From NCBI GenBank assembly GCA_030705925.1, contig JAUZPM010000015.1:1-40294 (forward strand): a stretch of DNA of 40,294 nt, in the 5' to 3' direction. Shown in pieces: positions 1-40,294 of the stretch. Under the pieces are notes generated by a model that made no database searches, was not told the DNA's origin, and worked only from the letters and a program-made list of their open reading frames with translations. This DNA is from Bacillota bacterium. Its GTDB lineage: Bacteria > Bacillota > Clostridia > Oscillospirales > Feifaniaceae. A program made the translations under genes and the position numbers. Position 1 is the stretch's first letter; every line of letters starts with the position of its first letter.

Positions 1-141
1 GCGCATTCATTCTGCTCTGGATTGGCTTAGCCCCGTTCAGTTTGAAATACAAAATTCTTAAATGCTTAACTTTGTGTCTAGTTTTTCTTGACCTTTCCAG
101 AGGTCCTTTTTCTCAATGTCCGTTTTTACTGGTACAGTTCA
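1..141 (+). mobile_element. Right end of an IS3-family insertion sequence
   Basis: The first 61 bases encode the last codons of an IS3-family transposase. After the stop comes a short hairpin (GACCT/AGGTC, 90-105, followed by a T run), then a sequence at 111-141 that ends in GGTACAGTTCA. This has the look of a terminal inverted repeat: IS3-family ends read TG...CA, and the reverse complement would start TGAACTGTACC. The left end is outside the window, so the repeat pair and the target duplication cannot be confirmed. The exact boundary at 141 is inferred from the terminal CA. Confidence 0.6.
2..61 (+). CDS. IS3-family transposase (OrfB/integrase core), C-terminal fragment cut by window edge
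   Basis: Frame 2 reads RIHSALDWLSPVQFEIQNS followed by TAA at 59-61. The motif RIHSALxxLSPxxFE is the hallmark of the extreme C-terminus of IS3-family DDE transposases, after the catalytic glutamate. Only 19 residues are inside the window, so I cannot tell whether the full gene is intact. It belongs with the terminal repeat just downstream. Confidence 0.65.
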   Translation, partial: RIHSALDWLSPVQFEIQNS

Positions 142-211
142 ACTTTGCAACAGCCCCTTTTTGTATGGTGTGAGTGATTTTACGGGATTTAATGGAATGT
201 TCAACTTCCCC

Positions 212-748
212 TTATAAAATCGACGTTCCAAGTGTAAACGCCTCATTCAGTTTTTTAGAAGCTTTAATATCTTCAGGATTTTCAAAGCCACTGGCCACAA
301 TCATTCCACGATTTTGAAACCCAAGATAATCGCATAATTGTCTGTAAGTGTTCATCATGCACTCCGAGACATATGGATCATTCTTCCCAGCAACCGCTAT
401 GAGAATTGCGCTTTCGATCTTTCTGCCAATCGCACTTTCGGCATATGTCCGATCTATGACAGCCTTAATCTGTGCACTAAACCCAAGGTAATAGACCGGC
501 GAGCACAGAACAAGGACATCATGACTTTGCAGCGCATCAAATACTTCATGCATGTCGTCACGAATTATGCATTCGCCATAATGCTTCTGACAATAATTAC
601 AACCGCGGCATGGTGCGATCTTCTTGTCGGCCAATGCTATTTTTGTGATTTGGTTATGCGGTGCTGCTCCTTTAATGAATGCATCCGCAAGGCTTTCAGA
701 ATTTCCGTGTCTTCGCCCACTGCCACACAAAACAAGTATTTTTTTCAT
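212..748 (-). CDS. Flavodoxin-fold NAD(P)H-dependent FMN oxidoreductase family protein
   Basis: The protein has 178 residues. It begins with a beta strand and phosphate loop, KKILVLCGSGRRHGNSESLADAF, of the type that binds FMN phosphate in NADPH-dependent FMN reductases and iron-sulfur flavoproteins. Around residues 48-61 it has CRGCNYCQKHYGEC, a cysteine-rich stretch of the kind seen in this subfamily, followed by DDMHEVFDAL and SPVYYLGFSAQIKAVIDR, the usual flavin-binding and dimer region. It is probably a cytoplasmic flavoprotein reducing quinone-like or other small acceptors, but the substrate is unknown. It diverges from a LysR regulator across about 115 bp, the usual layout of a regulator and its target. 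Its ribosome site is weak. Confidence 0.8.
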   Translation of the reverse strand: MKKILVLCGSGRRHGNSESLADAFIKGAAPHNQITKIALADKKIAPCRGCNYCQKHYGECIIRDDMHEVFDALQSHDVLVLCSPVYYLGFSAQIKAVIDRTYAESAIGRKIESAILIAVAGKNDPYVSECMMNTYRQLCDYLGFQNRGMIVASGFENPEDIKASKKLNEAFTLGTSIL

Positions 749-864
749 GGTAATTTCACTTTCATATTGTTACTTTGTTATTTAAATGCTATCATAGAAA
801 ATGACATTTGTAAAATTGATATATTTGAATATTTATATCGAAATTTATGATAAAGGGCGATTTC

Positions 865-1740
865 ATGGAAAACAGGAATCTCTACACGTTTAAACGAGTA
901 TGTGAACTAAACAGCATTACAAAAGCTGCTATGCAGCTTGGCTATGCTCAGTCGACAGTTACCACGCAGATAAAGCTTTTGGAGAGCGAACTGGGAGTAA
1001 AATTGTTTGAGCGGTATGGAAACTCGCTCCATATCACGTGGGCAGGAGAACAACTGCTGGAATACAGCAATGAAATCTTTAGAATCACAGATCGGTTCTA
1101 CGATACCATGCATGAAGAAAAGGAATCGGCCGGTTCGCTATGTATCGCGGCCGTGGATTCTGTCTGCATGACTATTCTCCCCGATCTATTAAACAAGTTT
1201 ATGCAAACGCACCCAAAAGTAAATGTTAAAATCATATCCGGCGTTGCCGATAAACTAAAGCATTATCTCTCCAGCGGGAATGCTGATCTAGCATTTGTCT
1301 TGGATTTCAGTCATCCATCTGATGACTTTTGCCTGCTGCTAGAGAAGGACGTATATCTCGGGTTTTATATTGCCGCCGATGCCTCAATCAACACGGTGGA
1401 TTTTTGTTTGGATGATCTAAAGAAACAAAAATTTGTTTTAACAGAACATGATTGTCAGTATAGAAAACGAGCGGAGCGCTTTTTTGAAAAAAATGAAATT
1501 GAACCAAACATACTGCTGGAGAGCGCCTCAACAGAAGCGATTATGAAAATCGTGGCGAGCGGACTCGGAATTACCTATCTTCCCGGAATAGTGGCCGATG
1601 AAAACCCCAGATTGCAGCGACTTCATATAAAAACCGCAAACAATTCGGAAAAACTGAGTTTACAGTTGCTGATGCATAAGAACAAGTGGAGAAGTACATT
1701 AATCTGCGAGTTTATAAAAACTTGTGAAAGCCTTTTGTAA
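865..1740 (+). CDS. LysR-family transcriptional regulator
   Basis: This is a 291-residue protein if it starts at the ATG at 865. I prefer that start over the in-frame ATG at 847 because AAAGGGCG at 851-858 is well placed before 865. The N-terminus is the LysR winged helix-turn-helix (residues about 1-60, NSITKAAMQLGYAQSTVTTQIKLLESELGVKLFER read in parts). It is followed by a linker helix and a periplasmic-binding-like co-inducer domain of about 200 residues (CIAAVDSVC to the C-terminus). The length is typical of the family. It is transcribed away from the flavodoxin-fold oxidoreductase, which is the likely target. The inducer cannot be read from sequence. Confidence 0.88.
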   Translation: MENRNLYTFKRVCELNSITKAAMQLGYAQSTVTTQIKLLESELGVKLFERYGNSLHITWAGEQLLEYSNEIFRITDRFYDTMHEEKESAGSLCIAAVDSVCMTILPDLLNKFMQTHPKVNVKIISGVADKLKHYLSSGNADLAFVLDFSHPSDDFCLLLEKDVYLGFYIAADASINTVDFCLDDLKKQKFVLTEHDCQYRKRAERFFEKNEIEPNILLESASTEAIMKIVASGLGITYLPGIVADENPRLQRLHIKTANNSEKLSLQLLMHKNKWRSTLICEFIKTCESLL

Positions 1741-1861
1741 CAGAAAGTTGGATACACATCTAAGCAGACACCTTGTGTCATAAAATATTTTAGCCCAAGA
1801 AAAAATAAAAGTATGATATTCCATAAAATAAAGTTTATGTCAATAATATCTCAAGAAATCA

Positions 1862-1897
1862 AAAAACCCCGTAACCTGCATGGTTACGGGGTTTTCT
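1862..1897 (-). terminator. Terminator of the tRNA-Leu pair (probably bidirectional)
   Basis: A perfect stem AAAACCCCGTAACC / GGTTACGGGGTTTT closes a five-base loop. It starts 3 bases after the CCA end of the tRNA-Leu(CAG) gene on the minus strand and runs into T residues. The stem carries A and T tails on both sides, so it may also end the LysR transcript from the plus strand. Confidence 0.85.
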
Positions 1898-1899
1898 TA

Positions 1900-1986
1900 T
1901 GGTGCGGATAAGAGGACTTGAACCTCCATGGACTTGCATCCACTAGAACCTGAATCTAGCGCGTCTGCCAATTCCGCCATATCCGC
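1900..1986 (-). tRNA. tRNA-Leu (anticodon CAG)
   Basis: On the minus strand the gene starts GCGGATATGGCGGAATTGG and ends TATCCGCA with an encoded CCA (1900-1902). The 7-bp acceptor stem GCGGATA/TATCCGC pairs perfectly. The anticodon stem CTAGA/TCTAG encloses the loop TTCAGGT, giving anticodon CAG. The T arm is GTTCAAGTC. A long variable arm gives the 87-base length expected of a class II leucine tRNA. It is the second gene of a two-tRNA transcript. Confidence 0.96.
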
Positions 1987-1996
1987 ATTTTTTGTT

Positions 1997-2023
1997 AGAG
2001 CCCTGTTTTTTTAACAGGGCTCT
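1997..2023. other. Hairpin between the two tRNA-Leu genes
   Basis: AGAGCCCTGTT and AACAGGGCTCT form an 11-bp stem with a five-base loop, lying exactly in the spacer between the tRNAs. On the transcribed minus strand it is followed by A-rich rather than T-rich sequence. A processing or spacer hairpin is therefore more likely than a terminator. Confidence 0.6.
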
Positions 2024-2024
2024 T

Positions 2025-2107
2025 TGGTGCGAGAGACGGGACTTGAACCCGTATGGTTGCCCACACGCCCCTCAAACGTGCGCGTCTGCCGGTTCCGCCA
2101 CTCTCGC
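2025..2107 (-). tRNA. tRNA-Leu (anticodon GAG)
   Basis: The minus-strand gene starts GCGAGAGTGGCGGAACCGG and ends CTCTCGCA plus encoded CCA (2025-2027). The acceptor stem GCGAGAG/CTCTCGC is perfect. The anticodon stem CACGT/GCGTG encloses the loop TTGAGGG, giving anticodon GAG (reads CUC/CUU). The long variable arm and GTTCAAGTC T arm fit a class II leucine tRNA. Its 5' end lies 14 bp after a strong -10 box. Confidence 0.96.
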
Positions 2108-2120
2108 AAGTGCAAATAAG

Positions 2121-2149
2121 ATTATAACAACAGTTCGCGATTATGTCAA
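2121..2149 (-). promoter_or_regulatory. Promoter of the tRNA-Leu operon
   Basis: On the minus strand there is a consensus TTGACA (2144-2149), a 17-bp spacer and a consensus TATAAT (2121-2126), a perfect housekeeping sigma promoter. Transcription would start near 2114, just ahead of the tRNA-Leu(GAG) 5' end at 2107. Confidence 0.9.
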
Positions 2150-2178
2150 CATTTTTTTAAATTTAAAAAGGATTTTTA

Positions 2179-2207
2179 TTGACAAAGAATATTTTGGAAT
2201 ATATTAT
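2179..2207 (+). promoter_or_regulatory. Promoter of the Rrf2 regulator operon
   Basis: TTGACA at 2179-2184, a 17-bp spacer and TATTAT at 2202-2207 lie 74 bp ahead of the TTG start. Downstream, GTATTAA (2212-2218) and TTAATAC (2239-2245) form an inverted pair that could be an autoregulatory site, though its 20-bp spacing is wide for an Rrf2 operator. Confidence 0.75.
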
Positions 2208-2280
2208 TTAAGTATTAAGATGTATAAAATAGCTAAATTTAATACATTTTATCATAGAAAACAATAAAGGGGTCGAGATT

Positions 2281-2685
2281 TTGCGTATTACTCAAGAGGC
2301 CGACTACGCTATTAGAATCATTTATGTACTAAGTCGCTGTGGTGGAAAATGTGATGCTAAAACTATTTCAGAAGAAGTTAAAGTCCCAATTAGGTTTACA
2401 CTTAAAATATTAAGAAAGCTGCTTCAAAACGGAATTGTTAATTCAATAAAGGGTGCAGGTGGTGGCTACATACTAAAAAAATCACCTTCTGAAATTTCGG
2501 TGAAAGATGTTATTGAATCAGTAAATGGTCCAATTTGCATTTCTAAATGTCTTTATTCAGATCATCCCTGTACAAGACTTGAAGGCGAGAAAAACACCTG
2601 CCCGTTCCATAAGCTTTTCGAGCAGGTAAATTCAGAAATCACTGAGGAGTTTGCAGATTTTACGTTCGATAAGGTAAATAAATAA
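2281..2685 (+). CDS. Rrf2-family transcriptional regulator, probably iron-sulfur binding
   Basis: This 134-residue protein starts at a TTG behind AAGGGG. The N-terminal winged helix (residues 1-80: MRITQEADYAIRIIYVL, IRFTLKILRKLLQNGIV, KGAGGGYILKK) is characteristic of Rrf2/IscR proteins. A cysteine cluster follows around residues 98-113: CISKC, then C and TCPFH. In IscR and NsrR such cysteines ligate an Fe-S cluster, so this is probably a redox- or Fe-S-responsive regulator. It is 1 bp upstream of the TSCPD gene and shares its transcript with the phosphoglucomutase-type gene. Whether it represses its own operon is not visible. Confidence 0.88.
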   Translation: MRITQEADYAIRIIYVLSRCGGKCDAKTISEEVKVPIRFTLKILRKLLQNGIVNSIKGAGGGYILKKSPSEISVKDVIESVNGPICISKCLYSDHPCTRLEGEKNTCPFHKLFEQVNSEITEEFADFTFDKVNK

Positions 2686-2686
2686 T

Positions 2687-2950
2687 ATGACATTTACATA
2701 CAACTGTCACGGGACATGCTCTCGTGCTGTTACTGTTGTGATTGAAAATAATATTATTAAAAAAGTAGTCTTTATTGGCGGATGCGCCGGAAACTCGGCT
2801 GGCATTGCAGCTTTAGTTGAGGGTATGGAAGCGAACACTGTTATGAATTGTTTGCGTGGGATTCGCTGCGGAAGCAAAGATACTTCATGCCCGGATCAGC
2901 TTGCCCATGCCATAGAAGCTGCATTAATAAAAAATAATTCTAAAGTATAA
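2687..2950 (+). CDS. Stand-alone TSCPD-domain protein (TIGR03905 type, four conserved cysteines)
   Basis: The protein has 87 residues and starts 1 bp after the Rrf2 stop, which implies translational coupling. It carries YNCHGTCSRAV near the N-terminus, GGCAGN in the middle, and CLRGIRCGSKDTSCPDQLAHAI near the C-terminus. The TSCPD signature names the domain. The same domain occurs at the C-terminus of B12-dependent ribonucleotide reductases, including the one encoded at 4892-7153. Conserved cysteines suggest metal binding, but the function of the free-standing form is not established. It is probably cytoplasmic. Confidence 0.85.
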   Translation: MTFTYNCHGTCSRAVTVVIENNIIKKVVFIGGCAGNSAGIAALVEGMEANTVMNCLRGIRCGSKDTSCPDQLAHAIEAALIKNNSKV

Positions 2951-2977
2951 TTTTAAAAAAAATAAGGAGCTGGTATT

Positions 2978-4708
2978 TTGACCTACAAGGAAAACCTAAA
3001 AAAATGGCAGGATAAAAATGACTTGGAACCTGTCCTTAAAGTAGAACTAGAAGAGCTTTCAGGAAAAGAAGACGAGTTGAAATCCCGTTTTGGATCAATT
3101 CTTGAATTTGGAACAGCCGGGTTACGCGGTACAATGGGTGTAGGGCCAAACCGTATGAATATATATACTGTCCGTTATGCTACACAGGGGCTTGCAAACT
3201 TCATTTCATCTAAGGGTGATGATGCAAAAAAAGCCGGAGTAGTTATTGCATGTGACAGCCGTAATAATTCCGACTTATTCTCGAAAGAGGCCGCCAGAGT
3301 CCTTGCGGCAACCGGAATTAAAGTATATCTATTCGAAAGTCTGCGGCCAACTCCTGAGTTATCCTTCGCAGTGCGTTATCTTCATTGTACTGCCGGAATA
3401 AATATAACCGCAAGCCATAATCCAAAGGAATATAACGGCTATAAGGCTTACTGGAGTGACGGCGCCCAGCTTGCGCCCGAGCTTGCAAACGAGGTAATGA
3501 GTGCTATTGTTTCAATAGACATATTTGATGATGTACATTTGATAGATATTGATGATGGCATTAAATCAGGAATCATTTCTATTATCGGCAAAGAAATTGA
3601 CGATGAATTTATTAAGGCTGTATTGTCACAGTCTGTTTCAGGCAGTTTCGTTAAAGAATTTGGGAAAAATTTAGGCATTGTTTATACCCCGTTTCATGGT
3701 GCAGGTTATCACCTGGTTCCTGAGGTTCTGAGTAAAGCCGGATTCAGTAACGTTACTACAGTGCCTGAGCAAATGGTATTAGACGGCAATTTCCCAACTG
3801 TTAAAAATCCTAATCCAAGTGATATTCGTGGTTTTGCTCTTGCTAAAGATCTTGCAGAAAAATGCGGAGCGCAACTTATTATAGGCACCGATCCGGACGC
3901 AGATCGCGTTGTGGGACTTGCCAAAAATAATAGCGGCAAATTTGAGCCGTTTACCGGTAATCAAATGGGTGTACTTCTTTTGAATTATATTATTGAAGCT
4001 GGTCGTGAAAATGGAACCTTGCCGAAAAACCCTGCTTTGATAAAAAGTATAGTTTCAACTTACATGGTCGATGCAATCTGTGAAAAAAACGGCGTATCTG
4101 TATTTAATGTTTTGACAGGTTTTAAATACATCGGTGAACTTGCTAATAAATTCTACGAGACAGGGTCGCACAGCTTTATACTAGGATTTGAAGAAAGCTG
4201 CGGTTATCTTACAGGAAATTACGCCAGAGACAAGGATGCTGTTTTAGGTGCACTTCTAATTTCTGAAATGGCACTGTACTATAAACAGAAGGGACTGACT
4301 TTATGGGACGTCTTAAACCGTCTTTATAAAGAATACGGCTGTTTTGTTGAATATACATTAGATGCATCCGTATCAGGGCTTGATGCTGCAGATAAAATTA
4401 AAAATATCGTTTCATCTTTGCGTGAAAATATACCTTCAGCAATTTCCGGTGTTAACGTCTCTGAGGTTACGGATCTTTTAACAAGTGAAACAAAAAATAA
4501 ACTGACAGGAAAAGTCTCAAAATCAGACCTTCCCGTATCAAATGTTATTATTATTAGGCTCTCTGATAATTCCAACATTATTATACGTCCATCAGGAACC
4601 GAGCCTAAAGTTAAATTATACTTCTTCGTCAAATCTGAAACTATAGAGGATGCAAACAAGAAAATTTCTGAATATCAAGCTGATATGAAAACTATAATGG
4701 GCTTATAA
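2978..4708 (+). CDS. pgcA: Phospho-sugar mutase (alpha-phosphoglucomutase/phosphomannomutase family)
   Basis: This 576-residue protein starts at a TTG behind AAGGAG (2964-2969). It interconverts hexose-1-phosphate and hexose-6-phosphate through a phosphoserine. The four family landmarks are all present. TASHNPKEYNGYK holds the catalytic serine (Ser146). GTDPDADR is the magnesium loop (Asp305 onward). GFEESCGY is the sugar-binding loop near residue 408. RPSGTEPK is the C-terminal phosphate-binding loop. The length matches Bacillus PgcA (about 580 residues), so glucose is the likeliest sugar, but mannose or others are not excluded. It is the third gene of the Rrf2/TSCPD transcript and ends at a strong terminator. 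Confidence 0.92.
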   Translation: MTYKENLKKWQDKNDLEPVLKVELEELSGKEDELKSRFGSILEFGTAGLRGTMGVGPNRMNIYTVRYATQGLANFISSKGDDAKKAGVVIACDSRNNSDLFSKEAARVLAATGIKVYLFESLRPTPELSFAVRYLHCTAGINITASHNPKEYNGYKAYWSDGAQLAPELANEVMSAIVSIDIFDDVHLIDIDDGIKSGIISIIGKEIDDEFIKAVLSQSVSGSFVKEFGKNLGIVYTPFHGAGYHLVPEVLSKAGFSNVTTVPEQMVLDGNFPTVKNPNPSDIRGFALAKDLAEKCGAQLIIGTDPDADRVVGLAKNNSGKFEPFTGNQMGVLLLNYIIEAGRENGTLPKNPALIKSIVSTYMVDAICEKNGVSVFNVLTGFKYIGELANKFYETGSHSFILGFEESCGYLTGNYARDKDAVLGALLISEMALYYKQKGLTLWDVLNRLYKEYGCFVEYTLDASVSGLDAADKIKNIVSSLRENIPSAISGVNVSEVTDLLTSETKNKLTGKVSKSDLPVSNVIIIRLSDNSNIIIRPSGTEPKVKLYFFVKSETIEDANKKISEYQADMKTIMGL

Positions 4709-4720
4709 AGGAAACATCAA

Positions 4721-4757
4721 AAAGGTCTTCGTTCTATTGAACGAAGACCTTTTTTTG
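4721..4757 (+). terminator. Rho-independent terminator after the phosphoglucomutase gene
   Basis: A 14-bp stem AAAGGTCTTCGTTC / GAACGAAGACCTTT with a four-base loop is followed by a T run. It lies 12 bp past the stop codon. Confidence 0.93.
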
Positions 4758-4805
4758 TGCTTTTTGAGCTGCACATTTTTTATGACAAATTTTTATTGAT
4801 TAATG

Positions 4806-4834
4806 TTGACAAATATCAGCTCCAGAAATACAAT
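4806..4834 (+). promoter_or_regulatory. Promoter of nrdJ
   Basis: TTGACA (4806-4811), a 17-bp spacer and TACAAT (4829-4834). The -10 hexamer is contained inside the first NrdR-box-like sequence, an arrangement suited to repression. The leader to the ATG is about 50 bases and shows no cobalamin-riboswitch features. Confidence 0.82.
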
Positions 4835-4875
4835 ATATAGTATACGTAAACTAATTTGAATACATATAATTGTAT
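4828..4875 (+). promoter_or_regulatory. Tandem NrdR-box pair
   Basis: Box 1 is ATACAATATATAGTAT (4828-4843), which matches 14 of 16 positions of the NrdR box ACACAATATATAGTGT. Box 2 is ATACATATAATTGTAT (4860-4875), weaker but keeping the dyad ends. They are separated by 16 bp, so their starts are 32 bp (three helical turns) apart, the spacing known for NrdR box pairs. Box 1 overlaps the -10 element. NrdR is an ATP/dATP-sensing repressor of ribonucleotide reductase genes. Its own gene is not in the window. Confidence 0.8.
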
Positions 4876-4891
4876 ATTTTGGAGGGAGAAT

Positions 4892-7153
4892 ATGAAAATT
4901 AGCGAAAATGCTCGTCTTGTTCTGCAAAGGAGATACCTTGCTAAAGACAGCGACGGAAAAATAACCGAAACTGTTGAAGGCATGTTCTCACGTGTTGCTA
5001 AAGCAATTGCAGCCAGTGATTTAATCTATGATAAAAACGCTGACGTTTCAAAAACAGAAAGCTGTTTTTATGATATGATGACAAACCTCGATTTTCTGCC
5101 AAATTCTCCAACTTTGATGAATGCAGGACGTCCTCTTGGTCAACTTTCTGCTTGTTTTGTGCTTCCTATTGCAGATTCAATGGAAGACATATTTGAAGCT
5201 ATAAAGATGGCTGCCCTTATTCATAAAAGCGGCGGCGGTACAGGATTTTCGTTTTCAAGACTTCGTCAGTCCGGCGCAACTGTAAGAACAACTGGCGGCG
5301 TTGCCTCAGGTCCTATCAGTTTTATGAAGGTTTTTAATATGGCAACAGAAGCTGTAAAACAAGGTGGCACTAGACGCGGCGCTAATATGGGTATTTTGCG
5401 GATAGATCATCCTGATATTCTTCAGTTTATTGATTGCAAAGAAAACACTTCTGAAATTACAAACTTTAATATAAGCGTTGGGCTTACAGAGAACTTTATG
5501 AAGGCAGTCGAAGCTGACAAAGATTATGATCTTGTCGACCCCTCAACTAAAAAAACCGTCGGGAAGCTTTCGGCGCGATCTGTTTTTGAAAAAATAGTTG
5601 ATGCCGCCTGGAGAAACGGAGAACCGGGCATAATTTTCCTTGATAGGCTGAATGAAGCGAATGCTGTACCAGGTATGGGTGAAATAGAGTCAACTAATCC
5701 ATGCGGTGAGCAGCCTCTTCTTCCCTATGAATCATGTAATCTTGGTTCTATAAACCTTTACAATATGATAAAGAGTAAAAACGGCAAATATATCATAGAT
5801 CAAGATGAGTTGAAAGAAACAGTAAAAAATGCCGTGCATTTTCTTGATAACGTTATTGATGCAAATAAATACCCTTTAGAAATAATAGATCATACTACAA
5901 AGCAGACAAGAAAGATCGGTCTTGGCGTTATGGGCTTTGCGGACATGCTGTTGAAGATGGGGGTTCCTTACAATAGTGAGGAAGGTGTTAAAACGGCAGA
6001 GAAAATCATGTCCTTAATTGACAACTTTGCAAAAGAGGAAAGCAGAAAGCTGGCAGCCGCTCGTGGCAGTTTTCCGGCATTCGACCTCAGTATTTATAAA
6101 AATGGGGAACAAATGAGGAATGCAACAGTTACAACTATTGCCCCGACAGGCACAATCAGCATAATCGCCGGATGTTCCAGCGGTGTTGAACCCATATTTG
6201 CTTATGTGTTTATAAGGAATGTCATGGATGGAACCGAAATGATAGAGGTTAATCCTGTTTTAAAAGAGGAACTAGAGCGCCGCGGTATATACTCTGAAAG
6301 TTTAATGCGCAAAATTGCCTCGGAAGGACATTTAAACAATATACCAGAGATACCTGATGACATAAAAAAAGTATTTGTTTCATCACATGAGGTTTCCCCT
6401 GAATATCATATTCGTATGCAGGCAGCATTCCAAAAACATGTGGACAATGCCGTTTCTAAAACTGTCAACTTTAAAAATGATGCTACACATGACGATGTCC
6501 GAAAAGTGTACATGCTGGCATATAAGCTTAATTGCAAAGGAGTCACAATCTATCGTGACGGAAGCAGAAGCGAGCAGGTTTTAAACATAGGCAAAGTAAA
6601 TAAAGAAAATGCTTCAGAATCAGCTTGTGAAGGTTGCGAATATAAAACGCAGCATCAACTCACACCCCGTCCCCGACCCGAAATAACGACTGGATTTACA
6701 GAAAAAGTATCAATAGGATGCGGAAATCTTTATGTTACCGTAAATTACGATGAACATGGTATTTGTGAGGTGTTTACTAACACCGGACGACACGGCGGAT
6801 GTCCGTCCCAAAGTGAAGCGACTGCAAGGCTTGTTTCAATTGCATTGCGATCGGGAATTGACGCAAACGCAATTATCGAACAGTTAAAGGGCATTCGCTG
6901 TCCATCTACAATCCGCCAGCCGGGACACAAAGTTACATCCTGCCCCGATGCGATATCTAAAGTAATAAGCAAGGTTTATAATTATCAAAACGGAAGCAAA
7001 CCGAGTCCGGCAGTCCTATCCCCCATCTCATCCGAACCATCGTCTCCTTCTGAAAAAGTCGGCATCAGGTTTTGCCCCGAATGCGGCAGTGCAATCGAGC
7101 ATGAGGGCGGATGTGTAATTTGTAAAAACTGCGGATATTCTAAATGCGGTTAA
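4892..7153 (+). CDS. nrdJ: Adenosylcobalamin-dependent (class II) ribonucleotide reductase
   Basis: Starting at the ATG at 4892 behind GGAGGGAG, the protein has 753 residues. An upstream in-frame ATG at 4856 lies inside the NrdR region without a ribosome site. It reduces ribonucleotides to deoxyribonucleotides using a B12-derived thiyl radical and needs no oxygen. LSACFVLP and SCNLGSIN hold the redox cysteine pair, and NPCGEQPLLP holds the radical cysteine with its Asn and Glu partners. PTGTISIIAGCSSGVEP is the phosphate-binding segment. The C-terminus carries CEGC, a TSCPD domain (GGCPSQSEATARLV, GIRCPS, TSCPDAI) and a zinc-ribbon-like tail (FCPECG, CKNCG). No ATP-cone is apparent at the N-terminus. 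NrdR regulation is inferred from the boxes upstream. Confidence 0.95.
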   Translation: MKISENARLVLQRRYLAKDSDGKITETVEGMFSRVAKAIAASDLIYDKNADVSKTESCFYDMMTNLDFLPNSPTLMNAGRPLGQLSACFVLPIADSMEDIFEAIKMAALIHKSGGGTGFSFSRLRQSGATVRTTGGVASGPISFMKVFNMATEAVKQGGTRRGANMGILRIDHPDILQFIDCKENTSEITNFNISVGLTENFMKAVEADKDYDLVDPSTKKTVGKLSARSVFEKIVDAAWRNGEPGIIFLDRLNEANAVPGMGEIESTNPCGEQPLLPYESCNLGSINLYNMIKSKNGKYIIDQDELKETVKNAVHFLDNVIDANKYPLEIIDHTTKQTRKIGLGVMGFADMLLKMGVPYNSEEGVKTAEKIMSLIDNFAKEESRKLAAARGSFPAFDLSIYKNGEQMRNATVTTIAPTGTISIIAGCSSGVEPIFAYVFIRNVMDGTEMIEVNPVLKEELERRGIYSESLMRKIASEGHLNNIPEIPDDIKKVFVSSHEVSPEYHIRMQAAFQKHVDNAVSKTVNFKNDATHDDVRKVYMLAYKLNCKGVTIYRDGSRSEQVLNIGKVNKENASESACEGCEYKTQHQLTPRPRPEITTGFTEKVSIGCGNLYVTVNYDEHGICEVFTNTGRHGGCPSQSEATARLVSIALRSGIDANAIIEQLKGIRCPSTIRQPGHKVTSCPDAISKVISKVYNYQNGSKPSPAVLSPISSEPSSPSEKVGIRFCPECGSAIEHEGGCVICKNCGYSKCG

Positions 7154-7194
7154 TAACAGAACATTATATACATTATTAATATAGACATAAAAAA

Positions 7195-7225
7195 ACAAAG
7201 TACTTTTTAGGTACTTTGTTTTTTT
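7195..7225. terminator. Bidirectional terminator between nrdJ and the converging small membrane-protein gene
   Basis: ACAAAGTAC (7195-7203) and GTACTTTGT (7211-7219) flank a seven-base loop, with A runs before and T runs after. It can therefore stop transcription from both converging genes. Confidence 0.88.
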
Positions 7226-7240
7226 ACTAATCACCTATCT

Positions 7241-7531
7241 TCAGCTTTGAGTTTCATCTTTTTGAGTCTGCAACGTTTTTATCAAATCAAATATGTAATT
7301 GCTGCCGCGGCTTATCAATATGCCGGTTAAAATATTGCCAACAAGCGGTATCCTTGCGGATAGTCCGACAATAGAGAATAAATCTATTTGATAAACAATA
7401 GCTAAAAATACACCTATAGCAATAGCCGCCACAACCTGCCACTGGAATTTCCCATCTACAAAGAACGCCTTTGTATAGCTGATAATGCCTTCAACAATAA
7501 CCGCCAATAAGATCAAGCCGAAAAACTCCAT
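7241..7531 (-). CDS. Small hydrophobic membrane protein, unknown function
   Basis: The protein has 96 residues behind a strong AAAGGAGG ribosome site. Three hydrophobic stretches can be seen: residues about 3-20 (FGLILLAVIVEGIISY), 31-48 (WQVVAAIAIGVFLAIVY) and 55-76 (VGLSARIPLVGNILTGILIS). A short charged tail follows. The size and layout recall holin-like or small integral membrane proteins of Firmicutes, but no specific motif is visible and no neighbour shares its operon. It has its own promoter and converges on nrdJ. Confidence 0.75.
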   Translation of the reverse strand: MEFFGLILLAVIVEGIISYTKAFFVDGKFQWQVVAAIAIGVFLAIVYQIDLFSIVGLSARIPLVGNILTGILISRGSNYIFDLIKTLQTQKDETQS

Positions 7532-7577
7532 ATTATTGCCTCCTTTAATTATACAGATTATTCCTAGTCTTTTTTAC

Positions 7578-7607
7578 ATTATATCCCTCAAAGTAAATAT
7601 ATGTAAA
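7578..7607 (-). promoter_or_regulatory. Promoter of the small membrane-protein gene
   Basis: On the minus strand TTTACA (7602-7607), an 18-bp spacer and TATAAT (7578-7583) precede the gene by about 47 bp. Confidence 0.6.
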
Positions 7608-7707
7608 TAGCTTTTTTAATAGTACAAAAAGAATAGCAGAAATCTTCTTTAATTTTCTTTAGTAATACTATATAATTTAGAAAGTATCCTTAAAGGGCGG
7701 AGTTAAT

Positions 7708-8820
7708 TTGAGTAAACTTAAAAAAATCATAAAAGCTGATGCTGTTCTTATTATATCAGCATTTGCCGCTGTAATAACCTGTTTTTTTAAACCTCCTGAT
7801 CTTAGCTATATTGATTACATAAATTTCGATGTGCTTATATTGCTTTTTTCCTTAATGACTGTCGTTGCCGGGCTATCAAAATTAGGGGTTTTAACTGCAT
7901 CGGCCTGCAAGCTTTTGACTTTTTCTAAAACTTCAAGAGAGCTATCTATAATTTTAGTATTTCTGACCTTTTTCTCTTCGATGCTGATGACAAATGATGT
8001 TGCTCTCATTACATTTATCCCTTTTTCGCTAGCCGCGCTTCGTTTATCGGAAAAATTACGTTTTGCGCCATACGTGATCACACTTCAGACGGTTGCTGCA
8101 AATATAGGAAGCACTCTTACCCCCGTTGGTAATCCGCAAAATCTCTTTTTATATTCAAACTTTCATATTTCAATACCAAGCTTTTTCTCGGTAACTACAC
8201 CAATCGTTTTATTGGGTGGAATCATACTTGTTATTTTGAACTTATTTGTTAAACCCTCAAAAATAACTGTTGCCAGCAAATCTTTTGAACTGCAAAACAA
8301 AAGAAAAATAATTGTATATTCTGTTTTGTTCGCACTGTGTCTTTTGTCTGTACTGCATATTATTGGAACATTGCCTCTTTTATTAATTGTCTGTGCCACA
8401 CTTCTTATCTTTGATAAAAGGTTATTCTTAAAGGTGGACTACAGCCTTCTTCTAACCTTTTTATGCTTTTTTATTTTTGTTGGAAACCTGAAAAGTCTTC
8501 CAATTATAAGCACTTTTCTGACAAGTTTCATTAAACAAAGAGAATTCTTGTGTTCAATCGTATTTTCACAAGTAATAAGCAATGTACCTGCAGCGGTTAT
8601 GCTTTCTTCGTTCACAGAAAATTATAAAGCACTTCTTGCAGGAACAAATATAGGAGGGCTTGGAACATTAGTTGCGTCTTTAGCCAGTTTGATTTCATTC
8701 AAGCTTTACTGCAAAGAAGATGGCGCTCGTCCGCTCTATTACCTTGCTGTTTTTTTTGCCGTCAACTTCCCTTTACTTATTTTAACGGGAGCAGCCTATA
8801 GTTACATTTTCCAGAGGTGA
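7708..8820 (+). CDS. Anion transporter of the ArsB/NhaD/SLC13 (ion transporter) superfamily
   Basis: This 370-residue polytopic membrane protein has about ten hydrophobic segments. It starts at a TTG behind GGGCGGAG. Two superfamily signatures are clear: MLMTNDVALITFIPF around residues 93-107 and NIGSTLTPVGNPQNLFLYS around 131-149. These resemble the re-entrant helical hairpins of SLC13 carboxylate carriers, NhaD antiporters and ArsB. The substrate could be a dicarboxylate, another organic anion or an ion, and sequence alone does not decide. The stop codon lies next to the ROK kinase gene, so import of a substrate processed by that operon is plausible. Confidence 0.82.
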   Translation: MSKLKKIIKADAVLIISAFAAVITCFFKPPDLSYIDYINFDVLILLFSLMTVVAGLSKLGVLTASACKLLTFSKTSRELSIILVFLTFFSSMLMTNDVALITFIPFSLAALRLSEKLRFAPYVITLQTVAANIGSTLTPVGNPQNLFLYSNFHISIPSFFSVTTPIVLLGGIILVILNLFVKPSKITVASKSFELQNKRKIIVYSVLFALCLLSVLHIIGTLPLLLIVCATLLIFDKRLFLKVDYSLLLTFLCFFIFVGNLKSLPIISTFLTSFIKQREFLCSIVFSQVISNVPAAVMLSSFTENYKALLAGTNIGGLGTLVASLASLISFKLYCKEDGARPLYYLAVFFAVNFPLLILTGAAYSYIFQR

Positions 8821-8825
8821 ATAAT

Positions 8826-9683
8826 TTGAAAATTGCCGCAATAGACATCGGAGGAACATTTATAAAGTCGGGTGTATATGATAGTGACTCAAAAGTGCTA
8901 GACGATATCGCTAGCTTTCCCACTAATGCAAACAGTGGAGAAGCGCTGATGGAGCAGATATCTGGCATCATTGAATCACTTGGTTTAGTTGAGCGAATTG
9001 GAATAAGCACAGCTGGCCAGGTCGACCCTGTCAACGGCCAAATAGTCTTTGCGACTGATAACATAAAAAACTATACTGGAACCAAAGTAAAGCAAATCCT
9101 AGAAAAAAAATTCAACTTGCCTGTTAGAGTGGAAAATGACGTAAATGCAGCGGCATATGCCGAGGCAAAATTGGGCGCCGGACAGGGTTTCAGTGATTTT
9201 ATATGTTTAACCTTTGGCACCGGCATAGGGGGAGCAATCTACACAAACGGCGGATTGTATTACGGAAGCGGATGCTCAGCCGCGGAATTCGGTCACATTA
9301 TAACCCATGTCGGTGGAAGAAAGTGCACTTGCGGCTCGTATGGCTGCTATGAGACATACGCCTCAGCCTCGGCACTCTATAAAGAATTCGGTGATACTGC
9401 AGATTTACAGTTACTTATAAAAGAGAATGCAAGCATAGCGGAAATTGTCAGCAGTTGGGTTACTGAAGTCACAGCTGGTTTAGCCGGCATAATCCATTGT
9501 TTTAATCCCTCGCTTGTAGTTTTAGGGGGACGAATAATGGAGAATAGCGAAATCATAAGCCTGATAGTACAGCGGCTTCCGTCACAACTTATGCCTAGTT
9601 TTAGAAATGTCTGCATCAGGGGCGCACAGTTAGGAAACACGGCGGGAATGATCGGCGCCGCACTTCTTGCTAATGGAATGTAG
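8826..9683 (+). CDS. ROK-family sugar kinase (glucokinase-like)
   Basis: I place the start at the TTG at 8826, five bases after AGAGGTGA. A GTG at 8817 is possible but overlaps the previous stop and lacks a ribosome site. The product has 285 residues. It has the ATP phosphate-1 loop DIGGTFIKSG, the catalytic segment VENDVNAAAYAEA with the expected Asp, the phosphate-2 loop TFGTGIGGA, and the ROK zinc motif running from EFGHI to CTCGSYGCYETYAS. ROK proteins of this length without an N-terminal helix-turn-helix phosphorylate hexoses or N-acetylhexosamines. The exact sugar is not evident. It is in an operon with an anion carrier and a DUF4127 protein. Confidence 0.9.
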   Translation: MKIAAIDIGGTFIKSGVYDSDSKVLDDIASFPTNANSGEALMEQISGIIESLGLVERIGISTAGQVDPVNGQIVFATDNIKNYTGTKVKQILEKKFNLPVRVENDVNAAAYAEAKLGAGQGFSDFICLTFGTGIGGAIYTNGGLYYGSGCSAAEFGHIITHVGGRKCTCGSYGCYETYASASALYKEFGDTADLQLLIKENASIAEIVSSWVTEVTAGLAGIIHCFNPSLVVLGGRIMENSEIISLIVQRLPSQLMPSFRNVCIRGAQLGNTAGMIGAALLANGM

Positions 9684-9693
9684 AGGAGTTTAA

Positions 9694-11202
9694 ATGAATA
9701 TCCTGTATATACCACTCGATGAGCGTCCGTGCAATCTGATATTCCCGCAAATGATTGCCGCTACAAACGACGAAATAAAACTTATTGTTCCGCCTTCACA
9801 ATTTTTGGGCTACAAAAAACAAAAAGCAGATATTGAAGGTCTCTGGCATTTTGTAAAACAACATATTGAGAAATCGGATGCGGCAATACTGTCGGTTGAC
9901 ATGCTGATATACGGCGGGCTTCTCCCATCGCGCATTCATCATGATGATGAAGAATTGCTTTCTGAGCGTCTTCAAAAGCTCGTTAACTTAAAAAACAGCC
10001 GAGTGCCTATTTATCTTTTCAATCTGATAATGAGAACGCCAAGCTACAATTCATCGGATGAAGAACCTGATTATTACGAAAAGTTCGGAGCCGCCATCTT
10101 TAAACGTGCATATCTTTCCGACAAAAAAGACCGCATTGGACTGAGCGATGAAGAAAGCAAGGAACAAGGCTCTATAAAAATTCCGCAAGAGTATGTAGAT
10201 GATTACGAAAAAAGACGCAAACTCAATCTCGATGTCAATTTAAAAATATTAGATCTTGTCAAAAGCGGCAAAGTTGATTTCTTGTCTATTCCTCAGGATG
10301 ATTCTTCGCCTTATGGCTATACGGCAATGGATCAGCGCCTCGTTTACGGACGCATTAGAGAGCTTCGGCTTCAAAATAAAGTCTATGTATATCCCGGTGC
10401 TGATGAGGCGGGCTCCACTCTGTTGGCACGAGCTTATAATGATTTTATTAAAAAAACGCCGCTTATCTATGTATCCTATGCATCAACACTAGGTCCTGAA
10501 ATTATCCCGCTATATGAGGACAGAGTATTTGGCGAATCGCTGAAATCGCATATTCTTGCCGCAGGCGGTCTTATGACAGAAAGTATCAATGAAGCTGATT
10601 TGTGCCTCTTTGTCAATTCGCCCGGAAAGGTTATGCAGCAGGCTCGGGATCAGTTTGAAAACCGAGATGTTACCTATTCATCGCACAGAAACCTTGTTCA
10701 TTTCTGTTGTGAAATGGAGTATGCTTTTTCGAAAGGCAAAAAAGTGGCAGTAGCCGATATCGCATTTGCAAACGGAGGAGATCTCGAACTTATTTCACTA
10801 ATGGACGATATGGCTCTGCTTGACAAGCTTTACGGCTATGCCGGCTGGAATACGGCATGCAATACGCTTGGCACCACACTTTCTTCCGGGATAATAAGCC
10901 AAAATAAAAACAGCGCTGTAACATATAATCTCATATATCATATAATAGACGACGCACTTTATCAGGCTCGCATTCGATCTTATGCCTGCGATAATATCCT
11001 TTCTAAGTATAACGCTGACTATTTTTCAACAAACGGCCGTGAAAAAGAAATATGCAGTGAACTTTCTACGCTTCTTTCTGAAGGATTCAAAGAATTAATA
11101 ATAAACAGTTTTAAAGATGCAAGCATATGTTTAACAACATATAGTCCGTGGAAGCGTATGTTTGAAATCGGCCTAAATCTTGAGATAAATTTGCAGGTAT
11201 AA
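9694..11202 (+). CDS. DUF4127-family protein, unknown function
   Basis: The protein has 502 residues and a good GAGGAG ribosome site, 10 bp after the ROK stop. The N-terminal YIPLDERPCNLIFP motif is the hallmark of the DUF4127 family. Further conserved-looking stretches are SVDMLIYGGLLPSR, NLIMRTPSY, SIPQDDSSPYGY, YPGADEAGSTLLAR and VADIAFANGGDLELI. No signal peptide or membrane helix is visible, so it is probably cytoplasmic. The many Asp, Glu and Asn residues in conserved loops look like an enzyme's, but I know of no demonstrated activity. The operon partners suggest sugar or organic-acid metabolism. Confidence 0.85.
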   Translation: MNILYIPLDERPCNLIFPQMIAATNDEIKLIVPPSQFLGYKKQKADIEGLWHFVKQHIEKSDAAILSVDMLIYGGLLPSRIHHDDEELLSERLQKLVNLKNSRVPIYLFNLIMRTPSYNSSDEEPDYYEKFGAAIFKRAYLSDKKDRIGLSDEESKEQGSIKIPQEYVDDYEKRRKLNLDVNLKILDLVKSGKVDFLSIPQDDSSPYGYTAMDQRLVYGRIRELRLQNKVYVYPGADEAGSTLLARAYNDFIKKTPLIYVSYASTLGPEIIPLYEDRVFGESLKSHILAAGGLMTESINEADLCLFVNSPGKVMQQARDQFENRDVTYSSHRNLVHFCCEMEYAFSKGKKVAVADIAFANGGDLELISLMDDMALLDKLYGYAGWNTACNTLGTTLSSGIISQNKNSAVTYNLIYHIIDDALYQARIRSYACDNILSKYNADYFSTNGREKEICSELSTLLSEGFKELIINSFKDASICLTTYSPWKRMFEIGLNLEINLQV

Positions 11203-11251
11203 TATGTAAGTTTTGCAAAAGTTTTAGTTATCAAACCAGTATCAAATAAAC

Positions 11252-11280
11252 TTTACTTTAATACGATAATATGGTAACAT
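11252..11280 (+). promoter_or_regulatory. Promoter of the amino-acid ABC importer
   Basis: TTTACT (11252-11257), 17 bp, TAACAT (11275-11280). TTTACTTTA over the -35 recurs inverted as TAAAGTAAA at 11286-11294, and TTAATACG (11258-11265) recurs inverted as CGTATTAA (11296-11303). The region could therefore be an operator or fold at the RNA level. Confidence 0.6.
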
Positions 11281-11315
11281 ATAAATAAAGTAAAACGTAT
11301 TAAGGAGTTGTACTT

Positions 11316-12122
11316 ATGAAAAAACGCATCATAGCATTAACTCTGTTCTCTTGCATGTTAGCTCTTACGCTGTTTGGCTGCGGATCTAATAAAGCGAGCA
11401 GTACATCTGCAAATAACACCCCTGCTAAGAAAAGCACACTTGTTGTCGGTCTTGACGACCAATTCCCTCCTATGGGATTTCGTGATGCTCAGGGAAACAT
11501 AACTGGTTTTGATATCGATCTTGCAACCGAGGCTGCAAAGCGTTTAGGAATGCAGATCAAATTCCAGCCGATTGATTGGAAAGTAAAAGAGCAGGAACTC
11601 AACTCAGGCAACATTGATTGTATATGGAACGGTATGACTATAACTCCAGAGATAAAAGATGCAATGACTGTTTCACAGCCTTATATGAAAAACGAGCAGA
11701 TAATCGTTGTTAAAAAGGATTCCCCAATTGCTTCCCAGGCTGACCTTGCCGGCAAGAAATTAGGTCTTCAGGCAGGCTCAAGCGCCAACAATGCTCTTGA
11801 CGCAAACACTTCTTTTAAATCTACCCTTGGAAAAGTATTGCCATATGATGATAACAGTAAAGCTCTTATGGATCTTGATGCAGGCGGAATCGACGCTGTA
11901 CTGATGGATTCAGTTGTGGCTCTGTATTATGTACAAAAAGATGGAAAATACAAAGTTCTCTCCGGTTCACTTGCTGACGAAGAATACGGTGTCGGATTCC
12001 GCAAAGCTGATACAGAGTTATGTTCAAAGGTTGAGGGTGCTTTAAAGCAAATGGCAACAGACGGCAAAATGGCTGAAATATCTAACAAATGGTTTGGTAA
12101 GGACGTAACAATTATCAAATAA
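11316..12122 (+). CDS. Polar amino-acid ABC transporter substrate-binding lipoprotein (family 3)
   Basis: The protein has 268 residues. Residues 1-22 form a lipoprotein signal peptide ending LTLFGCG, with Cys22 as the lipidated residue, followed by a Ser/Thr/Asn-rich linker. The mature part is a family 3 solute-binding domain: VVGLDDQFPPMGFRDAQGNITGFDIDLATEAAKRLG contains the classic ligand-binding start, and LNSGNIDCIWNGMTITPE and SALMDLDAGGIDAVL-like stretches follow. Such proteins capture glutamine, glutamate, arginine, cystine or similar amino acids at the outer membrane face. It heads a complete three-gene importer. Ligand identity is unresolved. Confidence 0.92.
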   Translation: MKKRIIALTLFSCMLALTLFGCGSNKASSTSANNTPAKKSTLVVGLDDQFPPMGFRDAQGNITGFDIDLATEAAKRLGMQIKFQPIDWKVKEQELNSGNIDCIWNGMTITPEIKDAMTVSQPYMKNEQIIVVKKDSPIASQADLAGKKLGLQAGSSANNALDANTSFKSTLGKVLPYDDNSKALMDLDAGGIDAVLMDSVVALYYVQKDGKYKVLSGSLADEEYGVGFRKADTELCSKVEGALKQMATDGKMAEISNKWFGKDVTIIK

Positions 12123-12140
12123 TTGAACGGATGTGTCTTT

Positions 12141-12800
12141 TTGAAATCGCTAGAAGACTTAGTTAGTTTATTATTACAATTAGTAAACGGTTTCTGGGTA
12201 ACGCTATCAATCTTTGTGCTTACCCTGCTGTTTGCCATTCCTCTTGCGACGCCAATTGCACTTGGACGTATGTCTAAAAACCGCATATTGTCAAAAATTG
12301 TGGGGTTTTTTCAACTTATCATCCGTGGAACTCCGCTCTTACTTCAGATTATTTTCGTTTACTTCGCTCCTTATTACATATTTGGAGCGAAACTGAGCGG
12401 ATACAGATTTCCGGCAACGATAATTGCTTTTTCGACAAACTATGCAGCTTATTTTTCGGAAATATACCGCGGAGGGCTTGAATCAATACCCATAGGTCAG
12501 TATGAGGCAGCACAGGTTCTTGGCTTTTCGAAGAGCCAGACATTTTTCCGCATTATACTTCCGCAGGTTATTAAGCGTATACTTCCGCCAATGTCAAATG
12601 AGGTCATAACACTCATTAAAGATACTGCACTTGCCGCAACGATTGCTGTACAGGAAATGTTCCGTGTAGCAAATTCTTCGGCGGCAACAAATGTATCAAT
12701 AGCCCCAATCGTATTTGCCGGCGGATTTTACCTTGCCGCAAGCTATCTCATTACCCGTGCTTTTACCTGGGGCGAGAAAAAGCTTAGCTATTATCATTAA
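12141..12800 (+). CDS. Polar amino-acid ABC transporter permease
   Basis: I start it at the TTG at 12141, giving 219 residues. The alternative TTG at 12123 abuts the previous stop and has no ribosome site. It is an integral membrane subunit of the His/Glu/Gln/Arg/opine family, with about five helices. The EAA loop that contacts the ATPase is visible as [22 protein letters not shown] near residues 119-140. [10 protein letters not shown]-type sequence follows ([15 protein letters not shown]). It would work as a homodimer because only one permease is encoded. Its partners are the binding protein upstream and the ATPase downstream. Confidence 0.9.
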
Positions 12801-12811
12801 GGAGAATTGGT

Positions 12812-13570
12812 ATGTCAGTATTATCTGTGCGCAATGCACAAAAAGCATTCGGTCATAATAAGGTTATAACCGATATCTCCTTTGATGTCGACAAGGGCGA
12901 AGTAGTCGCAATAATAGGTCCATCTGGATCAGGCAAGTCTACACTTTTAAGATGCTGTACTTCTCTTGAAAAGCTTGACAGCGGCACAATAGATTATTCT
13001 GGCGATGTTCTCTGTAAGACAGAAAACAGCAAGACCGTATATGCTGAGAAAGATGAACTTCGCAAAATCCGCAGACGGTTTGGGCTAGTATTTCAAAATT
13101 TCAATCTATTCCCCCACCTTTCGGTGCAATGTAATATTACCGAAGCGCTTATTCATGTACTTGGTATCGATAAAGCCGCCGCAAATAAAAAAGCCGGCGA
13201 CTTGCTTGAAAAAATGGGGCTATCTGATAAGTCAGATTCTTACCCGTGCGAGCTTTCCGGCGGTCAGCAACAGCGTGTTGCAATTGCGAGGGCTTTAGCG
13301 CTGGACCCGGAAATCTTATTTTTTGATGAACCGACAAGTGCGTTAGACCCTGAGCTTACTGGGGAAATTTTAAAGGTTATGCGCGAGCTCGCTGAAGAGC
13401 ACATGACAATGGTTGTCGTAACTCATGAAATGGGCTTTGCCCGTGATGTCGCCGATCGAGTTATTTTTATGGACAAAGGCGTGATCGTTGAAGAGGGCGA
13501 TCCAAAACAAGTCATCGATAACCCGTCAAGCGAGCGAACTAAGCTTTTTTTACAAAGATTTATTGGATAA
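12812..13570 (+). CDS. Polar amino-acid ABC transporter ATP-binding protein (GlnQ/TcyC-like)
   Basis: This 252-residue nucleotide-binding subunit sits behind AAGGAG overlapping the permease stop. Walker A is [12 protein letters not shown] (about residues 34-45), the Q loop is FQNFNLFPH, the signature is [15 protein letters not shown], Walker B is [12 protein letters not shown], and the switch histidine is in [12 protein letters not shown]. These are all intact and in the order typical of amino-acid importers. It energises the permease encoded just upstream. The operon ends at a strong terminator 14 bp later. Confidence 0.94.
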
Positions 13571-13584
13571 CAACACATACAAAA

Positions 13585-13611
13585 CTCCCGCTTTACGGCG
13601 GGAGTTTTTTT
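13585..13611 (+). terminator. Terminator of the amino-acid importer operon
   Basis: CTCCCGC (13585-13591) and GCGGGAG (13598-13604) flank a six-base loop. Seven T residues follow. A runs on the other side allow it to serve the converging small gene too. Confidence 0.92.
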
Positions 13612-13621
13612 ATTTATAAAG

Positions 13622-13945
13622 TCAGCAAGATTCCTCGCTAGCTTCTCCTTCTTCTCTTATATAACCGCTGTGATAATAATCTAAAGTATCTTCAAATTTA
13701 AACTGAAGCAGCATCTCTTTCTTTATAATGTCACGAAGTGTAGTCTGAACACTTTTGTCGACTTCTAGTAAATCATGAATATTGGTTCTTCCTTCGAGAG
13801 ATTTTTGAATTTTTTCTCCCTCTGCATTCAAAATATGAGCTAGACCAATTTCTTCAAGAGCTATAGATGATAGTAACAGCTTAACAACATCATCTTTATA
13901 TAATCTGATTTCCGGTTTAATATTTGGAATATTAGGCATTCCCAT
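13622..13945 (-). CDS. Small conserved-looking protein of unknown function (MPNIPNIKP type)
   Basis: I place the start at the ATG at 13945, which follows a consensus GGAGGTGAT ribosome site. The in-frame extension upstream to 14065 has no such signal. The 107-residue product begins MGMPNIPNIKPEIRLYKDD, then VVKLLLSSIALEEIGLAHIL, EKIQKSLEG and TLRDIIKKEMLLQFKFEDTLDYY. It looks all-helical and has no signal peptide or membrane segment. The motif SSIALEEIGLAHILNAEGEKIQ, given here in parts, recalls small proteins of spore-forming Firmicutes, but I cannot name a function. Confidence 0.7.
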   Translation of the reverse strand: MGMPNIPNIKPEIRLYKDDVVKLLLSSIALEEIGLAHILNAEGEKIQKSLEGRTNIHDLLEVDKSVQTTLRDIIKKEMLLQFKFEDTLDYYHSGYIREEGEASEESC

Positions 13946-14106
13946 AAAATCACCTCCAATTAAGTATATACGGAAATCAGTCAACTTGTGCCAAAAAAAG
14001 ATATAATTTGTCGAATTTTCAACTAGGCAACCTACATATATGTATATATTTAATGGCTTTTGCACTTTGCAATGGCTTAACAGTTGTTAATTTTCTGTTA
14101 AGACTA

Positions 14107-14135
14107 TTGACTTAGTAAATTGAAAGTGGTATAAA
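14107..14135 (+). promoter_or_regulatory. Promoter of hsp20
   Basis: TTGACT (14107-14112), 17 bp, TATAAA (14130-14135). The CIRCE operator begins 12 bp downstream, over the expected transcription start. Confidence 0.8.
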
Positions 14136-14146
14136 ATAATCAAGCG

Positions 14147-14173
14147 TTAGCACTCTTTGTAGCTGAGTGCTAA
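14147..14173 (+). promoter_or_regulatory. CIRCE operator (HrcA binding site)
   Basis: An exact TTAGCACTC (14147-14155), nine spacer bases and exact GAGTGCTAA (14165-14173) match the CIRCE consensus without a mismatch. HrcA represses heat-shock operons through this element. It lies between the promoter and the ribosome site of the hsp20 gene. Confidence 0.97.
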
Positions 14174-14212
14174 TTTATATATATTAATTTATTTAAGAAG
14201 GAGTTGTTGATC

Positions 14213-14659
14213 ATGGCTGGATTAGTTCCATTCACTAAAAAAAATTCAGGACTGCCCTATAACGGTTTTAACGATTTTTACAACATGTTTGATGACTTTT
14301 TTAACGATAGCTGGCCTCTTAAAATGACTTTCTCAAGGGAAACTTTTAAAGTCGACTTAGAGGAAAATGACGCCGAATATCTTGTATCGGCAGATCTTCC
14401 GGGAATCAATAAAGACGAGATAAATCTCTCTCTAAACGAAGGAAGACTCACTATATCAATAAATAAAGAGGACAACATTAACGAAGAAAAGAAAAACTAC
14501 ATTCACAAGGAAAGACGCTATAGTTCAATGAGTCGCAGCATGTACCTCCCGGATGCAAAAAACGATGGCATAAAGGCAAAACTGCAAAACGGGGTCTTAA
14601 GTATATCAATACCAAAGGCTGAGAAAACAGATAACTCAATTAAGATTAAGATAGATTAA
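14213..14659 (+). CDS. Hsp20/alpha-crystallin small heat-shock protein
   Basis: Starting at the ATG at 14213 (AAGAAGGAG nine bases before), the product has 148 residues. After a short N-terminal region (FNDFYNMFDDFFNDSW) the alpha-crystallin domain runs from about residue 42 to 135: VDLEENDAEYLVSADLPGINKDEI, LNEGRLTISINKE, ERRYSSMSRSMYLP, and KLQNGVLSISIPK. The C-terminus has a SIKIKID tail in place of the common IxI/V motif. It acts as an ATP-independent holdase oligomer. HrcA control through the perfect CIRCE upstream is a confident inference. It is monocistronic. Confidence 0.94.
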   Translation: MAGLVPFTKKNSGLPYNGFNDFYNMFDDFFNDSWPLKMTFSRETFKVDLEENDAEYLVSADLPGINKDEINLSLNEGRLTISINKEDNINEEKKNYIHKERRYSSMSRSMYLPDAKNDGIKAKLQNGVLSISIPKAEKTDNSIKIKID

Positions 14660-14662
14660 GAT

Positions 14663-14700
14663 AAATAGCACATTGGTTGCCCCACCAATGTGCTATTTTT
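14663..14700 (+). terminator. Terminator of hsp20
   Basis: AAATAGCACATTGGT (14663-14677) and ACCAATGTGCTATTT (14684-14698) form a 15-bp stem with loop TGCCCC, continuing into T residues. Confidence 0.9.
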
Positions 14701-14864
14701 TAAAACTTATAAAAGCGACAATTTAATGCATATTTTAAACTATTATTTAAAAATATATAATAATTATAAAATCCTCTCTCTTTATACTCCTTCACCGGAA
14801 TATATGCTAAACATATACTGTAAATGCAGCAAAAGCTGCAAACGAATAAGGGAGGTGCATTTCT

Positions 14865-15077
14865 TTGAATATCGGTCGTTGTTGTGCAGACATCATAACA
14901 GTGGTCCTTGCCTCGCTTCTTGCGCTTGTTATCGGTCTAGTACTCGGAGCAATTTATGCGGGTGCTATTTTTGCGGTACTGCCGCTTATTGCAATAATAG
15001 GAATCATTCTTTTAGTCCTTTTGATTATCCGCATTATTACTTGTTCATGCTCTTGTCGTGGCGGTAACTGGCAATAA
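14865..15077 (+). CDS. Small two-helix membrane protein, unknown function
   Basis: The 70-residue ORF starts at a TTG seven bases behind a strong GGGAGGTG ribosome site. MNIGRCCADIITVV leads into two long hydrophobic segments (about residues 10-33 and 36-58). A cysteine-rich polar tail, CSCSCRGGNWQ, follows. A longer overlapping reading frame at 14690-15067 is rejected because it lacks a ribosome site. The hydrophobicity, Gly/Ala content and cysteine tail are unusual for a soluble protein. Nothing identifies the function. Confidence 0.65.
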   Translation: MNIGRCCADIITVVLASLLALVIGLVLGAIYAGAIFAVLPLIAIIGIILLVLLIIRIITCSCSCRGGNWQ

Positions 15078-15087
15078 CACTAATTAA

Positions 15088-15119
15088 AAGATCCGGCCTG
15101 CAATCGCGGGCCGGATCTT
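15088..15119. terminator. Shared terminator between converging small membrane-protein and glycoside hydrolase genes
   Basis: A 14-bp stem (AAGATCCGGCCTGC / GCGGGCCGGATCTT, including one G-T pair) has loop AATC. The T run is on the minus-strand side (four T residues), so it best fits the glycoside hydrolase transcript. Confidence 0.82.
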
Positions 15120-15122
15120 CAT

Positions 15123-18100
15123 TTATGCTTTATAAATTGTAACACTGTCTAAACCAAACGACACAAAAGAATACTTTTCAGTGAACATAGCGGCCATAAG
15201 AAATGATGACGGACCTACAGAAACAGAATCCAATATGCCTGACATGCGGTTTGGCCCCATAAGGTTAAAAAGTGTTGTTGAAGCAACAACTCTAATATCA
15301 TTTTTCCCTTCATGCAGATAATCAGTAATATCAAATACGTATGGTGTCCAGTATTTAAGACCGACTTCTTGGCTGTTTATATAGAGTCTGACACTTGCTG
15401 TATGGACATCATTCAGTTTTAGATAGATATTGCCTTGTTGCTTTTTATAATCAAAAGCTGTGCTGAAAGCAGCTTTACCCGCATAAAAAGGACAGCCGGT
15501 TTTTGTTAAATCAGTGGAATCAATATCAAATTTAGCACCGTCAATGCTGAAATTTATATTATCTTCGTTAACGACTGAAAAATCACCTACTATATATATA
15601 GTTTCTACCTCTGTTGGTTTGTGATTTTGAAAATCGGAAACCGGAAGATGGTTATTCGGAATGTTGATATTGTTAACCTTTCTGCCTTCAATAGCTATTA
15701 TATTTGTTCCGTTAACAAGCTGATCGGCGGCAAATGGAACTTTAGTAAAATTAATGTCCTTCCAGCTCTTTTTAGTATCGAATTTACCTAGCTCCCCGGG
15801 CATTTTACATGGCTTAATCGGTATACCGTTTAATGTAATTGAATCGAGATTTTCAGCAACTTCTATTGCTGCGAAAATTTCTCCCTTTGGAATATTATTA
15901 ACTTCAAACTTGTACTCAGCACGGAATGGCGTTCCGTCTGGAGCCGGATAAAAATAATTATGCCAAATTGCATTTAATGGCTTATCTTTTGCCACAAGTT
16001 CGTCATTTAAATAAAGCGTAACATCATTAATCGGGAACACATTTGGTTCAAGGAGACTTACATCGAGATTTCTTATCAATTCAACCTTTTCATATCCCGC
16101 GGCTATCTCAACACCGCTGTCAAGAACTCGCGGAGCCTTTTCGACTCTCATCTCACTGTTAGGGAAGAAAAGCATTACGCTTCCGGCAGGATATAACTTT
16201 ATATCAAATTCTGCTCTGCCTTCATTTATGGTTATGGGTATACTATAGAATTCACCGGACATGAGATCTAAAATTACCGGTTTTTTACTACTTTGCAGGG
16301 ATATATTAAGTTCAAATTCTCTTTTATTATCTGTATTTGCGATCATCATCCATTCGCCATCATCGCTTAAGCGCTCATGAACAAAGATTTTTGAGGTTTT
16401 TTGGCCAGTTGCTTTATTAATTATTTTAATCCTATTCTCATATATTGTGTCAAGGATTGAAACAACATCATTGACCTTTTCTGCTTTTTGCGTTCCATCC
16501 GGCCATTTGATTTCTGCTTTTTCGCCGTCAAGACTCTCAGCAAAAGGTTTTAAAATAATAAGCTTACCAGCACCAGCCTCAGCCGCAAAATCACACAGTA
16601 ATTTATATGTATTCTTACGTAAGGTGAAAACAGAAGGCACTACAACTGTTGAATATGAGCAATTACCTATAACTAATTTCCCATTTTCAACCCGGCCATA
16701 TTTCTCCATCAATATCTCGTCGCCATAATGGAAATCAAGGTTTTCTGAAAGCAACTTTCTAGATAGGCTGTCGAAATTCTTATTATATATTCCCTTTTTG
16801 AGAGGCATGGCTGCTTCCCCGTCTAACGGAGTATATTCGCTCCAGACACTTGAGATTGGATGTATGATAAGAATATCTGTTTTTCTTTTCCCATTAGAAA
16901 CAACGTAATTGACTCTTCCAAGATAGTCTGCGAATTTACGTTCGTCATCCCACCATGGCTGTTGGTAGAATAAATTTGCAGGATAATCGCGTTTGCGCTC
17001 TCCACGCATTGAATAAAGTGAAAGATGAGGATTAATAAAATTGATTCCTAAAATAGCTTCCCAGTCGGAAATCCATTTGCGATCATAAAAATTCGACTGC
17101 TGCCCAATGCATCCATAAACTTCGCACATAGCTTTTTCTTTATCCAGCTGATCTGCAACAGATGTCAACTGTTTCACCGTTATAACCTGCTCAATATGTC
17201 TATGTAATTTATCTATACCCGGCCAGTGCATAAATTCATACTGGGGCATTGCGGCACCGATCCACATAGTCTGCCCTACTAGGTCATCCTCTTTCATAAA
17301 ATGACCTGTCATCTTCATTTTATTTTCGCTGCACCAATCATAATACTGCTTTGTGAAACTCTCAACAAATAGGCGAGTGGCAGCATCGTAAAAATCAAAA
17401 CGAGTTTTATGATAATCACCGCAATCTAAAAACAGCTCTTTAATATGATTCGTTATATCATAACCCTTTAATTTTTTGAAAAAGTCCGGTAAATAATCAG
17501 ACCACGGCACTACAGGTGTCCCTTTATAATTATTGCAGTATAAATAGCATGGCTCATCTGTGAAAATACCGGGAATTTCTTTTCCAAAATATTTTCCGCA
17601 ATTCTTTTTATATCTTTCATGCGTACAATCAATAAATTCCCTAACTGCTTTAGGATTCATTAGATCAACATAATTAGTCCCGTTAAAACGCGGATGCCCC
17701 ATAGGAAGAATCCTTTTGCAAATATATCTGTCTCCGTCTACAGTCACGACGTTTTGCAGAACAGAATCATCTTTTGTTATTTCATTCTTTTTTAAAAATA
17801 CAAGTGAACGGCCGCGATATTCCTCATGTTTTGAGACCTCTCCGCCTGCAGTGCCTGAAGGCCAGCGATCTTCATCATAAAGCCATGCCGTTGTCCCTGT
17901 TTTTGATGCTTCTTCCGCACAGGCATTAGTCATATCCATCCATTCTTTAGACATATAGCCAGTTACAAGTCCAACACGAGAATGCATGAAATATCCGCCC
18001 CAACCTTTTTCGACCATATCATTAATCTGGCGTTTCAGCTCGTCTGCATCAAGATGATCATTCCAGCTCCAAAAAGGTGCCTGACGATACACTGCGGCAG

Positions 18101-18125
18101 GGTTTTTAAGCTGTTCTTTATCCAT
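15123..18125 (-). CDS. Glycoside hydrolase, GH106-like (alpha-L-rhamnosidase-related)
   Basis: This 1000-residue protein starts at an ATG behind GGAGGT. It has no signal peptide, so it acts in the cytoplasm on imported oligosaccharides. The N-terminal barrel has features of the GH106-type family: APFWSWNDHL (16-25), GWGGYFMHSRVGL (41-53), WLYDEDRWPSG (81-91) and GIFTDEP (186-192), with TDEP and the later MCEVYG carrying candidate catalytic acids. Beta-rich domains follow. The C-terminus, with TASVRLYINSQEVGLKYWTP and DITDYLHEGKNDI, is a carbohydrate-binding jelly roll of the beta-galactosidase type. The real sugar specificity is uncertain. It is the last gene of the glycan locus and has its own promoter. 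Confidence 0.82.
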   Translation of the reverse strand: MDKEQLKNPAAVYRQAPFWSWNDHLDADELKRQINDMVEKGWGGYFMHSRVGLVTGYMSKEWMDMTNACAEEASKTGTTAWLYDEDRWPSGTAGGEVSKHEEYRGRSLVFLKKNEITKDDSVLQNVVTVDGDRYICKRILPMGHPRFNGTNYVDLMNPKAVREFIDCTHERYKKNCGKYFGKEIPGIFTDEPCYLYCNNYKGTPVVPWSDYLPDFFKKLKGYDITNHIKELFLDCGDYHKTRFDFYDAATRLFVESFTKQYYDWCSENKMKMTGHFMKEDDLVGQTMWIGAAMPQYEFMHWPGIDKLHRHIEQVITVKQLTSVADQLDKEKAMCEVYGCIGQQSNFYDRKWISDWEAILGINFINPHLSLYSMRGERKRDYPANLFYQQPWWDDERKFADYLGRVNYVVSNGKRKTDILIIHPISSVWSEYTPLDGEAAMPLKKGIYNKNFDSLSRKLLSENLDFHYGDEILMEKYGRVENGKLVIGNCSYSTVVVPSVFTLRKNTYKLLCDFAAEAGAGKLIILKPFAESLDGEKAEIKWPDGTQKAEKVNDVVSILDTIYENRIKIINKATGQKTSKIFVHERLSDDGEWMMIANTDNKREFELNISLQSSKKPVILDLMSGEFYSIPITINEGRAEFDIKLYPAGSVMLFFPNSEMRVEKAPRVLDSGVEIAAGYEKVELIRNLDVSLLEPNVFPINDVTLYLNDELVAKDKPLNAIWHNYFYPAPDGTPFRAEYKFEVNNIPKGEIFAAIEVAENLDSITLNGIPIKPCKMPGELGKFDTKKSWKDINFTKVPFAADQLVNGTNIIAIEGRKVNNINIPNNHLPVSDFQNHKPTEVETIYIVGDFSVVNEDNINFSIDGAKFDIDSTDLTKTGCPFYAGKAAFSTAFDYKKQQGNIYLKLNDVHTASVRLYINSQEVGLKYWTPYVFDITDYLHEGKNDIRVVASTTLFNLMGPNRMSGILDSVSVGPSSFLMAAMFTEKYSFVSFGLDSVTIYKA

Positions 18126-18154
18126 TATATAACCTCCAAACCATTAATCACTTT

Positions 18155-18183
18155 ATTGTAACCTTGGGTAGTAAAAATGTAAA
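18155..18183 (-). promoter_or_regulatory. Promoter of the GH106-like gene
   Basis: On the minus strand, TTTACA (18178-18183), 17 bp and TACAAT (18155-18160). It follows a terminator, so the hydrolase is separately transcribed. Confidence 0.68.
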
Positions 18184-18186
18184 GTA

Positions 18187-18203
18187 AAAACATTTAATGT
18201 TTT
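18187..18203 (-). promoter_or_regulatory. Candidate operator, perfect 8-1-8 palindrome
   Basis: AAAACATT, one base, AATGTTTT lies 4 bp upstream of the -35 element of the hydrolase promoter. The regulator is unknown. An activator or repressor dimer would fit. Confidence 0.45.
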
Positions 18204-18240
18204 GTAATATACTGTTCATTTCAATCATCTTATTTTAAAA

Positions 18241-18274
18241 ACAAAGCCGGAATGGGAAATATCCCATACCCGGC
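18241..18274 (-). terminator. Terminator after the isomerase-like gene
   Basis: GCCGG (18246-18250) pairs with CCGGC (18270-18274), and inner ATGGGA (18252-18257) pairs with TCCCAT (18262-18267), with a small internal loop. On the minus strand it runs into CTTTGTTTTT. Confidence 0.75.
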
Positions 18275-18330
18275 ATCGACTTTAATGTTAATTTATCTGT
18301 CTTTTTTTTAGTTTTGAACAATTTGCGCTG

Positions 18331-19149
18331 TTAGATTAATGCTTCAAGCAGCTTCTTTGCCTTAATAATATCTTCTATTTGTTTATCCCCGCTTATTTCT
18401 CTTTCTATCGTAAGAGGTCCGTCATAACCAATTTGTTTTAATTTGCTAATTAAAGCTGGAAAATTAACTCTTCCCTCACCAAGCGGTTTTTCCTGTCCAA
18501 GCGATCTGCCGTCAGTAGGATATTCTCCGTCCTTTGCATGGACGCCCATGACATACTCCCCGAATACATCAAGACTATCAACAGGATTTGCCTTTCCATA
18601 CAAAAGCAAGTTTGCAGGGTCTAGATTAATACCGACATTATCCATACCGATATCCTGTATAGCACGTTTAAGCGTTATTGGAGTTTCTTGGCCGGTCTCA
18701 AATAAAAAATTCTGACCGTTATCTTTACAGTGCTTAACTATTAGCTTAAGAGCGACAATTGTACCCGAATATTCTTCTGATAATGGGTTTTCAGGCATAA
18801 ATCCAACATGTGTTACAAGATTGTTTACGCCTATTAATTTTGCAAAATCGGAACCTTTTAAGAGCATTTGCGTGCGTGCATGACGATAAGCTGTTGGAAT
18901 CAGCCCAAGGGTAGCCTGACCTTCATAGAAATTCCATGTTACAGGCTTCTGCCACCCACACCAGAATGCTGTGATATCTATTCCGGTTTCATTTTTTGCG
19001 CTAATAACCTTCTGAGCAAATTCTTCGGTTAGAAGCTGTTCTTCCCATATTACTAACTGACATGTTTCAAAACCCATGTCTATCGCTTTTTTAAATTCAG
19101 ACGCAAGTTCAACAGTAGACCTTGCTCTAACTATTACGCCTAGTTTCAT
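18331..19149 (-). CDS. Sugar-phosphate isomerase/epimerase family TIM-barrel protein
   Basis: The start is taken at the ATG at 19149 (GGGGT ahead of it), giving 272 residues. An in-frame extension to 19188 runs into a hairpin. The fold is the xylose-isomerase-like/AP-endonuclease-2 barrel. The four metal-ligand segments are visible: FETGQE, GINLDPANLL, MGVHAKDGEY and PLTIEREI, which supply Glu, Asp, His and Glu. Such enzymes isomerise or epimerise ketoses and inositols. The substrate is not evident. It sits between the permease genes and the GH106-like hydrolase, so it probably processes a released monosaccharide. Confidence 0.88.
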   Translation of the reverse strand: MKLGVIVRARSTVELASEFKKAIDMGFETCQLVIWEEQLLTEEFAQKVISAKNETGIDITAFWCGWQKPVTWNFYEGQATLGLIPTAYRHARTQMLLKGSDFAKLIGVNNLVTHVGFMPENPLSEEYSGTIVALKLIVKHCKDNGQNFLFETGQETPITLKRAIQDIGMDNVGINLDPANLLLYGKANPVDSLDVFGEYVMGVHAKDGEYPTDGRSLGQEKPLGEGRVNFPALISKLKQIGYDGPLTIEREISGDKQIEDIIKAKKLLEALI

Positions 19150-19179
19150 ATTAAATACCCCATAATTATATTTTATAAC

Positions 19180-19223
19180 AAAAGCCATATGAACAAACCT
19201 TTTCAGGTCGACATATGGCTTTT
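19180..19223 (-). terminator. Hairpin terminator between the LplC-type permease and isomerase genes
   Basis: AAAAGCCATATG (19180-19191) pairs with CATATGGCTTTT (19212-19223), and inner ACCT pairs with AGGT. On the minus strand the stem ends in CTTTTGTTAT. It may attenuate rather than stop read-through, because no good promoter fits between it and the isomerase gene. Confidence 0.72.
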
Positions 19224-19236
19224 TCGAAGATAATAT

Positions 19237-20142
19237 TTAACCTTTTATTGCGCCAACCATAACGCCTTTGACAAAGTATCTCTGAAGAAGAGGATACAGC
19301 ATAAGAACAGGAATAGATGACACGATAATCACTGCATATTTTATTGATTCTGCTAAAAGTTGCTGATCGACCATTGACGATTCGTTTGTCATATTTGACA
19401 TATCGTTTTGAATAAGTATTCCTCTTAAAACAAGCTGTAACGGATAAAGCTTTTCATTATTTAGGTAAATCATTGCGTTAAAATATTCATTCCAATGTCC
19501 GACACCGTAGTACATCACCATTACGGCGACTATTGGAACTGAAAGCGGCATTACAAGTTTTATAAGAATACCTATATTAGAACAGCCGTCAATTTTAGCT
19601 GCCTCCTGCAGTTCATAAGGTATAGAGCTCTGAAAGTAGTTTTTCATGATCAACATGTTCCAAACACTGATTAAGCCCGGAAGGATCAGTGACCAGTAAT
19701 TGTTTAATAATCCTAGTTTCTGTATAACCAAGTATGTTGGAACCATACCGCCACTGAAAAACATTGTAAATGAAATAAAAAATGTAATCTGCTGTCTTGC
19801 AGCAAGGTCTTTTCTTGACAAAGGATATGCGCACATGATGGTCATAATCAAGTTGCATATTGTACCCAACACTGTATAAAAAATAGTATTTTTATAACCA
19901 TTCATTATTGAGTCGTCTTTAAAAACCATTTTATATGCGCTAAGTGTTAGCCTTTTAGGAAAAAGCGTAACCTTCCCCTGCAGCACTAGCATTGGATCGC
20001 TTATAGAAGCACTGATAACATAAACCAGCGGATAGAGTACAATAAGCAAAACAATTGTAAGCAGAGTAACATTTATAATATCGAATGTTCTGTCGGCAGC
20101 AGTCTGTTTTATAGCCATACTATTCTTTTTAAAAAGTGCCAT
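19237..20142 (-). CDS. Carbohydrate ABC transporter permease, LplC/YtcP type
   Basis: The protein has 301 residues behind GGAGGAG. It is an integral inner-membrane subunit with about six helices, starting FDIINVTLLTIVLLIVLYPLVYVISASISDP. This is typical of the LplC (second) permease of complex-glycan importers. The EAA loop that docks the ATPase reads YELQEAAKIDGCSNIGILIKLVMPLS near residues 176-201. It pairs with the LplB-type permease encoded 13 bp upstream. No ATPase gene is nearby, which is normal for this class: a shared MsmK-like ATPase is inferred. Confidence 0.93.
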   Translation of the reverse strand: MALFKKNSMAIKQTAADRTFDIINVTLLTIVLLIVLYPLVYVISASISDPMLVLQGKVTLFPKRLTLSAYKMVFKDDSIMNGYKNTIFYTVLGTICNLIMTIMCAYPLSRKDLAARQQITFFISFTMFFSGGMVPTYLVIQKLGLLNNYWSLILPGLISVWNMLIMKNYFQSSIPYELQEAAKIDGCSNIGILIKLVMPLSVPIVAVMVMYYGVGHWNEYFNAMIYLNNEKLYPLQLVLRGILIQNDMSNMTNESSMVDQQLLAESIKYAVIIVSSIPVLMLYPLLQRYFVKGVMVGAIKG

Positions 20143-20155
20143 GTTTCTCTCCTCC

Positions 20156-21163
20156 TTACCACAAACTCGTTTCGGAAACTTTTCTGCTGATATTGTTTAC
20201 TGCAATCAGCAAAGCAAAGTTGATAGCCGAATTGAATAAGCCAACGGCGGTTGAGAAACTATATTCAGCGCCTTTAAGTCCAACATCATAAACATATGTT
20301 GAAATAACCTGGGCGGCACTTAAGTTCAAACCGTTTTGCATTAAAAATACTTTTTCAAAACCAACATTCATGATTTTGCCGACATCAAGTATAAATAGTG
20401 TAATAGCAGTAGGCATGATGCCAGGAAGAGTAACATGAATCAGGCGCTGCATTTTAGTAGCACCGTCAACCATAGCAGCTTCATACTGCTGAATATCTAT
20501 TCCTGCGAGAGCAGCAATATAAATAATAGAGCCCCAACCTGTACTCTGCCATATACCAGACCATACATAAAGGTGCTTAAACCAACCGGGATCAGTAACA
20601 AATTTTATAGGCTGCATCCCAAGCTTAATAATTATCGTATTGACTATACCGCCAGTTTCCATTAATGCACTAGGTGCAGAAAACAGAACGGAAATCATGC
20701 CAACCAAAACTACAGTTGATAAAAAGTGTGGCGCATATGTAACCATCTGAACTGTCTTTTTAAACTTTACGCTTTTAAGTTCGTTAATAAGTAACGCCAG
20801 AATAATAGGAATTGGAAATCTTGCAACTAAACTGTAAATACTTATGGAAATCGTATTCCAAACAATATTTATAAATTGCGAGCTGTTAAAAAACCTTATA
20901 AAATGTTTAAGCCCATGCTGTGCTGTCCAAGGGCTGCCCCAAATTCCAGGTGCGCTTTTAAAATCTTTAAACGCTATCTGCACTCCAAACATTGGCCAAT
21001 ATGCAAAAATAATAAAATACGCAATTACTGGCACCAGCAGCAAATACAGATCCCAGTTATTTGCAAATGCTTTTCTTATTGCACGCCCTTGTGAGTATTT
21101 CGTGACAGACTTTTTGTTTATAGTTTGTACTTTAGTGATAGTTTGCGCTTTGGTGATAGCCAA
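20156..21163 (-). CDS. Carbohydrate ABC transporter permease, LplB/YtcP-partner type
   Basis: This 335-residue protein starts at a TTG behind GAGGGG. The first 20 residues contain an odd repetitive stretch, ITKAQTITKVQTINKK. After this comes a first helix WDLYLLLVPVIAYFIIFAYWPMFG, then QIAFKDFKSAPGIWGSPW, hallmarks of LplB-type permeases. The EAA loop reads YEAAMVDGATKMQRLIHVTLPGI near residues 229-251. It forms the translocation channel with the LplC-type permease 13 bp downstream, and is served by the binding lipoproteins encoded upstream. Confidence 0.93.
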   Translation of the reverse strand: MAITKAQTITKVQTINKKSVTKYSQGRAIRKAFANNWDLYLLLVPVIAYFIIFAYWPMFGVQIAFKDFKSAPGIWGSPWTAQHGLKHFIRFFNSSQFINIVWNTISISIYSLVARFPIPIILALLINELKSVKFKKTVQMVTYAPHFLSTVVLVGMISVLFSAPSALMETGGIVNTIIIKLGMQPIKFVTDPGWFKHLYVWSGIWQSTGWGSIIYIAALAGIDIQQYEAAMVDGATKMQRLIHVTLPGIMPTAITLFILDVGKIMNVGFEKVFLMQNGLNLSAAQVISTYVYDVGLKGAEYSFSTAVGLFNSAINFALLIAVNNISRKVSETSLW

Positions 21164-21511
21164 ATAAACCCCTCTCTCCCTCTCTTATTTACGTCAAACA
21201 AGGTCTCTGTTCCCTATTGACTACATTATTTTAATGATAAATCTTATGGATTTATCATAATAAAATAAATAATTTCTCTAAACCTATCACATTCCTCTCA
21301 TAAAATTATTGTCTATGCTTTAACACCAAAGACCACCGAATAAAAATACAACTTCCATATTTTTATTCGGCAGTCAAAAGTACAGATTAAGATTAAGAAA
21401 GGTTAGAGGATTATTAATTTTCACCTTTCCGCTTAACATATTAATTCTACTAAATTAGAGGAGAAAAGTCAAATACAATTATGTATAAATTGCAATATAT
21501 ATAATTGTATA
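21164..21511. other. 348-bp intergenic region between the first binding-protein gene and the permease genes
   Basis: No coding sequence is visible. It holds a 10-bp inverted repeat ATGATAAATC/GATTTATCAT (21234-21258), a 13-bp hairpin (21336-21370), and a weaker AT-rich hairpin ACAATTAT/ATAATTGT (21475-21508) just past the binding-protein stop. I found no convincing -35/-10 pair for the permease genes on the minus strand, so they may depend on read-through or on an activator-dependent promoter. Confidence 0.6.
21336..21370 (-). terminator. Hairpin between binding-protein and permease cistrons
   Basis: CCGAATAAAAATA (21336-21348) pairs with TATTTTTATTCGG (21358-21370) around a nine-base loop. 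The stem is AT-rich with GG/CC at the base, and there is no long T run on the minus strand. It may be a partial terminator or an mRNA-protecting hairpin. Confidence 0.5.
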
Positions 21512-23179
21512 TTAAGCCTTTTTATATCTTTCGTATCCCCTGTTATAGATTTCCATATATTCGGAAAGTCCCATTTTATCATACTGTGCAACATAATCAT
21601 TCCATGTCTGATCATTGATCGGTCTTTTACCCGAAATAAACTCTGGAACTACATTGTTATAATAGCCTGTAAGCATATCCGCTTCCAAGGATGCCATGCG
21701 ATCCATTTCATCGGTTGTATAAATGAAATAATCCCAGACCTCCTTTGGCGCATATTTATACAAATCTTTGGCAGCCTTTGCAGGAACATCTGCCATCTCG
21801 TTACCTGTAAAATACTTCGAAAGCAGCAGAGTCGGATTGCCGCCTCCGGCAAAAGGAGTAATGGTAGATACAATGGCATCATAATTCTGTCCGGGATCAT
21901 TTGATTTCAAGACTTCTGGTTTAAATTTATACTTTCCGTCGGTATCCTTGAAATATGTTTTTCCCTCTACTCCGAGGTAGAACATTCTTGACCCTTCGTC
22001 ACTGTACCAGTAATCAAGCCAGCGTGCAGTAGCTTCAGGATAAGGATTCGTTTTTGAAAATGCAAACGCGCCTTTTGTTGCATTATTAGCCATTATTGCG
22101 TTCCATTGTTTATCCCCGTTTGGTCCCTTAAGAGCTTCTTCTATCCCGGTAAAATCATTCATTTTATCATTGCTTAAAAGAACCAGATTAATGTACATAA
22201 GACCGCCGACTAAATCCATAGAACTTTTTGCTATTATGTTAGTATTTAAAGTTGCTGAAGGTTGGAATATATCATTATCAAGCAGTTTTTCAGCATACAT
22301 CTTGTGAACATATTCAAGAAGCTGGCGGAATTCAGGTGCAGTTGGAATAAAGCGAAGCTTGTTCGTTTTCGGATCAAGATCAACATTAGCGTTTCTGTAT
22401 CCCTTGTTTTGCAAGCCATATGCACCATAAAGGCCACGAAGAATAGTGCCCCAAGAATTTGATGTCAGCGCAATTTCATCAGCCTTACCATTCCCATTGG
22501 CATCTTTGTCTCTCATAGCTTTGCATAATTCATAAAACTCATCAGTTGTGGTAGGAAGTTTTTTCACTCCGATTTTATCCATAAACTTTTTATTAATAAA
22601 CAGTTTTGGATGCATCTGAACTTCAGGTGCGTCTTGAATAGCCGGCAGAGCGTAAATATTCCCCTCCGCATCGGGCAGTGATTTTCTTACGCTATCCATA
22701 CTGGTAGTCAATTTCTTAAAATTAGGCATGTAACTATCAATCAAATCATTGATTTTTAAAAACAGGCCTTGCTCACCATATTTTTGTACATCCTTTGAGC
22801 CAAAACTGCAACGATAAAACCCATCAGGAAGATCCTGCCCTGACGCTAATACAAGATTGCGTTTTTCTTTGATTGAGGCATTAGGAACAACGTTCCAATC
22901 AATATGTATGTTAGTCTTTTTTTCATACTCCCCCCAAACGAGAATATTTGCATAATCCTTTTGGTATTCATGCTGCCCAACCATAAATTTTAATGTTATA
23001 GGCTGTTTAACAATTGGAAATTCGCCGTTTGGATTTAAATTTTCAAGCCTTTGCTTTGCGGCTGGATCAAGGTTAGCTTTTGCCCCTGCAGCAGTTATCT
23101 TTCTTTGACAACCGCCAAGTATAGGAACAATCATTAAAGCAGAAAGCATTAGCGCAGTAATTCTATGGTGAATTTTCAT
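21512..23179 (-). CDS. LplA-type extracellular solute-binding lipoprotein, copy 1 (nearest the permeases)
   Basis: The protein has 555 residues behind a GGGGG ribosome site. A signal peptide with lipobox LGGC ends at Cys24, anchoring the protein to the outer membrane face. The domain is a family 1 carbohydrate-binding type of the LplA/YtcQ subgroup. Residues about 222-235 read DKDANGNGKADE, an EF-hand-like calcium loop. It captures an oligosaccharide for the LplB/LplC channel, with which it is separated by a 348-bp gap. Compared with its paralogs it shows KQDAPEVQMHP-like divergence (AIQDAPEVQMHPKLF) in the ligand-side region, so its ligand may differ. Confidence 0.93.
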   Translation of the reverse strand: MKIHHRITALMLSALMIVPILGGCQRKITAAGAKANLDPAAKQRLENLNPNGEFPIVKQPITLKFMVGQHEYQKDYANILVWGEYEKKTNIHIDWNVVPNASIKEKRNLVLASGQDLPDGFYRCSFGSKDVQKYGEQGLFLKINDLIDSYMPNFKKLTTSMDSVRKSLPDAEGNIYALPAIQDAPEVQMHPKLFINKKFMDKIGVKKLPTTTDEFYELCKAMRDKDANGNGKADEIALTSNSWGTILRGLYGAYGLQNKGYRNANVDLDPKTNKLRFIPTAPEFRQLLEYVHKMYAEKLLDNDIFQPSATLNTNIIAKSSMDLVGGLMYINLVLLSNDKMNDFTGIEEALKGPNGDKQWNAIMANNATKGAFAFSKTNPYPEATARWLDYWYSDEGSRMFYLGVEGKTYFKDTDGKYKFKPEVLKSNDPGQNYDAIVSTITPFAGGGNPTLLLSKYFTGNEMADVPAKAAKDLYKYAPKEVWDYFIYTTDEMDRMASLEADMLTGYYNNVVPEFISGKRPINDQTWNDYVAQYDKMGLSEYMEIYNRGYERYKKA

Positions 23180-23194
23180 ATAATACCCCCTAAA

Positions 23195-23208
23195 TGTAAT
23201 CGTTTACA
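23195..23208 (-). promoter_or_regulatory. cre-like site (CcpA-type) ahead of copy 1
   Basis: TGTAATCGTTTACA matches 13 of 14 positions of TGWAARCGYTWNCW on either strand. It lies 16 bp upstream of the copy 1 start codon, where binding could block transcription elongation. One match of this length can occur by chance. Confidence 0.5.
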
Positions 23209-23213
23209 CTTTT

Positions 23214-23249
23214 ATACCAAAGCACGAGAAAATTCCCATGCTTTGGTAT
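23214..23249 (-). other. Hairpin between binding-protein copies 2 and 1
   Basis: ATACCAAAGCA (23214-23224) and TGCTTTGGTAT (23239-23249) form an 11-bp stem with a 14-base loop. No T run follows on the minus strand, so this is a processing, stabilising or weak attenuation element. Confidence 0.6.
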
Positions 23250-23255
23250 TTAAAA

Positions 23256-24905
23256 TTACTTCATGTTTTTATATCGATCGTATCCAGTGTTGTAAATTTC
23301 CATTAATCTCTTGAGGTTTAATTTATCGAACTGGGCAACATAATCGTTCCATGTTTGATCATTAAGAGGTGTATCGCCTGAAATGAATTTTGGAACAATA
23401 TTATCATAATATCCCTTGAACATATCTGCTTCAAGTGACGCCAGTTCTTCAGATTCCTCATCGGTATAATTGAAATATCCCCAGAGTTCCTTCGGCGCAT
23501 ATTTCTGCATATCCTGTGCAGCCTTTGCGGGGACAGGAAGCATCTCAGCGCCTTGGAAATATTTAGAAAGTGCAATTACAGGGCTGCCGCCACCGGCATA
23601 TGGGGAGAATTTAGCAACAGTTTGATCATAAGTAGACCCCGGCTTAATCTTTATTTTATCAGGTATAAACTGATATTTGCCGTCGCTGGTCTTTTCAAAT
23701 GACACGCCTTCCACACCCAAGTAGAAAAGTTTAGAGCCCTCTTCACCATACCAATAATCCATCCAGCGTGCAGTTGCCTCAGGATACTGATCATTTGGCG
23801 TCATGGCAAAAGCGCCTTTTCCGTTCATCTTGCTTCTGATTGCTGCCCACATTTTGTCGCCATTTGGTCCTTTGAGTGCCTCAGTAAGTCCTGTATAATC
23901 ATTCACATACTTACTGCCGGCAATAGTTGTATTGGTGTGTAGGAACGACCCAACAACCCCCATTTCGACTTTTGCCGTAACTTTCGCACTTGTGTTTGTG
24001 AATACTTCGTTATCGATAAGCTTTTCTTTATAAAGCTTATTCAAATATTCAAGCATCTGACGAAACTCGGGGGCCGTAGGAATGAAACGAAGTTTCCCAG
24101 TTTTAGGGTCAGCGTCAACATTCCCCTGCCAGTAACCTCGGTTCATAAGACCAAACGCACCTTTAAAACCGTTCAGAAGAGTAGACAATGAACTTAGTGA
24201 AAGCGGTATTTCATCCTGCTTACCGTTACCATTTGCGTCATTATCACGCATTGCTTTTAAAACATCATAAAGCTCATCTAAATTCGTCGGCAACTTTTTG
24301 CCTATTTTATCTAGATATTTTTGATTCATGTAAAGCTTAGTGCCTACTTCCATTTCAATGCTGTCACTAACTGATGGCAAAGCATAAATAGAGCCATCAA
24401 CAGACGGAAGACCTTTTTTTACATCATCCATCGAAGACATTACTTTTTTAAAGTTCGGCATATATTGATCTACAAGATCATTCCACTTTACAAATAATCC
24501 CTGAGTACCATATTTTTGAGGATCACGCTGGGCAAACCCACATCTGAAAAAGCCATCTGGAAGATTCTGACCTGACGCAAGCACAAGGTTCCGTTTTTCT
24601 GAGATATTATCCATCAGAACCTCATCCCAGTCAATATGGATATTTGTCATTTTTTCATATGTAGGCCAAGTAAGAATATTAGCATAGCTGTCTTGCGTAT
24701 AATGTCTGCCGACCATAAATTTTAGCGTGATAGGTTGTTTAACAATCGGAAATCCTTGCAAGTTGAGGTTTTCAAGTCGTGCGGCAACAACCGGATCATT
24801 AGTCTTTTTAGCGGCAGAGGTTGGTTTGGCAGCGCAACCTGACAGCATGGAAGCAGCAAAAACAGAGGCAGTGATAACTGACAATATCCTTGTTCTAATA
24901 TTCAT
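23256..24905 (-). CDS. LplA-type extracellular solute-binding lipoprotein, copy 2
   Basis: The 549-residue product starts at an ATG behind AAGGGG. The signal peptide has lipobox LSGC (Cys24). PIVKQPITLKFMVGRH and MTNIHIDWDEV mark the shared N-terminal lobe, and DNDANGNGKQDE is the calcium-type loop near residue 225. The gene begins 9 bp after copy 3 ends and is followed by a stem-loop before copy 1, so copies 3 and 2 are surely one transcript. Its differences from copy 3 are spread along the protein, as expected for an old duplication rather than a recent one. Confidence 0.93.
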   Translation of the reverse strand: MNIRTRILSVITASVFAASMLSGCAAKPTSAAKKTNDPVVAARLENLNLQGFPIVKQPITLKFMVGRHYTQDSYANILTWPTYEKMTNIHIDWDEVLMDNISEKRNLVLASGQNLPDGFFRCGFAQRDPQKYGTQGLFVKWNDLVDQYMPNFKKVMSSMDDVKKGLPSVDGSIYALPSVSDSIEMEVGTKLYMNQKYLDKIGKKLPTNLDELYDVLKAMRDNDANGNGKQDEIPLSLSSLSTLLNGFKGAFGLMNRGYWQGNVDADPKTGKLRFIPTAPEFRQMLEYLNKLYKEKLIDNEVFTNTSAKVTAKVEMGVVGSFLHTNTTIAGSKYVNDYTGLTEALKGPNGDKMWAAIRSKMNGKGAFAMTPNDQYPEATARWMDYWYGEEGSKLFYLGVEGVSFEKTSDGKYQFIPDKIKIKPGSTYDQTVAKFSPYAGGGSPVIALSKYFQGAEMLPVPAKAAQDMQKYAPKELWGYFNYTDEESEELASLEADMFKGYYDNIVPKFISGDTPLNDQTWNDYVAQFDKLNLKRLMEIYNTGYDRYKNMK

Positions 24906-24914
24906 TTTTTCCCC

Positions 24915-26561
24915 TTATTTTATAGATTTATAGCGATCGTATCCGCTTTTATAAATCTTCATGTACTCTGCTAATCCCATTTTATCAAACTTAGCAACGT
25001 AATCTGCCCAAGTCTGATCGTTAAGAGGTGTCTGACCAGAGATAAAGTTAGGAATAGCTGTGTCATAAAAACCTGAAAACATGTCAGCTTCAATAGATGA
25101 CATACGATTCGTTTCTTCATCGGTATAGTTAAAGAATCCCCATACTTCCTTTGGAGTGAACTTTGAAAGATCCTGTGCACATTTCTGAGGAATTGGCAGA
25201 AGTTCTGCACCCTTGAAATACTTAGATAAAGCAAGAGCCGGGTTGCCGCCACCTGCATATGGTGTAAACTTGGCAACTGTCTGATCATAAGTTGAGCCTT
25301 CAGGAACTTTAACCTTCTCCGGAATAAATTCATACTTGCCGTCCGAAGTTACATAATACGACTCGCCTTCAACTCCCATGTAGTATAGGCGTGCGCCCTC
25401 ATCGCTGAACCAATAGTCCATCCAACGGGCAGTTGCTTCTGGATATTGATTTGTTTTCGTTATAGAAAAACTGCCTTTTGTGGACATATGTCCTCTAATT
25501 CCCGTCCAAAGTTTATCGCCGTTTGGTCCCTGCAATGCTTCAGTAATTCCAGTGAAGTCATCAACGTGCTTATTGCCTGCAAGAGTAGTGTTTGTATGAA
25601 CTATACCGCCAACGAGATCTGCTTCAACTTTTGCAGTTACATTTGAACTTTTAATTGTAAATATCTCATTATCAATTAATTTTTCAGAATATAACTTATG
25701 CATATATTCAACAAGCTGACGGAATTCAGGTGCCGTTGGAATAAATCTTAAGTTATTTGTTTTAGGATCAATATCAATGTTTTGGTGTGTTGAACCCCTG
25801 TTCATAAGTCCATATGCACCCATTAAGGCGTTACGTAATGTTTTCCATGAGTTAGATGTTAACGGAACTTCATCAGCCTTACCGTCTTTATTTGCATCCT
25901 TATCGAGCATTAACTTAAGGGTATTATATAAATCATCCAAAGATTTCGGCATAGTAGCGCCGACATTATCCATGAATTTTTTATTTAAATAAATTTTTGG
26001 ATTAAGCTCGATTTCAGGACAATCAGTAAGACCGGGCAATGAGTAAATTGATCCGTCTACAGAAGGCAAGCCTCTGCGGATATCGTCGTATTTATCAAGA
26101 ACCTGTTTGAAATTCGGCATATAATCCAGATAATCGTTGATCTTTAAAAATGTGCCGTCTGCACCATACTTCTGAACGTCTGGGGTGCTGAAACTGCAGC
26201 GGAAAAATGCATCAGGCAGATTCTGACCGGAAGCAAGAACAAGGTTGCGTTTTTCAGCAAGATTGTCTGAAAGCACTGCATCCCAATCAATGTGAATATT
26301 AGTCTTCTTTTCGTATGTAGGCCAAGTTAAAATTGATGCCCAGTCACTCTGTGCACTGTTTCTGCCAACCATAAATTTTAGCGTTATCGGCTGTTTTACA
26401 ATGGGGAAACCCTCTTTGTTCATGTTTGCAAGTCTTGCCTCAGCAGCAGGGTCTTTAGCCTTTTTACCTGCAACGCTTTGTGAAGGACCGCATCCGCTAA
26501 GCATCGTAGCTGCCAAAACACATGCGGTTGCTAGTGATAGAACTCGCAATTGTGTTCTCAT
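24915..26561 (-). CDS. LplA-type extracellular solute-binding lipoprotein, copy 3
   Basis: The protein has 548 residues behind AAGGAGAG. The lipobox is LSGC (Cys24). It has the family core PITLKFMVGRN and KKTNIHIDWDAV, the calcium-type loop DKDANKDGKADE, then FIPTAPEFRQLVEYMHKLYSEKLIDNEIF and ATARWMDYWFSDEGARLYYMGVEGE read in parts. This is the first gene of a transcript with its own promoter at 26610-26638, overlapped by a palindrome, and probably continuing into copies 2 and 1. It is most similar by eye to copy 2. Confidence 0.93.
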   Translation of the reverse strand: MRTQLRVLSLATACVLAATMLSGCGPSQSVAGKKAKDPAAEARLANMNKEGFPIVKQPITLKFMVGRNSAQSDWASILTWPTYEKKTNIHIDWDAVLSDNLAEKRNLVLASGQNLPDAFFRCSFSTPDVQKYGADGTFLKINDYLDYMPNFKQVLDKYDDIRRGLPSVDGSIYSLPGLTDCPEIELNPKIYLNKKFMDNVGATMPKSLDDLYNTLKLMLDKDANKDGKADEVPLTSNSWKTLRNALMGAYGLMNRGSTHQNIDIDPKTNNLRFIPTAPEFRQLVEYMHKLYSEKLIDNEIFTIKSSNVTAKVEADLVGGIVHTNTTLAGNKHVDDFTGITEALQGPNGDKLWTGIRGHMSTKGSFSITKTNQYPEATARWMDYWFSDEGARLYYMGVEGESYYVTSDGKYEFIPEKVKVPEGSTYDQTVAKFTPYAGGGNPALALSKYFKGAELLPIPQKCAQDLSKFTPKEVWGFFNYTDEETNRMSSIEADMFSGFYDTAIPNFISGQTPLNDQTWADYVAKFDKMGLAEYMKIYKSGYDRYKSIK

Positions 26562-26609
26562 TTTGCTCTCTCTCTCCTTATTATAAAAATTTGGGATTTT
26601 TACTTATAT

Positions 26610-26638
26610 ATTTTATCACATTGTATATAATGTGTAAA
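26610..26638 (-). promoter_or_regulatory. Promoter of binding-protein copy 3
   Basis: On the minus strand, TTTACA (26633-26638), 17 bp and TAAAAT (26610-26615), about 49 bp ahead of the start codon. Confidence 0.72.
26617..26634 (-). promoter_or_regulatory. Candidate operator in the copy 3 promoter
   Basis: CACATTGTATATAATGTG is palindromic at 16 of 18 positions and fills the spacer between -35 and -10. A protein bound here would block polymerase. The regulator is unknown. The locus AraC-type protein would normally activate from upstream, so another factor is possible. Confidence 0.5.
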
Positions 26639-26724
26639 CAAATAATGAATCTATAATTATTTTTTAACAATATACACAAAAATAGTTTATGTTACTTATA
26701 TAAAATATACAAAAATTATATACA

Positions 26725-26748
26725 AAGGCTGCCATTACTGGCAGCCTT
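26725..26748 (-). terminator. Terminator after binding-protein copy 4
   Basis: AAGGCTGCCA (26725-26734) pairs with TGGCAGCCTT (26739-26748) around a four-base loop. A short T stretch follows on the minus strand. This separates the copy 4 and copy 3 transcripts. Confidence 0.8.
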
Positions 26749-26832
26749 AATTTTAAAGTAAACTTTCAATCCCAAATAATGCCATATATAATCTCTATCT
26801 CAAAATATAGCCCACTAAAATGCGATTTCTAC

Positions 26833-28482
26833 TTATTTTGCCTTTTTATAACGATCGTAACCGGCTTTATAAATATCCATGTATTTCTGAAGTCCGATCT
26901 CATTAAATTTAGCTACATATTGATTCCAAGTCTCATCATTGATTGGAGTCTGCCCGGTTATAAATGCAGGCACTGCAATATCATAGTGTCCTTTAAACAG
27001 ATCTGCCTCAAGACTTGATAGCTGATCTGATTCTTCTTCTGTATAGCTAAACCAGCCCCATATGTCTTTTGGAAGATATGAAATCATATTATGGGCCGCC
27101 TGTGCGGATGCCTGAGCCATCTCACTCCCGCGGAAATAATCAGATTTTAAAAGTGCAGGATTTGCGCCGCCGGCATATGGAACATATTTTGCAATAACCT
27201 GATTAAGGTTTGAACCTTTTGGAATTTGAATAGCTTCGGGAATAAAATCATATTTGCCGTCAGAATTCTTCTGGTATGAAACACCTTCAACGCCAAGGAA
27301 GAACATTCTGGAACCTTCATCGCCATACCAATAATCCATCCAGCGCATGGTTGCTTCAGGATTTTTATTTGTATTTGTCATAGTAAAAGCGCCAAGATTC
27401 GAAATATGCGAGCGGCATGCCGCCCATGTTTTATCTCCATTAGGCCCTTGTAAAGCTTCCGGAATGCCTTCATATTTCTTTACTCGTTCCGAATCAAGAA
27501 CGGAAGTCGACGTGTAAATCATTCCTCCGAGTGCGTTAACCGCATCCTTAGAAATAATTTTTGAAGAAGTCATAGTTACAACTTCAGAGTCTAAAAGATG
27601 TTCGTTGTATAGCTTGTGGAGATATTCAAGCATCTGACGAAATTCCGGCGCAGTAGGAATAAATCTCAAATTGCCTGATTTAGGATCAACGTCAACATTC
27701 ACATGAACGCTGCCTCTGTTCATTAAACCAAAAGCCCCTTTGAATGCATGTGTAAGATTTGTCAGTGAGCTGGCTGTTATCGGGATTTCATCTTTCTTAC
27801 CGTTCTTATTTGCGTCTTCATCGTAGAACTTTTTCAGTAATGTATAAAGCTCATCTGTTGTTTTAGGCATTGTCCCATTAACGTTTTTGATGAAATCGGT
27901 ATTCAAAAATATTTTAGGGTTGATCTCCTGCTCTATACAATCTGAAACGCATGGCAGCGCATAAATCGTGCCATCAACGGTTGGAAGACCTTTTTTTACA
28001 TCTTCATACTGGCTAGCCACTTTTTTAAAATTTGGCATATATTTGTCAATGTAATCATTAAGTTTTACAAATACGCCTTGAGCGCCATATTTTGCAGTAT
28101 CACGGCCATTAAAACTACAGCGGAAAAACGCATCGGGAAGATTCTGCCCGGATGCCAGTACAAGATTACGCTTCTCTCCAATTGACGTAGCTGGCACCTC
28201 GTCCCAGTCGATATGAATATTCGTCTTTTTTTCATACTCTGACCATATCAGAATGTCTTTATAGCTGCTCTGAGACGGATCCCGGCTAACCATAAACTTA
28301 AGGGTTATTGGCTGTTTTACTATTGGAAATTCGCCGCTGGTATTTAGATTTTCAAGCCGTGCTTTTGTTTCGGCGTCAACTGCTTTGCCAGCCGCCCGTT
28401 TAGGTGAACATGCTCCCAAAAACGATGCAAGCATTAACACAGCTAATGACAGAGAAACAAACCTTATGTTTCTGCGCATCAA
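26833..28482 (-). CDS. LplA-type extracellular solute-binding lipoprotein, copy 4
   Basis: The product has 549 residues from the TTG at 28482. The ATG one codon later is an equally acceptable start, and GAGGGG lies 8-11 bases upstream. The lipobox is LGAC (Cys25). It has PITLKFMVSRD, KKTNIHIDWDEV, the calcium-type loop DEDANKNGKKDE and ATMRWMDYWYGDEGSRMFFLGVEG read in parts. It is transcribed from an extended -10 promoter and followed by its own terminator, so its expression can be set separately from the other copies. Confidence 0.93.
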   Translation of the reverse strand: MMRRNIRFVSLSLAVLMLASFLGACSPKRAAGKAVDAETKARLENLNTSGEFPIVKQPITLKFMVSRDPSQSSYKDILIWSEYEKKTNIHIDWDEVPATSIGEKRNLVLASGQNLPDAFFRCSFNGRDTAKYGAQGVFVKLNDYIDKYMPNFKKVASQYEDVKKGLPTVDGTIYALPCVSDCIEQEINPKIFLNTDFIKNVNGTMPKTTDELYTLLKKFYDEDANKNGKKDEIPITASSLTNLTHAFKGAFGLMNRGSVHVNVDVDPKSGNLRFIPTAPEFRQMLEYLHKLYNEHLLDSEVVTMTSSKIISKDAVNALGGMIYTSTSVLDSERVKKYEGIPEALQGPNGDKTWAACRSHISNLGAFTMTNTNKNPEATMRWMDYWYGDEGSRMFFLGVEGVSYQKNSDGKYDFIPEAIQIPKGSNLNQVIAKYVPYAGGANPALLKSDYFRGSEMAQASAQAAHNMISYLPKDIWGWFSYTEEESDQLSSLEADLFKGHYDIAVPAFITGQTPINDETWNQYVAKFNEIGLQKYMDIYKAGYDRYKKAK

Positions 28483-28512
28483 TCATACATCCCCTCTAAA
28501 TTAATTAATTTC

Positions 28513-28521
28513 ATTATATCA
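28513..28521 (-). promoter_or_regulatory. Extended -10 promoter of binding-protein copy 4
   Basis: On the minus strand TGATATAAT is a full TGn-TATAAT element. There is no good -35 hexamer 17 bp further up, which suggests an activator-dependent promoter. Confidence 0.55.
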
Positions 28522-28634
28522 TTGATTTACGTGGATGTATTGTGAAAAATTGCACTTTTTCAATATCATTTTGCGAATTTTTTAAGCATAATTTCGTGTT
28601 AACTTGCAGTAAAACTTTAACAATGGTTAGAAGT

Positions 28635-28670
28635 GCAAAAGACTGCCGTAATATTACGGCAGTCTTTTGC
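28635..28670 (-). terminator. Terminator after binding-protein copy 5 (36-bp perfect palindrome)
   Basis: The 36 bases are perfectly self-complementary. Arms of 18 bp start GCAAAAGACTGCCG and end CGGCAGTCTTTTGC, closing on a central AATATT. A short T stretch in the arm gives the terminator tail on both strands. This is an unusually perfect stem for a region with no converging gene. Confidence 0.82.
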
Positions 28671-28748
28671 GGGGAAGGGGAATCCCCATGAGCAATAGGT
28701 TCTTAACCTTCTACACATTACTCTAACTCTCTATCTCAATTTGTACTT

Positions 28749-30383
28749 TTATGCTTTTTCGTATCTTTCACGTGCAGTTTGGTAAATCTTCATATACTCG
28801 TCTAGTCCCATCTGATAAAACGCATCAACGAATTTCTGCCACTCAGCATCGTCATTAACATTAACTTCCCCGCTGATAAATTTAGGAATCATAACATCAT
28901 AATGTCCCTTGAACATATCTGCCTCAAGCGAGTCAATTCTTTCATTTTCTTCAGGGGTATAACTAAAGTATCCCCACAAATCTTTAGGAACATACGGCAT
29001 CATATAGTCGGCCGCTTCTTTTTGCCCCGGAAGCATCTCCGATCCATAGAAATATTCGCCTTTCATGAGAGCTGGATTGCCGCCGCCCATATAAGGAACA
29101 TACTTCGCAACAACCTGGTCAAATGTTTTCCCATTACCTACTTGCGACAGTATATCAGGCAAAAATTCATATTTTCCATCAGCTGTCTTATGATATGATT
29201 TCCCTTCAATACCCATAAAATACATGCGTCCGCCTTCTTCTGAATAGAAGTAATCCAACCAGCGCATAGTAGCTTCGGGATATTTATTTGTACTTGTTAT
29301 TGTAACAGCGCATTGTGTGCTGATATGACTTCTGATTGCAGTGTACATTAGGTCTTTATATGGGCCTTTAAGAGGCTTAGGAATTCCGGCAAAATCGCCA
29401 CCGTAATTGCCAAGCTGTGTTGTGATGATATCCGCAGTTGAGCCAAGAACATTCAGAGATGCTTTCGCAGTGATTTTTGCGCTAGTCATTGTGAATATTT
29501 CCTCATCCATAAGACCTTCTTTATAGAGCTTGTTAAGGAAAGAAAGCATCTCTCTGAACTCATTTGTTATAGGTAGAAAGCGTAATTTTCCAGTAGCAGG
29601 ATCAACATCGACTTTTGAATGAGTAAGACCCTTGTTCATCATTCCATATGAACCCTTAAGCACGTTGAATATCTGCGTAGTATTTGTTGCAGTAAAAGGT
29701 ATTTCGTCCTGCTTACCATTACCATTTGGATCCTGTGTTTTAAATGCTTTCAGCACATCGTATAATTCGTCAAGTGTTGTAGGCATTTTCTTTCCCACTT
29801 TTTCAAGCCACTTTGTATTGATAAAAAGCTTTTGGTTCATTTCGTTCTCATAGCAATCTGTTACAGCCGGCAATGCGTATATAGTTCCATCAGGAGCCGG
29901 AAGGCTTTTACGCACCGCATCATAATCATTCAGAACCTTTTTTAAATTAGGCGCATACTTGTCAATAAGATTATTGAGCGGGATAAACAAGCCCTCTTTT
30001 CCATATTTCATGGGGTCATTTCTTCCAAACCCTGCACGATAGAAAGCGTCAGGCAGGTTCTGGCCGGATGCGAGCACCAAGTTACGCTTCTCAGCAATAT
30101 TATTCGATAAAACTGCATCCCAATCAATATGTATATTGGTTTTCTTTTCGTATTCGCTCCAGATCATTGTATTGGCATAATCTTCTTGTGACGCGGTTTT
30201 TGAAACCATAAATTTTAGAGTTATCGGCTCTTTTACTATTGGAAAACCGGTAGCGTTGAAATTCGGTATGTTTTTCTCAGCCGCTGTCTGTTTACTCGGT
30301 TTTGCGGCGGCGCATGAGCTTAGCAATGATGAAGTTATAACTAGCGAAAGAATTATCGCTAATATCCTTGATACTTTCTTCAC
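28749..30383 (-). CDS. LplA-type extracellular solute-binding lipoprotein, copy 5 (first in the array)
   Basis: The protein has 544 residues and starts at a GTG behind AAAGGAG. The lipobox is LSSC (Cys24). It keeps PITLKFMVSKT and KKTNIHIDWDAV, but reads EPITLKF rather than QPITLKF. The calcium-type loop is TQDPNGNGKQDE, lacking the first aspartate of the other copies. It has ATMRWLDYFYSEEGGRMYFMGIEGKSYH read in parts. It is the most divergent member of the array and is transcribed first, after the regulator. It ends in the perfect palindromic terminator. Confidence 0.93.
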   Translation of the reverse strand: MKKVSRILAIILSLVITSSLLSSCAAAKPSKQTAAEKNIPNFNATGFPIVKEPITLKFMVSKTASQEDYANTMIWSEYEKKTNIHIDWDAVLSNNIAEKRNLVLASGQNLPDAFYRAGFGRNDPMKYGKEGLFIPLNNLIDKYAPNLKKVLNDYDAVRKSLPAPDGTIYALPAVTDCYENEMNQKLFINTKWLEKVGKKMPTTLDELYDVLKAFKTQDPNGNGKQDEIPFTATNTTQIFNVLKGSYGMMNKGLTHSKVDVDPATGKLRFLPITNEFREMLSFLNKLYKEGLMDEEIFTMTSAKITAKASLNVLGSTADIITTQLGNYGGDFAGIPKPLKGPYKDLMYTAIRSHISTQCAVTITSTNKYPEATMRWLDYFYSEEGGRMYFMGIEGKSYHKTADGKYEFLPDILSQVGNGKTFDQVVAKYVPYMGGGNPALMKGEYFYGSEMLPGQKEAADYMMPYVPKDLWGYFSYTPEENERIDSLEADMFKGHYDVMIPKFISGEVNVNDDAEWQKFVDAFYQMGLDEYMKIYQTARERYEKA

Positions 30384-30551
30384 TGTAATTTCTCCTTTAA
30401 AAGATTTGCTTAGGGTTTATCTCTGCCTTTTCATCATAGTGTAATATATTTTTAATTTCTATATTCAATTTGTGTAAACCATTAGCTTTTTTTTACATAA
30501 TAGTAAACTGATATAACGAACGCTTAAATAATATTTATTTGTTCGTCTATG

Positions 30552-30589
30552 AAAAATCTCGGTCACCTTTTCAGCGACCGAGATTTTTT
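30552..30589 (-). terminator. Terminator of the nagA/AraC-regulator transcript
   Basis: AAAAATCTCGGTC (30552-30564) and GACCGAGATTTTT (30576-30588) form a 13-bp stem with an 11-base loop. It overlaps the regulator stop codon and continues into T residues on both strands. Confidence 0.88.
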
Positions 30590-32912
30590 AATTTTTGTTC
30601 AAACTTTCTCTAGCAATATTTCTGTACTGAATCGGCGTTATCCCCTCAGACTTTTTAAACTTTCTGATAAAGTTCGATTCATCAAAATAACCTACTTGCA
30701 AAAGTATATCTCTTATAGAAAGATCCGTTTCCTTTAGCAGAGTTTTAACTTTTTCTATTCTAAGCGTATTTATATATTGAATTAAGGTCGTACCAGTCTG
30801 GTCTTTAAAATATCTGCTCAAATAGGAAGGCGATACACTGCATTTTGATGCAATATACTCAAGGGTTAGGTTTGGATTAGTTAATTCGTTATTGATTACG
30901 CTAAGCGCCATCTCTCGAAGCTTTACATTTTTACTTTCTTTGGATACTTCTATATCCTTGCATATTTCCAAGCAAAAATCTGTGATTCTTTCTACGAGTG
31001 AATTTACTGTTTCAAATTCATCCATTATAAGGCTTCCGGTTCCGGCATACAGCGTATTATTCGCGCTTAGGTTCATATCCTCAACAGCTTTAAGCAGTGA
31101 ATTGATAATACCTATACATACAATACGTGCTGACTTAGGGCTTGCAATGTTATTTAAAATATAATTTTGAATGTTAGACGTTACGCTGCGCACCTTATCG
31201 CTATCCCCTGTTTTAATCGCGAGAATCAAGTCAGATTCAAGTTCTGCCGGATAACTATACATTTGATTATCATGATTTTTTATATCCTCAAAACTGATAA
31301 TTGAGTCGTTCCCCTTAAGGAGCCTGTAGTTTACACTTCTTTCAGCTTGCGAGAAGGAGACACCCGCATTCATGATACTGTTTACTATACCGCCGATGCC
31401 AACAGTTATCGTAATTTCAAAATTAGATTTAAAAAATTCCTTTAAAGCGAATGCCAAGCGTTCAATCTGAGATCTTATCTCATGTTTTGTATCAAAATTA
31501 AACAGCATCGCCATACTTCTTCCGTTTTCAAGCTCAACAGTATGACAAATACCAATCGAAGCCGCCATTTCTTCAGACACATTGCGTATAGCATACTTTA
31601 TAAGGTCAAAATTCTCCCTGTCCTTGTCTGTTTCATCTTTATACTGGTCAAAGTATATTATCGCAGTACAGCAGCTGTTATATGGCAGTTTTACGCCTAC
31701 ATTCTGAGCAACATCCGCTATTTTTTGTTCATTTTTTAATTTGCCGCGCAAAAGTTTTAAAATAAATATATTTTGTAAAACAGATTGGTCATTGTTTAAT
31801 TTGTCAACCAGATCCTTATTTTCTGCGGAAACATTCCTAAACAGATTTGAGATTACTTCAAATTCATCCTTGTCAGCGTCCTTTTCATTCTCACTGTTAT
31901 ATTCCTTAAATGTATTGGCAAGTTCTTTTAAAGGTTTATAAGCACTCAAAGCAAGCATAAGCGATATAGCAGCGCCAACAAGGAAAATTATAAATATACT
32001 AATATAAAAAACATTGCGCTGTGCCCAGAACTGGCTCATATAAATTTGTGTAGGGCTTGCTGCAACATATGTATAATTGTTATACGGTGAAACATGTTTT
32101 ACGACTGAATATTCAATGCCTTTATATTTTATCTTATCAATTGACTTATCAGATGACAAGTTTATGTTTTTTAAAAGGTGCGATGAAATATCGTCTGGCT
32201 GGTTGTCCGAAATGCTAACCAACAGTTTTTTATTCTCGTCAAAAACAAAAGCAAACCCCTTGTTTTTTTCACAAATGTTAGCAAACATTTCCTTGTAAAC
32301 CGACTCATCAACTAGGAACATGATGACGGCATTCGGCTTAGTTGAATATATGGGAATTGGATATATATGCGTCATATATTTTTTGTCTGAAATATTCAAA
32401 ATTCTTACATTCTCAAGTGGTCTCGTTGTAGGACTTTGAAGCTTTCCGACATCATTTTTGAATTGTTCTTCGTTCCAATTAGAATATGCGTTCAATCTGT
32501 TAAAAAAAAGCGAAAGATCTGAGTCGTAAGAAGAAGTGTAAATCTTCTCATCAGGATCCCCTAAAAAGTAAAGAGCAATTTCATCAAAATATGCATTATT
32601 CGTGTTATATTTCCTAAGTTCCTGAACTCCAAGATATACATCGTATCCCGAATTATGCAGTTGTCTTTTTGACAGTATAGGGTTCTCCGATATTTCCAGG
32701 GCAACCCTATAAAGCTCGACAAATCTGTTGTCGAGAACGCGCTGAATCTGGACAAGGCTGTCTATATAATTTGCCTCAATATCTTTACGAACAGCCGTAA
32801 GAAGACTGCCGTAAACTATTGAGCCGAAAAAGGCAAGAACAAGAGTTAAAATCAAGACATATGAAAACAGGTATTTATAAAACCGAGACGATGCATGTTT
32901 TAAATAGCTCAT
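30588..32912 (-). CDS. Membrane-bound AraC-family regulator with extracellular sensor domain (YtdP/YesS type)
   Basis: The protein has 774 residues. A membrane helix at about 13-38 (YLFSYVLILTLVLAFFGSIVYG) leads to an extracytoplasmic sensor of about 260 residues. A second helix follows at about 302-327 (FYISIFIIFLVGAAISLMLALSAY), then a cytoplasmic linker. A C-terminal AraC DNA-binding domain (about 665-768) contains SPSYLSRYFKDQTGTTLIQYINTLR and VGYFDESNFIRKFKKSEGITPIQYR read in parts. Its start overlaps the nagA stop (ATGA). Related Bacillus proteins YtdP and YesS (RhgR) lie beside LplABC-type importers. It probably activates the array on sensing an external sugar. Confidence 0.93.
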   Translation of the reverse strand: MSYLKHASSRFYKYLFSYVLILTLVLAFFGSIVYGSLLTAVRKDIEANYIDSLVQIQRVLDNRFVELYRVALEISENPILSKRQLHNSGYDVYLGVQELRKYNTNNAYFDEIALYFLGDPDEKIYTSSYDSDLSLFFNRLNAYSNWNEEQFKNDVGKLQSPTTRPLENVRILNISDKKYMTHIYPIPIYSTKPNAVIMFLVDESVYKEMFANICEKNKGFAFVFDENKKLLVSISDNQPDDISSHLLKNINLSSDKSIDKIKYKGIEYSVVKHVSPYNNYTYVAASPTQIYMSQFWAQRNVFYISIFIIFLVGAAISLMLALSAYKPLKELANTFKEYNSENEKDADKDEFEVISNLFRNVSAENKDLVDKLNNDQSVLQNIFILKLLRGKLKNEQKIADVAQNVGVKLPYNSCCTAIIYFDQYKDETDKDRENFDLIKYAIRNVSEEMAASIGICHTVELENGRSMAMLFNFDTKHEIRSQIERLAFALKEFFKSNFEITITVGIGGIVNSIMNAGVSFSQAERSVNYRLLKGNDSIISFEDIKNHDNQMYSYPAELESDLILAIKTGDSDKVRSVTSNIQNYILNNIASPKSARIVCIGIINSLLKAVEDMNLSANNTLYAGTGSLIMDEFETVNSLVERITDFCLEICKDIEVSKESKNVKLREMALSVINNELTNPNLTLEYIASKCSVSPSYLSRYFKDQTGTTLIQYINTLRIEKVKTLLKETDLSIRDILLQVGYFDESNFIRKFKKSEGITPIQYRNIARESLNKN

Positions 32913-34078
32913 GTATCATCTCCTATGGCTGAATAAACGCAATTGCCGCCAACATAAGTCGCAATCACGTTGTATGATTCATCAAGCAGCACAAAATCAG
33001 CATCCATATCAACTGATAGTGTACCTGTTCTATGATCGATTCCCAGCAGACGAGCAGGATTAGCGGTTATAAAATTCAACGCTTCTTCAAGCGGCATGCC
33101 TGAAAAACGAATAATATTTCGCAGTGCCCTGTCCATAGTAAGAGCACTTCCTGCAAGATTACCGCCATTCTTTAAAACAATTGCTTCTTCATTCACCACA
33201 ACCGGAAGACCTGCAAAATCATATTCGCCCGGCTCACAGCCTGCGGGGTTTACACTGTCAGTAATAAGCAGTATTTTTTCTTTGTTTTTGACATTGCAAA
33301 CAAAGTTTAAGACATCTTGATGAACATGATGTCCGTCACATATAAGCTCAACGTATACATCAGAAAAAAGGCCCGCACCAACCGCTCCAGGATCCCTATG
33401 CGACATGGGCGACATAGCATTGAAAAGATGTGTCATGTTGCGGGCGCCGGCTTCAATCGCTCTGCATGCATCGTCATAGCCCGTGTCAGTATGCCCGATC
33501 GATACTATTGTCTTATCGGATATCTCCTTTATTAAATCCACAGCACCTTCAAGTTCAGGTGCAATGGTTATAATTTTAATATTTTCAAAATCGGATAGCA
33601 GATTTTGAATTTCGTCTTTATTTATTGATCTAATAAACTCAGGGTTTTGCGCCCCTGCTTTGTGTGTACTTATGTACGGGCCCTCAGCATTTACTCCGAC
33701 TATCCTTGCCCCTCCTGTTTCAGCCTCAGCTAAATCTCGAATGGCACCGAAAACTTCCTTTAATTCTTCTAAAGACGCAGTAAGCGTAGTGGGTAAAAAA
33801 GATGTTACCCCATTCCGGGCAAACATTTTGCAAAGCTGTATTAATTTATTCGGATCCTTAGCTGCATCCATTACGCTGATTCCGCCAAACCCGTGAGTAT
33901 GTACATCGATAAATCCGGGTACTACAGCAGCGCCATTTAAATCAATTACTTTATCCGCTCTCGGAGCCTTGTCTTTAGATCCTATCCAAGCAAATTTTCC
34001 CTCTTCAACAATAAAGCTGCCATTATTCAAAATTTTGTCATGGCAGTAAACATTCCCATTAAAATATAAAACTCTCAT
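32909..34078 (-). CDS. nagA: N-acetylglucosamine-6-phosphate deacetylase
   Basis: I choose the ATG at 34078 because GGGAG lies five bases before it. The in-frame ATG at 34090 has no ribosome site. The 389-residue amidohydrolase removes acetate from GlcNAc-6-phosphate to give glucosamine-6-phosphate. The metal-binding HTHGFGG (His60, His62), the substrate-binding EGPYIS, IGHTDTGYD, MTHLFNAMSPMSHRDPG and the catalytic ITDSVNPAG are all intact. It is translationally coupled to the membrane AraC regulator downstream. nagB is not adjacent, so glucosamine-6-phosphate is handled elsewhere. Its presence implies that an N-acetylhexosamine-containing glycan is a substrate of the locus. Confidence 0.94.
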   Translation of the reverse strand: MRVLYFNGNVYCHDKILNNGSFIVEEGKFAWIGSKDKAPRADKVIDLNGAAVVPGFIDVHTHGFGGISVMDAAKDPNKLIQLCKMFARNGVTSFLPTTLTASLEELKEVFGAIRDLAEAETGGARIVGVNAEGPYISTHKAGAQNPEFIRSINKDEIQNLLSDFENIKIITIAPELEGAVDLIKEISDKTIVSIGHTDTGYDDACRAIEAGARNMTHLFNAMSPMSHRDPGAVGAGLFSDVYVELICDGHHVHQDVLNFVCNVKNKEKILLITDSVNPAGCEPGEYDFAGLPVVVNEEAIVLKNGGNLAGSALTMDRALRNIIRFSGMPLEEALNFITANPARLLGIDHRTGTLSVDMDADFVLLDESYNVIATYVGGNCVYSAIGDDT

Positions 34079-34117
34079 CTGCACTCCCATAAAGTCTAAT
34101 TTTTATTCTTCAAAATA

Positions 34118-34146
34118 ATTATAGTAATTTTGTATCGTTTTTTCAA
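34118..34146 (-). promoter_or_regulatory. Promoter of nagA and the AraC regulator
   Basis: On the minus strand TTGAAA (34141-34146), 17 bp and TATAAT (34118-34123), about 40 bp ahead of the nagA start codon. Confidence 0.78.
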
Positions 34147-34187
34147 CCTTTATTACTCAAGTTATATCAATTATCCATAACCGTAAA

Positions 34188-34231
34188 AAAGAGCTGACAT
34201 CCATTTCTAAAAAAAATGAATTCAGCTCTTT
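34188..34231 (-). terminator. Terminator of the cupin-ferredoxin operon
   Basis: AAAGAGCTGA (34188-34197) pairs with TCAGCTCTTT (34222-34231), with extra pairing inside between CATTT and AAATG. On the minus strand it ends in six T residues. Confidence 0.82.
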
Positions 34232-34244
34232 AACGACAAAACGC

Positions 34245-34436
34245 TTATTCCTCAATTGAAATGACCGAAACGGGACAGCCTTCCCTGGCTTCCGAGGCTG
34301 AATCGGCAACCTCTTCAGGTACATGTTCCTGAATAACTTCAGCAAAGCCGTCATCTGCCATTCTGAATACTTCAGGGCATGTTTCGGCGCACAGCCCGCA
34401 GGCAATACACCCATCTCTGTCAAGATATGCTTTCAT
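34245..34436 (-). CDS. 4Fe-4S ferredoxin
   Basis: This 63-residue protein sits behind AAAGGAG. CIACGLCAETCP (cysteines 10, 13, 16 and 20) plus a distant CP (GCPVSV near residue 54) give a single [4Fe-4S] cluster, of the Thermotoga/clostridial monocluster type. The acidic composition (many Glu and Asp) is typical of soluble electron carriers. It follows the cupin gene by 18 bp in one operon, and the two may act in the same redox process. Its partners are unknown, but the divergent sulfur-handling oxidoreductase next door is a natural candidate to look at. Confidence 0.93.
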   Translation of the reverse strand: MKAYLDRDGCIACGLCAETCPEVFRMADDGFAEVIQEHVPEEVADSASEAREGCPVSVISIEE

Positions 34437-34454
34437 AAATTTTCTCCTTTCGTT

Positions 34455-34796
34455 TTATAACGGAAATACAACTGTTAGAAGCATTTTAAACTTAGAATTT
34501 GCAAAAACTGCATGCGGTATGCCAGCAGGCATAACAATAGTTTGACCTTTATCTAAAATAAAAGTATCTTCACCGATAGTAATCTGCGCGTTTCCATCAA
34601 GAATGCATATCATTGCCTCTCCTTCAGATACGTGCGCTCCGATCTCTTCACCTGAATCAAAAGCAAATAATGTTATACTTACTGCTTTGTTTTGCACTAA
34701 TGTCCTGCTAACTACCTGTCCATTGTTATAATCAACTAAAGAATTTAAATCGAGTACCTTAGAAGCATCAATATTTTTTAGTAATCTTTGCCCCAT
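34455..34796 (-). CDS. Small cupin-domain protein
   Basis: Starting at the ATG at 34796 behind AAGGTGGA, the product has 113 residues. The cupin barrel is seen in SGEEIGAHVSEGEAMICILDGNAQITIG and LDKGQTIVMPAGIPHAVFA, read in parts. The first motif normally reads HxH with a later Glu, and here the second His is Ser (HVS). The second motif keeps PxxxPH. The metal site is therefore atypical. Small cupins of this kind are isomerases, oxygenases or ligand sensors. I cannot choose. Its operon partner is a ferredoxin, and it diverges from an ArsR regulator. Confidence 0.85.
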   Translation of the reverse strand: MGQRLLKNIDASKVLDLNSLVDYNNGQVVSRTLVQNKAVSITLFAFDSGEEIGAHVSEGEAMICILDGNAQITIGEDTFILDKGQTIVMPAGIPHAVFANSKFKMLLTVVFPL

Positions 34797-34862
34797 AAAA
34801 TCCACCTTATATAAATTATCTATTTTATTATATCCTTTTGTTATAAATAGATACATTTTTTA

Positions 34863-34891
34863 TTGACTAATATATTATCATATCGTAATAT
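34863..34891 (+). promoter_or_regulatory. Promoter of the ArsR/CoA-disulfide-reductase operon
   Basis: TTGACT (34863-34868), 17 bp, TAATAT (34886-34891). A putative operator covers both spacer and -10. Confidence 0.72.
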
Positions 34892-34895
34892 ATTA
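34868..34895 (+). promoter_or_regulatory. Candidate ArsR-family operator, two copies of TAATATATTA
   Basis: TAATATATTA occurs at 34868-34877 and again exactly at 34886-34895, 8 bp apart. Each copy is itself palindromic, so the pair reads the same in direct and inverted sense. The second overlaps the -10 box. ArsR dimers bind AT-rich palindromes at their own promoters. Low-complexity composition makes chance less improbable. Confidence 0.55.
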
Positions 34896-34931
34896 ATATA
34901 ATAATATGTTTCTAAGAAGGAGTTTTTCTAT

Positions 34932-35219
34932 ATGAATATGGAGCTGCTCGAACAAAGGGCTGAAATGCTTAAGGTTTTATCGCATCCGCAAAGACTGTGT
35001 ATAGTAAGAGGGCTTCAAAAGCACCGTTGTAACGTAGGTAAAATACAAGAAAAACTGGGGCTTAGTCAAAGCGGGCTTTCTCAGCATCTTGCAAAGCTTA
35101 AATCTGTCGGAATAATAAAAGGCGTAAGGCAGGGCAAGGAAATCTGCTATGAAGTTGTTAGTCCAGAGGCTATTGCAATCGCCGAAATGCTTATGTCAGA
35201 CATAGACGATTGTGAATAA
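34932..35219 (+). CDS. ArsR-family winged-helix regulator
   Basis: The 95-residue protein starts at the ATG at 34932, after AAGAAGGAG. The fold is ArsR-type: LKVLSHPQRLCIVRGLQ, then the recognition helix LSQSGLSQHLAKLKSVGII and a wing with VRQGKEICYEV. Cysteines are at 23, 33, 72 and 94. The classical ArsR CxC metal site is absent. Because the next gene handles persulfides and CoA disulfides, a thiol-based, possibly persulfide-sensing role like SqrR/BigR is inferred, though the cysteine positions do not obviously match those proteins. It is probably autoregulated through the palindromes at its own promoter. Confidence 0.9.
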   Translation: MNMELLEQRAEMLKVLSHPQRLCIVRGLQKHRCNVGKIQEKLGLSQSGLSQHLAKLKSVGIIKGVRQGKEICYEVVSPEAIAIAEMLMSDIDDCE

Positions 35220-35241
35220 ATAATATGAGAGGGGCAGAACA

Positions 35242-37704
35242 ATGAAAAAAATCATTATTGTCGGCGGAGTCGCCGGTGGTGCAACTGTTGCAGCGCGTCT
35301 GAGAAGGTTAAACGAGGATGATCAAATAATTCTTTTTGAACGAGATGAGTATATCTCATTTGCAAACTGTGGACTTCCATATTATATCGGCGGTGAAATA
35401 AGCGAAAGAGAAAACCTTATGGTTCAAACGGTTAAAGGGATGTCTAAAAGATTTAATCTTGATATACGCAACCTGTCCGAAGTGGTATCTGTCAATCGTC
35501 AAAAGAAAACCGTAACAGTATATGACAAAGTCAAACAATCCACATATGAGGAAATCTTTGACATTTTGATACTCTCACCAGGTGCGAAACCTATAAAGCC
35601 TGCAATTCCGGGCATTGAAAGCACATCAAATATTTTTTACCTGCGCAATATTCCTGATACTGATAAAATAAAAAGTTCTATTGTTGAAAACAAGCCAAAG
35701 ACAGCGGCAGTTATCGGCGGAGGTTTTATAGGGGTTGAAATGGCGGAGAACCTGACCAAAGCCGGCATCAAAGTTACTATCGTCGAAAAGCTGTCTCAGG
35801 TATTACGCCCACTTGACATAGAGATGGCACAATTTGTACATCAAGAGTTAAACGCTCACGGAGTTGACCTGATTCTTAATGATGGCATTTCACAGTTTAA
35901 GGAAGGCGGCATAATCAAGCTCGAGAGCGGAACAGAACTCAAAGCCGACATGATTCTAATGTCTATCGGCGTTTCGCCGGAAAATACCCTTGCTAAAAAT
36001 GCAGGGATTTCAATAGGTCCGCGCGGTCATATCAAAACAAATGAACAGCTTCAGGTTTTTGACGTTGAGACTGGAAAGGTTATTTCAGACATTTATGCCG
36101 TTGGTGATGCTATTGAATTAAGCGATTTGGTAGACGGGTCTAAAACCGCCATTCCGCTCGCCTCCCCTGCCAATCGTCAGGCAAGGCTTGTAGCAGACCA
36201 TATCAACGGGCTCCCCATTGAATATAAGGGATCGTTAGGAACTAACGTTGCCAAAGTTTTTGATCTTACTGTTGCATCCACAGGCAACAACGAAGCTCTG
36301 TTAAAATCAAAAGGCATTGCTTATAAGGCAATTCATGCTCACCGCGCCAATCATGCATCCTATTACCCTGGCTCATCAAATATATCTTTTAAGCTTCTTT
36401 TCTCGCCAGCTAGTGGTAAAATCTTAGGTGCTCAAGCAGTTGGAAGAGATGGAACAGAAAAACGTATTGACGTTATTTCAACGGTAATTCGACTGGGCGG
36501 CACGGTGCGTGACTTGACTGATCTGGAATTATGTTATGCCCCTCCTTTCTCTTCTGCAAAAGACCCTGTAAATATTCTTGGATATATAGCTTCTAATACG
36601 CTGGACGGATTTTATGATTTCGTTCAGTATTCTGAGATTGACGATATAATCAAAAATGGCGGAATTCTTCTAGATGTGCGTACTCCTATTGAATTCTCAG
36701 CGGGTCATATTGAGGGTGCAGTGAACGTACCAGTAGACGGTCTTCGCAATGAGCTTGATAAATTGAATCTCCCGAAAGAAGCTTCAATTTACGTGACCTG
36801 TCAAGTCGGTCTTAGAGCTCATATAGCGCTAATGATCCTGCGTGGAAGAGGTTATTCAAAACTCTATAACCTGTCTGGCGGATACCTTACCTATAAAACA
36901 GCACGATATAAGCCTCTTACAAACACGAAAAAAGCCGCACCTCCATCGGTAGATACTGACAATCAGACTGTTTCAAAAAACAGCATTGCAGAGGTAAATG
37001 CATGCGGGCTTCAATGTCCTGGCCCCCTAATGGCGACATATCAGGCTGTTAAAAATGCCGCTCCCGGAGACCTTATCCGCGTTAAGGCTACTGATTTTGG
37101 TTTTTCAAAGGATGTGGAAAACTGGTGTGCGACAAATGGACATAAGTTAATTTCTTTAACAAATGAGAACGGAAATTATGTTGCAATGATACAAAAAGGA
37201 CAATCCGTATGCAGTGCCGTTTCAAAGCCATTGCAGGATAATGCAACAATTGTCGTATTCAGTGGAGCACTTGATAAAGCGCTTGCATCAATGATAATAG
37301 CTCAGGGAGCCGCAGCCAGCGGGAAAAAAGTAACTTTGTTTTTCACGTTTTGGGGACTTAATGTACTGCGCCGTTCTAGTCATATAAACGTAAAAAAATC
37401 CTTTATTGAAAGGATGTTCGGCTTTATGATGCCGAGAGGCGCACGTCATTTGCCTTTATCCAACATGAACATGTTAGGAATAGGACCTAAAATGATAAAA
37501 GGAATAATGAAAAATAAAAATGTTGATGATATCGAAACAATGATTAAAAATGCTATGAATGTCGGCGTACGGTTCGTTGCCTGCACAATGAGCATGGAAC
37601 TCATGGGAATTAAAAAAGAAGAACTCATAGATGGGGTTGAACTTGGCGGCGTAGCGACATACATTTCAAGCAACGAAAACGCAGGAACAACGCTTTTTAT
37701 CTAA
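35242..37704 (+). CDS. Four-domain CoA-disulfide-reductase-like flavoprotein with rhodanese, TusA and DsrE domains
   Basis: The protein has 820 residues. Residues 1 to about 445 form a pyridine-nucleotide-disulfide oxidoreductase: the FAD motif VGGVAGGATVAARLRR, active-site FANCGLPYYIGG with Cys43 (as in CoA-disulfide reductase) and the NADPH-binding VIGGGFIGVEMAE. About 460-550 is a rhodanese domain with CQVGLR and Cys520. About 585-655 is a TusA domain with CGLQCPGP (Cys588, Cys592). About 665-820 is a DsrE-like domain with VVFSGALDKALASMIIAQGAAA and a C-terminal CTMSMELMG. This fusion moves sulfane sulfur between cysteines and reduces CoA-type disulfides or persulfides. It is regulated with the ArsR gene upstream. 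Confidence 0.92.
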   Translation: MKKIIIVGGVAGGATVAARLRRLNEDDQIILFERDEYISFANCGLPYYIGGEISERENLMVQTVKGMSKRFNLDIRNLSEVVSVNRQKKTVTVYDKVKQSTYEEIFDILILSPGAKPIKPAIPGIESTSNIFYLRNIPDTDKIKSSIVENKPKTAAVIGGGFIGVEMAENLTKAGIKVTIVEKLSQVLRPLDIEMAQFVHQELNAHGVDLILNDGISQFKEGGIIKLESGTELKADMILMSIGVSPENTLAKNAGISIGPRGHIKTNEQLQVFDVETGKVISDIYAVGDAIELSDLVDGSKTAIPLASPANRQARLVADHINGLPIEYKGSLGTNVAKVFDLTVASTGNNEALLKSKGIAYKAIHAHRANHASYYPGSSNISFKLLFSPASGKILGAQAVGRDGTEKRIDVISTVIRLGGTVRDLTDLELCYAPPFSSAKDPVNILGYIASNTLDGFYDFVQYSEIDDIIKNGGILLDVRTPIEFSAGHIEGAVNVPVDGLRNELDKLNLPKEASIYVTCQVGLRAHIALMILRGRGYSKLYNLSGGYLTYKTARYKPLTNTKKAAPPSVDTDNQTVSKNSIAEVNACGLQCPGPLMATYQAVKNAAPGDLIRVKATDFGFSKDVENWCATNGHKLISLTNENGNYVAMIQKGQSVCSAVSKPLQDNATIVVFSGALDKALASMIIAQGAAASGKKVTLFFTFWGLNVLRRSSHINVKKSFIERMFGFMMPRGARHLPLSNMNMLGIGPKMIKGIMKNKNVDDIETMIKNAMNVGVRFVACTMSMELMGIKKEELIDGVELGGVATYISSNENAGTTLFI

Positions 37705-37713
37705 GTTAAAAAT

Positions 37714-37742
37714 AAAGGAGTGTGCAGTTAGCAAACTCCTTT
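37714..37742 (+). terminator. Weak terminator after the four-domain flavoprotein gene
   Basis: AAAGGAGT (37714-37721) pairs with ACTCCTTT (37735-37742) around a 13-base loop, 9 bp past the stop. There is no long T run, so the efficiency is doubtful. Confidence 0.5.
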
Positions 37743-37777
37743 CAGACTATCGAAAAATCACGTGCACGTAAAATCAA

Positions 37778-37822
37778 AACAGGCGCTCTGCTGTATCTGC
37801 CATACAGCGACGAGCGCCTGTT
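37778..37822 (-). terminator. Terminator of the penicillin-binding-protein/lipoprotein operon
   Basis: AACAGGCGCTC (37778-37788) pairs with GAGCGCCTGTT (37812-37822), and inner CTGTAT pairs with ATACAG. On the minus strand the stem is followed by TTGATTTT. It lies 47 bp beyond the lipoprotein stop. Confidence 0.78.
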
Positions 37823-37869
37823 CTTCGTCTGCCTGCCTTTTTTGAGCGTCTGTCAGCTAGCAAACTTTT

Positions 37870-38346
37870 TTATTTCTTTGCTGTTACATAAAGCTCTCCT
37901 GTTTCAAGCTTTACCTTTTGATCTTTTCCTTCTTTATCTTTTTCGGTAAATTCAATTACGCCTTTCAGTTTAAAATCGCCATCATACGGCAGTGTAATTT
38001 CTTTTTTACTATCTATAGTACCGCCTATTTTCATCGTTGCCTTGGTTTTATACACTGCTGCGTTAGTATAACTGAATTCACTGGCTTTATCAATGAATAG
38101 AATATGTGAACTGCCTTCTATTAAACCTATTTCCGTATCACTTCCCGAAATATTTTTAAGTGAGAGCTTTGCCTCAATTTTGTCACCAACTTTATATGTG
38201 CCTTCTTTAACGTTCAGAGAAAGCTCAAAATGTTCATCTTCGCTTTTAGTCGATATTACTGTTCTCAGCTGTTGTTTGGGTGTACATCCAGCAAGCATCA
38301 TAACAGCCAGTAAAACTGAAGTTATCTTTAGCAAATGTCTTTTCAT
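37870..38346 (-). CDS. Small lipoprotein, BsuPI-like beta-sandwich
   Basis: The protein has 158 residues behind AAGGTGGA. The signal peptide MKRHLLKITSVLLAVMMLAGC ends in a lipobox LAGC, with Cys21 lipidated. After a basic/Ser linker the mature part has FELSLNVKEGTYKVGDKIEAKLSLKN and later KLKGVIEFTEKDKEGKDQKVKLETGELYV. This resembles an immunoglobulin-like sandwich of the intracellular proteinase inhibitor (BsuPI) type. I cannot fix the function. It follows the penicillin-binding protein gene by 12 bp in one transcript, so a role at the cell wall is plausible. Confidence 0.82.
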   Translation of the reverse strand: MKRHLLKITSVLLAVMMLAGCTPKQQLRTVISTKSEDEHFELSLNVKEGTYKVGDKIEAKLSLKNISGSDTEIGLIEGSSHILFIDKASEFSYTNAAVYKTKATMKIGGTIDSKKEITLPYDGDFKLKGVIEFTEKDKEGKDQKVKLETGELYVTAKK

Positions 38347-38358
38347 TTAAAGTCCACC

Positions 38359-40294
38359 TTAATTTACAACAGGAACAACTGGCTCCTCAGTCTTAGTGGC
38401 TCCAGAATTGCCGCTGCTACTGTTGTCATTACTATTATTTGATGGTGCAGTCGTTGTATCATTCTGTGTGGCTGTACCCGTATTCCCTGATTGTGTTCCT
38501 GAGTCGCTCGGAGTCTCTGTCTGACTTGCCGCCCCGGAATCTGAAGATTCATTATCCGGAGTTGCAGAGCTTCCTGGACTTAGATGGTTCATTGGGTTAT
38601 CAACACCCTCAGAGTGACCGGCAAAAGTTCCATCAGGAAGCAGGTTTTGATAAACCGGTCCGTTATAACTATATGAATATCCGCTGGGAATCGGAAGATA
38701 GGTATATTGTGCGTCAGTAACTCCAATATCATACGGAAATTCACGTTTTACATTCAGTAAACCAACCTTTTTTCGATTGCTTGCCGGACAGTTTGCCCCT
38801 GCAATCATATTAGTCTCGGTATCTATGTCCGCAAAGATATGAACATCACAATATTTTGTAGGAACAGTTCCTTTTTTGAACCATGCCGTATATTCCCTGC
38901 TTCCCCTAGGATCACTTTTACATGCATCAGTCATAAGCAGACCGCTGTCAGCGCAGACTGTTTCCCTAGTTAGCCCCTGCGTACTGTAAAAATCACGGCT
39001 CTGCTTGCCTTCATGGATCTTTGACATTACTCGTTTCCATAATACAAGTGCCGGATTATTCCCCGAAACATTTATCTCCTCAGGCGTATCAAAGCCGAAC
39101 CAAACAGCCCCAACATAATATGGTGTATATCCTACAAACCAGCGGTCTTTATCATCAGATGTTGTACCCGTTTTACCGGCAGTCGGCATTCCTGATAGTT
39201 TTGCCGGAGTACCTGTACCGTAAGAAACAACGCTTTGAAGCAGATCGTTCATAATATAAGCAGTCTGTTCACTCATTGCGATCGATTTTTCAGGCTTTTT
39301 CTCAAGAATAACGTTCCCCTGATAATCCTCAACTTTTGTAAAAGTGTATGGTTTAACATAAATGCCCTTATTTGCAAACGGAACGTAGGCAGCGGTAAGC
39401 TCCATAACAGAAACGCCGTCTGTAAGGCCTCCAAGACCTAAAGGCGATAAATTAATATCCGACTTAACCTGTCCGTTTTGGACTCTGCGGTCAACAAGTG
39501 AAGTGATTCCGAGATTATTCTTCATAAAATTATAAGAACGCTCTGTACCAAGCTTATCGAGAACTTTTGTGGCAATCGTATTTATCGACTGTTCAACGGC
39601 ATCCTTCACTGTTGTCATTCCGCCATACTTGTTAGTATAGTTTTTAGGCCATTTGTCAGCAATATCAAGCGGCGTATCATCAAACACGCTGCCTTCTGTA
39701 ATTACATTGTATTCGATAGCTGGCGCATAAACCGCAATAGGTTTTATTGTTGAACCGGGCGAACGCGTCGTCTGTGTCGCACGATTGAGTCCACGGTCAA
39801 CCGTTTTTTCTCCTCTTCCTCCAACTATTCCGACAACCGCGCCGGTATATGGGTCCATAACAGTCATCGATGCCTGTGCTTTTTGTTTAGAGCCGTACGT
39901 CTTTGGAAAATTCTTCTCATCTTTAAATACTGTGTCCATTGTGTCTTGTATATCTTTATTCATAGTAGAATAAATTTTAAGGCCGCCGGAATAGACCATT
40001 GATGTTGCAAACTGTTTTGTATAGCCCTTCTCGGTTACAAGAGAATTGATAACATCTTCTATAACCTGATCAGTAAAATATGACTGTTTAGAGTTTACCT
40101 CGCTGGTTGCCTTTTCTTTTGCGAAATTTAAAGGCTCAGCTTTTGCTTTTTCGTATTGTTCCTTTGTGATATACCCCTGCTCGTACATCTTATATAATAC
40201 TGTTTCCTGGCGCTCTTTATTATTGTCAGGATGCGTAAAAGGATCATATTTGCCTGGATACTTTGTTATACCCACAATGGATGCTGCTTCAGCA
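38359..40294 (-). CDS. Class A penicillin-binding protein (PBP1A-like), 5' end outside the window
   Basis: About 645 residues are visible, and the frame stays open to the window edge. The GTG at 40275 is internal, because upstream codons read AEAASI continuous with the family motif. The C-terminal end of the glycosyltransferase is visible (SIVGITKYPGKYDP, KMYEQGYITKEQYEKA). The transpeptidase domain has active-site STIK in RSPGSTIKPIAVYAP, SIN in EQSINTIATK, and KTG in AGKTGTTSDDKDRWFVGYTPYYVG. A Ser/Thr/Asn-rich tail of about 80 residues ends EEPVVPVVN. It polymerises and cross-links peptidoglycan at the membrane. Confidence 0.94.
   Translation of the reverse strand, partial: AEAASIVGITKYPGKYDPFTHPDNNKERQETVLYKMYEQGYITKEQYEKAKAEPLNFAKEKATSEVNSKQSYFTDQVIEDVINSLVTEKGYTKQFATSMVYSGGLKIYSTMNKDIQDTMDTVFKDEKNFPKTYGSKQKAQASMTVMDPYTGAVVGIVGGRGEKTVDRGLNRATQTTRSPGSTIKPIAVYAPAIEYNVITEGSVFDDTPLDIADKWPKNYTNKYGGMTTVKDAVEQSINTIATKVLDKLGTERSYNFMKNNLGITSLVDRRVQNGQVKSDINLSPLGLGGLTDGVSVMELTAAYVPFANKGIYVKPYTFTKVEDYQGNVILEKKPEKSIAMSEQTAYIMNDLLQSVVSYGTGTPAKLSGMPTAGKTGTTSDDKDRWFVGYTPYYVGAVWFGFDTPEEINVSGNNPALVLWKRVMSKIHEGKQSRDFYSTQGLTRETVCADSGLLMTDACKSDPRGSREYTAWFKKGTVPTKYCDVHIFADIDTETNMIAGANCPASNRKKVGLLNVKREFPYDIGVTDAQYTYLPIPSGYSYSYNGPVYQNLLPDGTFAGHSEGVDNPMNHLSPGSSATPDNESSDSGAASQTETPSDSGTQSGNTGTATQNDTTTAPSNNSNDNSSSGNSGATKTEEPVVPVVN

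Follow-up and report, generated by a model that had tools for sequence, protein, structure and literature searches.

A nagA gene overlapping a membrane AraC-type regulator gene beside a five-SBP sugar import locus in a member of the Oscillospirales

Introduction

The closest described arrangements place a regulator gene downstream of nagA, the gene for GlcNAc-6-phosphate deacetylase. In the nagBACD operon of Escherichia coli, nagA directly precedes the regulator gene nagC, whose product is a soluble ROK-type repressor. For Bacillus, an account of nagAB-nagR (yvoA) describes a regulator gene co-transcribed downstream of nagA (PMC3648570). With regard to sugar import, a report on Blautia producta describes a Gram-positive polysaccharide utilisation locus (gpPUL) in which genes for an AraC-type regulator, a solute-binding protein (SBP), a permease and a glycoside hydrolase occur together (PMC10318527).

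Here we describe a locus on a contig of 40,294 nt from a genome of the family Feifaniaceae, order Oscillospirales; the window is this whole contig. The genome comprises 2.25 Mb in 115 contigs and is 95 % complete, so absences from it are provisional.

Results

The locus is transcribed on the minus strand in the order nagA, the AraC-type regulator gene (araC), five SBP genes, two permease genes, an AP_endonuc_2-type gene and a GH106-like gene (Table 1).

Table 1. Features of the locus and their positions in the window
Feature	Position	Strand	Remarks
Terminator-like hairpin, gap between ferredoxin gene and nagA	34180..34236	-	-22.9 kcal/mol, z -6.7
Sigma-70-like promoter of nagA-araC (predicted)	34118..34146	-	TTGAAA-17-TATAAT; promoter scan
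nagA, GlcNAc-6-phosphate deacetylase (predicted)	32909..34090	-	TIGR00221; likely true start 34078
araC-nagA overlap	32909..32912	-	ATGA (nagA stop, araC start); AGGAG 7 nt upstream
araC, membrane AraC-type regulator, 774 aa	30588..32912	-	TM, outer region, TM, weak GGDEF_2-like region, HTH_18
Terminator-like hairpin 3' of araC	30545..30597	-	-23.3 kcal/mol, z -8.4
SBP 5	28749..30383	-	
SBP 4	26833..28482	-	
SBP 3	24915..26561	-	
SBP 2	23256..24905	-	Solved relatives include AlgQ1/AlgQ2
SBP 1	21512..23179	-	
Sugar ABC permease	20156..21163	-	BPD_transp_1
Sugar ABC permease	19237..20142	-	BPD_transp_1
AP_endonuc_2 TIM-barrel, sugar isomerase/epimerase type	18331..19188	-	PF01261, 95.8 bits
GH106-like hydrolase	15123..18125	-	Own promoter-like site, upstream hairpin; no signal peptide by eye

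An earlier note on this DNA had described an ATGA overlap between nagA and the membrane AraC gene, and had placed both genes under one promoter. Both open reading frames are present and the overlap was confirmed; the junction reads GGAGATGATACATGAGC, with the TGA stop of nagA sitting within the ATGA. As such, 4-nt overlaps are ordinary, occurring in 3 of the 26 same-strand neighbour pairs in the window gene list. Translational coupling, as predicted from the overlap, is possible, and araC could also be translated without nagA because it has its own Shine-Dalgarno-like AGGAG. For nagA itself, the fifth codon (34078, with GGGAG before the ATG) is probably the true start rather than 34090.

The promoter-like site upstream of the pair agrees with 11 of 12 consensus positions and was the top of 84 matches in 17.4 kb, where shuffled sequences gave 62 +/- 8.5 matches. 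Both flanking hairpins were absent from the output of a simple terminator scan. At Rfam gathering scores no known RNA family was found upstream, the window showing only two tRNAs. Given the promoter-like site, the 4-nt overlap and the hairpins on both sides, nagA and araC are likely to form one transcription unit, and this anatomy supports the placement of both genes under one promoter. The pair looks like its own two-gene transcript, ending before the first SBP gene, and we infer both co-transcription and translational coupling.

Further hairpins were found between SBP 5 and SBP 4 (z -10.9), SBP 4 and SBP 3 (z -3.5), SBP 2 and SBP 1 (z -7.7), and SBP 1 and the permease gene (z -7.3). The hairpin stretches were picked by eye and the T-run is missing from some, which may thus be RNA structures of another kind. 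A weak, simple test for a motif shared by seven upstream stretches (those of nagA, SBP 5, SBP 4, SBP 3, the first permease gene, the GH106-like gene and an SBP gene on contig C53) gave none that stood out, with scores of 65.0 at width 16 and 73.6 at width 20 against means of 65.3 and 74.4 over 20 shuffles. An AlphaFold model of SBP 2, made from the five window SBPs, had a mean pLDDT of 40.1 and was set aside.

The predicted product of nagA is a clear NagA. It scored 330.3 bits on TIGR00221 (equivalog cut-off 225.65), its closest solved relative is 2vhl (E 1.1e-62), and H64 and H66 (in the motif HTH at 64-66), E136, H200, H221 and D278, which we take to be metal-binding and catalytic residues, align with like motifs of 2vhl. 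No other full copy was found in the genome; the second match is a 43-residue stretch within a 404-aa ORF. Elsewhere in the genome, contig C30 carries NamZ, a NagZ-type GH3 (209.7 vs 207 bits), MurQ (365.8 vs 302 bits) as well as a BadF-type kinase weakly similar to NagK (96.7 vs 370 bits), a set that points to cell-wall recycling. Contig C10 carries NanE (301.3 vs 189 bits), and a GH20 is also present outside the window locus. MurQ and NanE both yield GlcNAc-6-phosphate, the substrate deacetylated by NagA; both routes should therefore feed the enzyme, which need not be dedicated to the window locus. NagA is best seen as a general enzyme of amino-sugar metabolism and cell-wall recycling. Since it is the sole full copy found and the expected next step for these routes, the presence of nagA tells little about the importer cargo.

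The genome gave no match to the glucose-family PTS EIIB (PF00367), and GlcNAc or MurNAc may therefore be taken up by another way. A canonical NagB was rejected for this genome, which gave no match with TIGR00502 or PF01182; PF01182 did match 34 of 59 genomes, and the genome of the window was not one of them. A 351-aa double-SIS protein on contig C5 may be a candidate NagB replacement of the NagB-II-like type. It scored 256.3 bits on NF046059 (NagB-II), under the cut-off of 430, and 232 and 228 bits on GlmS models, also under their cut-offs, and the solved deaminase 8eol matched it at E 1.5e-49. The top solved match of this protein was 7kqa, which was deposited under another name.

The product of araC combines an AraC DNA-binding domain (HTH_18 at residues 688-765, 79.9 bits) with two TM helices (15-33 and 304-322 by hydropathy) that flank an outer region, and is thus of the membrane AraC type. 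The protein had no match to Pfam dCache; its relative on contig C94 reached 19.8 bits on dCache_1, below the cut-off of 45. Relatives were taken at E 1e-30 or better, with at most 17 candidates scored per genome (17 of 21 in this genome). On contig C10, a relative with 28 % identity is followed by an SBP (38-41 %), two permeases (52 % each), AP_endonuc_2 and NanE, with no nagA; up to AP_endonuc_2 the gene order is that of the window. A hairpin occupies the AraC/SBP gap there too (z -5.4), and the AP_endonuc_2 protein has its Pfam family in common with that of the window but no BLAST similarity to it. The relative on contig C94 (25 % identity) precedes a phosphodiester-glycosidase (NAGPA domain)/S-layer protein gene. 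On contig C1, an AraC protein similar over 130 residues only is divergent from SBP and permeases, and this locus also holds AP_endonuc_2 and GH42-like genes. The pairing of an AraC gene with an importer is therefore seen twice more in the genome (C10 and C1), both times without nagA. This recurrence of AraC proteins and importer type suggests that nagA is an added element in the window locus. Among scored candidates from 58 other genomes there was a single match at this threshold (G003, 23 % identity), with no SBP or permease relative within its 18-kb stretch. After it come a gene that appears TatC-like by eye, one for which no relative of solved structure was found, and one that is IgA-protease/S-layer-like.

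No AraC gene was recognisable beside nagA in 106 other nagA loci (29 + 77) by tblastn at 1e-6 with one AraC query, a search that diverged regulators can escape. The flanks of the 29 loci (L003-L031) were 1.5 kb or less, and the only AraC match among the 106 lay 3.4 kb from nagA (L054). A mechanical rule found 100 ORFs downstream of nagA, of which 68 were scanned; the 32 left out were 18 mutually repeating ORFs from Rhizobiales and 14 others (short ORFs, some reversed or cut loci, and near-repeats). Among the families listed for the 68 (25 of 69), the commonest were ROK (5), phosphofructokinase (4) and NagB-type (4); HTH_18 was absent from those listed and occurs in at most one of the 68 ORFs. 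In a narrow literature search, no title found had a nagA-AraC pair as its subject. Because the adjacency was unseen in the 106 other loci, the two genes may have come together by chance.

The GH106-like gene lies 12.5 kb from nagA-araC, behind further hairpins and in a different unit. It has a promoter-like site at 18183..18155 (10 of 12 matches), and the hairpin before it has a z of -4.3. The protein scored 23.8 bits on PF17132 (cut-off 29) and 86.2 bits on NF049897, the BT4145 rhamnosidase model (cut-off 1300). In a weak pairwise alignment, E461 of a solved GH106, presumably catalytic given the Q variant in 5mwk, stands opposite a lysine. Among 13 aligned GH106-like sequences, with the split gene of G284 left out, T189-D190-E191-P192, H275, E279 and E335 are invariant. 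These residues fit a putatively active glycosidase and do not tell its sugar.

Relatives of the GH106-like protein at E 1e-60 or better were found in 63 of 295 genomes of the order, its own included, with at most two candidates scored per genome. A paralogue on contig C64 (30 % identity) adjoins a soluble AraC-type gene, and that contig (11.9 kb) holds no nagA, SBP or permease relative. Twelve neighbourhoods from 11 other genomes were taken, 10 of them picked by score and those of G017 and G045 picked since nagA was known on the same contig. GH38, ROK and SIS genes were present in one neighbourhood (L165), a BadF-type ATPase/kinase gene in another (L168) and a GH29 fucosidase in a third (L164). 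In G045 (L161), nagB and nagA lie about 4 kb from the GH106-like relative; in G017 (L160), nagA lies about 9 kb from it, immediately next to a true GH78 rhamnosidase gene. Of the 13 other genomes that had a GH106-like match and that the nagA and GH106-like searches both covered, these 2 have both genes on one contig. The neighbourhoods are mixed, with no common theme; rhamnose may be part of the substrate, as may an amino sugar.

Discussion

The explanation that we favour, with moderate confidence, is that nagA-araC is a two-gene operon encoding a general NagA and a membrane sensor that serves the sugar ABC importer next to it. The first gene would provide the sole full GlcNAc-6-phosphate deacetylase found, for general amino-sugar and cell-wall recycling. 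The outer region of the AraC protein would most likely perceive an extracellular sugar, either itself or by way of a binding protein, and the DNA-binding domain would activate the downstream SBP, permease and hydrolase units. The position of araC behind nagA would tie the amount of sensor to nagA expression, like nagC and nagR elsewhere. In this model the regulated targets and the signal are inferred, as is any amino-sugar character of the importer cargo. Against it stand the lack of a motif common to the seven upstream stretches in the weak test, the ribosome-binding site that araC has of its own, the failure to see the pair in 106 other nagA loci, and the G003 match with no importer relatives nearby. 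A more specific proposal, which we consider quite improbable, is that the membrane AraC subfamily responds to amino-sugar glycans outside the cell, for example cell-wall fragments, and that the coupling to nagA would limit the sensor and the five-SBP importer to running amino-sugar metabolism.

It is conceivable, if doubtful, that the importer carries amino-sugar oligosaccharides (GlcNAc/MurNAc from cell wall or host glycans) and that nagA acts on them; this overlaps with the favoured explanation, and the likelihoods given here do not sum to one. Such cargo would be in keeping with the lack of a PF00367 EIIB, which makes another entry of GlcNAc or MurNAc possible, with the location of the genome's two other AraC relatives at E 1e-30 or better near NanE and a NAGPA-domain gene, and with GH20 and NagZ-type GH3 elsewhere in the genome. 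However, a hexosaminidase and an amino-sugar kinase are absent from the same units, solved SBP relatives (AlgQ1/AlgQ2 and others) do not point to one ligand, the C1 locus combines the same layout with GH42-like enzymes, and the connection was noticed post hoc. It appears unlikely that nagA and araC were merely brought together by a chance rearrangement of the genome and that their junction means nothing for regulation. The missing adjacency in 106 loci, the scarcity of HTH_18 downstream of nagA and the highly variable neighbours of nagA would all fit an accident, whereas the exact 4-nt overlap, common promoter-like site and flanking hairpins argue that the pair is one unit now.

The earlier note had proposed a locus for a glycan containing both N-acetylhexosamine and rhamnose-like sugars. 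The GH106-like gene is indeed on the same strand and in the same 19-kb run, and G045 and G017 carry nagA and a GH106-like gene on one contig, with GH78 beside nagA in G017. Yet the GH106-like protein falls below curated cut-offs and is encoded in a distant separate unit, the contig of its paralogue lacks relatives of nagA, SBP and permease genes, and around its relatives stand genes for GH38, GH29, BadF and ROK kinases along with many unrelated ones. The combined substrate is not borne out by this evidence, and we regard a locus dedicated to such a glycan as highly improbable. More generally, the locus is a warning on reading substrate from gene adjacency, since what an importer carries need not follow from a sole, general NagA encoded next to it.

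Compared with the known GH106 alpha-L-rhamnosidases (BT0986, BT4145), the window protein is distantly similar in sequence and likewise has a jelly-roll-like C-terminal region, but differs in its sub-threshold scores and in leaving E461 unmatched in the weak alignment. Of the elements that define gpPUL, the regulator and the carbohydrate transporter are present and the degrading enzyme is only putative; the window differs from gpPUL in its five tandem SBP genes and in the joining of nagA to the regulator. In Bacillus nagAB-nagR a soluble repressor of the GntR family acts as regulator and its gene is separated from nagA by nagB, whereas in the window the regulator is of the membrane AraC type and no canonical nagB was found in the genome. 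E. coli nagBACD is not known to be followed by an importer locus of the window's type. The layout is thus a modest variant, in which a nagA-regulator operon is joined to a gpPUL-like import locus, the regulator being of the membrane AraC type. If the coupling is functional, this would be a nagA operon in which a membrane sensor of the cell exterior replaces the usual soluble repressor.

Solute-binding proteins and neighbouring genes

Five paralogous solute-binding-protein (SBP) genes stand in tandem in the window, accompanied by a single permease pair. The paralogues share 53–63 % identity with SBP 2 (23256..24905), and additional copies were found on contigs C53 (57 % identity) and C84 (56 %, partial, at the contig edge) of the same genome. 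The many SBPs serving this one permease pair are perhaps interchangeable receptors, and such an arrangement merits study. Elsewhere in the window, the ROK kinase gene lying between those for a CitMHS-type transporter and DUF4127 has a 4-nt overlap; a literature search on DUF4127 together with ROK returned no match. The 820-aa fusion protein encoded after an ArsR-type regulator combines pyridine-nucleotide disulphide oxidoreductase, rhodanese, TusA and DsrE-like domains.

Related loci on other contigs

The genome encodes NagA and an SIS protein resembling NagB-II; canonical NagB was not found in it by genome search. Directly 3' of NanE lies the gene for a 2869-aa protein that carries lamin-tail domains as well as S-layer anchors; S-layer anchors are also borne by a phosphodiester-glycosidase (NAGPA) protein encoded downstream of a relative of the window's membrane AraC-type sensor. 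In G045, a relative, 4 nt are shared by nagB and nagA (6454/6457); here too nagA has a junction of the ATGA type, again an ordinary one.

Coordinates of the loci (L stretches numbered separately)
Feature	Sequence	Coordinates
CitMHS/ROK/DUF4127 genes, consecutive	window	7708-11202
Five-gene SBP array	window	21512-30383
ArsR-type regulator, fusion protein	window	34932-37704
NagB-II-like SIS protein	L119 (C5)	6190-7245
AraC-sensor relative, NAGPA protein	L122 (C94)	290-6750
Lamin-tail/S-layer protein	L127 (C10)	975-9584
Cell-wall recycling cluster: NamZ, NagZ-type GH3, MurQ, BadF-type kinase, beta-lactamase-family protein	L176 (C30)	4500-10288
nagB/nagA	L161 (G045)	5663-7578
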